Assembly: GCA_021775355.1 (NCBI GenBank) | Contig: JAJFHZ010000021.1 | Span: forward strand, 1-64,000 | Reading direction: 5' to 3' | Length of the DNA: 64,000 nt | Source: Amylibacter sp. | GTDB taxonomy: Bacteria > Pseudomonadota > Alphaproteobacteria > Rhodobacterales > Rhodobacteraceae | Shown: positions 1 to 64,000 of the stretch, piece after piece | How positions within the stretch are numbered: position 1 is the stretch's first letter | Layout of the letters: each line of letters begins with the position of its first letter | Position numbers and translations under genes: made by a program | Notes under the pieces: generated by a model | Told to the model about the DNA's origin: nothing | Seen by the model: only the letters and a program-made list of their open reading frames with translations | The model's database searches: none

Positions 1-62
1 CGAGGACAATTTTGCTTAATTTTGCCATTTTGTAAGCCTTTGATACTCTTTCAATATCGACT

Positions 63-139
<77 letters not shown>

Positions 140-874
140 ATCTTTTCAATATGTTATAGAGAAATATGAATTGTTAAATTCATTACAGGTAGCACATAGG
201 TAACACCGTGAAGGTCAATTCATCTAATTTCCCTGCCCCAAACCATCACCACAAAGATAGTTAAAGATAGATAAATAAGAGATAGCTTGTTTTCTTTGGT
301 GAGTTAGAGCATTCCAACTCATGTAACTCGTCAATCTACAAGGGGGTATCTCCGAAAAGAAGTCGCAGCTATCGGTTCAACGTTTATTGAATTGCTTTAT
401 GATTTAGGGATAAGTGAATGACTATATATTTGTTAGAAACATCTAGGGAGTGAACTTCTGCTTTGAGCCCGATGTGACCAATGTAACCGTTTAAGCATTC
501 TATAACTATGGGCGGGAAGCAGTCATTCGCTGTGGATGCGAATGGAATTCAGTCTCCGGTTGGACCGCTCCGGAATGCCCCGGTACCACAAAGCTGCCAT
601 ACGTTGTGTTGAGGTATTTTTGTAATTTGGGCTCAGAGCTGCCGTTGATCATCGATAAGGCAAGAGCCCCGTGAACGTTAAATATGCGTTCAATCCTGCC
701 ATTGTCAGAGGCTTACGGTACAAATCGAAACATATGGCACTCAGAGATGTGCCAACATTTCGGCGTTTGTGTAAGGAAAACTAACATTGTTCTATAATTT
801 TTATTCCTTTCTATTAGGTATGTTCCCACTTACAAACGCAGAACATGTAATTTTATGCCTCGGGGAGCGGTTGA
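140..874. other. 735-bp gap without an intact gene
   Basis: No convincing full-length gene is visible between tRNA-Arg and the iron-sulfur subunit gene. One short plus-strand open stretch (308-421), bounded by stops and without a start codon, encodes a protein-like tail ending in IELLYDLGISE. It may be a decayed gene end, but I cannot assign a family. A minus-strand copy of the GGCAGCT..TGAGCCCA motif lies at 626-647. Promoter elements for the downstream operon are presumably in 700-860 but cannot be pinned down by eye. Confidence 0.5.
626..647 (-). repeat. Dispersed CAACGGCAGCT-type motif, copy 1
   Basis: Read on the minus strand the sequence is CAACGGCAGCTCTGAGCCCA. It closely matches plus-strand copies near 9219 and, over the first half, those near 10852 and 13526. 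All copies lie between recognised genes. The function is unknown. Confidence 0.45.
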
Positions 875-1603
875 TTGTCTTCGGAACAAAAAAGGATGGA
901 TGTTTCGGTTTGGCGGGGCGATGATCAAACTGGCGGTTTTGAGCATTTTGAAGTACCTGCCCAAGAAAGCCAGACAATATTGGATGTCGTGTCATGGATT
1001 CAGCAGAATCAAGACCCAACATTGTCCTACCGCTATGCCTGTCGGGTCGGAATGTGCGGGTCTTGTGCGATGATGGTGAATGGCGTGCCGCGCTGGACGT
1101 GCAGGACCCATGTGAAAAAGGTTCTGAACGGAAACAAGCTGGAAGTGGCCCCATTGCGCAATCTACCGGTCATCAAAGACCTTGCAACGGATATGGATAC
1201 TTTTTTTGATAAGTGGATAGCAGCGGAAGGTATGCACCATCCGACAAAATCGCGCGACGAGCCGATTGAACCGATCAACCCTGCAGGCGCAGAACGTATG
1301 GAAGCAAACGCTGGTATTGAGTGCATCAATTGCTCTGTTTGTTATGCAGCCTGCGATACGGTCACGGGTAATTCCGATTATCTGGGCCCTGCCGCGTTAC
1401 AACGCGCATGGACGGTGTATAACGATGCGAAAGATGCTGATAAACAAGTGGTTTTGGATGCGGTTTCAGGTGCGGGTGGGTGTCACAATTGCCATTCGCA
1501 AGGCAGCTGTACCTTGCATTGCCCCAATGACCTTAATCCCATGAACGCAATCGCAGGCCTAAAGCGTGCAAGCGCTACGTCGTTCTTTAAGCGCAGGAGG
1601 TAG
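875..1603 (+). CDS. Succinate dehydrogenase/fumarate reductase iron-sulfur subunit (SdhB/FrdB-like)
   Basis: This is the electron-transfer subunit of a complex II-type enzyme, passing electrons between the flavoprotein and the quinone site. The 242-residue product carries the expected cysteines: C56, C61, C64 and C76 for the 2Fe-2S cluster, and C150/C153/C156/C160 with C206/C212/C216 for the 4Fe-4S and 3Fe-4S clusters, in the same spacing as E. coli SdhB. The start is a TTG at 875 with GGGGAG seven bases upstream; an ATG at 896 is the alternative. It is the first gene of an operon with two anchor subunits, a flavoprotein and a fumarase. The B-C-D-A order differs from the usual sdhCDAB order, so this is a paralogue and probably not the housekeeping TCA enzyme. 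Confidence 0.88.
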   Translation: MSSEQKRMDVSVWRGDDQTGGFEHFEVPAQESQTILDVVSWIQQNQDPTLSYRYACRVGMCGSCAMMVNGVPRWTCRTHVKKVLNGNKLEVAPLRNLPVIKDLATDMDTFFDKWIAAEGMHHPTKSRDEPIEPINPAGAERMEANAGIECINCSVCYAACDTVTGNSDYLGPAALQRAWTVYNDAKDADKQVVLDAVSGAGGCHNCHSQGSCTLHCPNDLNPMNAIAGLKRASATSFFKRRR

Positions 1604-1606
1604 GTT

Positions 1607-1939
1607 ATGTTGGATATTCGACTTTATATGCTTCAGCGGATTACGGCCTTGATCATGGCCCCGCTAACGCTGGGTCATATAGCGGTGATGATTTACGCCG
1701 TTCAGGACGGGCTGACAGCCGCCGAAATTTTGGATCGTACGCAAGGCAGTGTGATGTGGTTCCTGTTTTATGGAACCTTCGTTATTGCGGTTTCCGTTCA
1801 TGCGGCCATTGGGCTACGCGTGATTGTTGCAGAAACGCTTAAATTGGGTGGGTATGCGCTGAATGCACTTACCTGGGGCCTATGTCTGATCTTTTTGTTC
1901 ATGGGGGTGCGCGCAGTGATGGCCGTGACGATGCTATGA
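1607..1939 (+). CDS. SdhC-like membrane anchor subunit
   Basis: A 110-residue integral membrane protein with three likely helices (about residues 15-33, 49-73 and 84-107). H24 and H65 lie in membrane segments and are possible haem or quinone-site ligands, as in complex II anchors. It starts three bases after the iron-sulfur subunit gene and its stop overlaps the ATG of the next anchor gene (ATGA). Size and position support an SdhC/SdhD-type role, but sequence conservation in this family is weak, so the C versus D label is inferred. Confidence 0.75.
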   Translation: MLDIRLYMLQRITALIMAPLTLGHIAVMIYAVQDGLTAAEILDRTQGSVMWFLFYGTFVIAVSVHAAIGLRVIVAETLKLGGYALNALTWGLCLIFLFMGVRAVMAVTML

Positions 1940-2277
1940 TCCGATCGCACCGTACACATTCATTGTGGTTTGCATATTTACTGCACCGACTTTCGGGCCT
2001 TGGATTGGCGATATTCCTACCCGCGCATTTTTATGTTTTGTCGCTTGCGCTGACCCAGCCCGAACGGCTTGATGGCTTTCTGCACTGGTTTGAACAGCCT
2101 ATTGTGAAATTTGCTGAATTCGGGCTTGTGTTCCTTCTGGCGGTTCACATCTTTGGCGGTTTGCGGATCATGGCACTGGAATGGCTACCTTGGTCTGCAA
2201 ACCAAAAGACCCTCGCCGCGAGCGCGGTTGCAGGCGCATTCCTGATCTCTACAACCTTCTTTTTACAGGCGATATAG
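1936..2277 (+). CDS. Second membrane anchor subunit with HRLSG motif
   Basis: A 113-residue membrane protein with three likely helices. Near its N-terminus it has HRLSG, the HRxSG motif that contributes to the quinone site in SdhC-type subunits, followed by PAHF and later AVHIFGG, two histidines suited to haem ligation. The start chosen is the ATG at 1936, which overlaps the previous stop; a longer reading frame opens at 1882 but would add an unrelated hydrophilic leader inside the upstream gene. Together with the 110-residue protein it would tether the A and B subunits to the inner membrane. Confidence 0.78.
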   Translation: MIRSHRTHSLWFAYLLHRLSGLGLAIFLPAHFYVLSLALTQPERLDGFLHWFEQPIVKFAEFGLVFLLAVHIFGGLRIMALEWLPWSANQKTLAASAVAGAFLISTTFFLQAI

Positions 2278-2279
2278 AT

Positions 2280-4043
2280 ATGCCCCTCAAAAGCGATATA
2301 GAACGCCACGACACAGATATTCTGATCCTTGGCACCGGCGGTGCGGGTATGTTCGCGGCATTGCACGCGCAGCAAACCGCGCCTGCGGGAACCAAAATCA
2401 CCATTGCCGTCAAAGGTTTGATTGGTAAGTGCGGTTGCACGCGCATGGTGCAGGGCGGCTATAATGTAGCCCTTGGCGGCGGCGACACCGTCGAGCGGCA
2501 CTTTATGGATACGATCAACGGCGGCAAGTGGTTGCCCAACCAAGATATGGCATGGAAACTGTGCGAGCAGGCTGTGGTGCGTATTCGGGAACTTGAAAAC
2601 GAAGTCGGCTGCTTTTTTGATCGCAATCCCGATGGCTCGTTGCATCAAAAGGCTTTCGCTGGGCAGACCGCTGACCGCACGGTTCACAAGGGCGATTTGA
2701 CGGGGATCGAAATCATCAACCGTTTGATGGAACAGGTTCTAAGCCGACCGGTTGAGAAATTGCAGGAACACCGTGCCGTTGGCCTGATCCCAACGAAAGA
2801 TGGCACAGCACTGGCTGGCGTATTATTTATTGATATGCGCACCGGTAAATTCCGTTTTGTCCGCGCCAAAACAGTGATGATGGGAACGGGTGGTGGGCCC
2901 ACAATGTACAAATATAATACCCCATCGGGTGATAAGACTATGGATGGTTTGGCTATGGCTTTACGCGTGGGTCTTCCACTGCGCGATATGGAAATGGTGC
3001 AATTTCACCCGACTGGGCTGTTGGCTGGTGAACACACAAAAATGACCGGCACTGTTCTGGAGGAAGGTTTGCGTGGGGCAGGCGGGCAGTTGCTGAACGG
3101 ATCCGAGAACCGATTTATGTTTGATTACGATGAACGCGGTGAACGCGCGACACGCGATGTCGTCAGCCGCGGCATTTATGCTGAGATGCGCAAGAATAAT
3201 ACGTCCGAAAATGGTGGCGTGTTTATCTCTATGGCGCATTTGGGGCCGGATAATGTGCGCAAGAAGTTCAGCGGCATGGTCAAGCGTTGTGCCGATAGTG
3301 GTTTTGATCTTGCTGGCGGTCTGGTTGAGGTCGTACCCACTGCACATTATTTTATGGGCGGTGTGGTTGTGGATGCTGATACGCACACAGCCATGGAAGG
3401 TCTTTATGTGGCTGGTGAAGACGCTGGTGGCGCACATGGATCCAACCGCTTGGGGGGCAATGGCGTGGCCAATTCGACCGTTTATGGTGGTGTGGCGGGG
3501 GATGTTATGGGCAAAGACATTCGCAAGATGGGCGCATTGCGCGACCCGGATGAGGATGTGCTGAGTGCCGAAATCGAACGCGCCCAACGTCCACTGTCGC
3601 AAAAGCTTGGCAATGTGCAGCAATTACGCCATGGTTTGCAAGAAGCAATGTGGGAAGACGTGGGTGTAATGCGCACCGAAACAGGTATGGCGCGCGGGAT
3701 TAAGCGCGTTGCCGAGATTAAAACAGAGCTTCTTGAAACGGGTGTGTCAAATGACAATCTGGCCTTCAACCTGACGTGGCACGATTGGCTGAACATGGCC
3801 AGCCTGTGTGATGTGTCCGAGGTTATAGCAAAAGCCGGGATCGCGCGCGAAAACTCTCGCGGGGCGCATTTCCGCGAAGATTTCCCTGAAAGCGGATCGA
3901 TGGAAAGCTCGTACTTTACTGTGGCGCGTCAATCTGGTGATAATATTGACGTGACACGAGAGCCGGTCCAATTCACAATCGTCAAACCAGGTGAGACGAT
4001 TTTACCTGACCATGAGCCTGAAACATTGGTAGGAGCAAAATGA
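2280..4043 (+). CDS. SdhA/FrdA-like flavoprotein lacking the covalent-FAD histidine
   Basis: This is the catalytic flavoprotein for succinate/fumarate interconversion or a related dicarboxylate reaction. The 587-residue product has an N-terminal FAD-binding GTGGAG (18-23), the substrate-site FHPTG, the EEGLRGAGG segment, DVVSRGI, HYFMGGV, and the late FAD motif GSNRLGGNG. The histidine that binds FAD covalently in SdhA/FrdA (HTxAxxGG) aligns with C53 in CGCTRMVQGG, so FAD is probably bound non-covalently, as in L-aspartate oxidase. The start at 2280 lies two bases after the anchor gene; the reading frame opens earlier but only inside that gene. The stop overlaps the fumarase start. Confidence 0.85.
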   Translation: MPLKSDIERHDTDILILGTGGAGMFAALHAQQTAPAGTKITIAVKGLIGKCGCTRMVQGGYNVALGGGDTVERHFMDTINGGKWLPNQDMAWKLCEQAVVRIRELENEVGCFFDRNPDGSLHQKAFAGQTADRTVHKGDLTGIEIINRLMEQVLSRPVEKLQEHRAVGLIPTKDGTALAGVLFIDMRTGKFRFVRAKTVMMGTGGGPTMYKYNTPSGDKTMDGLAMALRVGLPLRDMEMVQFHPTGLLAGEHTKMTGTVLEEGLRGAGGQLLNGSENRFMFDYDERGERATRDVVSRGIYAEMRKNNTSENGGVFISMAHLGPDNVRKKFSGMVKRCADSGFDLAGGLVEVVPTAHYFMGGVVVDADTHTAMEGLYVAGEDAGGAHGSNRLGGNGVANSTVYGGVAGDVMGKDIRKMGALRDPDEDVLSAEIERAQRPLSQKLGNVQQLRHGLQEAMWEDVGVMRTETGMARGIKRVAEIKTELLETGVSNDNLAFNLTWHDWLNMASLCDVSEVIAKAGIARENSRGAHFREDFPESGSMESSYFTVARQSGDNIDVTREPVQFTIVKPGETILPDHEPETLVGAK

Positions 4044-5005
4044 TGATCTCAATAGATCTGATCCAAAAGACTGCCGAGACTTTGATGGACAAGGCGGCCA
4101 TTGAAATCCCAGAGGATTACCTTGACGGTCTGAAGAGTGCCGCAGCTGTTGAAGATGGTGATCTTTCCTCGTTCGTGTTGCAGGCCATGTTGGAAAACTA
4201 CGAGGCCGCCAAAGAGGATCGTCGCGCCATGTGCGGTGATACCGGCACGCCGCGTTGGTACGTTAAAATGGGCAATGAAACGCAGATCGAAGGTGGCCCA
4301 ATCGCGCTTGAAACGGCACTGCGTCGTGCGACGGCTAATGCCACAAATGGCGTCCCTTTGCGGCCCAACCGTGTGCATCCCCTTTGGCGCACCGACCATG
4401 ACAACAACGTTGGCATCGGCGCCCCAGAAATTGAATATGGGTATGAGCCGGGTGGCGAGTGGATTGACCTGATCACCGTGCACAAAGGCGGCCTTTTTGG
4501 AACGGATTACAGGATGTTGTTTCCTTCGGACGGCATTCAGGGGATCAAACGGTTTTTCCTCGACAGTCTTGTGGCTTTTGGCAAACGCGGCTTGGCGTGT
4601 CAGCCGGCGATCATCGGTATTGGGCTGGGTGGTTGCAAAGATACCTGTATGGTTCTGGGAAAACGCGCGGCTTGTTTGCGTACAGTGGGGGACCGCAATT
4701 CCGACCCGAAGATTGCAAAGCTAGAGATGGAGCTTAAAGAGCTTGGCAACTCTATCGGTATGGGGGCGATGGGGTTTGTCGGCAAATCCATGGTGATCGA
4801 TACACATATCGAAGTGGGTTATTGTCATACTGGGGGCATGCAAATGTCTGTTCATGCGTTTTGTCTGTCGTCGCGACGAGCTGTTGCACGTGTATATGCA
4901 GATGGGCGGGTTGAGTATCGCACTGACCCCGATTGGTTCACAGATTATCAACGACGGGAGACAGTGGAATGGGAAATGCCAACCGACCACGAGAGGTCCG
5001 CTTAA
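4040..5005 (+). CDS. Class I fumarate hydratase (tartrate dehydratase-type) alpha subunit
   Basis: This 4Fe-4S hydro-lyase subunit is expected to interconvert fumarate and malate, or a close analogue such as tartrate or mesaconate. The 321-residue product has the three positions expected for cluster cysteines: C65 in MCGDTGTP, C187 before a glycine-rich GIGLGG, and C275 in the HAFC segment after GYCHTGG. The start ATG overlaps the flavoprotein stop (ATGATG; either ATG could be used). The gene runs into the beta subunit gene with about a 37-base overlap. The split alpha/beta form is typical of TtdAB and archaeal-type fumarases, whereas E. coli FumA is one chain. Substrate is inferred from the neighbouring succinate dehydrogenase-like genes. 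Confidence 0.85.
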   Translation: MMISIDLIQKTAETLMDKAAIEIPEDYLDGLKSAAAVEDGDLSSFVLQAMLENYEAAKEDRRAMCGDTGTPRWYVKMGNETQIEGGPIALETALRRATANATNGVPLRPNRVHPLWRTDHDNNVGIGAPEIEYGYEPGGEWIDLITVHKGGLFGTDYRMLFPSDGIQGIKRFFLDSLVAFGKRGLACQPAIIGIGLGGCKDTCMVLGKRAACLRTVGDRNSDPKIAKLEMELKELGNSIGMGAMGFVGKSMVIDTHIEVGYCHTGGMQMSVHAFCLSSRRAVARVYADGRVEYRTDPDWFTDYQRRETVEWEMPTDHERSA

Positions 5006-5649
5006 GCACGACGCCAACACCCAAGGATCTTGCTCAGCTGAAGCTAGGCGATATCGTCTACCTTGATGGGCTGATGTATACGGCCCGCGAAGGCGTCTAC
5101 ATGCGCGCGCTGGAGGAAAAGGCAAACATTCCGATGGAATTACCCAGCCAAAGTGCGGCCAATTTTCACTGCTCGCCAGCTGCTCGGATTAATCCTGATG
5201 GAACGTTTGAGATGGGTGCTGTAACAGCCACCGCCTCTTTTCGATTTGCCAAATGGCTGCCGGAATGGCTGGCCAAATCCGGCGCAAAGTTAGTGATCGG
5301 CAAGGGTGGAATGAGTAGCAAGGACTATAAAAAATATTTTGTGCCAAATGGTGCGATTTACTTATCCACTGTTGGCTATGGCACTGGCGCGTTATTGGGC
5401 CGGGGGGTGGAAAATGTTGAAGCAGTTCATTGGAACGAAGAACTAGGTTTGGCGCAAGCGATGTGGGTCATCCGCTGTAAAAAAATGGGGCCGTTCATTG
5501 TGGCGTCGGACAGCGAAGGCAACTGTCTGTTTGAGCGTGAGAATGAACGGATATCGGCAAACCTTCACAAAGTGTATGAAGGCACGAAACCTGCAACGCT
5601 TAAGCGTTTTGGCGAAACAGACGACAAGAGCGAAGAACTTATTGGCTAA
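4969..5649 (+). CDS. Class I fumarate hydratase beta subunit
   Basis: This is the C-terminal-domain subunit of a class I fumarase. The 226-residue product contains the family's swivelling-domain features: LGDIVYLDGLMYTARE near the start, a glycine-rich VIGKGGMSS loop, and a GYGTGALLGRGVENVEAVHW stretch. The start at 4969 was chosen because GGGAG lies upstream and it begins the conserved part; an in-frame ATG at 4933 is further inside the alpha gene. The overlap suggests translational coupling and equal amounts of the two subunits. It is the last gene of the operon and converges with the TauE gene across an 18-base gap. Confidence 0.85.
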   Translation: MGNANRPREVRLSTTPTPKDLAQLKLGDIVYLDGLMYTAREGVYMRALEEKANIPMELPSQSAANFHCSPAARINPDGTFEMGAVTATASFRFAKWLPEWLAKSGAKLVIGKGGMSSKDYKKYFVPNGAIYLSTVGYGTGALLGRGVENVEAVHWNEELGLAQAMWVIRCKKMGPFIVASDSEGNCLFERENERISANLHKVYEGTKPATLKRFGETDDKSEELIG

Positions 5650-5667
5650 ATCTAAATTCCGTCTTTG

Positions 5668-6411
5668 TTAAATAAACTCTTTCGTAAGTAAAATAATGCC
5701 TGACACGAACATCATCGTAATCAGCAGTCGACGAAATTGATCATCACTTAATCGCTTGAATACAGCGATGCCCATTTGTGCAAACAGCAACGTGACAGGC
5801 AATGCCAACAACATTTGCTTCACAACATCCCAAGTATAATTTCCACGCTGCAGGAAAACGAAGGCTGCGAGTACCAGAATTATGATGTTATAAGGTTGAA
5901 GCACCGCACGCGTTTCCGATTTTGACCACGTGCGCATCGAACACCACATGGTGGGCAGCGCACCTGACAAGGACGCGGCCCCACCAAGTATTCCTCCAAG
6001 AAAGCCGACGATGCTGTCTGTTATCGGCGTTGGGTGGTCAAATTTTGGCAAGGTTTTGCGTAAAGAGAAGAACCCTCCATACAAAACCATCATGCTTCCG
6101 ATTGCTATCTTGAGGTCTTGTGGATCAAGTGTTGATAAAGCCGCCACGCCGAGTGGTACGCCCAAAACGCCGGGGATCAGAAATCGCGCCAGCCGCTTGG
6201 GTTGATCGAATATTGCCCGCCGCACAACCCAGGCACCCTGAAGGCCGCTGACAACGGACATGATTACAACAATCGAAACTGCAGACACTGGCGGCATGAT
6301 CTGAAGCCAGAAACCAAGTGCCAATAGCGCGGTTCCAAAGCCAGCTAGCCCATTGATAAATCCACCAGCGGCTGCACCTGCCACTAAAAACGCTAAGTAT
6401 TCAAAAGACAT
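5668..6411 (-). CDS. TSUP (TauE/SafE) family membrane permease
   Basis: A 247-residue polytopic membrane protein with the family's paired repeats: an early GGFINGLAGFGTAL loop and a second glycine-rich GFLGGILGGAASLSG loop at the start of the second half. TSUP proteins move sulfite, sulfoacetate or other small organic anions across the inner membrane. The start at 6411 begins two bases after the LysR gene stop; a longer frame opens at 6492 inside lysR and lacks the hydrophobic start typical of the family. It probably forms an operon with the LysR gene, and with the divergent ThDP enzyme makes a three-gene module. The substrate cannot be deduced. Confidence 0.8.
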   Translation of the reverse strand: MSFEYLAFLVAGAAAGGFINGLAGFGTALLALGFWLQIMPPVSAVSIVVIMSVVSGLQGAWVVRRAIFDQPKRLARFLIPGVLGVPLGVAALSTLDPQDLKIAIGSMMVLYGGFFSLRKTLPKFDHPTPITDSIVGFLGGILGGAASLSGALPTMWCSMRTWSKSETRAVLQPYNIIILVLAAFVFLQRGNYTWDVVKQMLLALPVTLLFAQMGIAVFKRLSDDQFRRLLITMMFVSGIILLTKEFI

Positions 6412-6412
6412 T

Positions 6413-7321
6413 TCAGAGGTCCTGACTTTCAGGAAACTTAGCAAAGTGACCGATATCAACGGCCTCAAGTAGTACCTTGTGGACTTCGTCAAGGACGCGG
6501 GACTTTGTCGTATTAGCCGGGTTAATCAGCCCGAGCTGGCGTGCCGGGCTATTTGCCGAAAGTTGGATACGTTTGAGAGGCAGGGGATTCATACTTTGGA
6601 CACAACGTTTCGGGACGATCGACACACCCAGATTGCTCAGCACCATGCTTGAAATGGCTTCCAGGCCATCCAGTTCCATGATGTCGGTGACGGCTATGTT
6701 CTGATCTTGCAGCCAGGTTTCGATAAGCTCGCCAACAACTGCATCGCGCGAGAATCGAATAAAGGGGTTGTTTTTCAGAAGGTAGACCGGGTCATCGCTA
6801 TCCAATTCTTCAGATGCCAGAAGTTGGAGCGGCTCGGCGGCAATGTTGCGCCACTGGTGCATCTTCTGGATCGGACTGAGTTTTGAAATGATAGCGGCGT
6901 CAAGTGAACCGCGCTCAATGTTACGCAACAGATCGTGTGTCAGTCCAGGAACGACACGGATATGGAGGTTGGGAAAAGCGCTTTTTAGAATTGAAATTGA
7001 GAGCGGCACCAGACCCGTCAACGTCGTCGGCACCGCGCCCAAATAAAGATCGCCCGTAAGACCATCGTCTCCCATGACTGAGGGGACGAGATTGTCATAG
7101 TCCCGCACGATTTCGCGGGCTTTTGCAACCAGTGCGCGCCCGATAGGGGTCAGCTCTGGGGTGCGTTTGGACCGGTCGAATATTGTGACTTTCCACATCT
7201 CCTCCAGTGCTTTCATCTGCTGGCTGACGGCGGCATGGGTCACATACACTGCATCAGCCGCCGCACTGAATGTGCCATTTTCCTCAACCGCAATAAGCGT
7301 TTTGAGCATACGAATAGACAC
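6413..7321 (-). CDS. LysR-family transcriptional regulator
   Basis: A 302-residue regulator with an N-terminal winged helix-turn-helix (ML..LIAVEENGTFSAAA, then AVSQQMKALEE) followed by a periplasmic-binding-protein-like effector domain from about residue 90. It is divergent from the ThDP-enzyme gene across about 160 bp containing a perfect palindrome (7346-7359), and co-directional with the TSUP permease gene. LysR proteins usually control the divergent gene and their own transcription, so the likely targets are the enzyme and permease. The start codon is followed by the usual MSIRMLKTLI pattern. Confidence 0.88.
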   Translation of the reverse strand: MSIRMLKTLIAVEENGTFSAAADAVYVTHAAVSQQMKALEEMWKVTIFDRSKRTPELTPIGRALVAKAREIVRDYDNLVPSVMGDDGLTGDLYLGAVPTTLTGLVPLSISILKSAFPNLHIRVVPGLTHDLLRNIERGSLDAAIISKLSPIQKMHQWRNIAAEPLQLLASEELDSDDPVYLLKNNPFIRFSRDAVVGELIETWLQDQNIAVTDIMELDGLEAISSMVLSNLGVSIVPKRCVQSMNPLPLKRIQLSANSPARQLGLINPANTTKSRVLDEVHKVLLEAVDIGHFAKFPESQDL

Positions 7322-7343
7322 TAAAGATACCTTTATTGTTAGA

Positions 7344-7364
7344 TTAACTTACGTAAGTTGTAAA
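7344..7364. promoter_or_regulatory. Perfect palindrome in the LysR/ThDP-enzyme divergent region
   Basis: AACTTACGTAAGTT (7346-7359) is a 14-bp perfect palindrome, within TTAACTTACGTAAGTTGTAA. It fits the T-N11-A style of LysR-family operators and lies 25 bp from the LysR start. This is a prediction from position and symmetry. Confidence 0.55.
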
Positions 7365-7484
7365 TTAATATGATTATTAACAAGTGTTACTTACCGTTAT
7401 AAACCTTGTCAAGGGCAGGGGCACCAGCCGTGAAAGTGGCTGCAATAACGTGCTGAACGGAATTCAAAAAGGGAGGAAAAAACG

Positions 7485-9098
7485 ATGAGAGGTGCAGACC
7501 TTTTGGTAAAAACTCTGGCCACGGCCGGTGTGACCCGCATTTTTTCGCTTTCCGGCAACCAGATCATGCCAATCTATGATGCCTGTGTGGATGCTAAGAT
7601 CGAGATTATTCACACGCGGCACGAGGCTGCCGCCGTGTTCATGGCCGATGCCTATGCTCAACTGACCGGCGGTATTGGCGTGTGCATGGTTACGGCAGCA
7701 CCCGGTGCGTCGAACGCTTTGGGCCCTCTGTTCACGGCGCGACAGTCAGAAAGTCCAGTGTTGTTCCTCACGGGCGATTCTCCCGTGGTGCAGGATGGTA
7801 TGGGGGCTTTCCAGGAATTGGATCAAGTGCCCATGACTGCTCCGCTCACAAAACTGTCTTTCCGACCGAAATTGGCCAAGGGGCTGGGGAAAGACATGGC
7901 GCACGCAATAAGAACAGCATTGTCGGGTCGCCCCGGTCCGGTACATGTTGCCCTGCCATTTGATGTGATTGAGGCAGACGCAACCGGGGCAGACGTGCCT
8001 GACGTGACGGCGATGGGGCGCGAAATCGCCGATTTACGATCTAGCGACGCCAAGCAGATCGCTCAATTAGTCGCCGCTGCTAAATCACCGCTTGTCGTGA
8101 TTGGCCCCGCTCTTAACGCAACCCGTTCCGGCAACATGCACGGAGCGTTGGCCGATGCACTCGACGCACCTGTTGTTGCAATGGAAAGTCCACGCGGTTT
8201 GAAAGACCCCGCATTGGGCGATTTTGCTGTAGCTTTGGCCAAGGCAGATGTGATCGTCAGCTTGGGCAAACCCATGAATTTTACGGTTGGGTTTGGCAGC
8301 ACTGCGGTTTGTGACAGTAAGGCGAAATGGGTCGTGGTCGATGCAGAAGCATGCGAACGCGACCGCGCGCATCTGAATTTGGGGGACCGTCTGGCATTTG
8401 CTGCTGCCGCTGACCCAAGTGACGCTGCATCTGCGCTGATTGATGCTGGTATAGGTGGCACCAATCGTACTGCATGGCGCGCCGAAGTGGCGACATGGAT
8501 TGCCGCACGTACATATTCGCCTGACGATACCCACCCCAGTGGAAAAATCACACCCGCAGCCTTGTGCGCCGCCGTACAGCGGCAGGTTGCATCCGCCACA
8601 TCGTCTGTTGTGATCAGCGACGGTGGTGAATTTGGTCAGTGGAGCCAAGCCGGTACTAATCCTGATTTTCGCGTGATCAACGGCCCATCAGGGGCCATTG
8701 GCGGTGCGCTTTGCTATGGTGTTGCCGCGAAAAAGGCGAAACCGGACGCCACCGTGTTTGCGCTGATGGGCGATGGAACTGTTGGATTTCATTTTGCAGA
8801 GTTTGAAACGGCGGCGCGGGAAAACACGCCTTTCGTCGTGGTTATCGGCAATGACGAATGCTGGAACGCAGAGCATCAGATCCAGATGCGCGAATACGGG
8901 CCAGATCGGTTGATTGGCTGCAAGCTATCTGGTGCGCGCTATGACAAGGCCGCAGAGGCACTGGGTGGCCACGGCGAATATGTAACCGATCTATCTGATC
9001 TGGATGCGGCGCTGAGCAGGGCGGTGCAAAGCGGGAAAGTGGCCTGTGTCAATGTAGTGATGGAGGGTATCCCGGCCCCAAGCGGTTCTGCGCATTGA
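7485..9098 (+). CDS. Thiamine diphosphate-dependent enzyme, acetolactate synthase-like superfamily
   Basis: A 537-residue ThDP enzyme with the usual three domains. The N-terminal pyrimidine-binding domain has the catalytic glutamate in HEAAAVFMADAYA, the middle domain is Rossmann-like, and the C-terminal domain carries the diphosphate motif beginning GDGTVGFHFAEF and ending about IGND. The start is well supported by GGGAGG at 7471-7476. The family includes acetolactate synthase, oxalyl-CoA decarboxylase, sulfoacetaldehyde acetyltransferase and benzoylformate decarboxylase. No acetolactate synthase small subunit gene is nearby, which argues for a catabolic role controlled by the divergent LysR protein. 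The exact reaction is not determined. Confidence 0.8.
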   Translation: MRGADLLVKTLATAGVTRIFSLSGNQIMPIYDACVDAKIEIIHTRHEAAAVFMADAYAQLTGGIGVCMVTAAPGASNALGPLFTARQSESPVLFLTGDSPVVQDGMGAFQELDQVPMTAPLTKLSFRPKLAKGLGKDMAHAIRTALSGRPGPVHVALPFDVIEADATGADVPDVTAMGREIADLRSSDAKQIAQLVAAAKSPLVVIGPALNATRSGNMHGALADALDAPVVAMESPRGLKDPALGDFAVALAKADVIVSLGKPMNFTVGFGSTAVCDSKAKWVVVDAEACERDRAHLNLGDRLAFAAAADPSDAASALIDAGIGGTNRTAWRAEVATWIAARTYSPDDTHPSGKITPAALCAAVQRQVASATSSVVISDGGEFGQWSQAGTNPDFRVINGPSGAIGGALCYGVAAKKAKPDATVFALMGDGTVGFHFAEFETAARENTPFVVVIGNDECWNAEHQIQMREYGPDRLIGCKLSGARYDKAAEALGGHGEYVTDLSDLDAALSRAVQSGKVACVNVVMEGIPAPSGSAH

Positions 9099-9218
9099 CA
9101 GGCTTGCAAAAGTAATCTGAAACCAAAAGCTGGATGCATGACTGGCGTGTAGACGAGATATGTTCCTGGGTAGGTGTCGAGGGCCTGAACATGGCGTAGA
9201 TTACCTCAAGGTCATTCA

Positions 9219-9245
9219 AATGGCAGCTTTGAGCCCATAGCCGAC
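9219..9245 (+). repeat. Dispersed CAACGGCAGCT-type motif, copy 2
   Basis: AATGGCAGCTTTGAGCCCAT followed by AGCCGAC lies in the 240-bp gap between the ThDP enzyme and the flavodoxin-like gene. It matches copy 1 (626-647) over about 16 positions. A diverged half-copy with TTTTGAGCCCAT occurs near 10320. Confidence 0.45.
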
Positions 9246-9339
9246 TCATTGGAATAGTTATTTCTTATCAAAATTTTGACGTTGTTCTTCAAAGGCGTGT
9301 CAGATTTGGCCTGTGCTGGAACTGCGGCTTTCCAACCGC

Positions 9340-9879
9340 CTAACCAGAAGAAGTGCCAGCGGCGAGAAACTTCGAAAGTTTCGTCGCAAGCGCTTTCCAA
9401 TCGGTGAATTCATGCTCCCCTTTGTCCAGATCATAATCTCGCCCGCGAAGCACGACATGACGCATAATGTGGGTGGCGAAATAGTCGTAACTGCTGGGGC
9501 GCACCGCACCGGCGACCAACGCTTCGACGTCTGGTGTGAACCCTGTCCGCATCTCCATCTCGATTAAAAAATCTCTCGCTTCCTGAAGACATTCTGGGAA
9601 TGCAGCTTTGAGACTCACTGAGATCAACATCGTTTCACGCGCCTCCAACTCATGTAAGTTTGCGGCAATGAAGACTTCAAATGTTTTGGGATGCCGCCGC
9701 TCATGCACTGGAGCTGCAAGGATCACCTTATCAACGCCTACAAAAGACACAGGCGTCGTTTTGTTAGCAGTATCGACCAGCACGACTTCCTGATCTGCCT
9801 TGCGGGATTCGTTCTCGACAAAACGCGATATCTTGCGAGTTTGTCCTTCAACCGTTTCGAAAATAATAAGAATTGTCAT
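9340..9879 (-). CDS. Flavodoxin-domain protein, HemG-like
   Basis: A 179-residue protein beginning MTILIIFETVEGQTRKIS, where the TVEGQTRKI stretch matches the FMN phosphate loop of flavodoxin-like HemG proteins (menaquinone-dependent protoporphyrinogen oxidase). A late EFTDWKAL segment also resembles HemG. The start at 9879 is supported by GGAG just upstream; the open frame continues to 10023 but its extra 48 residues look unlike the family. It may act in haem synthesis or as a general flavodoxin-type reductase. It stands alone, with decayed sequence on its upstream side. Confidence 0.7.
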   Translation of the reverse strand: MTILIIFETVEGQTRKISRFVENESRKADQEVVLVDTANKTTPVSFVGVDKVILAAPVHERRHPKTFEVFIAANLHELEARETMLISVSLKAAFPECLQEARDFLIEMEMRTGFTPDVEALVAGAVRPSSYDYFATHIMRHVVLRGRDYDLDKGEHEFTDWKALATKLSKFLAAGTSSG

Positions 9880-10349
9880 TTCGCGCTCCATCTGGAAAGC
9901 ATTTAAAGGCAATGTGGGACACAATGGTGGACTTTGTATTACACTGCATTCGAACTTAGTAACATAGCGAAGTTTCCTTCGCTGGAACAGACCACGTTCA
10001 GTTTTGGGAATCCTGACGCCCATAGGTCAACTGGTTGATGTTTGTCACATAATTTGGTGACAAGATGGTGACCACGGACCTCTTCGCGATTGATGGCCGT
10101 AGCCACAAGAGGTAAGTGAATACCGCTTAGCCCATTCAAAACACAATCGAAAATATCAGGAAATTTTGTGGAGCCTAGGAGGAACGCTGCTTCGGAGTAG
10201 GTTTCGTTTACATTCAATGACTTACCCTTAGTTTAAATTGACCACTGTAACAACTCACTGTAACACTTATTATAAACCTAATGGTACACTTTAATCTAAG
10301 GAAACCAAAGTGCCGAACTTCCGTTTTGAGCCCATATTTACATTGAGGA
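9880..10349. other. 470-bp region with gene remnants
   Basis: No intact gene is visible. The minus-strand reading frames at 9939-10217 look like decayed coding sequence, and the part at 10042-10128 is an imperfect copy of 11240-11326. A run of A/T-rich sequence with CTGTAACA-type short repeats lies at 10240-10280, and a degenerate half of the dispersed TTTGAGCCCA motif lies near 10320. Confidence 0.45.
10042..10128. repeat. Imperfect ~85-bp direct repeat, copy A
   Basis: This stretch matches 11240-11326 in order: GTCAC, an AAATT-like core, GTGACA, GATGGTGACC, a CTCTT segment, ATTG, and GAGGTAAG. Read on the minus strand, both copies give related peptides (EEVRGHHLVTKL here, QEISGHHRVTRI in copy B), so they look like decayed copies of one coding sequence. 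Confidence 0.5.
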
Positions 10350-10793
10350 TTATAATCTTTTTAATGTTGATGTTCCGTAATCATCTGCACCAAATATCAA
10401 AGTAGGAAGTTTATTTGCAGTTCCTCCAAATACATTCCATATTTCTTCCACCCATACAAACGATGTATCAACGATTGCATCATTAACTGAAAAGCCCTCA
10501 TCAAAAGGATCAAATAGAGGAACTTTAGGCTCTAATTGACCATCAACAAATTTAACATCAAAAAGCTTTCTATAGTCACCTATAGCCTTGTTTAAAACAT
10601 ATAAATCAGGACCATCTAAGTGAACCATGATGGTAAATAATCCATCTGGTTCTTGATTTGGGTGTATTCCGATATGAACTTCTTTTGCTTTGTCAGGTAA
10701 TACTTTATCCATTTCCTTCAGTGTTCTGATTGCTTGTTCAGAATGTTTTCTAAGGATGCTCAAAAGTTCTTGCTTATAATTATTCTCGTCCAA
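10350..10793 (-). CDS. AT-rich orphan gene, 147-residue cytoplasmic protein of unknown function
   Basis: I do not recognise the family with confidence. The product is acidic and soluble, with a helical lysine-rich N-terminus (QELLSILRKHSEQAIRTLKE) and a C-terminal half rich in aromatic and acidic residues (DEGFSVNDAIVDTSFVWVEE). The start is a TTG at 10793 with GAGAG upstream. The gene is visibly more AT-rich than its surroundings and is flanked by remnants, so it was probably acquired. The length, acidity and position just downstream of a gene tail resemble orphan immunity proteins of polymorphic toxin systems, but that is speculation. Confidence 0.6.
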   Translation of the reverse strand: MDENNYKQELLSILRKHSEQAIRTLKEMDKVLPDKAKEVHIGIHPNQEPDGLFTIMVHLDGPDLYVLNKAIGDYRKLFDVKFVDGQLEPKVPLFDPFDEGFSVNDAIVDTSFVWVEEIWNVFGGTANKLPTLIFGADDYGTSTLKRL

Positions 10794-10813
10794 TGTATTT
10801 CTCTCATAATCGT

Positions 10814-10951
10814 TTAAATATAAGGTATTTTTACAATTTTTAAATTAGAGTCAACGGCAGCTTTGTCCGCTGATGGAAGTTCACTAACCTCGGCCTCAAT
10901 ACCAATGCTTGCTCCCAATTTCTCAGTGTGTTTTTTGAAATTCTTTGGATT
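10814..10951 (-). pseudogene. Possible C-terminal remnant of a coding sequence
   Basis: A 45-codon open stretch with no start codon, preceded in frame by a stop and ending just before the orphan gene at 10793. It encodes a protein-like tail containing FKKHTEKLGASIGIEAEV. It could be the end of a larger acquired gene whose 5' part was lost. A copy of the dispersed GGCAGCTTTGTCCGC motif overlaps it, which weakens the coding interpretation. Confidence 0.3.
10852..10876 (+). repeat. Dispersed CAACGGCAGCT-type motif, copy 3
   Basis: CAACGGCAGCTTTGTCCGCT shares CAACGGCAGCT with copy 1 and the GTCCGC ending with copy 4 (13526). Confidence 0.4.
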
Positions 10952-10968
10952 TCAAGGGAACAATCCTC

Positions 10969-11136
10969 ATGCGTGTTTATTCATTGGACGACCGGACCAC
11001 GGGCGAGGTAATCGATACTGACGGGCGCTCTGTGGAACGGTTAATTAGTATCGAAGTCTGCTACATTGACTGGGCCATAAGCCAAGATGGGGTGTTTGAA
11101 AACGCGAATTTGTTAATCACTTACTCCACAAATTGA
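10969..11136 (+). CDS. Small hypothetical protein (55 residues), doubtful
   Basis: A short open frame with an ATG at 10969 whose product, beginning MRVYSLDDRTTGEV, has a plausible composition but no recognisable domain or signal peptide. No strong ribosome binding site precedes it. It lies in the remnant-rich region, so it may be a fragment of a larger lost gene. I cannot assign a function. Confidence 0.25.
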   Translation: MRVYSLDDRTTGEVIDTDGRSVERLISIEVCYIDWAISQDGVFENANLLITYSTN

Positions 11137-11139
11137 CGC

Positions 11140-11244
11140 CTAAAGCTCCCCCAACGCCCTGATCTGCGCCAGTTCCACATGCAACTGAGCATCGGTTAGC
11201 TCCCGCAGCATTGAGAGGAGGGTAAATTTGGCCCCATATTGTCA
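11140..11244 (-). pseudogene. Possible C-terminal remnant of a second lost gene
   Basis: A minus-strand open stretch with no start codon, ending at a TAG (11140-11142). It encodes a regular amphipathic helix-like tail with SMLRELTDAQLHVELAQI. Its composition is protein-like and its GC is higher than that of the AT-rich orphan gene. It adjoins repeat copy B, suggesting both derive from the same decayed element. Confidence 0.3.
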
Positions 11245-11326
11245 CTAAATTCGAGTGACACGATGGTGACCCGAGATCTCTTGTTAATTGGTGACAACAT
11301 GCTGGAGAGGTAAGAGATTACCTCGT
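11240..11326. repeat. Imperfect ~85-bp direct repeat, copy B
   Basis: This is the partner of 10042-10128. The two copies bracket the AT-rich orphan gene and the small open frame, about 1.2 kb apart, as expected if that segment arrived on or was shuffled by an element. Confidence 0.5.
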
Positions 11327-11444
11327 AACATGCTATTAATAAACAATATGTATATTATAAAGGTGGTACCAGCGCCCCAACCCCAGATTGAATTTCTACA
11401 CTGAAAATAGTCTTGAGCTCTGGTTTTCCCAGCAATTCCCAACT

Positions 11445-12158
11445 TCAAAGCGTGCCGACCCGATGCGGGATATAGTAAATCCTCCGGTAGTGAAGCCTTT
11501 GCATCTGCGCCACGATCTGTTTCGCAACACCGCCATTTGAAAAAAGGCCTAATTGCCATTCGTATCGCACGCGCTTTGGTACGTCAGTGTCGCAACCCTC
11601 ACGAAGGCGGCAGACCGGCGGGAATGTTGTGCGGATATTAACCTTCGCCCATATCGGCTTTCGGTCGCAGAACACTTCCAGAAACCCTTTGTCCTTGTTG
11701 GACAGACGGATCCTCATCTCGATCCGATGCCAGTGCCCCAGATCAGATGGTGCAACGCACGTACGCCCCATCACCGTCACGCCACGATCTGCGTCAAGTA
11801 GAACGGACACTATCTCAGTCGCCGGTTTGCCCTTGCGTAACAGGCGCGAGAGCGTAACCTTTTCGTTTCCAAGCGATTTGCGCTCAAGGCGAACGTCATA
11901 ACCAAATAGATATGCGTGGCCGACGCGCCATTCCTTCCCGGCCCGCAGTGCGGATCGGCTATCACCCGGCGCAAGTCGGAAAGTTACAATCGGATCGGCA
12001 ATGATCGGTGTCTGATCAGAGCTTTGAACAATTGCTTCTGGTGCCTTGACCCAGTCGTAGAGTTCAGCATCCACAGTGTAGACGGGTCCCGCTCCGGGTG
12101 GAGTGCAAGCTGCCAAAAGAAGAAGTGCTGCCAAGACGGGAAGGAGACGCGGTCTCAT
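11445..12158 (-). CDS. Secreted lipoprotein, possibly polysaccharide lyase-like
   Basis: A 237-residue protein with a lipoprotein signal peptide (hydrophobic LLPVLAALLLLAAC, lipobox cysteine near residue 18), so it is anchored in the envelope. The mature part has beta-rich segments and HWHRIEMRIRLSN, which recalls heparin-lyase/concanavalin-like jelly-roll proteins; I hold this fold only loosely. Its ATG overlaps the stop of the upstream desaturase gene (ATGA), so the two form a coupled pair. The region is higher in GC than its neighbours. Confidence 0.65.
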   Translation of the reverse strand: MRPRLLPVLAALLLLAACTPPGAGPVYTVDAELYDWVKAPEAIVQSSDQTPIIADPIVTFRLAPGDSRSALRAGKEWRVGHAYLFGYDVRLERKSLGNEKVTLSRLLRKGKPATEIVSVLLDADRGVTVMGRTCVAPSDLGHWHRIEMRIRLSNKDKGFLEVFCDRKPIWAKVNIRTTFPPVCRLREGCDTDVPKRVRYEWQLGLFSNGGVAKQIVAQMQRLHYRRIYYIPHRVGTL

Positions 12159-13156
12159 TCCGCCGGGACGGAGATCGTCCGCGGTGCCGAAGGAAACGGT
12201 ATCATGCGCCCATTATCCTCATCGTAGAGCTTCCAACTCAGGCAAGCGAGGCCCTGCAAGAACCCTATTTTCTCAGAGCGCAATAACCCATCGGCCTCTA
12301 GCGTTTCATATGCAGTTCGGAGCTTGTAACCTGGAATTTTGGCGTTGAGGTGATGCAGGTCGTGATAGCCGATATTCATCATTGTAAGGTCAAAAAGTCT
12401 GCCCCAATCCAAAACCGCACTGCCCTCGAGCGCCGCTGTTTTAAACGTCAGTTCGGGGCGTCTTCCCCAATGTATATGCTCGAAATTGTGCACGACATAA
12501 GGGATTAGCGCGCCGAAGACACTGGCAAAGTAAAAAGACGCCGCCCATATGGCGATGCCGCCCCAACTGGCTACCCACCAGATCAGCCCGAGATAGGAGG
12601 CGAGCAACACGTTGTGAAAGATCAAATCACCCACGCGGGTCTTCAACCCGTAAAGAGGCATGCGCCGAAGGATGCCGTAGAGTACGAAGGGGCCGATCAG
12701 GATAAGTACAACCGGACTGCGGTAGCACCGATACTGTAGCCGCTTCCATCTCGGTGCCGCCTGCCATTCTTTGAGCGTCATCGTAAATATCTCGAACGTA
12801 TCACGCCGCTCAAGGTCGCTGACATAGGTATGGTGAAGGCCATGGATATAACGCGTCGCCTCATACGGTGTCATCGCAATTGGCGATAACAGCGACCCGA
12901 TACGATCGTTCAACTTTCGGGACGTGAAGAATGATCGGTGCAGGCAATCATGCTGGATCATATAGATCCGAAGTCCCATTGCGGCAGCCAGCAGGACTGC
13001 AGGCACCGTAAGCCACCATGTTCCTACCGTCGTCAAGCCGACCGCCATTGCGCCAATGTAGATCGCGAGACTTGCCGAAAGTTCCAGCCATGCCCGCCGG
13101 TCGTCAGAGCGCGCGAAGCGGCGCGATGCGGCGTAAATTTCGTGATTAGAGCTCAA
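12155..13156 (-). CDS. Membrane fatty acid desaturase family protein
   Basis: A 333-residue integral membrane di-iron enzyme with the three histidine boxes of the family: HDCLH early, HGLHH next, and HDLHH near the C-terminal third, plus HNFEHIHW. About four membrane helices separate the boxes. Family members desaturate or hydroxylate acyl chains or related lipids, using electrons from ferredoxin or cytochrome b5-type donors. The next gene encodes a lipoprotein with an overlapping start, so the desaturase may act on an envelope lipid. The specific substrate is unknown. Confidence 0.82.
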   Translation of the reverse strand: MSSNHEIYAASRRFARSDDRRAWLELSASLAIYIGAMAVGLTTVGTWWLTVPAVLLAAAMGLRIYMIQHDCLHRSFFTSRKLNDRIGSLLSPIAMTPYEATRYIHGLHHTYVSDLERRDTFEIFTMTLKEWQAAPRWKRLQYRCYRSPVVLILIGPFVLYGILRRMPLYGLKTRVGDLIFHNVLLASYLGLIWWVASWGGIAIWAASFYFASVFGALIPYVVHNFEHIHWGRRPELTFKTAALEGSAVLDWGRLFDLTMMNIGYHDLHHLNAKIPGYKLRTAYETLEADGLLRSEKIGFLQGLACLSWKLYDEDNGRMIPFPSAPRTISVPAE

Positions 13157-13651
13157 TACTTACTCCCCGCACACTTGGATATAATGCTTAAGGCTAGCGA
13201 CATGCAGCATGTGTAGTCAAGTGAAATCAGTCCCTTCCGGATAACGCCTATGGGCCATGCCCGATACTTTACCCGACAACCGACATGTTCAGCCATGGCT
13301 ATACCTAGCCTTTATATTCTAACTTAAAATTGTTTACGCCAGCACTTGTGGGGCAGAAATCACGCACTGGACGTCAAGGACATGGGGCGGATTGAAGGGT
13401 GGGGAGTTTTGTGACAAAGGAACGGTTTTTGGAAGAGTTTGAGGGGTGGGGTTGAATCCGCCTTACGCTTGCCAGCAATAACTGATCGTCTCGAACTGGT
13501 CTGAAGCGATCCTCTGCCCTTCATGCGCCAACGGCAGCTAAGTCCGCATAGCCGCCATTTAAACTACTCCCCACCTCTCCAAAACCGAAAACCCACCCGA
13601 AACCACAAAACCATCTAGCCTTTTATCCAAACAGCCTATATCGCAGATTAC
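13157..13651. other. 495-bp intergenic region with inverted repeats
   Basis: No gene is seen. An 8-bp inverted repeat (GGCGGATT at 13386-13393, AATCCGCC at 13455-13462) encloses a G-rich stretch with GGGTGGGG-like runs. A partly inverted copy of that stretch (CCCCACCTCTCC and flanks) lies at 13567-13600. Copy 4 of the dispersed CAACGGCAGCT motif is at 13526-13556. No clear Shine-Dalgarno sequence precedes the ATG at 13652. Confidence 0.5.
13526..13556 (+). repeat. Dispersed CAACGGCAGCT-type motif, copy 4
   Basis: CGCCAACGGCAGCTAAGTCC followed by GCATAGCCGCC shares CAACGGCAGCT and GTCCGC with copy 3 and the CATAGCCG ending with copy 2. Confidence 0.45.
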
Positions 13652-14464
13652 ATGAGACTTTTATTTTTAGGTGACGTCGTGGGCCGCGCGGGCCGAAATG
13701 CCATTGCGGAACGTTTACCTGCATTGCGTACTGACTGGCGACTGGATTTTATCGTTGTGAACGGCGAAAACGCGACGGGCGGTATAGGGCTGTCGGGGGC
13801 GCATGCCAAAACAATATTGGACGCGGGTGCGGATTGCATCACGCTGGGCGATCATGCGTTTGACCAGCGCGATATGAAGGTGGCGATTGAACAGGAGCCA
13901 CGCATTTTACGCCCCCTGAACTATGCGGCAACTGCCCCAGGCAAAGGTGCGCGGTTATATACCGCACAAAACGGCAAAAAGGTTCTGGTGGCACAAGCCC
14001 TGGGGCAGGTGTTCATGAAAAGACCTTTTGCTGACCCGTTTTCCCATTTAGACCAGGTTCTGAAGTCGGCCCCGATGGGAGGGCTGGCCAATGCCGTAAT
14101 TGTTGATTTCCACGCTGAGGCCACATCCGAAAAAATGGGCATGGGCCATTGGCTGGATGGGCGCGCATCACTAGTGGTGGGCACACATACCCATGTGCCA
14201 ACGTCTGACACGCAAATCCTGCCCAAAGGCACCGCATTGCAATCAGATGCAGGCATGTGCGGTGATTATAACAGTGTGATCGGGATGCAAAAAGACGAAC
14301 CCCTGCGCCGTTTTGTGACTGGCATGAACAAAGAACGTTTCACACCCGCATCGGGCGAGGCCACGTTAAGCGGGGTTTATGTGGAAACCGATGACAAAAC
14401 AGGTCTGGCTACAAAAGTCGTGCAAGTACGCCAAGGTGGCCGTTTGCAACAATCCGGCCCTTAA
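13652..14464 (+). CDS. YmdB-family metallophosphoesterase
   Basis: A 270-residue calcineurin-like phosphoesterase of the YmdB/TIGR00282 type, which hydrolyses 2',3'-cyclic nucleotides in studied members. Metal-binding motifs are clear: GDVVGRAGR at the N-terminus (metal-binding Asp), NGENATGG, LGDHAFD, VDFHAEATSEK, and GTHTHVPTSD. Family length is about 260-280. The ATG lies without an obvious Shine-Dalgarno sequence. The next gene begins two bases after its stop, suggesting cotranscription with a DMT transporter gene. Confidence 0.9.
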   Translation: MRLLFLGDVVGRAGRNAIAERLPALRTDWRLDFIVVNGENATGGIGLSGAHAKTILDAGADCITLGDHAFDQRDMKVAIEQEPRILRPLNYAATAPGKGARLYTAQNGKKVLVAQALGQVFMKRPFADPFSHLDQVLKSAPMGGLANAVIVDFHAEATSEKMGMGHWLDGRASLVVGTHTHVPTSDTQILPKGTALQSDAGMCGDYNSVIGMQKDEPLRRFVTGMNKERFTPASGEATLSGVYVETDDKTGLATKVVQVRQGGRLQQSGP

Positions 14465-14465
14465 A

Positions 14466-15368
14466 ATGAGTGCATTTCTAAAAACCCGTGCAGGGCTGAT
14501 TGCCGCCCTTGTTCTGTTTGGTGCCACATGGGGGTTGACCATTCCTCTAATGAAAGTTGCTGTTTCAACAGGATACCAGCAATTCGGCCTGATATTCTGG
14601 GAATTTGTCATCACGACGGTGTATTTGGGTATCGTTTCCCGCCTGAAGGGGCGGTTCCCGAAGTTGACACGTGATCACCTGATCATATTCGTCGTTATCG
14701 CCCTTTTAGGCACTTTAATTGCCTCATCAATTAGCTTTATTGCGATCAGGCAAATTCCTGCGGGGGTGTATTCGGTGGTGATCTCGCTTGTGCCGATGTT
14801 TGCATTGCCGATTGCAGTGCTGATGAAGCTGGAGCAATTTGAATGGCGCCGTGCGGTTGGCATTGTTTTGGGGCTTTGTGCTATTTTGATTTTAATCGGC
14901 CCCGATGCCAGCCTGCCTGACCCGTCCAAAGCAATTTACGTTCTGCTCGCTTGTTTGGCTCCCCTTTGTTACGGGCTGGAGGATAATTTTGTTGGTAAAT
15001 TCACATTACGTGGGCTGACATCCGTGCAAGCTTTACTGGGGGCATCCATTGTCGGGTTGATCATCATTACACCGGTTTCCATTGCAACAGGTCAGTGGTT
15101 TTCGCTTGCCCACACATGGGGCCCGCCTGAATGGTCGATATTGTTTATGAGCTTGCTGCACGGTTTTGCTTACACGGGCTATGTCTGGCTAATCGGTCGC
15201 GCGGGTCCGGTGTTTTCGGCACAGGTAGCGTATTTGGTCACGGGTTTTGGCGTATTTTGGTCAATGGTGCTATTGCGCGAGACCTATTCTTCGTGGGTTT
15301 GGCTGGCAACGGGCCTGATGATGGCAGGTCTGTTTTTGGTGCAGCCCAAAGGTGAAGACCATTCCTAA
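14466..15368 (+). CDS. EamA/DMT-superfamily transporter
   Basis: A 300-residue protein with about ten membrane helices in two EamA repeats (start of first near residue 12, ALVLFGATWGLTIPLMKVA; second after about residue 150). DMT proteins are mostly metabolite exporters or drug/metabolite exchangers. The ATG at 14466 was chosen because it follows the previous stop by one base; an upstream in-frame ATG at 14379 lies inside the phosphoesterase gene. The substrate is unknown. Confidence 0.85.
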   Translation: MSAFLKTRAGLIAALVLFGATWGLTIPLMKVAVSTGYQQFGLIFWEFVITTVYLGIVSRLKGRFPKLTRDHLIIFVVIALLGTLIASSISFIAIRQIPAGVYSVVISLVPMFALPIAVLMKLEQFEWRRAVGIVLGLCAILILIGPDASLPDPSKAIYVLLACLAPLCYGLEDNFVGKFTLRGLTSVQALLGASIVGLIIITPVSIATGQWFSLAHTWGPPEWSILFMSLLHGFAYTGYVWLIGRAGPVFSAQVAYLVTGFGVFWSMVLLRETYSSWVWLATGLMMAGLFLVQPKGEDHS

Positions 15369-15424
15369 ACGCTTGTAGTGCCGCGCAAGTTGCGGCACGA
15401 TAGGCAAAACAAGGGAGGCGAACA

Positions 15425-17200
15425 ATGTTATCAGGCATCATACCAGAGGCATGGAATGCAAGTATTGCCATCGGTGTGGTCGTTGTGATGTTCATCATGT
15501 TCATGCGTGAAACATACCCGACCGAAGTTGTGGCCATAAGCGGCACGGCAGCAATGCTGGTTCTGGGGCTTTTGCCTTATGAGGATGCGCTGCACGTCTT
15601 GCAAAACCCGGCCCCCTGGACCATCGCGGCGATGTTCATCGTGATGGCAGCACTGGTGCGGACCGGTGCGCTGGCGTGGTTTACCGGATTGGCCGAGGCG
15701 CAGGCGGATACCCGCCCGGCTGTGGCCATCGGCGCACTGATGATTTTTGTTGTGGTGGCTTCGGCTTTTGTGAACAACACGCCGGTTGTCGTGGTGATGA
15801 TACCGGTATTTGTGCAATTGTCGCGCAAGCTGAACATCTCGGCCAGCAAGCTTTTGATCCCGCTGTCCTATGCCGCCATTCTGGGGGGCACGCTGACCCT
15901 GATCGGAACCTCGACCAACCTGTTGGTGGATGGTGTTGCGCGCGCACGGGGTCTGGAGCCGTTTACCATTTTCGAGATTACCCCGCTAGCGATTATTCTT
16001 GTGGCTTGGGGTGGGGTTTACCTTCGTTTCATTGCACCACATCTTTTGCCGGATCGTGCATCCATGGCCGATATGCTGGGCCGAAGCAAATCGAAACGCT
16101 TCATGACCGAGGTGGTCATCGCCGAGGGCTCTGCCCTGATCGGCCAAGGTCCGCTAGACGTTGAAGCATTCAAACGTGACAGTGGGCGGGTGGTCGATTT
16201 GCTGCGCAATGACGAATCTTTACGGCAAAAGTTTCCGGATGTGCGCATGCAGCTTGGTGACCGTGTGATCATGCGTAAATCGGTGGCCGAAGTTCTTAGC
16301 CTGAAAGACAGCAAGGATGTTTTGCTGGCCGATATGGTCTCGACCAAGGAAACCACAACCGTCGAGATATTGATCACACCCGAATGTGGCATGGTTGGCC
16401 GCACTCTGGGCAGCATGGGCTTGCGTCGCCGTTACGGGGTTTATGTGCTGGCCGCGCACCGACGGAACCAGAATATCGGTCAGCAGCTTGAAGCTTTGGT
16501 GGTGCGGGTCGGTGATACGTTGCTTTTGGAAGGTGCCCCCGAAGATGTAAAGCGACTGGCAGCGGATATGGATATGGTGGACGTTTCCAAACCCTCAGCC
16601 CGGGCTTTCCGCCGCCGCCACGCACCGATAGCACTTGCTGCAATTGCAGGGATCGTGTTGCTGGCAGCCTTTGGCGTAGCGCCGATTTTGCTGCTGGCGG
16701 TGCTGGCCATGGCGGCGGTGTTCGTGACCCGTTGTATTGACAGCGACGAAGCGTTTTCCTTTATCGATGGTCGCCTGCTGGCACTGATTTTCGCGATGCT
16801 GGCCGTGGCAACGGCGCTGGAAACTTCGGGTGCCATTGACATGATTGTTGAAGTGTTCGCGCCGCTGCTTTCCGGCCTGCCACCGTTCTTCATCATCTGG
16901 GGGATCTACCTGCTGACCTCGTTCCTGTCGGAAATTATCAACCACGCGGTTGCGGTTGTTTTAACACCCGTAGCAATAGGCCTTGCAATCTCTTTAGGGG
17001 TCGATCCACGCCCGTTGGTGGTTGCGGTGATGTTCGCTGCCAGTGCTACTTTTGCAACGCCGATCAGCTATCAGACCAACATGATGGTTTATGGGCCCGG
17101 CGGTTATAAATTCACTGATTTCTTGCGTGTCGGCATCCCGTTAAACTTGTCTGTAGGGGTTATCGCAAGTCTGATTATCCCGTATCTGTGGCCTTTGTAA
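15425..17200 (+). CDS. SLC13-family permease with two RCK_C (TrkA_C) domains
   Basis: A 591-residue inner-membrane anion transporter of the divalent anion:Na+ symporter type. N-terminal membrane helices include the family signature around VNNTPVVVVMIPV and GTSTNLLVDGVA; two cytoplasmic RCK_C domains lie at about residues 210-375, followed by a second membrane half with FAASATFATPISYQTN. Close families carry sulfate or dicarboxylates. The start is backed by GGGAGG at 15414-15419. A hairpin (15378-15398, GTGCCGC/GCGGCAC) separates it from the DMT gene. Confidence 0.87.
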   Translation: MLSGIIPEAWNASIAIGVVVVMFIMFMRETYPTEVVAISGTAAMLVLGLLPYEDALHVLQNPAPWTIAAMFIVMAALVRTGALAWFTGLAEAQADTRPAVAIGALMIFVVVASAFVNNTPVVVVMIPVFVQLSRKLNISASKLLIPLSYAAILGGTLTLIGTSTNLLVDGVARARGLEPFTIFEITPLAIILVAWGGVYLRFIAPHLLPDRASMADMLGRSKSKRFMTEVVIAEGSALIGQGPLDVEAFKRDSGRVVDLLRNDESLRQKFPDVRMQLGDRVIMRKSVAEVLSLKDSKDVLLADMVSTKETTTVEILITPECGMVGRTLGSMGLRRRYGVYVLAAHRRNQNIGQQLEALVVRVGDTLLLEGAPEDVKRLAADMDMVDVSKPSARAFRRRHAPIALAAIAGIVLLAAFGVAPILLLAVLAMAAVFVTRCIDSDEAFSFIDGRLLALIFAMLAVATALETSGAIDMIVEVFAPLLSGLPPFFIIWGIYLLTSFLSEIINHAVAVVLTPVAIGLAISLGVDPRPLVVAVMFAASATFATPISYQTNMMVYGPGGYKFTDFLRVGIPLNLSVGVIASLIIPYLWPL

Positions 17201-17271
17201 GTTACGCTTGAATATCCCCCATGCCCCCGCTTATAAAGCGATAACACAAGATTAGTTAAGGGGTTCGCGCC

Positions 17272-18012
17272 ATGGCAGGCCATTCAAAATGGGCAAATAT
17301 TCAGCATCGCAAGGGGCGTCAGGATAAACTGCGTTCCAAGCTGTTTTCCAAGCTGGCAAAAGAGATCACGGTTGCGGCCAAAATGGGTGAACCTGATCCC
17401 GAAAAAAATCCACGCCTGCGGCTTGCGGTAAAAGAGGCCAAGTCTAGTTCTGTACCAAAGGATGTTATTGATCGCGCGATCAACAAAGCCACAGGAGGGG
17501 ACGCCGAAAATTACGATGAAATCCGTTATGAAGGCTACGGCCCTGCGGGGGTTGCGGTGATTGTCGAAGCGATGACTGACAACAGGAACCGCACCGCATC
17601 CAGCGTGCGTTCGATATTTACGAAATCGGGTGGAAATTTGGCGGAAACCGGTGCTGTTTCGTTCATGTTCGAACGCAAAGGATTGGTGGTTTATCCTGCA
17701 GATGCGGCCGATGCGGACACGATGTTCGAACATGTAATCGAAGCGGGTGCCGACGATGTGGAAAGTTCCGAAGACGGCCATGATATCTACTGCGGTGACA
17801 CTGACTTGCATGAAGTTTCAAGTGCATTGGAAACGGCCTTGGGCGAGTCGTCCAGTACTAAACTGGTTTGGAAACCGACAACCACAACAGAGCTGGATCT
17901 AGTCGGGGCTGAAAAACTGATGAAACTGATTGAAGCTTTGGAAGATGATGACGATGTGCAGACCGTCACCACCAATGTTGACCTGTCGGATGAGGTTATG
18001 GCGCAGCTTTAG
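17272..18012 (+). CDS. yebC: YebC/PmpR-family regulator
   Basis: A 246-residue protein of the near-universal YebC/TACO1 family, linked in bacteria to transcriptional regulation and to translation of proline-rich stretches. It begins with the diagnostic [18 protein letters not shown] and has the three-domain layout of the family, including the conserved [14 protein letters not shown] and the acidic C-terminal half. Length matches the family. It converges with the YeeE/DUF6691 gene, overlapping by 17 bases at the 3' end. Confidence 0.96.
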
Positions 18013-18421
18013 CGGCGCGAATGATTGGCGGGGCAATAACCATCCCTGCCAGCATCGCGGCCAGGAAAGTTAAACTGCCAACACCGCCAAAGCTTGATGA
18101 TGCAAATGCCGGGCCGGGGCAAAAACCCGACAGGCCCCAGCCTGCGCCAAACAATATGGCACCGATGATCAATGGACGATCCAGTTCGGTTTTCGGTGTT
18201 AGCGGGATTAGACCACCCAGCACGGATTTTTCACGGAGGGCAGCAATACGCCAAGCGATGAACATCGGGATGATGGCACCACCCATCACAAAAACAAGCG
18301 TCGCGTCCCACACACCAAAGAAATCCAGAAAACCTTGAACTTTCAACGTGTCGGTCATGCCTGACACAACAAGGCCAAGACCGAATAATGCGCCGCAAAA
18401 AAGTGTTACCAAGTTTTTCAT
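17996..18421 (-). CDS. YeeE/YedE-type (DUF6691) membrane protein
   Basis: A 141-residue membrane protein with four likely helices and the conserved SGFCPGPA segment of the smaller YeeE/YedE (PmpB-like) subunits. It pairs with the upstream gene through an ATGA overlap. Such pairs are thought to transport sulfur-containing ions such as thiosulfate or related sulfane sulfur. The start at 18421 matches the overlap; the frame opens upstream inside the partner gene. No sulfur dioxygenase or persulfide regulator gene is adjacent. Confidence 0.82.
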
Positions 18422-18846
18422 GACAGAACCCCAAGGCCACGAGCGATGACGATAATCGCGGCACCCGCACCGATGTAAACAAATGTTGCAAGGATCGAAC
18501 GCACGGACAGGCGTGATATCCCGCAAACTCCGTGACCACTGGTACAGCCTGATCCCAGACGTGTGCCCACACCCACTAACAGACCTGCCACGACCAGCAG
18601 ACCGATGTTGCTTGTGGCATTGGTTGCGGGTAATTTATAAACCAATCCCAGTAGTGCAGGGGCACCAACTAGACCGACAATAAACAAAACACGTTCAACC
18701 CATGTGCTGCGCCCCGATCCATCGATTAGCCCGCCGGCAATACCGCTGGCCCCCATGATCCTGCCGTTGACCAGCAGAAAGATTGCGGCCGCTGTGCCGA
18801 TCATTAAGCCGCCAAGCAGGCCATATGCCCAAGATGTGTAGTCCAT
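18418..18846 (-). CDS. YeeE/YedE-family sulfur transport protein
   Basis: A 142-residue membrane protein with the family motif GSGCTSGHGVCGISR, whose cysteines are implicated in thiosulfate-type transport in YeeE. It would work together with the downstream 141-residue partner, the two halves being equivalent to a full-length YeeE. The start at 18846 begins MDYTSWAYG; a longer frame to 18876 adds a hydrophilic leader with no visible ribosome site of its own. Transcription diverges from pntA. Confidence 0.84.
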   Translation of the reverse strand: MDYTSWAYGLLGGLMIGTAAAIFLLVNGRIMGASGIAGGLIDGSGRSTWVERVLFIVGLVGAPALLGLVYKLPATNATSNIGLLVVAGLLVGVGTRLGSGCTSGHGVCGISRLSVRSILATFVYIGAGAAIIVIARGLGVLS

Positions 18847-19072
18847 TGTGTTTTCCGTTTCTGTTCTTGGTTGCATTCATTGCGATGTGTTGCCATGGTA
18901 ACGTTGAAAATTCCTGTTGGAAACACTTCATATTCAATTAACTGAATAAGTAATCGTGTTTATGGTCGGAATGCCGCATGATGGTTCAATGCCGCAAGTG
19001 GTAATTTGAATGATTGTGTATAAATCCGCCGATTCTATTTTGATACGGCGACGCTTGAACAAGGAGGTTGTC

Positions 19073-20641
19073 ATGCGCATAGGGACTCCGAAAGAGATCT
19101 ATCCGGGCGAAACCCGCGTGGCGATGACGCCCGCTTCTGCCGCTGAATTACAAAAACTGGGCTATGAGTGCCTGATCGAAAAAGGTGCCGGCGATGCCTC
19201 GCGTTTTTCCGACCAGGATTATAAAGACGCGGGCGTCAAAATTGTCGCAACAGCCGCCGCTTTATATAAAGCCGCTGATGTTGTGGCCAAGGTACGCCCG
19301 CCTGAAGATATTGAAGTAAAACGTTTGCGGACAGGTCAGACGCTGGTCTCGTTCTTTTATCCCGCACAAAACGAAAAATTGATGGATGCCGCCAACAAAA
19401 AAGGTGCGCATGTGATTGCAATGGACATGGTGCCACGCATCAGTCGTGCACAAAAAATGGATGCGCTCAGTTCGATGGCCAATATTGCGGGCTACCGCGC
19501 GGTCACCGAAGCTGCCAATAGCTTCGGGCGTTTCTTTACCGGGCAAATCACGGCGGCGGGCAAAGTACCACCGGCAAAGATTTTGGTTGTGGGTGCAGGT
19601 GTTGCAGGATTGGCGGCCATCGGTGCTGCGCAATCTATGGGGGCTATGGTTTATGCCTTTGATGTGCGCCCCGAAGTGGCAGAACAGATCGAAAGCATGG
19701 GCGCCGAGTTTGTATTTCTGGAGTTTGAGGAAGAACAACAGGACGGGGCCACAACAGGGGGGTACGCTGCTCCTTCCAGCCCGATATTTCGTGAAAAGCA
19801 GTTGGAAAAATTCCGTGAACTGGCCCCAGATATGGACATCGTGATTACTACTGCCCTGATACCGGGGCGTGATGCGCCGAAATTGTGGCTGGAAGATATG
19901 GTTGCGGCGATGAAACCGGGTTCTGTAGTCGTGGATTTGGCGGCCGAACGCGGCGGTAACTGTGATCTGACCGTGGCTGACGAAAAGATTATAACAGGCA
20001 ATGGTGTCACCATCATCGGTTACACTGATTTACCGGCCCGCATGGCCGCGCAATCCTCTACACTTTATTCTACCAACATTCGCCATATGATGACGGATTT
20101 GACGCCCAAGAAGGACGGTAAATTAAAGCATGATATGAAGGATGATGTCATTCGCGGGGCTACGGCCACCCATAAGGGTAAAATCACATTCCCGCCACCA
20201 CCGCCAAAAATTCAGGCGATTGCAACACAGAAATCGAAAGTCCCTGAAAAGACTGCGGATGAGATTAAAGCAGAAGAGGCCGCCGCTGTACTGAAAGCAG
20301 GCAAACAACAAACCTTGCTGCTGATTGTCGGTGGTTTGTTGATGCTGTTTATCGGGGCCTATGCGCCCGCATCGTTCATGCAGCATTTCATTGTTTTTGT
20401 GTTGTCGTGTTTCATTGGCTTCCAAGTGATTTGGAATGTCAGCCACGCTTTGCATACACCGCTTATGGCGATCACCAACGCCATTTCGGGTATCATAATC
20501 TTAGGTGCCTTGCTGCAAATCGGGGGGCACGGATTTATCGTCACTGTGCTGGCAGGCGTCAGTATTTTAATCGCAACCATCAACATCGTCGGCGGCTTTA
20601 TGGTCACGCGGCGCATGTTGCAAATGTTCCAAAAGTCTTGA
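19073..20641 (+). CDS. pntA: NAD(P) transhydrogenase subunit alpha
   Basis: This is the NAD-binding and part of the membrane domain of proton-translocating transhydrogenase, which makes NADPH from NADH at the expense of proton motive force. The 522-residue protein begins [17 protein letters not shown], has the Rossmann [13 protein letters not shown] (about residue 175), and ends with four membrane helices after a proline-rich PPPPPK linker. The single-chain alpha form matches E. coli PntA (about 510 residues). The start at 19073 is set by the strong AAGGAGG site; the frame opens at 19010. pntB follows 10 bases later. Confidence 0.96.
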
Positions 20642-20651
20642 GGGTGATGAT

Positions 20652-22031
20652 ATGAGCGCAGGAATTGTCACGGCAGCCTACATCGCTGCATCTGTATTGT
20701 TCATCCTTGCATTGGGCGGGTTGAGCAATCAGGAAAAAGCTAAACGCGCTGTTTGGTTCGGTATTGTCGGTATGGCCATTGCGGTTTTTGCCACGATATT
20801 CGGGCCGCAGGTGGCTGGCTGGTCATATATGTTACTGATCCCATTGATGGGGGTCGGCGCATTTCTGGGCGCAGTTGTCGCCAAGCGGGTGGAAATGACC
20901 GAAATGCCGCAATTAGTAGCCGCCTTACACAGCTTTGTGGGCTTGGCAGCGGTGTTCATCGGTTTGAATTCTGACATTGTCGGCACCCACGGGTTGGTCG
21001 GTGCCGAGATCGCGATCCATGAGGTCGAAATCTTTTTGGGTGTCTTTATCGGCGCAATCACGTTCACGGGCTCGATCATTGCATACGGTAAACTGGCGGG
21101 TAAAATCGACGGTAAAGCCCTGGTATTGCCCGGGCGTCATGCGCTGAATGCAGGTGGTGCTATCCTCAGCTTTATCCTGCTGACCATGTACATGGGCGAC
21201 TCCGGCAGTTGGACGCTATACCTGATGCTGATCATCGCACTTGCGATTGGCGCGCATTTGGTGGCAGCCATTGGCGGGGCGGATATGCCCGTTGTGGTGT
21301 CCATGCTGAACAGCTATTCAGGTTGGGCAGCAGCTGCTACAGGCTTCTTGTTGGGAAATGATCTGTTGATCGTTACAGGTGCCTTGGTCGGCTCATCGGG
21401 CGCAATCCTGTCTTACATCATGTGCAAGGCGATGAACCGCAGCTTTATTTCCGTCATCCTAGGCGGTTTTGGCGGATCAACTGGCCCCGCAATGGAAATC
21501 GAGGGTGAGATGGTGGCAACCGATGCAGGCACAGTGGCCGCGCAATTGGAAGATGCATCATCTGTGATCATCGTGCCGGGGTACGGTATGGCAGTAGCAC
21601 AAGCGCAACAGTCAGTGTCGGAACTGACACGCCGCTTACGGACTAAGGGCAAAGAAGTGCGCTTCGGCATTCATCCTGTTGCAGGGCGCTTACCCGGCCA
21701 CATGAATGTGTTGCTGGCCGAAGCCAAAGTGCCTTATGACATCGTGTTGGAAATGGACGAGATCAACGACGATTTCCCTGAAACCGATGTAGTTATGATT
21801 ATCGGATCCAACGACATCGTGAATCCAGCCGCCCAAGAGGACCCCAACAGCCCGATTGCGGGTATGCCGGTTCTGGAAGTCTGGAAAGCTAAAACCGTGA
21901 TTGTGTCAAAGCGTGGTCAGGGAACAGGTTATTCTGGCATTGAAAACCCGTTGTTTTTCAAGGAAAATACCCGCATGTTATATGGTGACGCGAAAGCATC
22001 ACTGGATCAACTTCTGGGTCTGATCAGTTAA
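20652..22031 (+). CDS. pntB: NAD(P) transhydrogenase subunit beta
   Basis: This subunit provides the remaining membrane helices and the NADP(H)-binding domain III. The 459-residue protein has about eight or nine helices over the first 260 residues, then a soluble Rossmann-like domain with [10 protein letters not shown], a [20 protein letters not shown] stretch, and [16 protein letters not shown]. Length matches E. coli PntB (462). It is cotranscribed with pntA and followed by a strong intrinsic terminator (22035-22062). Confidence 0.96.
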
Positions 22032-22034
22032 GTT

Positions 22035-22062
22035 AAAAGGGCCTGTCACGGGCCCTTTTTTT
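22035..22062 (+). terminator. Intrinsic terminator after pntB
   Basis: AAAAGGGCC and GGCCCTTTT form a 9-bp stem with a 7-nt loop, followed by more T residues. The stop codon of the convergent AraC-family gene (22046-22048) lies in the loop, so the hairpin probably serves both directions. Confidence 0.85.
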
Positions 22063-22963
22063 GTTCTGCGCGAAAGCTGCGCGGGGATTGACCAAATCTT
22101 TGCTCGAATGTTCGGGTAAATGCACTGCGGCTTTGAAACCCTGTTTTACCTGCGATAAGTTTTACGGGGTAATCGGTGTCTTGCAATAGTTGGGCTGCCA
22201 AATTCATCCGAAGCTGCCGTAAAAATTTCATCGGGCCGTCCCCGTAAGCAGCAGAAAACTTCTTGGCAAAGGCTGATCGACTCATGCCTGATAGATCTGC
22301 CAGTGCTTCAACCGAATGGGGCAGGCCGGGGTCATCCAGCATAGCTTTCAGGCTGCTCCATAATACCGGATCACCAATTGCAGACATCCACGTTAATGCG
22401 GGGTCATTTATAATCAAACGATCTCGAAACATGTGCAACATGGATTGCAGCAATAAGGTGCGAATGATAGCACGGCTACCCAATTTCGGCTCGGCCAATT
22501 CCTGAAGCAATGCATTTAGTGTTGTATCCAATGCACTGCCATGATCAATATGAACCCGCATTGGCTGCCGGATCAGGTCAACCAAACCTGTCGCGCCTCT
22601 TAGTCCGATGCTTATGTGCCCACAAAGCGCCAGCAGATTTTGATTAGCTGTATCGGTTTTGGATCGGCTGATGTGATGGGCAAGATTCAATCCCGCGGGG
22701 TGGCATTCAGGTAAGGGGGTTTTTGCATCTCCGAAACTTAGTAGTGAATGCGACATATGGGCAGGAACCAGCACAAGCGTTCCTTTTGAAAGTGGAATGT
22801 TGGGGTGGTTGCGCAGATTACATTCGCCGTTGCCTGCCAGAATGTAATGCAAGGTTGCACCTGACAACCGCCCCAAACCTAAAGAGCATTGGCCGTGAAG
22901 TTCACATAATGAGAACGGATCGGCGGCAATTTCCATTTCATCAAGGATATGATCGTACTGCAT
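22046..22963 (-). CDS. AraC-family transcriptional regulator with cupin-type sensor
   Basis: A 305-residue regulator. The N-terminal part resembles the cupin_6/AraC sensor domain (THYILAGNGE-like stretch LHYILAGNGECNLR at about residue 40), and the last 100 residues hold the double helix-turn-helix (SVEALADLSGMSRSAFAKKF, then IAGKTGFQSRSAFTRTFEQR). It diverges from the Tat-exported cysteine hydrolase gene with about 130 bp between the starts, and is therefore its likely regulator. It may also control the transporter and catabolic genes further on, but no operator could be identified. Confidence 0.88.
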   Translation of the reverse strand: MQYDHILDEMEIAADPFSLCELHGQCSLGLGRLSGATLHYILAGNGECNLRNHPNIPLSKGTLVLVPAHMSHSLLSFGDAKTPLPECHPAGLNLAHHISRSKTDTANQNLLALCGHISIGLRGATGLVDLIRQPMRVHIDHGSALDTTLNALLQELAEPKLGSRAIIRTLLLQSMLHMFRDRLIINDPALTWMSAIGDPVLWSSLKAMLDDPGLPHSVEALADLSGMSRSAFAKKFSAAYGDGPMKFLRQLRMNLAAQLLQDTDYPVKLIAGKTGFQSRSAFTRTFEQRFGQSPRSFRAEQKKGP

Positions 22964-23090
22964 ATGCTGTGAATGCCCGATGTTTGGATGAAATGATACA
23001 TAAATGTGAATTATGATACAATATAAAGACAGAAAAGCACATCGAGTAGATAAGTATGCTGCAATGAAATCACAATCAAAGGAGCATAAT

Positions 23091-23906
23091 ATGTGTGGAG
23101 ATCATAAACATGGCAAAATTAACCGCCGACAAGCCCTGACAGGTGGAATGGCTGTTACTGCAGCTGCGGCGGCGTTGGCAGGCAGTGCAGGTAGCGCAAG
23201 CGCTCAAAGCAATCCATATGCCGAACCTGAAAGTCCAGCTTTGCCACCCAGCGATATGATATTGGACCTGTCGCGGGCAGCATTGGTCGTGACAGACCCG
23301 CAAGTGGATTTTTTAAGCCCTGATGGGGTGACTTGGGGCGTTGTTGGTGAAAATGTTACAGAACTCAATACCGTTGAAAATATCGATCGCTTGTTTGCCG
23401 CAGCCAAAGCGCGCGACATCACGGTCGCAGTTTCACCGCACTACTATTACCCAACAGATCACGGTTGGAAGTTTGAAGGTGCTTTGGAAAAACTGATGCA
23501 TAAAATTGGTATGTTCGATCGCAAGGGCCCGCTTAATATGGATGGCTTCGAAGGTTCCGGTGCCGATTTCATGCCGCAGTATAAAAAGTACATCGAAGAC
23601 GGTAAAACCATCGTAACATCACCGCATAAGGTTTACGGTAATGACTCGAATGATCTGGCGTTACAGTTACGTAAAAACGGTGTGGATCAGGTTATATTGG
23701 CCGGCATGTCTGCAAACCTGTGTACCGAATCCCACATGCGTGAATTGATCGAGCAGGGCTTTGAAGTGGCTGTGATCAAAGACGCAACCGCCGCTGCCAA
23801 ATTGCCCGAAGGTGACGGATACCTCGCAGCATTGATCAACTTCAGATACATTGCAAACGCGGTTTGGACCACGGATGAAGTGGTTGATATGATTGCGAAT
23901 GCGTAA
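23091..23906 (+). CDS. Tat-exported isochorismatase-family cysteine hydrolase
   Basis: A 271-residue protein with a twin-arginine signal (NRRQALTGGMAV, hydrophobic AAAAALAGSAG, cleavage near SASAQS), so it is exported folded to the periplasm. The mature part is an isochorismatase-like hydrolase with the expected Asp-Lys-Cys triad: Asp in VVTDPQVDF, Lys in the SPHKVYGND region, and Cys in SANLCTESHMREL. Relatives include ureidoacrylate amidohydrolase (RutB), nicotinamidase and N-carbamoylsarcosine amidase. The start at 23091 has AAAGGAG; an in-frame ATG at 23013 lies in the promoter region. Export is unusual for this family. Confidence 0.85.
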   Translation: MCGDHKHGKINRRQALTGGMAVTAAAAALAGSAGSASAQSNPYAEPESPALPPSDMILDLSRAALVVTDPQVDFLSPDGVTWGVVGENVTELNTVENIDRLFAAAKARDITVAVSPHYYYPTDHGWKFEGALEKLMHKIGMFDRKGPLNMDGFEGSGADFMPQYKKYIEDGKTIVTSPHKVYGNDSNDLALQLRKNGVDQVILAGMSANLCTESHMRELIEQGFEVAVIKDATAAAKLPEGDGYLAALINFRYIANAVWTTDEVVDMIANA

Positions 23907-23910
23907 TCCT

Positions 23911-23934
23911 AAAAGGGGCCTGCGGGCCCCTTTT
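23911..23934. terminator. Bidirectional intrinsic terminator
   Basis: AAAAGGGGCC pairs with GGCCCCTTTT around a TGCG loop. It lies between the plus-strand cysteine hydrolase gene and the convergent ABC permease gene and has A/T runs on both sides, so it should stop transcription from each. Confidence 0.85.
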
Positions 23935-24736
23935 AAGTGTTGGATGCAACATGTCTGTTCAACCGTCTGTTTACATAGCCAAACAGCAGAATGATCAACA
24001 AGGTGAAGCTTATGAAATACACCGCGATGATCGGGTAGGGTACGAACGGGTTGAAGGTTTTGTCGGCGAAATAGCTGGCATAATACAAAGAATCGCCCTT
24101 TTGCCGCCATGCGGGAAAACTGGAAAAGAATACCAATGCTGTTGCGTGGAACAGGAATATCGCCTCATTCGTGTAGCTGGGCCAGGCCAGGCGCAGCATG
24201 GTGGGGAAAGATATGCGCCAGAATATTTGACGTTTAGACATGCCGATGGCAAGGGCTGCTTCAATGTCGCCCTTGGGGATGGATTGCAAGGCACCATAGA
24301 AAATATTCGCCGTGTAGCCTGCGGTATTCAGGAACAGCGTGATTAAAGCACCTAACCATGCTTTGGTCAGCCATTTGGTTTCAACGGTGATTTCGATAAA
24401 GCCAAGGTTAATGTCCCAGCCCATTTTCGGGATCAAAACGAAGGCCTCATAGATCAGGAAAAACTGGATGAATAGGGGGGATCCGCGGATCACAAAGATG
24501 AAAGCGTGTGCAGGAATACGAAAAAGCGCATTGTCGCTGTTGCGCCCCAAGGCAAGGGACACTGCAAAGAAAAAGCCAAGTGACAGGGCAAGGACTGCAA
24601 AATAGACATTCCATATCATGCCTGAACCGATCAAAACAACCTGATCACAAAGCGTAAAATCACTTTTCGGTAATAGCCGTTCGCCAATACCGATGGAACG
24701 CAGGCCGTAGCTGGTCAGGGTGTCAAAACAGCTCAT
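23933..24736 (-). CDS. Polar amino acid ABC transporter permease (HisM/ArtM-like)
   Basis: A 267-residue inner-membrane permease with the EAA loop typical of the family (GAGYTANIFYGALQSIPKG-like segment ending in AALAIGMSKRQIFWRISFP). It forms a heterodimer with the adjacent permease in amino acid importers of the His/Arg/Lys/octopine type. Its ATG overlaps the stop of the upstream permease gene. It is the last gene of a minus-strand operon: ATPase, binding protein, permease, permease. Confidence 0.88.
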   Translation of the reverse strand: MSCFDTLTSYGLRSIGIGERLLPKSDFTLCDQVVLIGSGMIWNVYFAVLALSLGFFFAVSLALGRNSDNALFRIPAHAFIFVIRGSPLFIQFFLIYEAFVLIPKMGWDINLGFIEITVETKWLTKAWLGALITLFLNTAGYTANIFYGALQSIPKGDIEAALAIGMSKRQIFWRISFPTMLRLAWPSYTNEAIFLFHATALVFFSSFPAWRQKGDSLYYASYFADKTFNPFVPYPIIAVYFISFTLLIILLFGYVNRRLNRHVASNT

Positions 24737-25596
24737 GCCATGCTCGCCGCTGTGTTTTGGCCGCGTGACAGCCTGTGCATCAATCGGTCAAAGAACTTTT
24801 CGCTGGCCCATGTCAGGAACAGGTAAAATACCAAAAGGAACAGGAAATACCCCAACCGCCAATCGCCGTGCGGATAAGCAAAACGTGCGGTTTTTGAACC
24901 ACCGAGTTCACGGGCCCAATAGACAATATCCTCAACCCCCAGCAGGAACAGCAGGGGGGATGCTTTGATCAGGATCATCCACAGATTGGATAAACCGGGC
25001 AGGGCATAGACCCACATTTGTGGTAGGTGGATGCGGTGGAATATCTGCCTGGGTGACATGCCAAAGGCGGCACCGGTTTCCAGTTGTCCTTTGGGAACGG
25101 CACCTAATGCGCCGTGGATCGTGTTGGCGGCAAAGGCCCCGAACACAATGGCAAAAGCGATGGTGGCCAGCATAAACCCGTAGGTTTCATGAACCCATTG
25201 CGGTGATGAACTAAGCGGCATTTTCGCCGCAGTACAGACCACGAAATCATTGCCTTGGCGGATGGATTCCGACCAGTCGGAACATTTTATTTTGTGACGG
25301 ATTACCTCGATCCCCTGATCCATTGCAATGGGAACAAACAGGAAGAAGATAATGTCAGGAACGCCGCGCACCATCGAGGTGTAGATCGTGCCGAACCAAC
25401 GCAAGGGTGTAAAAGATGCGCGTCGCGCCAAGGCACCAGTAAAGCCAAAAAGCAGAATAAAGGGAACGGTCAGGGCCAAGAGTGACAAAACCACAAGAAA
25501 GCTGAAATAGAAATTTAAGTGTTTACCATTGCTTAAATAGCAAGACCACCATTGGAAGCCTTCTATCAGTTTTGGATCAGTGCAATATTCAAACAT
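24733..25596 (-). CDS. Polar amino acid ABC transporter permease (HisQ/ArtQ-like)
   Basis: A 287-residue permease with the family EAA motif (HGALGAVPKGQLETGAAFGM followed by SPRQIFHRIHLP) and five or so membrane helices. An insert of about 50 residues with two cysteines (KCSDWSESIRQG, FVVCTAAK) between the early helices is larger than in E. coli HisQ. A strong hairpin (25611-25641) lies between it and the binding-protein gene, so permeases should be made at lower levels than the binding protein. Confidence 0.88.
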   Translation of the reverse strand: MFEYCTDPKLIEGFQWWSCYLSNGKHLNFYFSFLVVLSLLALTVPFILLFGFTGALARRASFTPLRWFGTIYTSMVRGVPDIIFFLFVPIAMDQGIEVIRHKIKCSDWSESIRQGNDFVVCTAAKMPLSSSPQWVHETYGFMLATIAFAIVFGAFAANTIHGALGAVPKGQLETGAAFGMSPRQIFHRIHLPQMWVYALPGLSNLWMILIKASPLLFLLGVEDIVYWARELGGSKTARFAYPHGDWRLGYFLFLLVFYLFLTWASEKFFDRLMHRLSRGQNTAASMA

Positions 25597-25610
25597 TCAT
25601 CTGTCGATCT

Positions 25611-25641
25611 AAAAAAGGGCCGCGCATTTTGCGCAGCCCTT
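25611..25641 (-). terminator. Internal (partial) terminator between binding protein and permease genes
   Basis: On the minus strand AAGGGCTGCGC/GCGCGGCCCTT folds into a hairpin followed by TTTTTT. Its place inside the operon suggests partial read-through, giving an excess of binding protein over permease, a common arrangement in ABC importers. Confidence 0.75.
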
Positions 25642-25648
25642 GAGTTGT

Positions 25649-26383
25649 TTAGTAACCGGCTTTGCGGCCATCAAACCACTTTGCGATCATTGCGTTCAGG
25701 CTGCCGTCCGCTTTCATGGCTGCAATAGCTGCTTCAAACTTGGCTTTCAATTCGCCGTCGCTTTCGCGTACGCCCATGCCAACGCCGCCACCGATTGATA
25801 CGCCGTCACCGACAAATGCCAATGCACCACCTGATGCATCAACGATGTCTTTTAGTGCTGCGTGGTCGGCCAGAACACTGTCGGCTTCGCCGTTGCGTAC
25901 GGCCGCAATCGTGTCTTCCATTGTGGCAAATTCTACCACTGTCGCATCTGATGCAGCGATAAATGCGGCTTGGATTGTGGCGGTTTGTGCCGCAACCGTG
26001 CCTTTGGTGGCAGATGCGTCTGCACCGGCAAGCGCCACATATGAAGATGGGTCAGCAGGGAAGTATTCTGATGTAAAATCAATCACTTCGTCACGTTCCG
26101 CAGTAATTGACATACCGGCCATGATAGTGTCGTAGTTGCCGGATACAAGGTTCGGGATGATGCTATCCCAGTCGTTTGTGACCCATTTGCATTCCAATTC
26201 AGCACGTTTGCACAACTCGTTGCCCAGCTCAATCTCATAGCCGTCAACTTCGCCTTTGTCGTTGATAAAGTTGTAAGGGGCATATGCACCTTCCGTGCCC
26301 ATGCGCACAGTATCTGCAGCCGCTACTGATGTTGTGGTTAATGCGACAAGTGCGATACTTGCCATTAGTTTAGTAAAAGTCAT
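25649..26383 (-). CDS. Periplasmic amino acid-binding protein (SBP_bac_3 family)
   Basis: A 244-residue solute-binding protein with a Sec signal peptide (MASIALVALTTTSVAAA). The mature part begins VRMGTEGAYAPYNFIND, the usual start of family 3 binding proteins, with GMSITAERDEVIDFT near residue 90 and a C-terminal LNAMIAKWFDGRKAGY. It resembles lysine/arginine/ornithine- or histidine-binding proteins, and the paired cysteines in ELCKRAELECKW also occur in some cationic amino acid binders. The true ligand is not known, and the downstream catabolic operon makes a nitrogen compound plausible. Confidence 0.85.
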   Translation of the reverse strand: MTFTKLMASIALVALTTTSVAAADTVRMGTEGAYAPYNFINDKGEVDGYEIELGNELCKRAELECKWVTNDWDSIIPNLVSGNYDTIMAGMSITAERDEVIDFTSEYFPADPSSYVALAGADASATKGTVAAQTATIQAAFIAASDATVVEFATMEDTIAAVRNGEADSVLADHAALKDIVDASGGALAFVGDGVSIGGGVGMGVRESDGELKAKFEAAIAAMKADGSLNAMIAKWFDGRKAGY

Positions 26384-26410
26384 TTAAGTTCTCCCTTATA
26401 TTGACTTGGT

Positions 26411-27184
26411 TTATAACGAACTTGCCAAAAATGCGCGGCAACGTTCGGACTTCGGATTTTCGAACACCTGTTTGGGCGTTCCCATTTCTTCGACCAATCC
26501 CTGATGAAGAAACATGACAGTATTACTGACCTCGCGGGCAAAGCCCATCTCGTGGGTCACGACAATCATTGTGCGGCCCTCTTCGGCCAGTTGACGCATG
26601 ACTTTCAAAACTTCACCGACCAGTTCGGGGTCTAGTGCTGATGTCGGCTCGTCAAACAATAAAACTTTAGGCTCCATCGCAAGTGCGCGTGCAATCGCGA
26701 CGCGTTGCTGTTGACCACCGGATAGCTGACTTGGGTAATTTTCGGCCTTTTCGGCAATACCGACCTTTTCAAGATAAACCATGGCGGATGCCTTGGCTTC
26801 TTCCGGTGTTTTTTTCAAAACCTGCACAGGCCCTTCCATCACATTTTGCAGCACTGTCATATGTGACCACAGATTGAAGCTTTGGAAAACCATACCCAAC
26901 TGGCTGCGCAACCGTTGGATTTGTTTTGGATCGGCCCCCATAGAGCGGCCCTTGTTGTCTTTGCGGATAACGACCTCTTCACCGTCCAGAAAAACGCGGC
27001 CCTGATCCGGGGTTTCCAGAAAATTTATACAACGTAAAAAGGTGCTTTTGCCAGAGCCGGAGCTGCCGATGATCGAAATTACATCACCCTTCTTTGCCGA
27101 CACAGACATGCCTTTTAGAACCTCTAAGGTCCCAAAACTTTTGTGAATATCTTCGGCAACAAGCATTGTATTCTGGTCTGGCAT
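26411..27184 (-). CDS. Polar amino acid ABC transporter ATPase (HisP/GlnQ-like)
   Basis: A 257-residue ATPase with Walker [10 protein letters not shown] (about residue 37), the Q-loop in [10 protein letters not shown], the signature [14 protein letters not shown], Walker [13 protein letters not shown], and the switch histidine in VVTHEMGFA. It is the first gene of the minus-strand transporter operon, with the binding protein and two permeases behind it. It energises import of an amino acid-like substrate. Confidence 0.93.
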
Positions 27185-27439
27185 CTATCCCCCAATTTTG
27201 GCGCACAGTGAAACTAAACAGTAAATTTGCAATGTGGCAAGCAGTTGTTTGCGGCTTAAGCAGTAACGCTGGGTAATCCCTTCGTGAAATCAAAGGTTTG
27301 GTCATGCAGGTGGGTGGGGTTCGTAAGTTTCTTGACAGAATCGTCTTTTATGCGCCAGATACGACTGCTCAAGTGGACACGCAGTGAGCGTAAAAAGGTG
27401 TGTGTCGTTCTTTTTGTTTAACACGAGGAGGGCGATAAT

Positions 27440-27475
27440 ATGCGCCAACTATTAAATAAATCTGGGGGAATCTGA
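27440..27475 (+). CDS. Possible 11-codon leader peptide (uORF)
   Basis: An ATG with a very strong upstream GAGGAGG encodes MRQLLNKSGGI and stops at 27475, two bases before the ATG of the LLM oxidoreductase gene. The next gene has its own GGGGGA inside the short frame. Such coupling could tune translation of the operon. The frame is too short to prove by eye. Confidence 0.4.
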   Translation: MRQLLNKSGGI

Positions 27476-27477
27476 TC

Positions 27478-28521
27478 ATGGATTTTTCCCTATTCGTTCA
27501 CATGGAACGGCTTTCCGCAAAAGATACCTATCAGGATTTACACGACCAGTTTATTGAACTGTCCATAATGGCAGAAGCGGGCGGTATGAATACGGTTTGG
27601 ACCGGTGAACACCATTCAATGGATTTTACCATTTCACCCAATCCGTTTTTATTACTGGTTGAGCTGTCTCAAAAAACCGAGCGTATTCGTTTGGGAACCG
27701 GCACTGTTGTGGCCCCGTTTTGGGAACCGATCAGGCTGGCTGGTGAAGCGGCTATGACCGACCTGATCACTAAGGGTCGTTTGGAACTGGGCATAGCACG
27801 CGGTGCTTATTCCTATGAATACGACCGTCTTGGTGGCGGCATGGACGCATGGGCGGCAGGCGAGCATTTACGTGAAATGGTACCTGCGTTAAAGGGGCTT
27901 TGGGCGGGCGATTATGCGATGGACGGTAAACATTACGCGTTTCCGAAATCCACAGCCGTGCCAAAGCCTGTGCAGGCAGGTGGCCCGCCTGTCTGGGTGG
28001 CCGCACGTGATCCGAACTCGTTCGATTTTGCGATGAAAAACGATTGTCATATTCAGGTAACACCGCTTTGGAATGGTGATGAAGAGGTTGTGGACTTGAT
28101 GGTGAAATTCAAAGAAGCGAAGGCTTTGAATCCTGACAAGTCCCCGAAAGTCATGTTGCTGAACCACACGGCTGTGGGCGCGAATGAGGCTGATATTGCC
28201 CAAGACGCACAAGACCTGTCGCGGTTTTATTGCACTTTTGGCGCGTGGTTTCGCAATGAGCGGCCCATTATCAATGGCCAGATCAAGGAATTAAGTGTCG
28301 AAGAAATGGCTAAAATCGAAATGTTCAGTCCGGAAAATATGCGTAAAAACAATGTGGTCGGCACACCCGATCATGTGACGGAACGGATCAAAAGCTTTCA
28401 GGCAATGGGCTATGACGAATATAGCTACTGGATTGATAGCGGTGCCAGTTTCAAGGATAAAAAGCGTAGCCTTCAGTTATTCATTGATGAAGTAATGCCG
28501 AATTTCAAAGGGAATGCGTGA
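27478..28521 (+). CDS. LLM-class (luciferase-like) flavin-dependent oxidoreductase
   Basis: A 347-residue TIM-barrel monooxygenase of the bacterial luciferase-like family, expected to use reduced FMN supplied by a separate reductase. Family features are GGMNTVWTGEHHSMDF (about residues 34-50), RIRLGTGTVVAP, and the glycine-rich GRLELGIARGAYSYEYDRLG. RutA, which opens the uracil ring, and TgnB, which opens the trigonelline ring, belong to this broad class. It is the first gene of a tight four-gene operon with overlapping ends. No flavin reductase gene is adjacent. Confidence 0.88.
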   Translation: MDFSLFVHMERLSAKDTYQDLHDQFIELSIMAEAGGMNTVWTGEHHSMDFTISPNPFLLLVELSQKTERIRLGTGTVVAPFWEPIRLAGEAAMTDLITKGRLELGIARGAYSYEYDRLGGGMDAWAAGEHLREMVPALKGLWAGDYAMDGKHYAFPKSTAVPKPVQAGGPPVWVAARDPNSFDFAMKNDCHIQVTPLWNGDEEVVDLMVKFKEAKALNPDKSPKVMLLNHTAVGANEADIAQDAQDLSRFYCTFGAWFRNERPIINGQIKELSVEEMAKIEMFSPENMRKNNVVGTPDHVTERIKSFQAMGYDEYSYWIDSGASFKDKKRSLQLFIDEVMPNFKGNA

Positions 28522-29129
28522 TGGATTTAGTGCGAAAATATGTGACACATGTTGAAGAAATACATGTTGAGGGCGGCAAACGGGTGGATAATCCGCCGCG
28601 TATGATTGCGGTTGCCGCTGTGCTGAAAAATCCGTGGGCAGGGCAAGGATTTGTTGAAAATTTGAAACCCGCGATTTTGAAATATGCACCACCCTTGGGC
28701 GCGGAACTGACTCGCCGTATTCTGGAAATAGCAGGTGGCGGTGACGCGATTGAAGCTTATGGAAAATCTGCGGTGGTAGGGACTGAAGCCGAAATCGAAC
28801 ATGGATCCGGCTTTATTCACACATTGCGTTTCGGCAATCATTTTCGCAAAGGTGTGGGGGCCACCAGTTATCTGAGTTTTGCCAATACACGCGGTGGGCC
28901 GGGTGCAAGCGTGCAAATCCCGTTGATGCACAAACATGATGCGGGGATGCGGTCACATTATCTAACGCTTGAATTTACCATACCCGATGCACCCGCACCT
29001 GATGAAATGATTATTGCCCTTGGCGCTGCCACGGGCGGGCGGCCACATCACCGCATCGGTGATCGCTATCAGGACATCGCAGAAATGGAAGCGGGCGGTG
29101 AAGAAACCGTGGTTGAGGCCACAAAGTGA
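28521..29129 (+). CDS. AA_synth (DUF1185, PF06684) family protein
   Basis: A 202-residue protein of the family annotated as amino acid synthesis protein, whose biochemical role is not established. It begins MDLVRKYVTHVEEIHVEGG and has the conserved AVAAVLKNPWAGQGFVENL and the late GRPHHRIGDRYQD. Its ATG overlaps the stop of the LLM gene by one base, and the next gene starts inside its end. The repeated association with LLM oxidoreductases suggests a role in a catabolic pathway, not amino acid synthesis; this is inference. Confidence 0.8.
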   Translation: MDLVRKYVTHVEEIHVEGGKRVDNPPRMIAVAAVLKNPWAGQGFVENLKPAILKYAPPLGAELTRRILEIAGGGDAIEAYGKSAVVGTEAEIEHGSGFIHTLRFGNHFRKGVGATSYLSFANTRGGPGASVQIPLMHKHDAGMRSHYLTLEFTIPDAPAPDEMIIALGAATGGRPHHRIGDRYQDIAEMEAGGEETVVEATK

Positions 29130-29866
29130 CAGAGCTGATTTTTTTGCACGGGGTCGGGTTGGATCGGCAGATTTGGCGACCTATGCAGGATGCTTTGCCG
29201 GATGTGACCACACACAGCTATGATTTGCGCGGACACGGGGCGGGGCCCAATTGGGATGGCCCTGCCAGTCTGGATGGGTTTGTCTCCGACCTATGGGATC
29301 ATGCCGATGGGCTTGGATTGGACAGTTTTGCCCTTTGCGGTTTTTCGCTGGGTGCGATGATTGCACAATGGGCGGCACTGTCACAACCCGCGCGGATTTC
29401 ACACCTTATTCTGTTGAACGGTGTTTATCAGCGCACGGCTGATCAAATGGCAGGGGTGCAGGCGCGGTTTGACCAGGCGAAATTACATGGGCCGCAGATT
29501 ATGATAGATGCGGCATTGGAACGTTGGTTTCCGCCGGAATTTGCATCCAAGCACCCGGAATATCTGGCACAGATTCGGGCGCGTCTGGAAGGCAATAATA
29601 CCGAACAATTCATGCGCAGTTACAGCCTGTTTGCCCATGAAGGGGCGCAAATTGATGGGCGTTTAAAGGAATTACAGATCCCTACACTTGTGGCAACGGG
29701 TGGATTGGATGCAGGTTCTACCCCTGAAATGACGCACCAAATGGCGTCAGAGATTATGGGCGCGAAATCCGTGATCTTCAAAGATGCAGCCCACATGCTG
29801 CCTATGCAAAAGCCGCATGAACTGGCAAGGTTGATCATGGGCGTGTTGCGAAAGGAAACAGAATGA
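29126..29866 (+). CDS. Alpha/beta hydrolase (enol-lactonase/RutD-like)
   Basis: A 246-residue alpha/beta hydrolase with oxyanion-hole HG (LIFLHGVG), nucleophile S74 in GFSLGA, an acidic residue in GGLDAGS near 195, and catalytic His in DAAHMLPM. It resembles 3-oxoadipate enol-lactonase and RutD, which cleave lactones or carbamates/enamines. The start is a GTG at 29126 that overlaps the previous stop (GTGA). Its position between the AA_synth gene and the aldehyde dehydrogenase suggests hydrolysis of a ring-opened intermediate. Confidence 0.85.
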   Translation: MTELIFLHGVGLDRQIWRPMQDALPDVTTHSYDLRGHGAGPNWDGPASLDGFVSDLWDHADGLGLDSFALCGFSLGAMIAQWAALSQPARISHLILLNGVYQRTADQMAGVQARFDQAKLHGPQIMIDAALERWFPPEFASKHPEYLAQIRARLEGNNTEQFMRSYSLFAHEGAQIDGRLKELQIPTLVATGGLDAGSTPEMTHQMASEIMGAKSVIFKDAAHMLPMQKPHELARLIMGVLRKETE

Positions 29867-31335
29867 AGTTTCAGCTTTATATTGACGGTGCTTTTTGTGA
29901 CGGTGCCAAGGGTCAGCGTATCGATTGCGTTAACCCAAGTGACAACGAGGTTTGGAATACGGTTCCAGAAGCGACCGAAGAAGATGTTGATCGGGCGGTT
30001 AATGCAGCACACCGTGCTTTTAGTGCTGGGCCTTGGGCGGATATGACCCCATCCGCACGCGGTAAGTGCCTGTATCGACTAGGTGATCTACTGGAAGATC
30101 ACGCCGAGGAATTCGCTGAAGTTGAAAGCCGCGATTCAGGTAAAATCCTGCGTGAAACCGCAGCCCAATGCCGTTATATGGCGGATTACCTGCGCTTCTA
30201 TGCGGGGCTTGCGGATAAGGTTACAGGCCAGACCTTGGCGCATGACAAACCCGATATGATCTGTATGACAGTGCGCGAACCTTTGGGTGTTGTTGCCGCC
30301 GTTGTGCCGTGGAACAGCCAGATTTTCCTGACTTGCGTCAAATTGGGGCCGGCCTTGGCAATGGGTAATACCATTGTGATCAAAGCATCTGAAGATGCAC
30401 CTTGTCCCGTACTGAAATTTGCCGAATTGGTGCATAAAGCAGGCTTCCCTGCGGGGGTTGTGAATGTTGTGGCGGGATACGGCCAAACCTGTGGCGCACA
30501 TCTGACAGCGCATCCGTTTGTTGCCCGTGTGGCCTTTACCGGTGGGGTGGAAGCGGCTCGAAATGTGGTACGTAATACCGCTGACAACTTCGCGCTTTTG
30601 ACACTGGAATTGGGGGGTAAAGCCCCGGTTTTGGTGTTCGATGATGCCAATCTGGAAAGTGCTGCAAACGGGGTTGTGGCGGGTGTCTTTGCAGCCGCCG
30701 GGCAATCCTGTGTTTCCGGATCGCGCCTGTTGGTTCAGGAAGGCGTGGGTGATGAATTTCTGGCGATGCTGATCAAAAAAGCGCAAGCGATCAGGGTTGG
30801 TGATCCAATGGATAAAGCCACAGAAATGGGCCCACTTTGCACCCGGCGCCAACGTGACCGTATTGAAAGCTTATTGGCGGATAGTGTTAAAAACGGCGCA
30901 AGGGTTCTGACGGGTGGAAAAGTGCCGGCAGGTTTCGACAGCGGCAATTATTTTGAACCCACAATCGTATCTTGCGAAGCGGACGGATTGGCCGTGTTTG
31001 AAGAAGAGCTGTTTGGCCCCGTGCTAAGTGTGCGCAGCTTCAAAACCGAAGATGAAGCGGTCGCTTTGGCCAATAACTCTCGCTTTCATTATGCGGGTGG
31101 TGCGTTCACACGCGATTTGGCTCGTGGCACACGGTTAACCCGCAAACTGGCAGGCGGTGTGACTTATATCAATACATGGCGGGTGATTTCACCCAGTGCC
31201 CCCTTTGGCGGCAATAAGGACACGGGTTATGGCCGTGAAAGCGGTATGGATACGATGCTGGATTATTCGCGCACCCGCACGGTTTGGATCAATACATCTG
31301 ATGAGCCAATGGCTGACCCGTTTGTAATGCGTTAA
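29863..31335 (+). CDS. NAD(P)-dependent aldehyde dehydrogenase
   Basis: A 490-residue aldehyde dehydrogenase with N151 in PWN, E249 in LELGGK, and catalytic C283 in GQSCVSGS. Length and motifs fit betaine aldehyde dehydrogenase/succinate semialdehyde dehydrogenase-like families. The ATG overlaps the hydrolase stop. As the last gene of the four-gene operon it probably oxidises an aldehyde released by the pathway. Its stop overlaps by four bases the stop of the convergent choW gene, and there is no space for a terminator. Confidence 0.92.
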   Translation: MKFQLYIDGAFCDGAKGQRIDCVNPSDNEVWNTVPEATEEDVDRAVNAAHRAFSAGPWADMTPSARGKCLYRLGDLLEDHAEEFAEVESRDSGKILRETAAQCRYMADYLRFYAGLADKVTGQTLAHDKPDMICMTVREPLGVVAAVVPWNSQIFLTCVKLGPALAMGNTIVIKASEDAPCPVLKFAELVHKAGFPAGVVNVVAGYGQTCGAHLTAHPFVARVAFTGGVEAARNVVRNTADNFALLTLELGGKAPVLVFDDANLESAANGVVAGVFAAAGQSCVSGSRLLVQEGVGDEFLAMLIKKAQAIRVGDPMDKATEMGPLCTRRQRDRIESLLADSVKNGARVLTGGKVPAGFDSGNYFEPTIVSCEADGLAVFEEELFGPVLSVRSFKTEDEAVALANNSRFHYAGGAFTRDLARGTRLTRKLAGGVTYINTWRVISPSAPFGGNKDTGYGRESGMDTMLDYSRTRTVWINTSDEPMADPFVMR

Positions 31336-32171
31336 TCGCCATCGGTACGGATGCGTAAAACACGGTCCAGCAGAATAGCGACGATTACGATGACAAAACC
31401 ACTTTCAAAGCCAAGGGTGGCGTTCACTGTGTTCAGTGCACGCACCACCGGCACACCCAGACCGTCTGCGCCCACTAGGGCCGCAATCACGACCATTGAT
31501 AATGAAAGCATAATGGTTTGGTTCAGGCCCGTCATAATCTGCGGCAATGCATTCGGTAGTTCCACCTCAAGCAGTTTTTGCCGTGCGGTGGCCCCAAAAC
31601 TATCGGCAGCTTCCAACTGATCTTCGGGTACTTTAGAGATACCAAGATAGGTCAGTCGAATAGGTGCGGGCAGGACGAAAATCACCGTGGCGATCAGACC
31701 GGGCACCATGCCGATACCAAAGAAGATAATTGCAGGGATCAGATAAACAAAAGTCGGCAGAGTTTGCATCAAGTCCAGTACAGGGGCAACGAAAGCATAT
31801 AGTTTTGGCTTGTGCCCCAGTTTAATGCCAATGGGAACACCAACACCCATACAGACAACACATGCGGATAACACGAGCGTCAGGCTTTCGATGGTTTCAT
31901 CCCAATATCCCTGATTTATGATCAGTAGCAGGCCCAGCACAACCATCGTACAAATTTTCCAAGATTTCTGCAGCTTCCATGTGATCGCTGCGAAAATCGC
32001 GATGATGATTAGCGGATGGGGGGTTTCCAATATCCACAAAAAAGCATTGATCAGATGTTCCAAAACAAAGGAAATCGTGTCGAAAACACCCTCTGCATTA
32101 TCCTGTAGCCATTCAAATATATTATTGGCGGTTTTTCCGATTGGAATTTTTGTGTTGGTAAGCCAGTCCAC
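31332..32171 (-). CDS. choW: Choline/glycine betaine ABC transporter permease (ChoW/ProW-like)
   Basis: A 279-residue permease of the OpuAB/ProW type with six or so membrane helices and the EAA-type loop RLTYLGISKVPEDQLEAADS followed by FGATARQKLLEVELPNALP. It follows the choline-binding protein gene on the same strand and should form the membrane channel of a choline importer. The expected ATPase gene (choV) does not follow: the coding frame ends at the stop shared with the aldehyde dehydrogenase gene. It must use an ATPase from elsewhere, or the transporter is incomplete. Confidence 0.85.
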   Translation of the reverse strand: MDWLTNTKIPIGKTANNIFEWLQDNAEGVFDTISFVLEHLINAFLWILETPHPLIIIAIFAAITWKLQKSWKICTMVVLGLLLIINQGYWDETIESLTLVLSACVVCMGVGVPIGIKLGHKPKLYAFVAPVLDLMQTLPTFVYLIPAIIFFGIGMVPGLIATVIFVLPAPIRLTYLGISKVPEDQLEAADSFGATARQKLLEVELPNALPQIMTGLNQTIMLSLSMVVIAALVGADGLGVPVVRALNTVNATLGFESGFVIVIVAILLDRVLRIRTDGD

Positions 32172-32240
32172 GTTAGACCCCGTTTGTTATGAAAACGATC
32201 CCAAATCGTTTAAGGTATGGGATCGCTTATACACAATAAC

Positions 32241-33173
32241 TTAAAGACCGAGTGAAGATTTCACCGCAGCCATCGCATCACTGCCATCTTTGGTGGTGAC
32301 ACCGTCCAGCCAGCCAGCCAGAACACCGGAATTGGCTTGCAACCAGGCAGAAGCCGCTTTGTTCGGCTCTTCACCGTCGTTCAAAATAGCCCCCATAATC
32401 TCATTTTCCATGGCAAGGCTGAATTGTTGGTTCTTAAGCAGCGCACCCACATTCGGGCATTCGTTCACGTAACCTGCACGTGTATTGGTGAAGACTGTCG
32501 CACCGCCCAGGTTTGGGCCAAAATAATCGTCGCCGCCTGTCAGATAGGACATCTTGTAGTTGGCATTCATCGGATGCGGTTCCCAACCCAGGAAAATAAT
32601 CGGCTGGTCTTTCTTGGTGTTGCGACCCACTTGCGCCAACATGCCTTGCTCGGAACTTTCAACGACTTCAAAGCCTTTCAGGCCAAACGCATCCGCATCG
32701 ATCATGCTTTGGATCAAACGGTTGCCGTCATTGCCGGGCTCAATGCCGTAGATTTTGCCTTTCAACGCGTCTTTGGCCCCTGCAATATCGGCAAAATCTT
32801 TGATTCCCATTTTTGCGGCGGCTTCGTTCACGGCCAAAGTATATTTGGCCCCTTCAAGATTGGCCCCGACAGTGTCTACGCTGCCTTCATCGCGGTACTT
32901 TGCAATATCGCCTTCCATTGTCGGCATCCAGTTACCCAAGAATACATCGACATCGCCTTTTGACATCGCGACGTAAGTCACTGGAACCGATAGAATTTTT
33001 ACATTGGTTTCATATCCCAGTGCATCCAGTACAACTGTTGTAGCAGCTGTTGTGGCTGTTATGTCTGTCCAGCCTACATCGGAAAATGTAACTTTGCCGC
33101 AATCGGCATATGCGGCTGTGGATACAGTGGCCATAACTGCGATTGCAGAAACTGTGGTTTTCAATGATAGCAT
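32241..33173 (-). CDS. choX: Choline ABC transporter substrate-binding protein (ChoX-like)
   Basis: A 310-residue periplasmic binding protein of the choline/betaine family, with a Sec signal ending around AYADCGKVTFSDVGW. The mature N-terminus DVGWTDITATTA and the aromatic GWEPHPMNANYKMSYL segment match the ligand-binding cage of ChoX. The start at 33173 was preferred over 33218 because it gives a normal signal peptide. It diverges from betI, with a symmetric operator-like site between them, which supports choline control. Confidence 0.88.
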   Translation of the reverse strand: MLSLKTTVSAIAVMATVSTAAYADCGKVTFSDVGWTDITATTAATTVVLDALGYETNVKILSVPVTYVAMSKGDVDVFLGNWMPTMEGDIAKYRDEGSVDTVGANLEGAKYTLAVNEAAAKMGIKDFADIAGAKDALKGKIYGIEPGNDGNRLIQSMIDADAFGLKGFEVVESSEQGMLAQVGRNTKKDQPIIFLGWEPHPMNANYKMSYLTGGDDYFGPNLGGATVFTNTRAGYVNECPNVGALLKNQQFSLAMENEIMGAILNDGEEPNKAASAWLQANSGVLAGWLDGVTTKDGSDAMAAVKSSLGL

Positions 33174-33192
33174 TTTATACTCCCCGTTTTTA

Positions 33193-33212
33193 TTGATTGA
33201 CGAGTCAACTAA
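33193..33212. promoter_or_regulatory. BetI-type operator candidate
   Basis: TTGATTGACGAGTCAACTAA contains the perfect inverted repeat TTGAC-GA-GTCAA (33197-33208). It sits midway between the choX and betI starts. Its location and TTGA-rich symmetry fit a BetI operator, but this is a sequence prediction. Confidence 0.6.
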
Positions 33213-33254
33213 AAACATTGAAGTTGAAATGGCAAGACATTTTTAAGGATTATT

Positions 33255-33851
33255 ATGCCTAAAGTCGGAATGGAACCCATACGCCGCAAAGCATTGATTG
33301 AAGCAACGATAAACGAAATAGGCGCAGTTGGCTCGCTTGATGTCACGGTTGGAAAGATCGCCAAAAGGGCCGGTGTTTCCAGTGCGCTGGCGCATCACTA
33401 CTTTGGCGGTAAGGATCAAATACTGCTGGCAGCGATGCGGTCAATTCTGGCGCGGTTTGGTGCGAATGTGAAACATGAACTTGCGGGGGCGAAAACGCCA
33501 CTGCAACGGCTAGAGGCGATTATCGCCGCCAGTTTTCACGCGGATAATTTTCAGCCGCAGGTCGTGGCATCGTGGCTGACGTTTTATGTTCTGGCACAAA
33601 ATTCAAAAGACGCGCAGCGCTTGTTACAGGTCTATGCCCAGCGTTTACAGTCCAATCTTGTTTATGACTTAGGCAAACTGACGGACAGGGATCAGGCCCA
33701 TCGCATCGCCAACGGGATGGCGTCGATCATAGACGGGTTTTATATCCGCCAAGCATTACAAACCCATTCTGATCGCGATGATACCATTTCCATCGTTTCC
33801 GAATATCTGCATTTGCAATTGAAACAGGCTTCCCTGCGCACGCATACATAA
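33255..33851 (+). CDS. betI: Choline-responsive TetR-family repressor BetI
   Basis: A 198-residue TetR-family protein beginning MPKVGMEPIRRKALIEAT, the diagnostic BetI N-terminus, followed by the helix-turn-helix (TVGKIAKRAGVSSALAHHYF, GGKDQILLAAM). BetI represses choline oxidation and uptake genes and is relieved by choline. It is divergent from choX. The enzymes it normally accompanies (betA, betB) do not follow; the next genes are an unrelated hydrolase and efflux pump on the other strand. Confidence 0.9.
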   Translation: MPKVGMEPIRRKALIEATINEIGAVGSLDVTVGKIAKRAGVSSALAHHYFGGKDQILLAAMRSILARFGANVKHELAGAKTPLQRLEAIIAASFHADNFQPQVVASWLTFYVLAQNSKDAQRLLQVYAQRLQSNLVYDLGKLTDRDQAHRIANGMASIIDGFYIRQALQTHSDRDDTISIVSEYLHLQLKQASLRTHT

Positions 33852-34013
33852 CGCAATCGAAACCTTTGCAGATATATAACCCCCTTGTCGACAAAAGTAG
33901 TTCACGGGTTTTCAAAGGGCGGGTAACAGCGTCAAATGCGAAAGCCACCAGACTTAACGGTTAAGTATAGGTGCAAAGGGTAAAATCCTTTGTTCGGCCA
34001 TATAGCTACAAAC

Positions 34014-34030
34014 GGCAGGCCTGCCTTTTT
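34014..34030 (+). terminator. Likely terminator after betI
   Basis: GGCAGGCCTGCC is a 12-nt perfect palindrome followed by TTTTT. It is about 160 bp beyond the betI stop, with a second weaker hairpin (AAAGG...CCTTT) just before. The stem is short, so strength is uncertain. Confidence 0.45.
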
Positions 34031-34059
34031 ATATTATACATCCATATGAAAACGATAAA

Positions 34060-34086
34060 CCCCGCCAGCTGCATAAGGCGACGGGG
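34060..34086 (-). terminator. Terminator for the hydrolase/efflux operon
   Basis: On the minus strand CCCCGTCGCC and GGCGGGG fold with a loop and are followed by TTTATCGTTTT. It lies 15 bp past the stop of the minus-strand alpha/beta hydrolase gene. Confidence 0.65.
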
Positions 34087-34100
34087 CAAAAGGCGTGTTT

Positions 34101-34907
34101 TTATAACCCCGCGATAAAACGGTAAATCGCGGTTTGTCCTGCTGTTGAAAAGGCCGCAGCATGACCGCCGCCTTTCAGCGTTTTCATCACTTTATTCTTG
34201 GCAGGCGACAGGGCAAAAACCACCTGACCATGGGTATAAGGGATCACCTGATCCTGTGTGCCGTGCAGCACCAATGTCGGGATGTTGACCGCTTTGATAT
34301 AGCTGTTTGTTTCCCAACGTTGATCCAACACCGCATTTATAGGGAATATCGGCATTTGTTTTGCAGCCAATGCGACGATGGATGTAAAGGGGGCTTCCAA
34401 TATCAGTGCATCGGGCGGGTGTGTTGTGGACAGTTTGGTGGCGACACCTGTGCCCAGACTTTCACCATAGTAGATGATTTTGCCTTTTGGTTTCTGGCCC
34501 AGAATTTCTGTCAGGCTACCCCGCAATAAAATCGCATCCTTTGTTATTACACCCTCGGATGGTCGCCCTGTGCTGCCACTTGAGCCACGATAAGCCAGTG
34601 CCACAAGCCCGTAACCGCGATCAATCAATCGATCGAAACGCTGGGCGCGGTTTGCCAGATTGCCCGCGTTGCCGTGGAAGTATACGATTGTGGCTTTGCG
34701 CCCTTTTGCCGGGCGGGCCCAGACGATCAGGGATTTATCGTCGTGGGTTGTCAGCTTGTATTCCTTTAAGCGGGGCACGCCTGCCTGTGCCGGTGTTTCA
34801 TAGGCGCCGCTAAATGGATAAATCAACCATGTGCGGGCGAACCAGACAATGGCGAATGCCGCGATATAAAAGAAGGCCAGCCAACTTAACATGCGTATCA
34901 GCCACAT
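34101..34907 (-). CDS. BEM46-type alpha/beta hydrolase
   Basis: A 268-residue membrane-attached hydrolase: an N-terminal helix (LAFFYIAAFAIVWFAR) is followed by an alpha/beta domain with the oxyanion motif YFHGNAGN, nucleophile in YGESLGTGVA, and the downstream LHGTQDQVIPY and GGHAAAF carrying the acid and His. This is the BEM46/ABHD13-like group, whose substrates are not established. The gene starts where the Bcr/CflA gene stops (one-base overlap). Confidence 0.83.
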   Translation of the reverse strand: MWLIRMLSWLAFFYIAAFAIVWFARTWLIYPFSGAYETPAQAGVPRLKEYKLTTHDDKSLIVWARPAKGRKATIVYFHGNAGNLANRAQRFDRLIDRGYGLVALAYRGSSGSTGRPSEGVITKDAILLRGSLTEILGQKPKGKIIYYGESLGTGVATKLSTTHPPDALILEAPFTSIVALAAKQMPIFPINAVLDQRWETNSYIKAVNIPTLVLHGTQDQVIPYTHGQVVFALSPAKNKVMKTLKGGGHAAAFSTAGQTAIYRFIAGL

Positions 34908-36130
34908 CAGCGGGTTCCGATCATCTGTTTTTCAATGTGGATGGCATATAGGGCGGCAGTCAAGGCCAGAACTGATGCCAGCATGATGCATAAAACCAGC
35001 GGTAACGGGCCGCTTGATGCAGTTAACATAGCGCCTGATAATGTAGAGAATGCGGCACCGCCCATCGTTATCAAAGCCCCGCCAAGGCCGGATGCCGATC
35101 CTGCAAGTTCGGGTTTTATATCCATCATAGCTGCGTTTGCGCTGGGTAGGGTCATACCATTGCCTAAGCCTATTGATATGGTGAACAGGAAAAATGCCAT
35201 CGGATGATCCCAGCCTGCAAGGATGCAGATTAATGATCCCAGCATGCCGACAAAGGTGATGATGATACCGACCGTGATCATTTTGTAGATACCGTAAGTG
35301 TTCGTGTACCTGCCCGATATGCCGTTGCCCATAAGATAACCGATTGGGGTCAGCATTAGATAAGTTCCGATTTGTGCGCTGGATAATCCATATATGGCAC
35401 TGCCGACAAAAGGGGCACCGCCCAGATAGGCAAAAAATGTTCCGGCAGAAAACGAAGCCGTTAACGCATAACCCCAGAATCGTCTGGACGTCAGCAAATC
35501 CGGATATGCTTTGAACTGTACTGCAAAGCTGGCCATTTTACTGCGATTGGTTTCACCTTGGTCAAGCCAACAAACGATCAACACAAATAATGCGAACAGG
35601 TTCAGAAAATGGAAATTTGACTGCCAACCAAAATGCAGGGCCATAAACCCACCCAAAGGCGGGGCCAACATCGGGGCCAGTGCCATGCCCATTGTCACAT
35701 AACCGATCATGCTGGCAGCATGTTCACGGGCAACAAGGTCGCGCACGATTGTTCGCGACAGGACCAATCCGCTGACCATTACGGATTGCAATACGCGAAA
35801 CAGCATGAACATTTCGAAACTGGTACTGTTGACTGCGCCCAATGTGACAATAATGAACAAAACGATTGAGACCAACATCACAGGACGGCGCCCGAAACGG
35901 TCTGAAATCGGGCCCAGTAGCAAATGGGCGATGGCAGTCAGGGCCAAATAACCGGTAATTGCAAATTGTATCAGGGCGTATGGTACGTCAAAATAACGCG
36001 CCATTTCAGGCAATGACGCCAAAAAAATGTTCAGCGTTATTGATCCAAGGCTGGCAATCAGCACCAATGTAGCAATGTGCGGCGGGGTTGTGCGATCAAG
36101 GAAACGCGCTGTGGGGTGCGGGGCGGACAT
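34907..36130 (-). CDS. Bcr/CflA-type multidrug efflux MFS transporter
   Basis: A 407-residue major facilitator with twelve likely helices. The loop 2-3 motif GPISDRFGRRPVML and the Bcr/CflA-like helix 5 segment GRVLQS-like FRVLQSVMVSGLVLSRTIVRD identify the drug:H+ antiporter family. It probably exports toxic compounds. It is the first gene of a two-gene operon with the BEM46-type hydrolase, and about 60 bp separate it from the pccR stop upstream. Confidence 0.88.
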   Translation of the reverse strand: MSAPHPTARFLDRTTPPHIATLVLIASLGSITLNIFLASLPEMARYFDVPYALIQFAITGYLALTAIAHLLLGPISDRFGRRPVMLVSIVLFIIVTLGAVNSTSFEMFMLFRVLQSVMVSGLVLSRTIVRDLVAREHAASMIGYVTMGMALAPMLAPPLGGFMALHFGWQSNFHFLNLFALFVLIVCWLDQGETNRSKMASFAVQFKAYPDLLTSRRFWGYALTASFSAGTFFAYLGGAPFVGSAIYGLSSAQIGTYLMLTPIGYLMGNGISGRYTNTYGIYKMITVGIIITFVGMLGSLICILAGWDHPMAFFLFTISIGLGNGMTLPSANAAMMDIKPELAGSASGLGGALITMGGAAFSTLSGAMLTASSGPLPLVLCIMLASVLALTAALYAIHIEKQMIGTR

Positions 36131-36192
36131 AAAAAGGCCTGAGAATTATAGGTAAGTTATTCAGACTTATCACGGTTGTTGCAAACGTCCAG

Positions 36193-37605
36193 CTACTTTT
36201 CCGATAATGAATAGGGCAACACACCGCGTGCATTGTGGTCGACAGTAAGGCGCCGTTCCAGCGGTGGCACCGAACGCTGATGGCAGTTTTCACGCTCGCA
36301 TATGCGGCATGATATACCTATCGGTTCAAAGGTCTGGTCGTTTTTTGTGTCCAGATCATCGGCATAGACCAAAGCATGCGCATGTTTCACCTCACAGCCC
36401 AGACCAATGGCATAACGCCTTGTCGGGGCGTGAAACGAACCCGCAGGTTTGGACACATCGCGCGCCAGACAGAAGTATTGCGCACCATCAGGCGTTTCTG
36501 CCAGTTGGCGCAAGAACTGCCCGGGTGTTTCAAAGGCACGGTGTACGTTCCATAAGGGGCAGGCGCCACCATAACGGGCGAATTGCAACTTGGTAGCCGA
36601 GTGGCGTTTGGTGATTGTGCCGGCCTGATCAACACGGACGAAAAAGAACGGGATGCCTTTCAGGTTCGTGCGTTGCAGTGTGGACAGACGGTGGGCTACC
36701 TGTTCGATGGATGCGCCAAAGCGCAAGGCCAGCACCTCAAGATCATGGCGGCATTCCTGTGCTGCTTGCAGGAAAGCACTGTAGGGCAAAAGTGCAGCAC
36801 CGGCAAAATAATTGGCCAATCCGATCTTACAAATATCATGGGCTTCGGTGCTGCTGAAACCGGCCATATCCAGAGTTGCTTCCAGTAAATCGTCGCATTC
36901 CAACAACGCGATTTGATGGGCCATCTGAAAGCTGCGCGATGCGGGTGTTGCGGTTTTTGACAAGGTTAAAATACGGGTATTATAGTCTAGATGGCGTAGC
37001 GTGGATGTTGCTTCAAGTTGCACATTTATACGATGTTTTGCCAATAATCGTTGGGAAAGGGCTTCGTGTAAGATAAGTTCGTTTTGTGTAAGTTTAATTG
37101 TTAAATTTTCCGCTGATCTGTCAATTGAATCAATATAATTATCGCAATAGTGAAAGAAATCACGCACCTCCTCCCATGGCGATAGGCCTGCTGAACCGCC
37201 TTCACGGCCCAATGCTTCGTCCAGTGAAGCAAGACGTTCCTGAGCTTGGCGGTAGTTGCGGTGCAAGTCCAGAAAGGCACGTGCCAAAGCGGGTGCGTTG
37301 GAAGCAGTCAGTTGCAGGTCTGCCAGACTTGTCTGGGTGTCGCCAAATATTGGATCGGCAAGGGCCTCTTTCATATCGGCGACAACGCGCGGTGTGTCAC
37401 TGTCCGACAGTTTTGTGACGTCAAAGTTAAAGTCCCGTGCTAATGTTAAAACGACCGATGTGGCAATCGGGCGGTGATTGTTTTCCATCTGACTTAAATA
37501 CGGCAAGGAAATGTCCAACTGGTTTGCAAATTCTTTCTGGCTTAGATTAATATCCTGCCGTATTTGGCGTAGACTTACACCTGCATAGAGTTTTGCGTTT
37601 GCCAC
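36193..37605 (-). CDS. pccR: XRE-family short-chain acyl regulator (PccR-like)
   Basis: A 470-residue regulator with an N-terminal Cro/C1 helix-turn-helix (DINLSQKEFANQLDISLPYL), a central IrrE-like segment, and a C-terminal DUF2083 domain with cysteines in ISCRICERENCHQRS. This is the architecture of RamB/ScfR/PccR proteins that sense short-chain acyl-CoA status. PccR of Rhodobacter sphaeroides controls propionyl-CoA carboxylase, and here the gene is divergent from pccB. The start is a GTG at 37605 with GAGGT upstream. Confidence 0.87.
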   Translation of the reverse strand: MANAKLYAGVSLRQIRQDINLSQKEFANQLDISLPYLSQMENNHRPIATSVVLTLARDFNFDVTKLSDSDTPRVVADMKEALADPIFGDTQTSLADLQLTASNAPALARAFLDLHRNYRQAQERLASLDEALGREGGSAGLSPWEEVRDFFHYCDNYIDSIDRSAENLTIKLTQNELILHEALSQRLLAKHRINVQLEATSTLRHLDYNTRILTLSKTATPASRSFQMAHQIALLECDDLLEATLDMAGFSSTEAHDICKIGLANYFAGAALLPYSAFLQAAQECRHDLEVLALRFGASIEQVAHRLSTLQRTNLKGIPFFFVRVDQAGTITKRHSATKLQFARYGGACPLWNVHRAFETPGQFLRQLAETPDGAQYFCLARDVSKPAGSFHAPTRRYAIGLGCEVKHAHALVYADDLDTKNDQTFEPIGISCRICERENCHQRSVPPLERRLTVDHNARGVLPYSLSEK

Positions 37606-37620
37606 GTTGACCTCATTGAA

Positions 37621-37679
37621 TTTGCAATTTTGCAGTTTACAATAACAAGAATGAAAACAATTTGCAAATTAGCTATAAT
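37621..37679. promoter_or_regulatory. PccR-type boxes and pccB promoter
   Basis: TTTGCAATTTTGCAGTTTAC (37621-37640) and the 12-bp perfect palindrome AATTTGCAAATT (37659-37670) lie between pccR and pccB. A TATAAT (37674-37679) follows the palindrome, placing it over the promoter spacer. TTTGCAAA repeats are the motif reported for PccR in R. sphaeroides. Confidence 0.65.
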
Positions 37680-37737
37680 TGTCTTTTCAGACACGACAGG
37701 TCATGTAGTATAACCATTACACTTCGGGAGGAATTTT

Positions 37738-39270
37738 GTGTCAGATATTATCCAGCAATTAGAAGATCGCAGGGCAGCTGCACGTTTAGGTGGCGGGCAA
37801 CGCCGTGTTGATGCACAGCATTCCAAAGGTAAATTAACTGCGCGCGAGCGGTTGGAGGTTTTACTAGACGAAGGCTCTTTCGAAGAGTTCGATATGTTCG
37901 TTACGCATAAGTGCCAGGATTTCGGCATGGATAAAGAACATATTCCCGGTGACGGTGTCGTTACCGGCTGGGGTACTATAAATGGCCGTATGGTTTATGT
38001 CTTCAGTCAGGATTTTACCGTTTATGGCGGTTCGCTTTCCGCCACGCATGCCAAGAAAATCTGCAAAGTACAGGAAATGGCGATGCGCAATGGCGCACCC
38101 ATTATCGGGTTAAGCGATTCCGGGGGCGCGCGTATTCAAGAAGGTGTGGCATCCTTGGCGGGTTATACATCCGTGTTTCAAAACAACATCAAAGCGTCAG
38201 GCGTGATCCCGCAGATTAGCGTGATCATGGGGCCAAGTGCGGGCGGGGCGGTTTATTCGCCTGCGTTGACGGACTTTGTCTTTATGGTGCGTGACAGTTC
38301 TTATATGTTCTTAACGGGCCCGGACGTGGTGAAAACCGTGACGAACGAGGTGGTTACAGCCGAAGAATTGGGTGGGGCCAAGACACATACGACAAAATCA
38401 TCGGTTGCGGACGGGTCATTTGAAAACGACATGGAAGCTTTAATGGAAGTGCGCCGTCTGTTCGATTTTTTGCCACTGAACAACACATCCAAACCGCCTG
38501 TGCGGCCGTTTTTTGACGGACATATGCGCAAGGAACCGTCACTGAATACGATAATCCCCGACAATGCCAACACGCCTTATGATATGAAGGAATTGGTATT
38601 GAAATTGGCCGATGAAAACGATTTTTATGAAATTCAGGAAAATTTTGCCAAGAATATCCTGACAGGTTTTATTCGTTTGGAAGGCTCTACAGTCGGGGTT
38701 GTCGCAAATCAGCCGATGGTGCTGGCAGGATGTCTGGACATCAATGCGTCACGCAAGGCGGCGCGATTCGTCCGGTTTTGCGATGCGTTTGAAATTCCAT
38801 TGCTGACACTTGTCGATGTTCCGGGATTTTTGCCGGGAACCGCGCAGGAATATGGTGGTGTAATCAAGCACGGGGCCAAGTTGCTTTATGCGTTTGGTGA
38901 GGCAACGGTGCCGCGTGTCACTGTAATCACGCGTAAAGCTTACGGCGGTGCGTACTGTGTGATGTCACCCAAGCATTTGGGTGGTGACGTCAACTATGCT
39001 TGGCCCACAGCCGAAATCGCCGTGATGGGCGCAAAGGGGGCCGTTGAAATTCTGCACCGTACCGATTTAGGCGATGCCGAGAAAATAGCCGCTCTTACAG
39101 AGGATTATGAAGACCGTTTTGCGAATCCTTTCGTCGCGGCGGAAAATGGGTTTATCGATGAAGTTATAATGCCACAAAATACACGCATGCGTGTTGCGCG
39201 GGCTTTCGCCAGTTTGAAGTCAAAAGACATCAAGAATCTATGGCGTAAGCACGACAATCTGCCTTTGTAG
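37738..39270 (+). CDS. pccB: Propionyl-CoA carboxylase beta (carboxyltransferase) subunit
   Basis: A 510-residue carboxyltransferase subunit that transfers CO2 from carboxybiotin to propionyl-CoA. It has the crotonase-like halves of the family, with [20 protein letters not shown] near the N-terminus, the oxyanion-hole [30 protein letters not shown], and the second-half [12 protein letters not shown] and [11 protein letters not shown]. The start is a GTG at 37738 with GGGAGG upstream. It works with PccA, located 1.1 kb downstream after two small genes. Confidence 0.95.
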
Positions 39271-39360
39271 GAGGGGCGTATGGTGATTTATCAGGGAAAA
39301 ACGAAGAAAAATGACCCAAAATGGGGTTTTCTTGATGCAAAGGAGTCACAATGGGCTAAT

Positions 39361-39388
39361 TTTTGCAGATTTTGTAAAAACTTTGCAT
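39361..39388. promoter_or_regulatory. Second cluster of PccR-like boxes
   Basis: TTTTGCAGATTTTGTAAAAA followed by CTTTGCAT resembles the boxes upstream of pccB (TTTGCAG, TTTACAA). It lies about 90 bp after pccB and about 90 bp before the small lipoprotein gene, so it may give the downstream genes their own PccR-responsive promoter. Confidence 0.4.
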
Positions 39389-39479
39389 CATGGTTCTATT
39401 TTTTGTCAAAGAATGCTGCTAGCGTGTCTGTATTCCAAGTAATGAAGTACTTGGGTCGTAACAAAACTAGGAACGCAAT

Positions 39480-39617
39480 ATGTCAAAAACAATTACATCT
39501 ATCGCACTTCTTCTGGTCCTTGGCCTGTCAGCATGTGCAAACTCTTCAGGTTCTTCTGCTGGTCCAGCACCAGAGCCAGAGCCGATTCCAGCACCGGCTC
39601 CGACTTCTAAGTACTAA
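39480..39617 (+). CDS. Small proline-rich lipoprotein (45 residues)
   Basis: A short gene starting MSKTITSIALLLVLG, with lipobox LSAC (C19) and a mature tail of serine then alternating proline and acidic or alanine residues ending PTSKY. AGGAA precedes the ATG. A hairpin terminator follows at once (39625-39652). Small lipoproteins of this form occur near pccA/pccB in related genomes, to my recollection, but their role is unknown. Confidence 0.75.
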   Translation: MSKTITSIALLLVLGLSACANSSGSSAGPAPEPEPIPAPAPTSKY

Positions 39618-39624
39618 AAAACTT

Positions 39625-39652
39625 TGCCAAGAACCTTTTAGGGTTCTTGGCA
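39625..39652 (+). terminator. Hairpin terminator after the small lipoprotein gene
   Basis: TGCCAAGAACC pairs perfectly with GGTTCTTGGCA around a TTTTAG-like loop. The following T-run is weak (CCTTA), so termination may be partial. Confidence 0.6.
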
Positions 39653-39686
39653 CCTTACCGCGCATGTACGCTTTCGGGAGCGTGTC

Positions 39687-40034
39687 ATGATAAAATATCG
39701 TGGTTTTCCATCCCGTCTTCCCAGTTCTGACTTTCACTTTACCATTCGGCGCGCCAATAAGGCGGGCGCGACCAAGTTGGTTAAGCGCGAACGTTATGCG
39801 GATCGACGCCATGCAGATCGTCGCGCAGACGAAGGCTTTATGCGCGCACTTTGGGATTATTTCGGCGAAGAACCGTTTGAACGCGGCAACTTGGATGCCG
39901 GACGGCTTAGCTGGTTACTGGGCCGCGAGGTTGAAGTGGTCGGCGATTCATTTGATCCTGAAGATTATGAAGCTTTGCTGCAAATCAACATGGGGCGTGC
40001 CATGGTCAGCTTTCCTGACGTGTTCACGGGTTGA
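39687..40034 (+). CDS. Hypothetical basic/acidic protein between pccB and pccA
   Basis: A 115-residue soluble protein with a strongly basic first half (KLVKRERYADRRHADRRAD) and an acidic, tryptophan-containing second half (ALWDYFGEEPFERGN). I recognise no domain. The ATG at 39687 follows a terminator hairpin by about 35 bases. Its place inside the propionate module suggests a related function, but none can be assigned. Confidence 0.6.
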   Translation: MIKYRGFPSRLPSSDFHFTIRRANKAGATKLVKRERYADRRHADRRADEGFMRALWDYFGEEPFERGNLDAGRLSWLLGREVEVVGDSFDPEDYEALLQINMGRAMVSFPDVFTG

Positions 40035-40364
40035 TCGGCATGAATTCGCGCATCAAAAAAATGGTTTGGCGGCAAATCGCCCAAAGCATGGGGTGGCTGA
40101 AATATTTGATATGCAGCACGGCAAAAGCCCATTACCTTAAAAATCAAGGAAGTTCTGATAGTTCTTCAATGACGCCTAGATTGGCCGCGTCGCTTGCGAA
40201 AGCAGAAGCCGATCAAGAGATTTTCCGCCCCTCCAAGCGGACAAGCTCTTTCATTTCCCCTCTACTAGGGCCCTTGTGTCGTGATGCAAGGGTCTCTTTT
40301 TTTGGCGCAGCGCAAGCTTTATTGCGCCGTTTTATTTCCCCCTTAACAAAGTATGGTGTTCCTT
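40035..40364 (+). other. Structured 330-bp leader region before pccA
   Basis: No convincing gene is seen; a weak frame from 40040 runs through a terminator and is rejected. Stem-loops occur at about 40208-40252 (AAGAG...CTCTT enclosing CCGC...GCGG), followed by a strong terminator-like hairpin (40269-40303). This layout could be the 3' end of a small RNA or an attenuator upstream of pccA. Confidence 0.45.
40269..40303 (+). terminator. Intrinsic terminator upstream of pccA
   Basis: CCCTTG (40271-40276) pairs with CAAGGG (40287-40292), then TCTCTTTTTTT. It ends about 60 bases before the pccA start, so pccA must be transcribed from a promoter beyond it or by read-through. Confidence 0.75.
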
Positions 40365-42365
40365 ATGTTTAAAAAAATCCTGATCGCCAATCGTGGCGAA
40401 ATTGCTTGTCGTGTGATCAAGTCAGCCCAAAAGATGGGGATCAAGACTGTTGCGATTTATTCGGATGCGGACAAAACTGCGCTGCATGTCAAAATGGCCG
40501 ATGAAGCGGTTCATATTGGCCCGTCACCTGCTGCTGAAAGTTATATTGTCATAGATAAGGTGATGGATGCTGTGCGTCAGACGGGTGCCGAAGCGGTGCA
40601 CCCGGGGTATGGTTTCTTGTCGGAAAACAAGTTGTTCGCACAGGCCTTGGAAAAAGCGGGTGTGGCTTTTATCGGGCCGCCTGCCAATGCGATCGAGTCT
40701 ATGGGGGATAAGATTACATCCAAGAAATTGGCCGCAGAAGCGGGTGTTACGACAGTTCCGGGCTATATGGGTGAAATTGCCGATGCGGATGAGGCGGTAA
40801 AAATATCGACTGAAATCGGGTATCCCGTGATGATCAAAGCCTCTGCGGGGGGTGGTGGCAAGGGCATGCGGGTTGCCTGGGATGATGCTGGGGCCCGCGA
40901 AGGATTTCAGCTGTCCAAGAATGAAGCGGCCAGCAGTTTTGGCGATGATCGTATTTTTATCGAAAAATTCATCACCCAACCGCGCCATATTGAAATTCAG
41001 GTGTTGGGCGATCAACATGGAAACTGCGTTTATCTGAATGAACGTGAATGTTCTATCCAGCGACGTAATCAAAAGGTTATTGAAGAAGCACCAAGCCCGT
41101 TTTTGGATGCAAAGACCCGTAAAGCCATGGGTGAACAATCCTGTGCCTTGGCGCAGGCGGTGGATTATTGCAGTGCGGGCACGGTAGAATTTATCGTTGA
41201 TGGCGATAGAAATTTCTATTTTCTGGAAATGAACACGCGCCTTCAAGTGGAACACCCTGTGACCGAGTTGATCACGGGCGTTGATCTGGTGGAACAGATG
41301 ATCCGTGTGGCTTATGGCGAAAAGTTGTCGTTTGGGCAAAAAGATATCGGGATCAACGGTTGGGCGATGGAAAGTCGGCTTTATGCCGAAGATCCGTATC
41401 GTAATTTCCTGCCTTCTATCGGCCGGTTGTCGCGCTACCGCCCACCTGCGGAAGTGGCAACAAAAAAGATGGCTGTGCGCAATGACACAGGCGTTTTTGA
41501 GGGTGGTGAGATTTCGATGTTTTATGATCCGATGATCGCAAAGCTTTGTTCTTGGGCGCCTGACAGGGCCAGTTCCATTGAAGTGATGCGCAGTGCGCTG
41601 GATGCGTTTGAAGTAGAAGGGATCGGGCATAATCTGCCGTTCTTGTCAGCGGTGATGGATCATCCGCGGTTTATGAGCGGCGACATTACTACTGCCTTTA
41701 TCGAAGAGGAATATCCTGACGGTTTTATGGGGGCTGAACTGGATGAATTGACATTAAAACGCATTTCCGCGGCATGTGCAGCGATGTACCGGGTGGCCGA
41801 GATACGTCTGGCACGGGTTTCAGGGCGGATTGATAACCACGAGCGTAAGGTCGGGGAAAACTGGGTGATTAAGGTTCAGGGCGCGCGGTTTGATGTATCC
41901 ATTGACGCCGATCACGAAGGATCATCTGTAAGCTTTGCCGATGGTACCAAACACCGTGTGACCAGTGATTGGGTGCCGGGCGAACGTTTGGCGTCTTTCC
42001 TGATTGATGAAGCGCCTTTGATCTTAAAGGTGGCCCCGATCAGTGCGGGTTACCAGGTGCGGTATCGCGGGGCGGATTTAAACGTTGTCATTCACACACC
42101 GCGCCGCGCGGAGCTGGCGGAATATATGTTGGAAAAACAACCACCTGATACATCGAAAATGTTACTTTGCCCGATGCCGGGCTTGATTGTAAACATGAAT
42201 GTCGCAGTGGGTGATGCCGTGCAGGACGGGCAAGCCCTTTGCACAGTTGAAGCGATGAAGATGGAAAACGTACTGCGAGCGGAAAAGCAGGGCGTTGTAT
42301 CGAAAATCAATGTCGCGGTTGGTGAAAGTCTTGCGGTTGACGCCGTTATTCTGGAGTTCGAATAA
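40365..42365 (+). CDS. pccA: Propionyl-CoA carboxylase alpha (biotin carboxylase/BCCP) subunit
   Basis: A 666-residue biotin-dependent subunit. The N-terminal biotin carboxylase domain begins MFKKILIANRGEIACRV and has the ATP-grasp KASAGGGGKGMR loop and EMNTRLQVEHPVTE; a linker domain follows, and the C-terminal biotinyl domain carries AMKMEN with biotin-accepting lysine K632. Together with PccB it makes methylmalonyl-CoA from propionyl-CoA. The ATG at 40365 was preferred to a GTG frame start at 40353 because it begins the conserved sequence. Confidence 0.96.
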   Translation: MFKKILIANRGEIACRVIKSAQKMGIKTVAIYSDADKTALHVKMADEAVHIGPSPAAESYIVIDKVMDAVRQTGAEAVHPGYGFLSENKLFAQALEKAGVAFIGPPANAIESMGDKITSKKLAAEAGVTTVPGYMGEIADADEAVKISTEIGYPVMIKASAGGGGKGMRVAWDDAGAREGFQLSKNEAASSFGDDRIFIEKFITQPRHIEIQVLGDQHGNCVYLNERECSIQRRNQKVIEEAPSPFLDAKTRKAMGEQSCALAQAVDYCSAGTVEFIVDGDRNFYFLEMNTRLQVEHPVTELITGVDLVEQMIRVAYGEKLSFGQKDIGINGWAMESRLYAEDPYRNFLPSIGRLSRYRPPAEVATKKMAVRNDTGVFEGGEISMFYDPMIAKLCSWAPDRASSIEVMRSALDAFEVEGIGHNLPFLSAVMDHPRFMSGDITTAFIEEEYPDGFMGAELDELTLKRISAACAAMYRVAEIRLARVSGRIDNHERKVGENWVIKVQGARFDVSIDADHEGSSVSFADGTKHRVTSDWVPGERLASFLIDEAPLILKVAPISAGYQVRYRGADLNVVIHTPRRAELAEYMLEKQPPDTSKMLLCPMPGLIVNMNVAVGDAVQDGQALCTVEAMKMENVLRAEKQGVVSKINVAVGESLAVDAVILEFE

Positions 42366-42440
42366 TTCTTGATACGCACTTCCATATGTTCCCTATTTGT
42401 TCTATATTTGGATCCAACAACCGATCCAAAGTGAATAGTT

Positions 42441-43688
42441 ATGACGAAAGCCCGATTAAGGCTGCTCTATCTCGATATGAACAGTTATTTTGCCAGCGTG
42501 GAACAGCAGGAATATCCGAACTTGCGCGGGCGCCCAATTGGTGTGGTGACAACGATGACGCCGAATGCGGCAATTATCGCGGCCAGTTACGAAGCCAAAA
42601 ATCTAGGGCTGAAATTCGGGATGCGGATGCGCGAGGCGCGCCAGATGATCCCCGATATGCAGTTTCGACCCGCACGCCACGACGTTTACGTGGATTATCA
42701 TCACCGGATCAAACGGGCCGTAGAACGGATATTGCCCGTGGATGCAACCCATTCCGTAGACGAGTTTTCTTTTCGGCTTTCCGGCCGGATGCAGGATGCA
42801 CAAACCGCCCTTGGTTTGGCTGCGCAGATGCGGGCGCGGATTTACAAAGATGTGGGCCCCGCAATGCGGTGTTCAATCGGGCTTGGGTCCAGTCTGTTAT
42901 TGGCCAAATTGGCGGGCGAGTTGCACAAGCCGGACGGATTGGAATGGCTGTTGCCAGAGGTTTTGCCGAAAAAGATCAACCATTTGAAGTTACGCGATAT
43001 TCCGGGGATCAGCCGTGGAATGAATGCGCGACTGAACGCAGCCGAAATTACCACGATTCCCGAGCTTTACGCAATGACCCCCAAACACGCCCGCAAAGTC
43101 TGGGGCGGGGTGCAGGGCGAACGGTTTATACGTGCGTTGCAGGGCGAAGATATACCGTTGCCGGTGACCAAACCCGCGCGTTCACTGGGGCATGGACAGG
43201 TTCTGTCTTACAACAATCGCAACGCGGAGGGCGCGCGGTTGGTCACGCGGCGTTTGTTGATAAAGGCGGCCACACGGTTGCGGCGGCAGAACGCCTTTGC
43301 CACATATTTACAGATTTCAGTGAAATGTGCACAGCGTGGGCGCAGTGGTTTAAGGCAAAAAATACCCGCGACACAGGACAGTTTTCAATTGCTGGCCTTG
43401 TTTCGACAATTCTGGGGCGATCTGGTGTTCACCCAACCGATTACAACCAGCGTGATGTTGGGCGGACTGGTTCCCGCACACAGACATACTGCCGATTTGT
43501 TCGAAAAACGGCCTGGTTCGGGTGTGCGGACATCGCGCGAAAGCCTGTGTGTGTTGATCGATGCAATCAACCAACGTTATGGGCAAGATACGTTGATTTA
43601 CGGGGAAAGCCCGCAGGAAATCACACCCTATACGGGGGCCAAAATCGCTTTTGGTCGCATTCCGGGCCGCGAAGAATTTCGCGACTGA
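42441..43688 (+). CDS. Y-family DNA polymerase (DinB/UmuC-like)
   Basis: A 415-residue translesion polymerase with the Y-family catalytic residues D12 (in LLYLDMNSYFASVEQ), and D107/E108 in SVDEF, plus the aromatic steric-gate pair Y16/F17 and the thumb-region DIPGISRGM. The C-terminal little-finger domain is present, so the length is normal. A 450-residue frame overlaps it in another phase but has no family motif. It sits between pccA and mcm, an unusual place for a lesion-bypass enzyme; no SOS box was recognised upstream. Confidence 0.87.
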   Translation: MTKARLRLLYLDMNSYFASVEQQEYPNLRGRPIGVVTTMTPNAAIIAASYEAKNLGLKFGMRMREARQMIPDMQFRPARHDVYVDYHHRIKRAVERILPVDATHSVDEFSFRLSGRMQDAQTALGLAAQMRARIYKDVGPAMRCSIGLGSSLLLAKLAGELHKPDGLEWLLPEVLPKKINHLKLRDIPGISRGMNARLNAAEITTIPELYAMTPKHARKVWGGVQGERFIRALQGEDIPLPVTKPARSLGHGQVLSYNNRNAEGARLVTRRLLIKAATRLRRQNAFATYLQISVKCAQRGRSGLRQKIPATQDSFQLLALFRQFWGDLVFTQPITTSVMLGGLVPAHRHTADLFEKRPGSGVRTSRESLCVLIDAINQRYGQDTLIYGESPQEITPYTGAKIAFGRIPGREEFRD

Positions 43689-43724
43689 ATTTACATTTTA
43701 TTTTAGGAAAAAGGAGTATGCGCA

Positions 43725-45863
43725 ATGAGCGTATCTGACCTTAAGACATGGAAAACGCTTGCAGAAAAAGAGCTGCGCGGGCGCCCTCTGGATGATTTGA
43801 CGTGGGAAACACCTGAAGGAATTGACGTTAAACCGCTTTATACGGCTGATGATCTGGATGGTTTGGATCATTTGGCATCGACGCCCGGGTCTGCACCGTT
43901 CGTGCGCGGGCCAAAGGCTACGATGTATGCCGGGCGTCCCTGGACGATCCGGCAATATGCAGGGTTCTCTACCGCCGAGGAAAGCAATACGTTTTACCGC
44001 AAAGGCCTGGCAGGTGGGCAGCAGGGGGTTTCGGTTGCTTTTGATCTGGCCACGCACCGCGGTTATGACAGTGACCACGAACGAGTGATGGGCGATGTCG
44101 GTAAAGCCGGCGTTGCAATTGATAGTGTCGAGGACATGAAAATCCTGTTTGACGGCATTCCGCTAGATAAGGTCAGTGTTTCAATGACGATGAACGGGGC
44201 TGTCATACCGGTTTTGGCCAGCTTTATCGTGGCGGGCGAAGAGCAGGGTGTGGAACGCGGCAAGCTATCGGGAACCATTCAAAACGATGTGCTGAAAGAA
44301 TTCATGGTGCGCAACACCTATATTTACCCGCCTGAACCATCGATGCGGATTGTGTCGGATATTATTGCTTATACCAGCCGTGAGATGCCGAAATTCAATT
44401 CAATTTCGATCAGTGGCTATCATATGCAGGAAGCGGGCGCGACGCTTGTACAGGAATTGGCGTTTACGCTGGCCGACGGTAAGGAATATGTGAAGGCGGC
44501 GATTGCACGCGGCATGGATGTGGATGCGTTTGCGCCACGCCTGTCATTCTTTTTTGCCATTGGTATGAACTTCTTTATGGAAGCGGCAAAATTGCGGGCC
44601 GCGCGGTTGTTGTGGCACCGCATTATGACAGAATTCGGGGCTGAAAATGAAAAGTCTTTGATGCTGCGTACGCACTGCCAAACCAGTGGCGTGTCTTTGC
44701 AGGAACAAGACCCTTATAACAACGCAATCCGCACCGCTTATGAGGCGATGTCCGCTGTTTTGGGCGGGACGCAATCCTTGCACACTAACAGTTACGATGA
44801 AGCAATTGCCCTACCGTCTGATGCGGCCGCTCGGTTGGCGCGAAATACACAGTTGATTTTGCAAAACGAGACTGGTGTGACCAATGTGGTTGATCCGTTG
44901 GCGGGCAGTTATTATGTGGAAAACCTGACACAGGAACTGGCCGATAAGGCATGGGAACTGATCGGTCAGGTCGATGCCTTGGGTGGGATGACGCGCGCGG
45001 TTGAAGACGGCATGCCGAAGCTGGAAATTGAACGCGCGGCGGCGGAAAAACAAGCGCGGGTTGATCGCGGAGAGGACATAATCGTCGGTGTAAACAAGTT
45101 TCAGACCGATGACGACGCGGACATTGACGTGCGTATGATCGACAATTCAGCAGTTCGTGATGCACAGATTGCACGGCTGAAAGATATTCGCAAGTCGCGG
45201 GATACGGTAGCGTATGAAGCGGCCTTGTCCGCCCTTGAACAAGGGGCGCGTGATAACGGGAACCTGTTGGATCTAGCGGTAGACGCGGCGCGTGCGCGGG
45301 CTACTGTAGGCGAAATCTCGGATGCGATGGAACGCGCTTTCGGACGACATAAAGCCAAGGTTAAACTGCTTGATGGTGTTTATGGCGCCGCTTATGCGGG
45401 CGATCAGGGTTTTCATGATATTCAAGCCGATGTTGCTGGTTTTGCTAAAAAATATGGTAAAAAACCGTCAATGATGGTGGTTAAAATGGGTCAGGATGGC
45501 CATGATCGGGGCGGTAAGGTTATTGCCACCGCGTTTTCCGATATCGGATTCGATATTGAAATGGGGCCGTTGTTTCAAACACCGGAAGAGGCAGCCATTG
45601 ATGCGATTGAAAAGGGTGTGGATGTGGTTGGTATCTCGTCGCAGGCGGCAGGGCACACAACGCTGGCCCCGCAACTTGTACATGCCCTGAAAAACAAGGG
45701 TGGTGGTGATATTATCGTGATTTGCGGGGGCGTTATTCCGCCCAATGATTACAACTTTTTACGCCAAGTCGGGGTGAGGGCAATTTTCGGGCCGGGCACC
45801 AATATACCGGAAGCGGCAAAAGAAGTTTTGGAACTGGTTAAACGCGCGAAAGTGGAGGGATAG
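43725..45863 (+). CDS. mcm: Methylmalonyl-CoA mutase
   Basis: A 712-residue adenosylcobalamin enzyme that isomerises methylmalonyl-CoA to succinyl-CoA. The N-terminal substrate barrel contains [16 protein letters not shown] and [13 protein letters not shown]; the C-terminal B12-binding domain has the DxHxxG motif [10 protein letters not shown] with cobalt-ligand H593. Single-chain mutases of about 710 residues match the ScpA type. AAAGGAG precedes the start. The next gene encodes a propionyl-CoA synthetase-like ligase and begins five bases after the stop. No epimerase gene is seen in the window. Confidence 0.96.
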
Positions 45864-45868
45864 GGCAG

Positions 45869-47758
45869 ATGTCTTACAAAGAAGTTTACGGAAAGTGGCA
45901 ATCAAATCCTGAAACATTTTGGATGGAAGCAGCGAATGCTGTTTCATGGAGCAAACAACCGACCAAAGCGTTGTTTGATGAAAATGCACCGATCTATGAA
46001 TGGTTCAAGGATGGTGAGATCAACACATGTTACAATGCGGTTGATCGCCATGTGGAAGCTGGAAACGGTGATCGGGTGGCGATTATTTATGACAGCCCTA
46101 TCACTGGAAACTCTGCCAAGATTACTTATGCGCAGTTGCAAGAAAAAGTTGCTTCATTGGGCGGCGCATTGCAAGCGCAGGGTATAACCAAAGGCGATCG
46201 CGTGATTATCTATATGCCGATGGTGGCAGAGGCCCTGATCGCGATGCTGGCCTGTTCGCGCATCGGTGCGGTGCATTCAGTTGTGTTTGGCGGTTTTGCT
46301 GCGGCTGAACTAGCGACACGCATAGATGACGCCACACCCAAAGCGATTATTGCCGCATCCTGCGGGATCGAGCCTAGTGGGGTGATCGCCTATAAACCAT
46401 TGATTGACGGGGCGATTGAGATGGCCGCGCATAAGGTGGAGTTTTGTGTGATCTTGCAACGTGACCAACTGGCTGCTGATATGGTTACAGGCCGTGATCT
46501 GGACTGGCACGACTGCCAAAAAGGGGCCGCACCTGCATCTTGTGTGCCTATGGGCGGGGCTGATCCCGTTTATATTCTGTACACGTCAGGTACCACAGGC
46601 CAACCAAAAGGTGTGGTGCGTCCCACAGGCGGGCATATCGTGGCGTTGAATTGGACGATGAAAAATATCTACAATGTAGATCCCGGTGATGTATTTTGGG
46701 CGGCATCCGATGTCGGGTGGGTCGTGGGGCACTCTTATATTTGTTACGGGCCGCTGATCAACGGCAACACAACGATTGTGTTCGAAGGCAAGCCTATCGG
46801 TACGCCTGATGCCGGCACGTTCTGGCGGGTAATCGAAGAACACGGGGTGAAATCGTTCTTTACCGCGCCTACCGCGTTTCGTGCAATTAAACGGGTCGAT
46901 CCCAAAGGTGAATTTGTTAAAAAGTACGATTTGTCCTGTTTGAAGTATCTGTTCCTAGCAGGGGAGCGGGCCGATCCCGACACAATCATTTGGGCGCAAG
47001 ATCAGTTGGGTGTGCCTGTGATCGATCACTGGTGGCAAACCGAAATTGGTTATCCCGCGGTGTGCAATCCAGCCGGGATTGAACTGATGCCGGTGAAGCT
47101 AGGCTCGCCCGCTGTGCCGTTGCCGGGGTTTGATTTGCAAATTCTGGACGATGAAGGGATTGAGTTACCGCGTGGCGAGTTGGGCGCGATTGTGATCAAG
47201 CTGCCTTTGCCGCCCGGTACTTTGCCGACCCTATGGAATGCCGAAGACCGCTATCGGTCGTCTTATCTGGAAACCTTTCCCGGTTATTATGAAACCGGGG
47301 ATGCGGGCTATATGGATGAAGACGGATACCTTTATATCATGGCGCGAACCGATGATGTGATCAATGTTGCAGGTCACCGTTTATCTACCGGACAAATGGA
47401 AGAGGTTTTGGCAAGCCATCCGGATGTCGCGGAATGTGCGGTTCTGGGGGTAAAAGATGCGCTTAAAGGGCAACTGCCGATGGGGTTTTTGTGCCTGAAT
47501 GCGGGGACGGAAAAACCGCCTGAAGTGGTGATTGCGGAATGTGTAACCCTTGTACGCAAAACTATCGGGCCTGTGGCCGCCTTTAAGCTGGCTTGTGTGG
47601 TTGATCGTTTACCGAAAACCCGGTCGGGTAAGATTTTGCGTGGCACAATGGCCAAAATTGCCGATGCCGAGGCGTGGAAAATGCCCGCAACCATTGATGA
47701 TCCTGTGATTTTGGATGAAATTACCGAGGCTTTGAAAGGTTTGGGCTACCCACTGTAA
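45869..47758 (+). CDS. prpE: Propionyl-CoA synthetase (PrpE-like acyl-CoA ligase)
   Basis: A 629-residue AMP-forming ligase of the acetyl/propionyl-CoA synthetase family, activating propionate as propionyl-CoA. It has the ATP-binding YTSGTTGQPKGVV (about residues 237-250), AASDVGWVVGHSYICYGPL, and the regulatory lysine K588 in PKTRSGKILRG, a site acetylated in the family. Tryptophan-rich DHWWQTE fits a short-chain pocket. Context with pccAB and mcm favours propionate over acetate. The gene ends just before a TTTGCA-type box. Confidence 0.9.
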   Translation: MSYKEVYGKWQSNPETFWMEAANAVSWSKQPTKALFDENAPIYEWFKDGEINTCYNAVDRHVEAGNGDRVAIIYDSPITGNSAKITYAQLQEKVASLGGALQAQGITKGDRVIIYMPMVAEALIAMLACSRIGAVHSVVFGGFAAAELATRIDDATPKAIIAASCGIEPSGVIAYKPLIDGAIEMAAHKVEFCVILQRDQLAADMVTGRDLDWHDCQKGAAPASCVPMGGADPVYILYTSGTTGQPKGVVRPTGGHIVALNWTMKNIYNVDPGDVFWAASDVGWVVGHSYICYGPLINGNTTIVFEGKPIGTPDAGTFWRVIEEHGVKSFFTAPTAFRAIKRVDPKGEFVKKYDLSCLKYLFLAGERADPDTIIWAQDQLGVPVIDHWWQTEIGYPAVCNPAGIELMPVKLGSPAVPLPGFDLQILDDEGIELPRGELGAIVIKLPLPPGTLPTLWNAEDRYRSSYLETFPGYYETGDAGYMDEDGYLYIMARTDDVINVAGHRLSTGQMEEVLASHPDVAECAVLGVKDALKGQLPMGFLCLNAGTEKPPEVVIAECVTLVRKTIGPVAAFKLACVVDRLPKTRSGKILRGTMAKIADAEAWKMPATIDDPVILDEITEALKGLGYPL

Positions 47759-47760
47759 TC

Positions 47761-47776
47761 TTTGCATTTTGCAAAA
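47761..47776. promoter_or_regulatory. PccR-like box downstream of prpE
   Basis: TTTGCATTTTGCAAAA contains two TTTGCA units, as in the pccR-pccB region, and is 67 bp before the HPt gene. It may be an isolated match or link the HPt/regulator pair to propionate status. Confidence 0.3.
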
Positions 47777-47827
47777 GATGTGATGTATACTGCTTTATAC
47801 GGTTCGCATTGGGTCGTATGAAGTAAC

Positions 47828-48193
47828 ATGGATTTAGGTGGTATGGCAGACAATTATCAGAACGAGACATATTTGGGTTTGCTGGAAAAGCTTGGGCCCA
47901 AGCAGTCTTTGGTCTTGATTGAAAAGCTGATGATTGACATTAAGAATACCCGACGTGGATTGCAGGCCGCACTTTCTACCAAAACAACGGATATGCTGAA
48001 TGAACCCAGTCATGTGCTGATTTCGTTGGCAGGTGTTGTCGATGTTGAGGAATTACATAGTCTTGCTAAAACAATAAATGAATTTGACGGGGATGTTTTC
48101 CCCGTTGATACCGTTAAAGCAACCATTGAATGCCTTGATCTATGGTTGGATTTTCTGAAGTCCGATAGGACTGCGCGTGGATTGGCATCATGA
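47828..48193 (+). CDS. HPt (histidine phosphotransfer)-like protein
   Basis: A 121-residue all-helical protein that fits a four-helix HPt domain. H62 lies in SHVLISLAGVVDVEELHSLA, matching the HxLxxLAG...LxxLA pattern around the phosphorylated histidine. The ATG at 47828 is used here, though M6 (47843) is also possible. It overlaps the response-regulator gene by four bases, making a phosphotransfer-regulator pair like LuxU-LuxO. No histidine kinase gene is nearby. Confidence 0.75.
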   Translation: MDLGGMADNYQNETYLGLLEKLGPKQSLVLIEKLMIDIKNTRRGLQAALSTKTTDMLNEPSHVLISLAGVVDVEELHSLAKTINEFDGDVFPVDTVKATIECLDLWLDFLKSDRTARGLAS

Positions 48194-49569
48194 AGAAGCA
48201 AAAGTTGCTGCTTATTGAGGACACACCAACGCTTCAGATGATTTATCAGGCAAATCTGGCAAATGCCGGATATGTGGTTGACGTGGCCTCTACAGGAAGG
48301 GAAGGGCTGGATCTTTTTCGGGCCAACAATAACTATGTCGTGATCATGGATTTGTTCTTGCCCGATATGGACGGGGTCGCGGTTATCCGGAAGTTTATGC
48401 ACAATAATCCGCAATCCAAGATTATTGTGATCACATCGAACGGGTCGGTAAACCGTGCGGTTGAAGCAATGCGGGCCGGGGCGTTTGATTTCCTGCTCAA
48501 ACCGTTCTCGGATGAGCGGTTGCTGGCAACGGTTGCCTCTGCTTTGGCCAGTTTTGAAAGTAAGGCAGAAGTAAACCTAGCGACGGGTAATTTCTATGAC
48601 ATCATCGGACGTGGCCCTTTGATGCAAGACATGTATCGTAAAATAATGCGTATTGCGCCATCTACCGCCCCAGTTTTTGTGATCGGAGAACGTGGTGTCG
48701 GTAAAGAAGCTTGTGCCAATGCAATACACAATCATTTGGGCACGGAAGCCCGCCCGTTTATAAGTTATAGCGGTGGTGATTTATCACCTGCAGTTCAGGA
48801 TGAAACGTTATTTGGCGGGCTGGATGATCTTGATCTAGAACTGACGAATGATGAAAAAGGTGCTTTGCAAAAAGCTTATGGCGGTACTTTATACATTAGT
48901 GAAGTTTCGGAACTTGATCCGTTTGTACAGTCGAAGCTGGCGGTGTTTCTGAGAAAAGTCAGCCAAAACAACCAATATTTTGATAATGCGGGCAACCATT
49001 TTCCCAGAATAATTTGTTCCACCAGTACTGACCCGTATGTGTTGTTGGAGACACGTAAAATCCGTGAGGATTTATTTTACCAACTTCATATCCTTACAAT
49101 TAACGTTCCGGCATTGCGGGATATAGGTGATGATATTATCTTTGTGGCTGAAGAAATGTTGAAACGGTTATCGAAGTCAGAACAAAAAACGTATGTTGGT
49201 CTTTCAACTGAAGTGGCAGATTTGTTTCTATCCCACAGCTGGCCCAGAAATATCAACCAACTTAGAAATCTGATACATAAAATCGTTGCCAGTTATGATG
49301 CAAGCTTGGTGGACATTGATATGCTGCCCATAGGATTTGCTTCTGACAGTAAGAGAGCCATTGATATCGGAATGGACTTGGACGACGAAAGATTTACCGT
49401 GAAACGCAATACAATTGCGATCCAACAGTTGGTTGGATTGCAGCTTGATGAAGTCGAACGTGAATTTATTGACGCGACAATTCATGCACATGGCGGGTCT
49501 ATTCCGAAAGCGGCTGAAATTCTGGGTCTTGCCCCAAGTACGATTTATCGCAAAAGATCAAAGAGTTAA
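48190..49569 (+). CDS. NtrC/LuxO-like response regulator lacking GAFTGA
   Basis: A 459-residue protein with a receiver domain (phosphoacceptor D54 in MDLFLPDMDG), an AAA+ domain with Walker A GERGVGKEAC (166-175), and a C-terminal Fis-like helix-turn-helix (GSIPKAAEILGLAPSTIYRK). The sigma-54-contacting GAFTGA loop, expected before residue 220, is missing, and the Walker B aspartate in the GGTLFLDE block is a serine (GGTLYISE, S237). It is therefore unlikely to activate sigma-54 promoters in the usual way; GAFTGA-less NtrC of R. capsulatus uses sigma-70. Likely phosphorelay partner is the HPt protein. Confidence 0.85.
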   Translation: MKKQKLLLIEDTPTLQMIYQANLANAGYVVDVASTGREGLDLFRANNNYVVIMDLFLPDMDGVAVIRKFMHNNPQSKIIVITSNGSVNRAVEAMRAGAFDFLLKPFSDERLLATVASALASFESKAEVNLATGNFYDIIGRGPLMQDMYRKIMRIAPSTAPVFVIGERGVGKEACANAIHNHLGTEARPFISYSGGDLSPAVQDETLFGGLDDLDLELTNDEKGALQKAYGGTLYISEVSELDPFVQSKLAVFLRKVSQNNQYFDNAGNHFPRIICSTSTDPYVLLETRKIREDLFYQLHILTINVPALRDIGDDIIFVAEEMLKRLSKSEQKTYVGLSTEVADLFLSHSWPRNINQLRNLIHKIVASYDASLVDIDMLPIGFASDSKRAIDIGMDLDDERFTVKRNTIAIQQLVGLQLDEVEREFIDATIHAHGGSIPKAAEILGLAPSTIYRKRSKS

Positions 49570-49720
49570 AATACGTCATTGATGTATATGATTTATTTCT
49601 GTGATTCCGAATGGGCGTGTTTGCCTGAACGGTGAAAGAAACGAGGACATTCTTACCAAGAAAAATCTTTACTAATCGTGTTAAACTTGTCAGTTTACCC
49701 CCATATCTTGGGGGCACGAG

Positions 49721-50641
49721 ATGGTAAAAAACAAAATAATGATACTTGCCATAGGGATTATAACCCTAGGTGGGGCAGCAGGCGCAAAGACAATACAAAC
49801 GGATGATGGGCCGGCTGAACTGCCGCCCACAAGTTTTAAGGGTACGCAATATGTTGACTCGAAAGGCTGCGTTTATATCAGGGCGGGTTACGGTACACGC
49901 ATTTCATGGGTCCCACGTGTAAACCGCAAACGACAGGTTATTTGCAGTCCCAATAACAAGCCATCGTTAAATGCCGCACAATTGGCCGCTATCACAGGCC
50001 AACCGGCAAGTCGCTTGGTGAAACCTGCGGCACCTGCAACGGCCCGTACTGTTGAGGTCAGTCCTGTGGTTGCGACGCCAAAGGTTGAAACACCTAAGCA
50101 AACCACTATTATACCGAACGATAAAGCCAATCGTCCGAAATTAGGGGCACAGGTGTTGTACCCATCAAATGCAGTGCGTCAGGCTAGCCCTGTTATTGAA
50201 GACAGTACCGGTAACAAAATTGCAGATGCGGCGCCGCAAAAGACAGTACCGCAAAAACAAACGCGCGTTAGTAGCGTGCGCGGTTTTAGTCTTTTTACTC
50301 GTCGTCAAAAAAGAGACGCTTTGCGCACAGGCCCGCAAGTCACGCAACCTGCTGATCAGAACAAAGACCAACAATCAAGCGTGGTGTTTCAGAAGCCGAA
50401 AGCTGCAGCTGCAGCTGCGTCTGCTAAGCGTAAAAACGTTGTTCCGAACCGTCTGGATACTGTTCACCGTATCACAGTGCATCCTGTTGTGATCGGGGCA
50501 GATATTACGGCAAGAGGTGATGCGCAGATGGCGCAGATATGGGCAAATACAGTCCCGTTAAGACTGCTTAGCAAAAGCCGTGGCAAGCTGGTTGCAACAA
50601 GTATCACTTATACATCGTCAACAAAATCTGAAATGCGTTAG
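49721..50641 (+). CDS. Conserved secreted protein with SPOR-like features
   Basis: A 306-residue envelope protein with an N-terminal signal sequence (IMILAIGIITLGGAAGA). A compact module follows (KGTQYVDSKGCVYIRAGYGT, then ISWVPRV), a pattern I recall from roseobacter SPOR-domain proteins, then a long Pro/Ala/Lys/Gln-rich linker and a C-terminal NRLDTVHRITVHPVVIGADI region. A role in cell division or peptidoglycan binding is possible. It ends four bases inside the convergent uraD gene. Confidence 0.6.
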   Translation: MVKNKIMILAIGIITLGGAAGAKTIQTDDGPAELPPTSFKGTQYVDSKGCVYIRAGYGTRISWVPRVNRKRQVICSPNNKPSLNAAQLAAITGQPASRLVKPAAPATARTVEVSPVVATPKVETPKQTTIIPNDKANRPKLGAQVLYPSNAVRQASPVIEDSTGNKIADAAPQKTVPQKQTRVSSVRGFSLFTRRQKRDALRTGPQVTQPADQNKDQQSSVVFQKPKAAAAAASAKRKNVVPNRLDTVHRITVHPVVIGADITARGDAQMAQIWANTVPLRLLSKSRGKLVATSITYTSSTKSEMR

Positions 50642-51156
50642 CCGTCGCAGGTTTTGTATTGGGCATCCAAAGCGTCCAGCCGTAACCCTGCGATTTGATG
50701 CACTTGATTCAAAGCCTCTCTAAATTCGCTGCCAACATCATGGGCGATGCGCTTTTTGAAGTTTTCCAGTATTTCTGCGCGGGTTCGTCCGCGTACTGCC
50801 AAGATAAAGGGAAATCCAAATTTTTCGCGATATTCAGCGTTTAGGGTCGTGAATGTATCCAATTCGTTTTGGTTGCATTGATCCAATCCTACACTTGTTT
50901 GTTCGGCTGCACTTTCTTGGGTTAATGCATTGGTTTTTGCCAACTGTCCCGCCAAATCCGGATGCGCGCGCAGCAGGGCCATTTGAAGCTCTTGTGGGGC
51001 TGTTTCCACGATCTTTGCCATGGCACCGGCCAGATCGGATGGTTTTTTAGCCGCGTAATGATCTTTTTGATCAAAAAGCATTTCCGCAATCCATGCGGAG
51101 TGTTCATAGACGCCACCAACCATGGCTAAAAAGGTATCGCGCGATAGCTGTTTCAT
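50638..51156 (-). CDS. uraD: 2-oxo-4-hydroxy-4-carboxy-5-ureidoimidazoline (OHCU) decarboxylase
   Basis: A 172-residue enzyme that completes conversion of urate to (S)-allantoin by decarboxylating OHCU. The active-site histidine lies in LLRAHPDLAG, the SxxEQ stretch in ESAAEQTSVGL, and the substrate-binding arginine in GFPFILAVRGR, all typical of the family. Length matches. It is divergent from the 8-oxoguanine deaminase-like gene with about 160 bp between starts, so the two make a purine catabolism pair under a shared control region. Confidence 0.92.
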   Translation of the reverse strand: MKQLSRDTFLAMVGGVYEHSAWIAEMLFDQKDHYAAKKPSDLAGAMAKIVETAPQELQMALLRAHPDLAGQLAKTNALTQESAAEQTSVGLDQCNQNELDTFTTLNAEYREKFGFPFILAVRGRTRAEILENFKKRIAHDVGSEFREALNQVHQIAGLRLDALDAQYKTCDG

Positions 51157-51319
51157 TATCTCAGTCTCCTAAGCGGTCGATTTCAGCTTTTTTATGGTAA
51201 AAAAGCAAGTCACATTTATTTGGTTGGATTGAAATGCAGGAAGTGTTTCAAAAAATACTAATATAGTGTGTGTTGGGGCATGCTGTTAGATACGTGTGAA
51301 ATTTACTGTAGGCTTGGAA

Positions 51320-52660
51320 ATGAACAAATCACTTGTGATCAAGAATGCCGATGTTGTTGTGACGATGAATAGTGCGCGCGATGAGATGACTGGTGCCGAT
51401 ATTCGCGTGGTGGACGGTGTTATCGATGCGGTTGGTTTTGATCTGACAGGGGATGAAGCTGTCAATGCGCAGGGTTGTGTCGTAACACCCGGTTTGGTCA
51501 ACACACATCATCATTTGTCGCAAACTCTGACCCGTGCGGTTCCCGGTGGGCAGGATGCGTTGTTGTTTGGCTGGTTGCAATCGCTTTACCCGATCTGGCA
51601 GCGGTTCGGTCCCGAAGAAATGTTCGTATCAGCACAAGTGGGGCTGGCCGAGCTGGCTTTGTCGGGTTGTACACTGTCATCGGATCATCTGTATCACTTC
51701 CCCAAAGGCGTGCGGTTGGAAGATACTATTGATGCGGCGAATACCATCGGCATCCGGTTTCACCCGACACGCGGTTCTATGAGTATCGGTGAAAGTGAAG
51801 GTGGTTTACCACCCGATGCGATGTGCGAAAAAGAGGATGATATTCTAAACGACTGCATCCGCGTGATTGATGCGCATCACGATGCCGCTGATGGTGCGAT
51901 GATACGTGTCGGTATTGCGCCTTGTTCGCCGTTTTCGGTTAGTCGCGAATTGATGCGCGACAGCGCAATCCTTGCCCGTGACAAAGGGGTAATGTTGCAT
52001 ACGCATTTGGCGGAAAACAACGAAGATATTGCCTATTCCTTGGAAAACTTCGGGTGTCGTCCGGGCCAATATGCCGAAGACCTAGGCTGGACAGGGGATG
52101 ATGTCTGGCACGCCCATTGCGTGAAACTGGATGGGCAGGAGATTGATCTGTTTGCGCGTTCCGGTACAGGTGTGGCACATTGCCCATGTTCGAATTGCCG
52201 TCTTGGATCGGGTATTGCACCCGTGCGTGCTATGCGCGATGCAGGTGTGAAAGTGGGCATTGGCGTAGATGGGTCTGCATCCAATGATGCAGGGCATTTA
52301 CTGGATGAGGCACGTCAGATGTTACTGTTGCAAAGGGTGCAGAACGGGGCTGATGCAATGTCTGCGCGTGAAGCGCTGGAGATTGCCACATTGGACGGGG
52401 CGCAGGTGCTGGGGCGCCATGATTGCGGATCACTAGAGGTTGGTAAACGTGCTGATTTCGCAATTTGGGACATGACAAGCGGCATTGCCACGGCAGGGTC
52501 TTGGGATCCTGTGGCGGCATTGGTTCTGACCGGACCGCACCATGTGCGTGATCTTTATGTGGAAGGCCGTGCCGTTGTGCGGGGCGGACATTTGACGGGT
52601 GTTGAGTTGGGAAAGATTGTAGAGCATCAGGCAAGATTGGTACAAAAGTTCATTTTGTGA
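51320..52660 (+). CDS. 8-oxoguanine deaminase-type amidohydrolase
   Basis: A 446-residue metal-dependent amidohydrolase. Metal ligands are in the THHHLSQTL segment early and the VWHAHCVKLDGQE, GVAHCPCSN and GVDGSASND segments later. The HHHLSQTLTRAVPGGQD form and DAGHLLDEARQMLLLQR match 8-oxoguanine deaminases of marine alphaproteobacteria and are close to guanine deaminase and AtzB. The ATG at 51320 starts the conserved LVIKNADVVVTM; a GTG at 51296 is possible. It pairs with divergent uraD. Confidence 0.85.
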   Translation: MNKSLVIKNADVVVTMNSARDEMTGADIRVVDGVIDAVGFDLTGDEAVNAQGCVVTPGLVNTHHHLSQTLTRAVPGGQDALLFGWLQSLYPIWQRFGPEEMFVSAQVGLAELALSGCTLSSDHLYHFPKGVRLEDTIDAANTIGIRFHPTRGSMSIGESEGGLPPDAMCEKEDDILNDCIRVIDAHHDAADGAMIRVGIAPCSPFSVSRELMRDSAILARDKGVMLHTHLAENNEDIAYSLENFGCRPGQYAEDLGWTGDDVWHAHCVKLDGQEIDLFARSGTGVAHCPCSNCRLGSGIAPVRAMRDAGVKVGIGVDGSASNDAGHLLDEARQMLLLQRVQNGADAMSAREALEIATLDGAQVLGRHDCGSLEVGKRADFAIWDMTSGIATAGSWDPVAALVLTGPHHVRDLYVEGRAVVRGGHLTGVELGKIVEHQARLVQKFIL

Positions 52661-52742
52661 TATGGTGATGCTGGGGAAGGGACGGATTTTATTAATCTTT
52701 ACCTGAAATAATAAAACAATTTAGACTAAGTAAGGTAGAATA

Positions 52743-53111
52743 ATGAAGTTTATAAATCCAATTATTATAGGCAGCATTTTACTGTTTCTAACGGGGTGTG
52801 ATTCTGCAAACACGTCGGCAAGTGAATATAGTTTTAAAGGTAAAAAATATGTGGTTGCCGGTGTCACCAATTCGGGGTTTGATAGCTTGGGATTGTTAGA
52901 TGTTCGTCATAAGGATACTGTTCTTGCCCGAAATGCCAGTGGAAAATGGGTCAAGGTAGGTGAAAGCGGTCTGGCAGATCAAATAATCAGTGAAGGCACG
53001 TTTATTCGCCGTCTGGATTCAACTAAAATTAAAACGACACCATACGGTGGTGCATTAATTCCCAATACAGAATTGAATAAAACCAGTGCAGAAGATACCC
53101 AGGGGGATTAA
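52743..53111 (+). CDS. Small lipoprotein of unknown function
   Basis: A 122-residue protein with a lipoprotein signal (IIIGSILLFLTGC, lipobox cysteine about residue 19). The mature domain has beta-strand-like segments (YSFKGKKYVVAGVTN, TVLARNASGKWVKVGE) and a Thr/Asn-rich tail. I do not recognise the family. It stands alone between the deaminase gene and the convergent DUF6165 gene, and the upstream 80 bp are AT-rich. Confidence 0.7.
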   Translation: MKFINPIIIGSILLFLTGCDSANTSASEYSFKGKKYVVAGVTNSGFDSLGLLDVRHKDTVLARNASGKWVKVGESGLADQIISEGTFIRRLDSTKIKTTPYGGALIPNTELNKTSAEDTQGD

Positions 53112-53142
53112 ATAAGTGTTGGATATAGGTGTTTCACGGGCG

Positions 53143-53532
53143 CTAATAATCCGCATAGGATTTTTCCTCAATCAGGTTTGATCCCATTTCAATGTTGATC
53201 TGCTTTTTAAGGTCAGCGCGTTTATCGTTGGTGACATAAACCGCACGGGCCAAGCGTATGAAATCATCGCCAAAGTCACCCGCTCTTTCGCAATCCCGAA
53301 TATCATCCTCAATGGCCCAAAGCTCTTTATTCACCGCCAGTAAAGACGCGGTCAGGAATTGTATCGCCTTTGTTTTGAGGATGTGTGTGTTCACAACATT
53401 TTGCAAGGCTGTGCGTTCAGTGTTTACATTGATCAGTTTATCTCCATCCAGAATGTTCTCGGATTTGATCTGCAATATCGTCAGTTTATCCAACAGTTCG
53501 CCGGGTGAGATCGGCGTTAAAATATCGCTCAT
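53143..53532 (-). CDS. DUF6165-family protein
   Basis: A 129-residue helical cytoplasmic protein beginning MSDILTPISPGELLDKLTIL, the conserved start of the DUF6165 family, whose function is not established. The start at 53532 overlaps the stop of the upstream TPR glycosyltransferase gene (ATGA), so they are translationally coupled. Family members frequently sit next to surface polysaccharide genes, which fits its partner here. I can only say it probably assists that enzyme. Confidence 0.75.
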   Translation of the reverse strand: MSDILTPISPGELLDKLTILQIKSENILDGDKLINVNTERTALQNVVNTHILKTKAIQFLTASLLAVNKELWAIEDDIRDCERAGDFGDDFIRLARAVYVTNDKRADLKKQINIEMGSNLIEEKSYADY

Positions 53533-54911
53533 TGCTGTTTCCAATCTTTAATGCGCGCAATGATGTCTGTTTTCAATTTGTCGAAAACACCATCCCAGTC
53601 GCCTATTTTTTTCTGTGTAATCAATCGCATAGAAGGATACCACGGCGTGTGATCAGGGAAAGGTTGATAAAGCCAATAAGGTTCTGAATGTAAAAGGTTC
53701 CATACTTCAATCCCTAAGGAACCGGCAACATGAACAATGGCACTGTCCATTGAAATAACCAGATCCAGTTCTTGCATCAACGCCGCACTGTCGGCGAAAT
53801 CGCGGTCATTGCCTGCGGCATCAACGATGAACGTGGAAGTGCCGTCGGCATGAAAGGCATCCAGTAGCGGGCCTTTGTAAAGCGAAAACATTTGTAGGTC
53901 AGGGATATCGCAAAACTCCATAAACCGCTGGTGGCTGAACGAACGTTTGTGATTGGCGCGGTATGTGACCGAGCCAGACCACATCACGCCCAGCTTGAAG
54001 CGATCCTGATAGGGGGCGGTGATTTTTCGCGCGCGTGCGCTGGCATCTTCGGGGATGAAAAGCCGGGTGGGCTTGGGGAGTGTGTCCAAAGTTGCACCCA
54101 GATACAGTGGCAAATCCATCATCGGTGTCCAGTAATCGCAATTGTCCAGTTCGCTTTTGGTTTCAATGAAAGTCACATCGTTTTGTACTGTGGAGAAAAG
54201 GCGCCTCAAGGGCTGTTTGATCGGCAATTTGATGGTGCAACCCAGTTGTTTCAGCGCAGGTAAAAAACGGGCTATCAGAACCGTATCACCAAAGCCCTGT
54301 TCGGGCATGACCAGAATGGTTTTGTCTTTCAGAGGCTCGCCGTTCCATTTTGAAAAAGCGAAATCAGGGGGCGTTAATTCATCACCCTTCCAGCGCCAGT
54401 CAAAACTTCTGAAACCTTCCTGATACTTGCCTTGTGACAGTTGGACAAAGGCCATCTGGATATGTAATTCGGCGAAATCAGGGAACTTTTTAATAGCTTT
54501 AGTCAATGTTTTGTGGGCTTTGCCCATTTGATGTAGCCCACGATAACACTTACCCAAGCTGGCATAATGATCCGGATTGTCCGGTTCGAATTTTATGACT
54601 TCCTTGCGTAATTTTAGTGATCCGGAAATATTTCCTGCGTCATAAAAGGCATTTGCGGCATTGTTCATTAGGGCCGGGGTTGCAGGCTCTAACTCTAGCG
54701 CACGCATATGTGCTGCGACCGCCATATCATAGTTTTTCTGCTTGCGAAACAAGGCCCCGAGGTTAGACCAAGCAGCAGCGTCTTTGGGGCAATTATGTAG
54801 ATAGGCACGGTATAAATTTCGTGCCTGTTCCAGATTATTGTCATGATGGGCATTTACGGCAGCTAATCTAAGATCTGCGGTTGATTTTATATTCAGGTCT
54901 GTTGTTGTCAT
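53529..54911 (-). CDS. TPR-repeat glycosyltransferase (GT9-like)
   Basis: A 460-residue protein with an N-terminal run of TPR-like helix pairs (AWSNLGALFRKQKNYDMAVA and repeats to about residue 170) and a C-terminal glycosyltransferase domain similar to heptosyltransferase-type GT9 proteins, with EQGFGDTVLIARFLP, GVMWSGS, and SMDSAIVHVAGSLGIEVW. Such fusions modify surface glycans or proteins. No signal peptide or membrane segment is visible, so it probably acts in the cytoplasm. It is coupled to the DUF6165 gene. Confidence 0.82.
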   Translation of the reverse strand: MTTTDLNIKSTADLRLAAVNAHHDNNLEQARNLYRAYLHNCPKDAAAWSNLGALFRKQKNYDMAVAAHMRALELEPATPALMNNAANAFYDAGNISGSLKLRKEVIKFEPDNPDHYASLGKCYRGLHQMGKAHKTLTKAIKKFPDFAELHIQMAFVQLSQGKYQEGFRSFDWRWKGDELTPPDFAFSKWNGEPLKDKTILVMPEQGFGDTVLIARFLPALKQLGCTIKLPIKQPLRRLFSTVQNDVTFIETKSELDNCDYWTPMMDLPLYLGATLDTLPKPTRLFIPEDASARARKITAPYQDRFKLGVMWSGSVTYRANHKRSFSHQRFMEFCDIPDLQMFSLYKGPLLDAFHADGTSTFIVDAAGNDRDFADSAALMQELDLVISMDSAIVHVAGSLGIEVWNLLHSEPYWLYQPFPDHTPWYPSMRLITQKKIGDWDGVFDKLKTDIIARIKDWKQQ

Positions 54912-54981
54912 TACCGTACACGCTGCTTTTTTATTTTAAAAAATTATATGCCAGCAATAACAAATCGTAAACCATTTTGAA

Positions 54982-55006
54982 TTTTACAATTTGCGTTGTT
55001 GTAAAA
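54982..55006. promoter_or_regulatory. Inverted repeat upstream of mgtE
   Basis: TTTTACAA (54982-54989) and TTGTAAAA (54999-55006) form a perfect 8-bp inverted repeat with a 9-bp spacer in the gap between the TPR gene and mgtE. It may be an operator or part of a promoter. Its TTTACAA half resembles a PccR box component. Confidence 0.4.
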
Positions 55007-55052
55007 CATGTAACTGTTATAAGGCAGCAAAGAAAGCTTCAGGGGCCCAGTT

Positions 55053-56435
55053 ATGTCAGATACAGCAGTTATTGATACCGAACAATCTGAACGCGCCTAT
55101 GAGATAGACGGCACTTTGATCGATGCGGTGCTGGATGCCGTTGAAGCGGGTGATAGAGATACGCTTGTCCAACTGTTGGAACCTTTTCATGCCGCTGATA
55201 TTGCTGACCTTTATGAGCAAATAAATCCCAAGGAACGCAGTGCATTTACTGTGCTTTGGGGTGCGGATTTTGATGGCGAAGTTCTGGCGGAAATTGATGA
55301 AGGCCTGCTAGACAATGTGATTGAAGATCTGCCCGATGAAGTGGTTTCGGATGCGGTCAGGGATATGGATACCGACGATGTCGTTGACCTGATTGAGGAT
55401 TTGGACGAGCCGCAACAGGAACGTATTCTGGACGCTTTGAATACGCCTGACCGGGTGGCTGTGGAACAGGCCTTGCAATACCCCGAAGATTCAGCCGGGC
55501 GATTGATGCAACGCGAACTGGTTATGGCACCGACCCATTGGACTGTGGGGCAGACAATCGATTATCTGCGCAAAGAAAGTGACTTGCCGGATCAGTTCTA
55601 TGATGTGGTGATGGTAGACCCAAGATTGACACCTGTCGGTAAAGTGCCACTTTCCGGGTTGATGTCGGCGGCGCGTAAAACCAAAATGTCAGAAATTATG
55701 GACGAGGAATTCCGAACCATCCCCGTGATGCAATCGCAAGAGGATGTGGCATATGCGTTTAATCAATATAATATGGTTTCAGCCCCTGTGGTGGATGAGG
55801 ATGACCGTCTGGTCGGTGTCATTACCATGGATGACGCGATGGAGGTTCTGGAGGAACATGCCGAAGAAGACATCAAACGTTTGGCGGGTGTCGGTGATGA
55901 AAGTCTGATCGACAATATCTGGTCGACCACAGGGCGCCGTTTTCCGTGGCTGGCAGTGAACCTTGCGACCTCTATCTTGGCTTCAATTGTTATTGCGCAG
56001 TTTGCAGAAACTATTGAGGCGGTTGTAGCTTTGGCGGTTTTAATGCCGATTGTGGCATCAATGGGGGGCAATGCCGGTACACAGACGTTGACTGTGGCGG
56101 TGCGTGCGATCGCGACCAAGGATTTGACCGCAGCAAACGCGTTGCGCATTGTTCGCCGTGAACTGTTTGTGGGCCTGTTCAACGGGTTTATATTTGCGCT
56201 GATTATCGGATTGGTCGGGTATTATTGGTACGGATCGGTGATGCTGGGTGTGGTTTTGGGTATCGCGATGGTGGGTAACCTGGTTGTGGCGGGGTTAGCT
56301 GGTATTCTGATCCCGATTGGTCTGGACAAAGCCGGCGTCGACCCCGCACTGGCATCAGGTGCTTTTGTGACAACGGTTACTGATATTGTTGGTTTTTTTG
56401 CATTCTTAGGGCTTGCGGCTGTATTATTGCTGTAG
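55053..56435 (+). CDS. mgtE: Magnesium transporter MgtE
   Basis: A 460-residue Mg2+ channel. The cytosolic N domain with helical repeats (residues about 25-135) is followed by a CBS pair (MDEEFRTIPVMQSQEDVA and MDDAMEVLEEHAEED), then five membrane helices with the pore segment MGGNAGTQTLTVAVRA. All parts of the family are present. No M-box riboswitch was recognised upstream; a palindrome at 54982-55006 is the only visible signal. Confidence 0.95.
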   Translation: MSDTAVIDTEQSERAYEIDGTLIDAVLDAVEAGDRDTLVQLLEPFHAADIADLYEQINPKERSAFTVLWGADFDGEVLAEIDEGLLDNVIEDLPDEVVSDAVRDMDTDDVVDLIEDLDEPQQERILDALNTPDRVAVEQALQYPEDSAGRLMQRELVMAPTHWTVGQTIDYLRKESDLPDQFYDVVMVDPRLTPVGKVPLSGLMSAARKTKMSEIMDEEFRTIPVMQSQEDVAYAFNQYNMVSAPVVDEDDRLVGVITMDDAMEVLEEHAEEDIKRLAGVGDESLIDNIWSTTGRRFPWLAVNLATSILASIVIAQFAETIEAVVALAVLMPIVASMGGNAGTQTLTVAVRAIATKDLTAANALRIVRRELFVGLFNGFIFALIIGLVGYYWYGSVMLGVVLGIAMVGNLVVAGLAGILIPIGLDKAGVDPALASGAFVTTVTDIVGFFAFLGLAAVLLL

Positions 56436-56436
56436 A

Positions 56437-58701
56437 TTACTTAGGCATGCGCAAAACCTGATTGCGATTACCTTTGGTAATCCGGACGGAACTTTCACCA
56501 ATGGCGGCAACTTTCCAGCCGCTGAAGCTTTGACCGGGTTTAATCGGTATAATGCGCCCGCTTGGCATACGGACCAGTGCATGGCGACTGGATCGTGTTC
56601 CGAAGACTCCAATTAAGGAGATGCGTTTTTTATTGAACCGTGTGCGTTCCGTCGCTTCTTCTTGAATGTTTACCGGGGATGGTTTGCTGGCCTTTGATGT
56701 TTCGGTAGCATTGGATGGGGGTAATAAAGTCGCAGTTTGAATATTACCATTATTGGCCTTGGCAACAGTGGTGCTTAGGCTTGCAGGGCGCACACGCGGC
56801 CGTGCAACCTCTTGAACAGCCTGTTGAATAGCGGTTTCTATCTCAGTTGAATTGGTACTTGCAAGCACGGTAACTTTGGGCGGCACGCCTAAACTGGCCG
56901 GGCGGCGTCTAGGTTTTATATTGGCAAGCGTTGGATCAGCCTTTGCAAGCAAAGAGTTTTGCATGTCTTTGGCTATCCCGGCAATCGTTGTCGGGCGGGG
57001 TACAGGTTGTTTAGCTTTTAAGGTTAGATCAGCCATTGCTAAAATATCCGGCGCATCCACAGATGAAGGGAGGGGCGTCGGTACTGTCGGTTCGGGCTGC
57101 TCAACAGCCTCGGCGACCGGTGCCGTTTGTTGTAACGGTTCCTGTGGCGCTTCCGATTTGTGATCTTCTTCAAAGGTTTGACTGCGCATCTTTGGCAGAA
57201 TGTCTTTTAGGGGGTCGGGTGATATTTTCAACTGTACGCGGCGTGGTGGTAATACATCCGGCTGCCCTAGAAACAATGTAATACCTTCAGCCCCGGGCGT
57301 ACCCTCTTTGGTGGGGATTAAGATTCCAGCGGTTTCGGTATATACTGTTGGGCCGGAAGGTGTTTCCGGTAATGCGGTTTGATCCGGCTTTTTCGATGTG
57401 GGGAAAGTTGTGTTTGTTGATATGTTATCCGCCTTCACACTTGCATCTGTTTTATCTGTATTTTGCGCAGCTATAAGGGCCGAACCGGCGATAGCTTCAG
57501 GGATTTTCAGAGCCGGGTTTTGTTTTACTGCAGCCACAAGAGCCTGTTCCAAAGTCGGGTTCGTATCGGTTGATGCTTGGTATCGCAGTAACCCGAGTTC
57601 TGTAATGACTATAGGGGCTGTTGTCGGAATTTGTTGCAGTCTGGCAATTTCGGCTTTGCCGTCGAATAGCGCGATATAGAACCAATAAAACAGTGCAATC
57701 AGTGCCAAGCCCACAAGAATAAGGATGTAGCGCAGCTTGAATAACCTGCTAACATCCGTGCGGGTTGCATCCCCTTGGGGCGTTATGATTGGACTGGAAA
57801 CTGAAGCTTCTTTTTTTGGTATATCCTCTGTTTCCGGTGTGGGAATGTCGATTGAAATGCGTCGCGGTGCTACAGGGGGGCTTGGGTTGGCAGCAATATC
57901 GGTGGCTTTTTCGTCTGACTTATCCGGGGCGATTAATGTTTTGCTGCGTACAGTTGCAAAGTTACTTAAATCTGTTTTATCAGACGCTTTTAGTAGTATT
58001 GTGCCATAATGCTGTGTTTCGGTTTCTTTTGGCGCGGACGCGTTCAAAGTAGGTGTTACTTTGTCTGCAAGATTATCGGGCGCGGCACTTTCTTTAGGTG
58101 ATTTTAAAGGTGGGGTAGATGCCGAAACACCTTTTGTCGTTGCTTTTTCCGTTGATGCTTGTTGCGGTGGGGTCGACGGTTCTGCCGCAACAACAGATTG
58201 ATCACCATCGTAAAACCTTGGAGCCCTTGGAAAATCATTCTTATCCAATTGTGAGGTGTAATAAGCCGCTTCAAAACCATGACCCGTGATGAAGCCCTTT
58301 GCTTCTTCAATGGTTTTTTTCGTGATTGCGGCAATATAAGCCTTTTCTGTGCCGGTTCCATTTTCCAAGTCAAATAGCAGATCATGTGCTGCATAGGGCG
58401 TATTTGCGGAAAGAAAGTCATTGATGGAAGTTGTGACCGTATCCGCATGGGTACCGTTTATGTCTATATCAGATACAAATATCTCGGTGCTTGGAATGCG
58501 GATTTCCGCAATAAGCTTGCCTTCAGAATTTGTTTTTTGACCCTTTTTAAGTTTTTCAATATCGTCGGAGAAACTTTTGGAATTCAAAGCGGCTTCACCC
58601 AATAATTTCCATGACAGTTCTATGTCGTCCATGTCGCGATGCCACAATGACACACGGTCATTGGACAGGCCGACTGCGTATTTCGTGCTGGATTTTGTCA
58701 T
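56437..58701 (-). CDS. GspL/PilM-like N-domain and GspC/PilP-like C-domain membrane protein
   Basis: A 754-residue single-pass protein. The N-terminal 165 residues (AVGLSNDRVSLWHRD, then EIRIPSTEIFVSD and TPYAAHDLLFDLENG) resemble the cytoplasmic part of GspL/PilM. A Pro/Thr/Lys-rich linker leads to one helix (about 325-346), a long periplasmic low-complexity stretch, and a final 65-residue domain (LIGVFGTRSSRHALVRMP, GRIIPIKPGQSFSGW) like the PilP/GspC homology region. This fused layout is odd: it would link cytoplasm to secretin in one chain. A shorter paralogue is encoded next door. Confidence 0.6.
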   Translation of the reverse strand: MTKSSTKYAVGLSNDRVSLWHRDMDDIELSWKLLGEAALNSKSFSDDIEKLKKGQKTNSEGKLIAEIRIPSTEIFVSDIDINGTHADTVTTSINDFLSANTPYAAHDLLFDLENGTGTEKAYIAAITKKTIEEAKGFITGHGFEAAYYTSQLDKNDFPRAPRFYDGDQSVVAAEPSTPPQQASTEKATTKGVSASTPPLKSPKESAAPDNLADKVTPTLNASAPKETETQHYGTILLKASDKTDLSNFATVRSKTLIAPDKSDEKATDIAANPSPPVAPRRISIDIPTPETEDIPKKEASVSSPIITPQGDATRTDVSRLFKLRYILILVGLALIALFYWFYIALFDGKAEIARLQQIPTTAPIVITELGLLRYQASTDTNPTLEQALVAAVKQNPALKIPEAIAGSALIAAQNTDKTDASVKADNISTNTTFPTSKKPDQTALPETPSGPTVYTETAGILIPTKEGTPGAEGITLFLGQPDVLPPRRVQLKISPDPLKDILPKMRSQTFEEDHKSEAPQEPLQQTAPVAEAVEQPEPTVPTPLPSSVDAPDILAMADLTLKAKQPVPRPTTIAGIAKDMQNSLLAKADPTLANIKPRRRPASLGVPPKVTVLASTNSTEIETAIQQAVQEVARPRVRPASLSTTVAKANNGNIQTATLLPPSNATETSKASKPSPVNIQEEATERTRFNKKRISLIGVFGTRSSRHALVRMPSGRIIPIKPGQSFSGWKVAAIGESSVRITKGNRNQVLRMPK

Positions 58702-58755
58702 TGGGCGGTATGCAGCCTTATTGTTTGGGGGTCGCGTACAGATACTACCCGATAA

Positions 58756-59568
58756 CTATAAGATTGTTTTGTTTTTTTCAAAGCCTATTGCAGAAACAGA
58801 GTTGACTATAGCAAAAAATGGCTGGTTTATCTTTAGGTCCGTTTCCAGAATGGCTGATTGTTGAAGGCGCGGCCAAAAATACAACCCTGCCAGAAGCATA
58901 GCCAGGATTATGAATAGTGCGATGAACCATATGAAGCCAAAACCGCTTTTCGTTTGTTGGAATTGGGGGGCAGCTGTATAGGTCTGTGGCGGGATGGCCA
59001 AAGAATCCGTGTCCGGTGTATCTTGCGCATCGGATGCATTGCCGTTGTTTGACACATCTTCGGATTGTGTATGATAATCTGCAAGCTGGAAATATGGGCT
59101 TCTTGGGAAATTTGTTGTATTAACATCCGTGGTGTAACGTGTTGGTATGAATCCGATAAGATGAACAAAAGTTTCGGCTTGTTTTATGACCTCCATGGGT
59201 GTCCAGGCAATGCTTATATCTGAACTGTTGTTGCCGCGATCAATATCAAAAGCGATGGTTCTGATCGACACGCCTGCTGCAGCTTCAATGGCGGAAACGA
59301 TGCGGATTTCCCAACTGGTGTCGGCATCGGGATCATGGGGCACAGTTAGAGTATTCACTTCGGCGGTTGGAATACGGACAACTGCATCATTGGATGGCGC
59401 ATCAATGTCCATTGCGATGTTTTTCAGTGTTTCCAGCTGCTGTCGTAAATTGCCTGAGCTCAGGGGAACACTACCCAAAAATTCCCACTTTTTTGCAGGT
59501 TTCCGGTGCCATAGGAAAATGCCGTCATTCGACAAATCCACTGCAAATGGTTCAGGTTGTTTTTCCAT
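58756..59568 (-). CDS. Short paralogue of the GspL/PilM-like protein
   Basis: A 270-residue protein whose first 170 residues parallel the 754-residue neighbour: AVDLSNDGIFLWHRKPAKKW, VVRIPTAEVNTLTVPHD, and TTNFPRSPYFQLAD align with its LSNDRVSLWHRD, IRIPSTEIF and NDFPRAPRF. It has a single helix (GFIWFIALFIILAMLLAGLY, about 210-230) and only about 40 residues after it, so it lacks the periplasmic region. The ATG at 59568 was chosen; a TTG frame extends to 59592. Function is inferred to be a partner or decoy in the same membrane complex. Confidence 0.6.
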   Translation of the reverse strand: MEKQPEPFAVDLSNDGIFLWHRKPAKKWEFLGSVPLSSGNLRQQLETLKNIAMDIDAPSNDAVVRIPTAEVNTLTVPHDPDADTSWEIRIVSAIEAAAGVSIRTIAFDIDRGNNSSDISIAWTPMEVIKQAETFVHLIGFIPTRYTTDVNTTNFPRSPYFQLADYHTQSEDVSNNGNASDAQDTPDTDSLAIPPQTYTAAPQFQQTKSGFGFIWFIALFIILAMLLAGLYFWPRLQQSAILETDLKINQPFFAIVNSVSAIGFEKNKTIL

Positions 59569-59727
59569 GGTGCTCTCGTGTACTTCCCTCAAGGCGACGT
59601 AAACAATGTTTTGTTGTGTCGCACAACTTTCTTATACCCTAGCTTAGTTTTTTGGCAATTTATAACGGTAAGCTTGAATATAGCCCCTTACTGGGCCAAA
59701 TTGAAGGGAGGTAAGTGAAAAGGATGC

Positions 59728-60420
59728 ATGATGCGCGCAATTATAATGGTTCTGATGTTGGCAATAGCCCCAAGTTTTTCCGCAGCACAGGATATTGAGC
59801 GGCGTATAACCGTAACCGGCATTGGCGAGGTATATGTTGCCCCAGATATGGCAACAATATCCCTTGGTGTCAGTAGTTTTCATGAAAAGGCATCGGATGC
59901 GATGCGGATAAACTCTACAGCTATGAATAAGATTTTTGCGCACTTAAAAACAGCCAACATTGAACCGCGCGATATTCAAACCACGCAATTATCGTTAAAT
60001 CCGCGCTGGGATCGACGTAATAACAGTAATACACAGCCGCGTATCATCGGGTATGAGGCGTTAAATACCCTAACGGTACGGGTGCGTGAGCTTGAATCCG
60101 TTGGTACGGTTTTGGATGTTTTGACGAAAGCGGGGGCTAATCGGATCAACCATATCAGTTTTGATGTTCAAAAACCGCGCCCGCATAAGGATGAAGCCCG
60201 GAAAAATGCCGTGGCAGATGCGCGGGTTAAAGCAGAGCTATACGCGCAAGCGGCGGGGGTTGAACTGGGGAAAGTTATTTATATTAACGAAAACGGCGGC
60301 AATCCACAACCACGGACAATGGCCCGAATGGAAATGGCGATGGCCTCTGACGCGGTTCCCGTTGCTGCGGGTGAACTGGGGTTGCGGTCAACCGTGACGA
60401 TTGTTTTTGAAATCAAATAG
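59728..60420 (+). CDS. SIMPL-domain (DUF541) periplasmic protein
   Basis: A 230-residue exported protein with signal peptide (MMRAIIMVLMLAIAPSFSAA) and the SIMPL domain: ITVTGIGEVYVAPDMATISL at its start, and RDIQTTQLSLNPRW and the RDEARKNAVADARVKAELYA-like middle (DEARKNAVADARVKAELYAQ). Relatives such as Brucella BP26 and E. coli YggE are periplasmic and linked to oxidative stress protection. It stands alone and is followed by a hairpin that better fits a terminator on the other strand. Confidence 0.88.
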   Translation: MMRAIIMVLMLAIAPSFSAAQDIERRITVTGIGEVYVAPDMATISLGVSSFHEKASDAMRINSTAMNKIFAHLKTANIEPRDIQTTQLSLNPRWDRRNNSNTQPRIIGYEALNTLTVRVRELESVGTVLDVLTKAGANRINHISFDVQKPRPHKDEARKNAVADARVKAELYAQAAGVELGKVIYINENGGNPQPRTMARMEMAMASDAVPVAAGELGLRSTVTIVFEIK

Positions 60421-60439
60421 GCGCCGGGCAAAATAAAAA

Positions 60440-60464
60440 GCACCCGAAAAAGGTTTTCGGGTGC
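60440..60464 (-). terminator. Terminator for the YHS gene (possibly both strands)
   Basis: GCACCCGAAAA pairs with TTTTCGGGTGC around an AGG loop. On the minus strand it is followed by TTTTTATTTT, a good U-tract, so it should end transcripts from 60576-61025; on the plus strand the T-run is lacking. Confidence 0.75.
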
Positions 60465-60490
60465 AGTTATGGAACGAGGGACAGTATTTT

Positions 60491-60517
60491 GAAACAAAGG
60501 GTTCCGGTCTTTGTTTC
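60491..60517. promoter_or_regulatory. Perfect inverted repeat of unknown role
   Basis: GAAACAAAG (60491-60499) and CTTTGTTTC (60509-60517) are exact inverted repeats with a 9-bp spacer between two convergent genes. It could be a weak second terminator or an operator. Confidence 0.35.
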
Positions 60518-60575
60518 TGGTAATTATGTAGTGTTTAAACCTATAATTTCAAGGTTTGGGCCTAATAATAAAGGC

Positions 60576-61025
60576 CTAATAGCTAAGGTTCGTCGGCCAG
60601 CGTTTGTCAGCGCGTGTAACATAACCGTTTTTGTCGCGGTTCCAGACAGCCCAGATTATTGAATTGTAGTTCAGATATAATTTATCGTTGTATATGTCCC
60701 AAGCTTTGGGGTTGGTGGATACAAAATCACCGCTGGCCATCGCATAGGCGCAATAGCCGCCATATTGAGGCGCGTATTTTTCAGGGTTGGCTTCGAACAA
60801 AGCTTTGTTTTCTGCAGATTTAAACCGCCATGTGGCACCGCGCCATTTCAGGCTGTGTTCGGCAGAGCCTTTACGCGGTTTCTTTTCGGTGAAGTAGGCC
60901 ACGGTATCGTAGCCGCCCACGGCCAATCCGCCTTTTGTATAAATCGCAGATTGTGCTGCAAGCGCAGGCATTGCTGTTGCTGCGGCTGCAAACAAGCCAA
61001 GTGCTGTGCGGCGGGTGAATTGCAT
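60576..61025 (-). CDS. YHS-domain protein with export signal
   Basis: A 149-residue exported protein. MQFTRRTALGLFAAAATAMP has a twin-arginine (RR) and a hydrophobic core, so Tat export is likely. The YHS-type domain follows with GGYDTVAYFTEKKPRKG, RGATWRFKSAENKALFEANP and the late GGYCAYAMASGDF. YHS domains can bind metals, and relatives are often near copper or iron handling genes; none is adjacent here. Confidence 0.83.
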   Translation of the reverse strand: MQFTRRTALGLFAAAATAMPALAAQSAIYTKGGLAVGGYDTVAYFTEKKPRKGSAEHSLKWRGATWRFKSAENKALFEANPEKYAPQYGGYCAYAMASGDFVSTNPKAWDIYNDKLYLNYNSIIWAVWNRDKNGYVTRADKRWPTNLSY

Positions 61026-61100
61026 CAGGATACTCCTTTATGTATAAGATAGAGCCCAAAATTAAAAATAGAACCCCCCTCGCAGAAATGTGTATTTCTG

Positions 61101-61895
61101 TCACTTCGTTTGGGACAGTGCATATAAAGATACAGCCGCCGCATTGGACACGTTTAATGAACCAAAGCTGCGTTGAAACGGGATTTTGGCGATTACATCG
61201 CAGGTTTCCTTGGTGGATTGGCGTAGGCCCGGGCCTTCGGCGCCCAAAACCAAAGCTGTTGGGGCGCCTGCTTCGACATCCAGCGTGTCTTGCAGATCAA
61301 TATCCGCTTCGCCGTCCAATGCGATCAGGCGATATCCCATGTCAGACAATGTTTTCAGGGACTTTACCAGGTTTTGTACCCGCAAATAGGGTTGGCGTTC
61401 CAAAGCACCGCTGGCGGTTTTGGCCAAAGCACCGGTTTCAGGGGCGGAATTGCGCAGCGTGGCAATGACGGCACGCGCCCCAAACACTTCGGCAGAGCGC
61501 AGGATTGCGCCGACATTATGCGGGTCGGTGACGCGATCAAGTACGATCACAACCGCGCGTTCACCGCGTGGCGCGCATTGTTCGGACAGATTGCCCCAAT
61601 CAAGCGGCTTCACTTCCAGGGCAGCACCCTGATGTACTGACTGCGGGTCAAGAGGGGCGTTAAAGCGGCGCGGATCCTGGACTTCGGGTTCCATACCGGA
61701 TTTTGCAATCGCATCGGTCAGTTTATCGGCGGCATTCTTGGTTACGATCAGTCGTAAACGCTGACGTGCAGGGTTTATAAGCGCATCACGCACCGCGTGG
61801 ATGCCAAACAGCCAGACGGTTTCAGCCGCAGATGTGCGTCTGTCGCGTTCTTTACTAACCACCCATGTGGGTTTTTTGCCTTTTCGCGGTGCCAT
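61101..61895 (-). CDS. rlmB: 23S rRNA 2'-O-ribose methyltransferase RlmB-type (TrmH/SpoU)
   Basis: A 264-residue SPOUT methyltransferase. The N-terminal substrate-binding part has LFGIHAVRDAL, and the C-terminal trefoil-knot domain has the three SpoU motifs: LDRVTDPHNVGAILRSAE, LVLGAEGPGLRQ, and FGSLNVSNAAAVSLY. These fit RlmB, which methylates G2251 in the E. coli 23S rRNA peptidyl transferase region. The start at 61895 begins the basic MAPRKGKKP leader; a longer frame to 61937 lacks support. It is next to, and divergent from, tRNA-Tyr. Confidence 0.92.
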   Translation of the reverse strand: MAPRKGKKPTWVVSKERDRRTSAAETVWLFGIHAVRDALINPARQRLRLIVTKNAADKLTDAIAKSGMEPEVQDPRRFNAPLDPQSVHQGAALEVKPLDWGNLSEQCAPRGERAVVIVLDRVTDPHNVGAILRSAEVFGARAVIATLRNSAPETGALAKTASGALERQPYLRVQNLVKSLKTLSDMGYRLIALDGEADIDLQDTLDVEAGAPTALVLGAEGPGLRQSTKETCDVIAKIPFQRSFGSLNVSNAAAVSLYALSQTK

Positions 61896-61961
61896 AAGCC
61901 CTATTTTCCCAAGTCGCTGCACATTTGGCACGATCAAGGGGCTGCAACAAGCTTTTTATGG

Positions 61962-61990
61962 TTGACGAAGGTAAGTCGCGCGACTAATCA
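61962..61990 (+). promoter_or_regulatory. Sigma-70 promoter for tRNA-Tyr
   Basis: TTGACG (61962-61967) and TAATCA (61985-61990) are spaced by 17 bp and lie 32 bp before the tRNA. The match to consensus and the location support a tRNA promoter. Confidence 0.75.
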
Positions 61991-62022
61991 GACCGAGCTT
62001 AAGGCGATTGAAGACGCTTTAG

Positions 62023-62106
62023 GGGCGACGGGCTGCAAGGTGCGGCAGGGGACTGTAACTCCCCCGGGGTGACCCACGCCTGGTTCGATTCCAGGGTCGC
62101 CCACCA
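62023..62106 (+). tRNA. tRNA-Tyr (anticodon GTA)
   Basis: A type II tRNA with long variable arm. The acceptor stem GGGCGAC/GTCGCCC (62023-62029/62096-62102), anticodon stem GGGGA/TCCCC with GTA at 62055-62057, and T-stem CCTGG/CCAGG with TTCGATT loop are all perfect. CCA is encoded at 62104-62106. The base after the acceptor stem (position 8) is G, where U is nearly universal. An integrase gene begins on the minus strand 80 bp downstream, so the 3' end is the probable attachment site of the integrated element. Confidence 0.93.
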
Positions 62107-62186
62107 CGCCATCTAAAATATATAATAAAAACAATATCTAATGCACTTGTGGGAAACTGTTTTTGATTTTGTGGGAAACTTTCGCC

Positions 62187-63245
62187 TCACACTTTGAAAT
62201 CCACTACTCTATCCATTGCGGATAATGCGAGTTTAATTCTGTTTGCGGTTCGGGTGTAAATTTCGCTCGATTTAGGATCGGCGTGTCCTTGAATTGACAT
62301 AATTTCATATTGAGTACATCCCATTTCCGCTAGGATTGCGCCTTGTGATTTCCGAAGGCCGTGCAGTGATCTGTTTTTTAATTTTGCAGCTTTCACTTGA
62401 TCTGCAAACCAGTTTCCGAAACTTTCTTTTGTATATGGTCGGCCGTAGGAATTTGGAATAAACGCCCTGGCATTCTTAATTTCCATTGCATCCAAAGCTT
62501 CTTGCAGGATCGGAAGAATGGGTACAGTCACCAAGCCGCCTGTCTTGTCTTGGTTGAACTCGATGCAGCGAACGCTCTCAATCTTACGGGTGTTCTGTGG
62601 GCCAAGTAGGCAGGCATCACCACGTCGAGCGCCTATGCACAATACCATCATTGCAGCAAGATATGGCAATGTACCCAATGGATGTTTCTTTGTGAATTGG
62701 CGTAGTTCTGCGATTGACCAAGGGGTGAACCCATCCGTCTTATATTTGATGCTTTCCACACCCATTGCAGGATTGTCGATCTCTGTTTTACCCGCGTTAA
62801 TCGCCCATCGGTACATGGCACGAATGGATTTCAGGATGTTGTTCGCCTTGGCGGGTGTGTGTGCGTATGCTGATATGATTTTGCGCACTGCTTTTGGTGT
62901 CATTTTGAAGGCATCACGGTGGCCGTGTTCCTTTGAAATTGTTCTCAATTGTAGGCGGCGTTGTTTTAGGGTGCCCATGGATGCATGGCCGTTTTGAATG
63001 AGTTTTTCAAGCGTAAAAAGATACTCTTCTACCAGCCATTCAAAGCTGTTCTTATTGTATTTCGGCGGCTCGCCATTATCAAGAAATGCGTCATAGGCGT
63101 CGCGAAATTCCTTTGTGCTTGGGTGTGCATTGATTGTTATGGATTGCAAACCCTTTTTTCGGCAACGGTAGCGAGTTTTGCCGTGACGGTCTTTGTCGGC
63201 GTATACATACATTGGCAGCTTAGGCACATTATTCTCCAAGGTCAT
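62187..63245 (-). CDS. Tyrosine recombinase (phage/island integrase)
   Basis: A 352-residue integrase. The catalytic set is visible: first Arg in GARRGD, HGLRKSQ (H-x-x-R), the second His in IQGHADPKSSEIYTRTA, and the tyrosine nucleophile in that last stretch. N-terminal core-binding residues lie in KNSFEWLVEEYLFTLEKL. The start at 63245 has GGGTGGG upstream; the frame opens at 63263, overlapping alpA. It abuts tRNA-Tyr with its C-terminus toward the tRNA, as for integrases of elements inserted at tRNA 3' ends. Confidence 0.93.
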   Translation of the reverse strand: MTLENNVPKLPMYVYADKDRHGKTRYRCRKKGLQSITINAHPSTKEFRDAYDAFLDNGEPPKYNKNSFEWLVEEYLFTLEKLIQNGHASMGTLKQRRLQLRTISKEHGHRDAFKMTPKAVRKIISAYAHTPAKANNILKSIRAMYRWAINAGKTEIDNPAMGVESIKYKTDGFTPWSIAELRQFTKKHPLGTLPYLAAMMVLCIGARRGDACLLGPQNTRKIESVRCIEFNQDKTGGLVTVPILPILQEALDAMEIKNARAFIPNSYGRPYTKESFGNWFADQVKAAKLKNRSLHGLRKSQGAILAEMGCTQYEIMSIQGHADPKSSEIYTRTANRIKLALSAMDRVVDFKV

Positions 63246-63471
63246 CCCACCCATCCATACCATTTCCAGTTGTCAGTCTGTCAAGAGCCTCGTCAACTTG
63301 TGCTTTGTCCCATTGGACGCGGCCAGGCTCTGTTATTACGGGTTTTGGCAACCTGCCATCCCTAACGTCTTTCTTCACAGTGTTCTTTGAAATACCGCAA
63401 TACGCACCAAGAACCTCAGCCCGCATTAGGCGGGGCCAAGAAACTATTCGTTGCGTTGCGGCGGTCATCAA
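63229..63471 (-). CDS. AlpA-type helix-turn-helix excisionase/regulator
   Basis: An 80-residue DNA-binding protein. MRAEVLGAYCGISKNTVKKD followed by VRDGRLPKPV and GRVQWDKAQVDEAL matches the AlpA/excisionase-type MerR-like helix-turn-helix. These proteins control integrase expression or act as recombination directionality factors in prophages and phage satellites. Its ATG overlaps the portal-fragment stop (ATGA), and its 3' end overlaps the integrase start, so the three genes are one transcript. Confidence 0.83.
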   Translation of the reverse strand: MMTAATQRIVSWPRLMRAEVLGAYCGISKNTVKKDVRDGRLPKPVITEPGRVQWDKAQVDEALDRLTTGNGMDGWDDLGE

Positions 63472-63986
63472 ATCGCCCTTATAATAGTATTGGGTTTCCC
63501 GGTTCTACGCTGCACTGTTGTTTTGCTCGGCTCCAGCGGCCAAAGGTTTGTCACCTCGCCCCGGTCGTTCTTGTCGACAAACGCCAGGCCTCGGCCGGCG
63601 GAAAAATAGTTAATCCAAAAGCCATACAGGGTTTTAAACACGTTGGTTTCGTCATTGGTGGCTTCATTCAAAACCAGAGAAACATGATCGCCGGTTATTG
63701 CTTTGCGGCCGGTCTCAGCTATTTTGTAAGCCTTGATTGGCAGCGACGCCATTATGCGCGATGGAAAATTGACCGCGCACCAGATCGCCGGCGCATGCAA
63801 AGCGGTTTTGATTGTAACCACTTCGGAAACCCCGTCGACGCCCCTCCCGAAAAACTTAATCAACAACGGTTCGGACGATTTGATTATATCGCCAATGCTC
63901 GCGCTCGCGTCGACCTGCGCCGTCGGGGCCATTACCGCCGCGCGGGCTTCAGTGTTTTTCGCTTTGCTAAACAATTTTAAAGCCAT
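63468..63986 (-). pseudogene. Truncated HK97-type phage portal protein
   Basis: The 172-residue product matches the N-terminal part of HK97-family portals: VVTIKTALHAPAIWCAVNFP, IMASLPIKAYK, and the NYFSAGRGLAFVDKNDRGEV part leading to LWPLEPSKTTVQRRTGKP. Family members are about 400 residues; here the likeness ends near GKP, and a non-matching NTIIRAI tail leads to the stop. The ATG at 63986 has GAGG upstream. The gene is 14 bp from the window edge, so upstream genes of the element are outside. Confidence 0.8.
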
Positions 63987-64000
63987 ATTAACCTCGATTG

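Follow-up and report, generated by a model that had tools for sequence, protein, structure and literature searches.

A rearranged relative of trigonelline-type ring-opening gene sets with a conserved 5' leader in the marine bacterium Amylibacter sp.

The organization of the locus is presented in Table 1. The window, i.e., the complete stretch of 64,000 nucleotides analysed from contig JAJFHZ010000021.1 of Amylibacter sp. (GCA_021775355.1), harbors one operon of four genes on the forward strand for an LLM monooxygenase, an AA_synth protein, an alpha/beta hydrolase and an aldehyde dehydrogenase (ALDH). All adjacent genes overlap by 4 nt, and the Pfam matches (Bac_luciferase, E 1.6e-48; AA_synth, E 6.2e-70, 234.6 bits versus a cut-off of 27; Abhydrolase_6, E 2.9e-19; Aldedh, E 1.3e-156) are in accordance with the original prediction of a four-gene operon with overlapping ends. 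Its start was revised: the ATG at 27440 opens a leader ORF of 11 codons, and the LLM gene begins at 27478. The identical gene set and order is present in the related loci L081, L090 and L101, whose LLM proteins are 86-93% identical, and given this recurrence the grouping is more than chance. The operon lineage was found in five of 33 genomes of the genus.

Table 1. Positions of the operon genes, the leader elements and the divergent transporter genes within the window
Feature	Position	Strand	Basis or remark
Two permeases of the polar amino acid ABC transporter (PAAT)	23933-25596	-	
Family-3 substrate-binding protein of the PAAT transporter	25649-26383	-	
PAAT ATPase	26411-27184	-	Transcribed away from the operon; co-conserved with it
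-35-like box TTGACA	27332-27337	+	Consensus match only, unlisted by promoter scan; upstream of leader
Conserved 81-nt leader GCUCAAG...AUGCGCCA	27367-27447	+	Conservation, recurrence of core
Core motif CUCAAGUGGACACGCAGUGAG	27368-27388	+	Recurs in three gammaproteobacterial LLM operons
Proposed stem 1	27368-27371 with 27385-27388	+	Unchanged in 8/8 loci
Proposed pseudoknot stem 2	27376-27382 with 27400-27406	+	Second strand preceded by A-rich linker
Alternative nested hairpin	27397-27446	+	RNA fold; covariation absent; L090 has one pair disrupted
Short leader ORF MRQLLNKSGGI	27440-27475	+	Stop 2 nt before LLM ATG
LLM (bacterial-luciferase family) monooxygenase, TgnB superclade	27478-28521	+	ORF, Pfam, trees, model pLDDT 86.8
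AA_synth (PF06684/DUF1185), TgnF-like	28518-29129	+	GTG start; Pfam, fold
Alpha/beta hydrolase, distant PcaD-like, outside tgn-type hydrolase clade	29126-29866	+	GTG start; profiles, tree
ALDH	29863-31335	+	ORF, Pfam, tree

Both flanks agree with the earlier description, namely a PAAT transporter (23933-27184, reverse strand) and choW, choX and BetI, which score above their NCBIfam cut-offs. The four PAAT genes adjoin the LLM gene in L082, L090 and L101, and in L081 the ATPase gene is followed by the contig end; the family also occurs without an LLM gene in three other Rhodobacterales. The choline genes had been taken as a clue to the substrate, a reading that did not hold. In L159, L164 and L165, which lack LLM and PAAT genes, choWX-betI lie between pntB and pccB; beside the operon, choWX is absent from L081 and L090, and choWX together with betI from L101. 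Choline or betaine was hence rejected as a neighbour-based substrate, because these genes are residents of the locus. An extent of eight genes for the unit is supported by an ABH homologue that directly follows pntB in G120 and G228, with just eight genes between pntB and ABH in L101. The AraC (22046) and isochorismatase (23013) genes were likewise dismissed as operon parts, since neither L090 nor L101 has them next to the unit; L082 carries a different, unlabelled frame at their position, and L081 does not extend that far.

In the LLM tree, which contains an A. baumannii cluster in place of A. baylyi and no tgn protein of proven function, the operon's LLM falls into a maximally supported clade (100/100) with the LLMs of trigonelline-type clusters (53-62% identity). 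These originate from AA_synth-hydrolase-flavin reductase-LLM-ALDH clusters of Sinorhizobium, Rhizobium, Leisingera and Acinetobacter, several of which have a succinate semialdehyde dehydrogenase (SSADH) gene close by. RutA and SsuD are remote outliers, the best NCBIfam match reaches 109 bits versus a cut-off of 244, and thus the LLM does not belong to an alkane or sulfonate monooxygenase clade, the placement that would have spoken against the original prediction. Its model superimposes on RslO1 (7bip; Z 36.0, rmsd 2.2, 318 aligned residues) and RutA (6sgl; Z 27.8, rmsd 2.9, 300 aligned). Of the proposed "Rut/Tgn-like" character the Tgn part is sustained by the clade, and the Rut part is not, given the remoteness of RutA and the lack of RutB, RutC and RutF analogues among the eight genes between the flanking residents in L101. 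Another LLM class, here termed "A", excludes the operon's LLM with full support. A single clade of the operon lineage and three gammaproteobacterial LLMs was neither recovered by the tree nor rejected (p-AU 0.058).

The downstream genes have a different affiliation. The hydrolase clusters with class "A" (98/99, in a tree with a long-branch warning), and so does the ALDH (96/86, with a bootstrap that had not settled); the later steps of the pathway may therefore differ. The hydrolase tree comprises 69 rows with RutD and the ALDH tree 73 rows with one SSADH, out of 78 LLM loci, and both, like the AA_synth tree, omit loci with a cut, unlabelled or short protein. A flavin reductase was labelled in none of the five loci of the operon lineage (L081 and L082 being cut on one side), and two PF01613 proteins are encoded elsewhere in the genome. 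No SSADH (TgnE) was recognised at the locus; a homologue of the Sinorhizobium enzyme (66%) is located elsewhere in the genome. The operon thus represents a distinct lineage, characterized by the lack of a local flavin reductase and by the ties of hydrolase and ALDH to another LLM class. Methylamine use via gmaS was discarded, as no gene exceeds the TIGR03105 cut-off.

AA_synth was labelled by script at 53 of the 57 LLM loci flanked on both sides by 7.5 kb or more, or 54 if L079 is counted by annotation. Its role had been described as not established, which holds for a catalytic function; the accessible text of PMC7913881, however, calls TgnF homologous to the DUF1185/AA_synth family and states that it stimulates TgnE-dependent succinate semialdehyde oxidation. 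According to the same portion of that article, its authors saw no such stimulation with their own family member, HcdD. The fold is that of BB2672 (3byq; Z 22.1, rmsd 2.4, 176 aligned) and SPO0826 (2qtp; Z 20.2, rmsd 1.5, 146 aligned), both PF06684/DUF1185, with an identity of just 30-31% in those alignments; in the available text of PMC2954203 the two proteins are linked to branched-chain amino acid genes. A RutC-like deaminase is kept as an unsupported idea, because the scores to Rid proteins are only Z 5.4-6.3 (9bk9: Z 6.3, rmsd 3.5, 115 aligned, below a meaningful level; RutC: Z 5.4, rmsd 3.2, 96 aligned, not significant). The AA_synth tree (quick method, 65 rows of the 78 LLM loci) gave the operon lineage no firm place.

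An unexpected element of the locus is the leader between the divergent genes. Across five loci its mean pairwise identity amounts to 96%, versus 80% for the LLM coding sequence and 54% for 190 nt upstream, and TTGACA is kept in all five relatives as well as upstream of three gammaproteobacterial leaders. The core itself recurs in 5' UTRs of gammaproteobacterial LLM operons: L084 and L089, one of them a Thioglobus, match 18 of its 21 bases, and the L083 copy has one extra base. AA_synth was labelled by script in none of these three loci. No copy was detected at the other 70 LLM loci examined, and none with up to four substitutions beyond the known ones in 1,883,530 bases; five two-substitution matches to a looser pattern with variable spacer (L042, L053, two in L058, L101) are taken as chance. 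Three further gammaproteobacterial loci (L077, L086, L088) showed no leader in a 400-nt scan that began upstream of the first script-recognised linked gene, i.e., upstream of an inner gene where one was missed (e.g., L032). There was no exact match in viral contigs, and blastn against plasmids returned only matches at E 2-5. For 27100-27700 at E up to 10, Rfam yielded three matches, all below gathering scores; two lie on the opposite strand and overlap the leader ORF at its end. For L083, L084 and L089 there was none at gathering. Among the matches listed in literature searches on riboswitches and trigonelline, on the taxon and LLM, and on Rhodobacter leader peptides, the titles and abstract openings contained no description of this leader.

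We propose that the leader is a riboswitch-like sensor of a pathway compound. Its sequence would fit, if thinly, an H-type pseudoknot, with one compensatory pair in stem 2 (A-U to G-C between alpha- and gammaproteobacterial copies, probably a single event); three of the seven pairs are broken in some copies. The leader folds with an MFE z of only -1.87, and 10 of 200 shuffles fold equally well. In the alternative hairpin, the Shine-Dalgarno sequence GAGGAGG (27425-27431) and the start codon (ATG) of the leader ORF both fall within the 3' arm. In L083, L084 and L089, a site close to the start codon is complementary over long range to the 5' motif, with 7, 8 and 8 Watson-Crick pairs out of 8, respectively; per locus, 9-19 out of 500 shuffled 8-mers reach at least seven pairs. 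This is not a general feature, because only five of eight pairs form in the five Amylibacter loci. The leader would resemble H-type pseudoknot riboswitches such as preQ1 and SAM-II in placing a short pseudoknot, with its A-rich linker, in the 5' UTR close to a Shine-Dalgarno sequence, but it has no Rfam match. In its strongest form, a new class of such riboswitches upstream of TgnB-type oxygenase operons of Amylibacter and some gammaproteobacteria including Ca. Thioglobus, sensing an N-methylpyridinium-type substrate or product in place of the GntR regulator of other tgn-type clusters, we consider the proposal rather doubtful. It is a quite serious possibility that the leader instead binds a protein or acts as a simple leader-peptide attenuator. 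The ORF reads MRQICKYCGKV, MRQLSKIRGGI, MRQLTHTHLSPTNGGI and MRQLSHTRGGI in the relatives, with MRQ conserved in 5/5 and GGI in 4/5 loci, and the observed number of pairs changed on both sides was reached by 415 of 500 shuffles. However, the gammaproteobacterial copies of the core are not accompanied by the MRQ ORF (in L084 and L089 a different short frame with an ATG stands at its position), the two proposed stems are mostly preserved, and in L084 and L089 the core begins 7 nt past a TATATT box and should therefore lie in the transcript.

Taken together, we tentatively interpret the locus as an eight-gene catabolic unit for a trigonelline-like N-compound; the 5' leader probably governs expression of the unit. 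The predicted opening of an N-compound is backed by the TgnB-type LLM, hydrolase and aldehyde dehydrogenase, which point to an oxidative opening. We infer that the divergent ABC transporter would import a small zwitterionic N-compound and that the LLM, supplied with FMNH2 by a reductase encoded elsewhere, would insert oxygen and open a C-N bond, most likely of an N-methylpyridinium. The ALDH would oxidise the resulting aldehyde, the hydrolase may cleave an N-acyl or lactone product, and AA_synth might assist or catalyse a step around the semialdehyde, as is said of TgnF. The leader, as a riboswitch-like pseudoknot, would control access to the start of its ORF.

Our best guess for the substrate is trigonelline or a close pyridinium betaine. 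Cleavage of a non-aromatic C-N bond in an aliphatic amino compound that is quaternary or methylated, e.g., a carnitine-like molecule, a methylated lysine or a different betaine, would suit the affiliation of hydrolase and ALDH with class "A" and the resemblance of the PAAT binding protein to Lys/Arg/opine binders. Of the class "A" loci, moreover, L079 adjoins annotated ProVWX genes, and L115 has as neighbours 3-hydroxyacyl-CoA dehydrogenase, BKACE and a fusion of CoA-transferase and flavin reductase. Such a substrate appears unlikely, however, with the LLM outside class "A" at full support and none of these neighbours recognised in the pntB-pccB interval of the window or of L101. For homarine (N-methylpicolinate), the commoner marine isomer, speaks its abundance in marine particles, where trigonelline is far scarcer according to the accessible part of PMC8269262, whose correction lowers the homarine values, and a homarine pathway reported in 2026 (cited in the available text of PMC13390433); it is nevertheless improbable, as TgnAB-type ring opening is argued to be sterically unlikely on this compound in the accessible part of PMC8269262. 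Least probable is another N-heterocycle or a non-nitrogen substrate in a Rut-like, sulfonate or luciferase-like reaction: the modelled LLM shares its fold with RslO1, luciferase and RutA, but the distance of RutA and SsuD in the tree and the low NCBIfam score argue against it.

Much carbon and nitrogen resides in pyridinium betaines, pools that are large but poorly traced. The unit supplies marker genes for a further lineage of likely consumers, together with a setting in which the unsolved function of AA_synth proteins can be addressed. Should the leader prove to be a switch, it would belong to a new class of RNA sensors, and its ligand could reveal which substrate this oxygenase lineage uses.

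The Rut pathway of E. coli has the LLM fold and an alpha/beta hydrolase in common with the operon, together with the weak, non-significant likeness of RutC to AA_synth; it is distinguished by the remote sequence of its LLM, by the RutB, RutC and RutF functions without analogue in the unit and by the symporter RutG instead of an ABC transporter. The Tgn clusters of A. baylyi (known from the accessible text of PMC7913881, PMC8269262 and PMC11354265), Sinorhizobium, Rhizobium and roseobacters differ, as far as described there, in their flavin reductase (TgnA), GntR and SSADH genes, none of which is recognised at the operon locus, and in a POT-type transporter where the operon has PAAT; its LLM-first order, its leader and a hydrolase and ALDH of another lineage are further differences. 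Common to both are the LLM clade, a TgnF-like AA_synth protein, an alpha/beta hydrolase, an aldehyde dehydrogenase and, in some clusters, a linked ABC transporter, and the operon is thus a rearranged relative of the trigonelline-type ring-opening gene set in a marine bacterium.

The operon stands as described in the original prediction: gene calls and Pfam matches return the same four genes, in the same order and with the same 4-nt overlaps, namely an LLM oxidoreductase, an AA_synth (PF06684/DUF1185) protein, a hydrolase and an aldehyde dehydrogenase (ALDH), each without any NCBIfam family above the cut-off. Its proposed start at 27440 is an ATG, but that of a conserved leader ORF (MRQ...) and not of the LLM gene. 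The source assembly comprises 3.49 Mb in 41 contigs, and the nearest named relatives by LLM sequence are Amylibacter MAGs. The LLM tree was based on 78 LLMs, E. coli RutA and SsuD, the latter two on very long branches; the proven TgnB is not among its rows. The window LLM and four relatives (87-93% identity) form a single lineage (100/100) within a larger clade of 56 rows (100/100), which includes the trigonelline (tgn)-type clusters of Sinorhizobium pSymA (L032), Rhizobium etli (L078), Leisingera (L033) and Acinetobacter (L077), a second roseobacter group and a small gammaproteobacterial group (L083, L084, L089). The window LLM shares 53-62% identity with clade members beyond its own lineage and 35-45% with a separate LLM class outside the clade (A class). 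The label "trigonelline-type" rests on cluster gene content and on PMC7913881, which describes TgnF as homologous to DUF1185 and TgnE as oxidising succinate semialdehyde. LLMs (E <= 1e-40) occur in 18 of the 33 genus genomes and the window lineage (identity of at least 87%) in five; in the family sample, LLMs are present in 52 of 198 genomes and this lineage in the source genome of the window only.

The script labelled AA_synth at 66 of the 78 LLM loci; of the 57 loci flanked by 7.5 kb or more on both sides, 53 received the label. Three of these 57 (L058, L068 and L089) are without one; L079, scored negative by the script, has one in its annotation. In an alignment of 64 AA_synth proteins encoded at LLM loci, thirteen residues are identical throughout (E79, K83, E94, H95, H101, N107, R110, K139, R145, H147, E163, R179, R183), and because of this invariance AA_synth looks like a putative enzyme rather than a passive helper. 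Its structural model (pLDDT 77) clearly matches two DUF1185 structures only. Two adjacent AA_synth copies were also seen in a number of family genomes (e.g. G032:C51, G131:C146).

The divergent polar amino acid ABC transporter (PAAT) is complete next to the LLM gene at three other loci of the lineage (L082, L090, L101), and at L081 its ATPase is present in a region reaching the contig end. At L101, the eight genes of transporter and operon are the only ones between pntB and the ABH gene (frames of at least 90 residues). In relatives without this unit, an ABH homologue (49-50%; G120 and G228, stretches L135 and L136) or ABH and MFS homologues (G199, L137) directly follow pntB, and three stretches (L159, L164, L165; G214, G227, G206) harbor pntB, choW, choX and betI with neither LLM nor PAAT genes in between. 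These neighborhoods show that transporter and operon are a moving unit and the choline genes residents of the locus, which removes the latter as the substrate clue for which they had been taken. Three other Rhodobacterales records contain the same transporter family with no LLM gene inside 7 kb, in one case (Paracoccus ferrooxidans, L173) adjoining a glutamine synthetase gene. The closest solved binding protein is 3i6v (328 bits), named as a His/Glu/Gln/Arg/opine family binder. A small zwitterion would fit as the ligand of the window transporter. An Eco29kI-like restriction enzyme and a C5 methyltransferase are inserted between pntB and the transporter at L090. The window also contains an isochorismatase-family hydrolase, with a twin-arginine-like N-terminus, adjoining an AraC regulator; neither of the two stands next to the unit at L090 or L101.

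Coordinates of features in the window and in other stretches
Stretch	Feature	Positions	Strand
Window	Isochorismatase-family hydrolase	23013-23906	
Window	PAAT, four genes	23933-27184	-
Window	Leader	27367-27447	+
Window	Leader core	27368-27388	
Window	Short leader ORF	27440-27475	+
Window	LLM gene	27478-28521	+
Window	ALDH gene	29863-31335	+
L090	Restriction enzyme and methyltransferase	2522-4310	
L111	Putative CoA-transferase/flavin reductase fusion	1106-3217	
L113	Flavin reductase/LysR-domain fusion	14949-16115	
L115	CoA-transferase/flavin reductase fusion	11870-13978	
L148	Flavin reductase/LysR-domain fusion	8537-9712	
L173	Transporter and glutamine synthetase gene	6095-10743	

The leader is the element of the operon that a specialist would not expect. 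This 81-nt stretch between transporter and LLM gene has a mean pairwise identity of 96% over five loci, compared with 80% in the LLM gene and 54% over the preceding 190 nt. A TTGACA box precedes it, and it closes with a short ORF that has a Shine-Dalgarno sequence; in 5/5 loci, this ORF stops 1-3 nt upstream of the LLM start. A covariance model of the five leaders, run over 95 sources (1.52 Mb), gave just two matches beyond the window: L084 (21.3 bits, E 0.19) and L089 (18.8 bits, E 0.65). The scores are weak but the places exact: in both gammaproteobacterial MAGs the match falls within the 5' UTR of an LLM operon, with 18 of the 21 core bases identical. L083 also carries the core, with one inserted base. 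With the three differing core bases set as degenerate, the 1.88 Mb searched contained no more copies at up to four substitutions, and no leader was found at the remaining 70 of the 78 LLM loci, including the gammaproteobacterial L077, L086 and L088. Since none of the three leader-sharing gammaproteobacterial loci has a script-labelled AA_synth, there is no fixed link between the leader and AA_synth. Directly after the core, L084 and L089 show a short ATG frame (MTFK...) ahead of the first gene, which differs from the Amylibacter MRQ frame.

The leader resembles an H-type pseudoknot in its crossing stems and A-rich linker. Stem 1 (CUCA with UGAG) is invariant and therefore uninformative on pairing; stem 2 (GACACGC with GUGUGUC) crosses it, and three of its seven pairs are broken in some copies. 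Over eight leaders, pairing cells amount to 94.3% versus 18-68% in slid versions, and the covariation score is 0.097 versus 0.006-0.071, a value reached by 6/500 shuffles. One pair is altered on both sides (A-U in five leaders, G-C in three), probably in a single event given that the leaders form two sequence groups; one such pair also appears in two slid versions, and 415/500 shuffles reach this count. For further pair types, the count does not improve on that of shuffles. A nested fold of the Amylibacter leader (z -1.87 versus shuffles), in which no covariation was found, hides the Shine-Dalgarno sequence. The leader is thus a plausible candidate for an RNA switch.

The make-up of the operon is mosaic. 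Its hydrolase (98/99) and ALDH (96/86, bootstrap not fully settled) both cluster with the A class on long stems, unlike the LLM. By script labelling, a flavin reductase near the LLM was recognised at none of the five loci of this lineage, at 43 of the 48 loci from the tgn-type clusters and the second roseobacter group (L032, scored negative, has one in its annotation), at 16 of 22 A loci and at two of three loci of the gammaproteobacterial group. The own genome encodes two flavin reductase domain proteins away from the operon; one of them, at L148 (contig C28), is a fusion with a LysR substrate-binding domain and belongs to a cluster with Rieske oxygenase, HpaB, Rid and DUF1028 genes. The same fusion type at L113 accompanies Rieske oxygenases and a GNAT acetyltransferase. 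A homologue of the Sinorhizobium SSADH (66%) is likewise located elsewhere in the own genome. Adjoining an A-class LLM, L115 harbors a family III CoA-transferase with a fused flavin reductase domain (Pfam), a 3-hydroxyacyl-CoA dehydrogenase and BKACE, possibly a carnitine-like LLM pathway; L111 has the same putative fusion, judged solely from its length and a flavin reductase match, also beside an A-class LLM.

Judged from its genes, the operon would work like Tgn, yet as a variant rather than a plain member, because it departs from the Tgn type in reductase and hydrolase: no partner flavin reductase was recognised at the locus, and the hydrolase groups with the A class.
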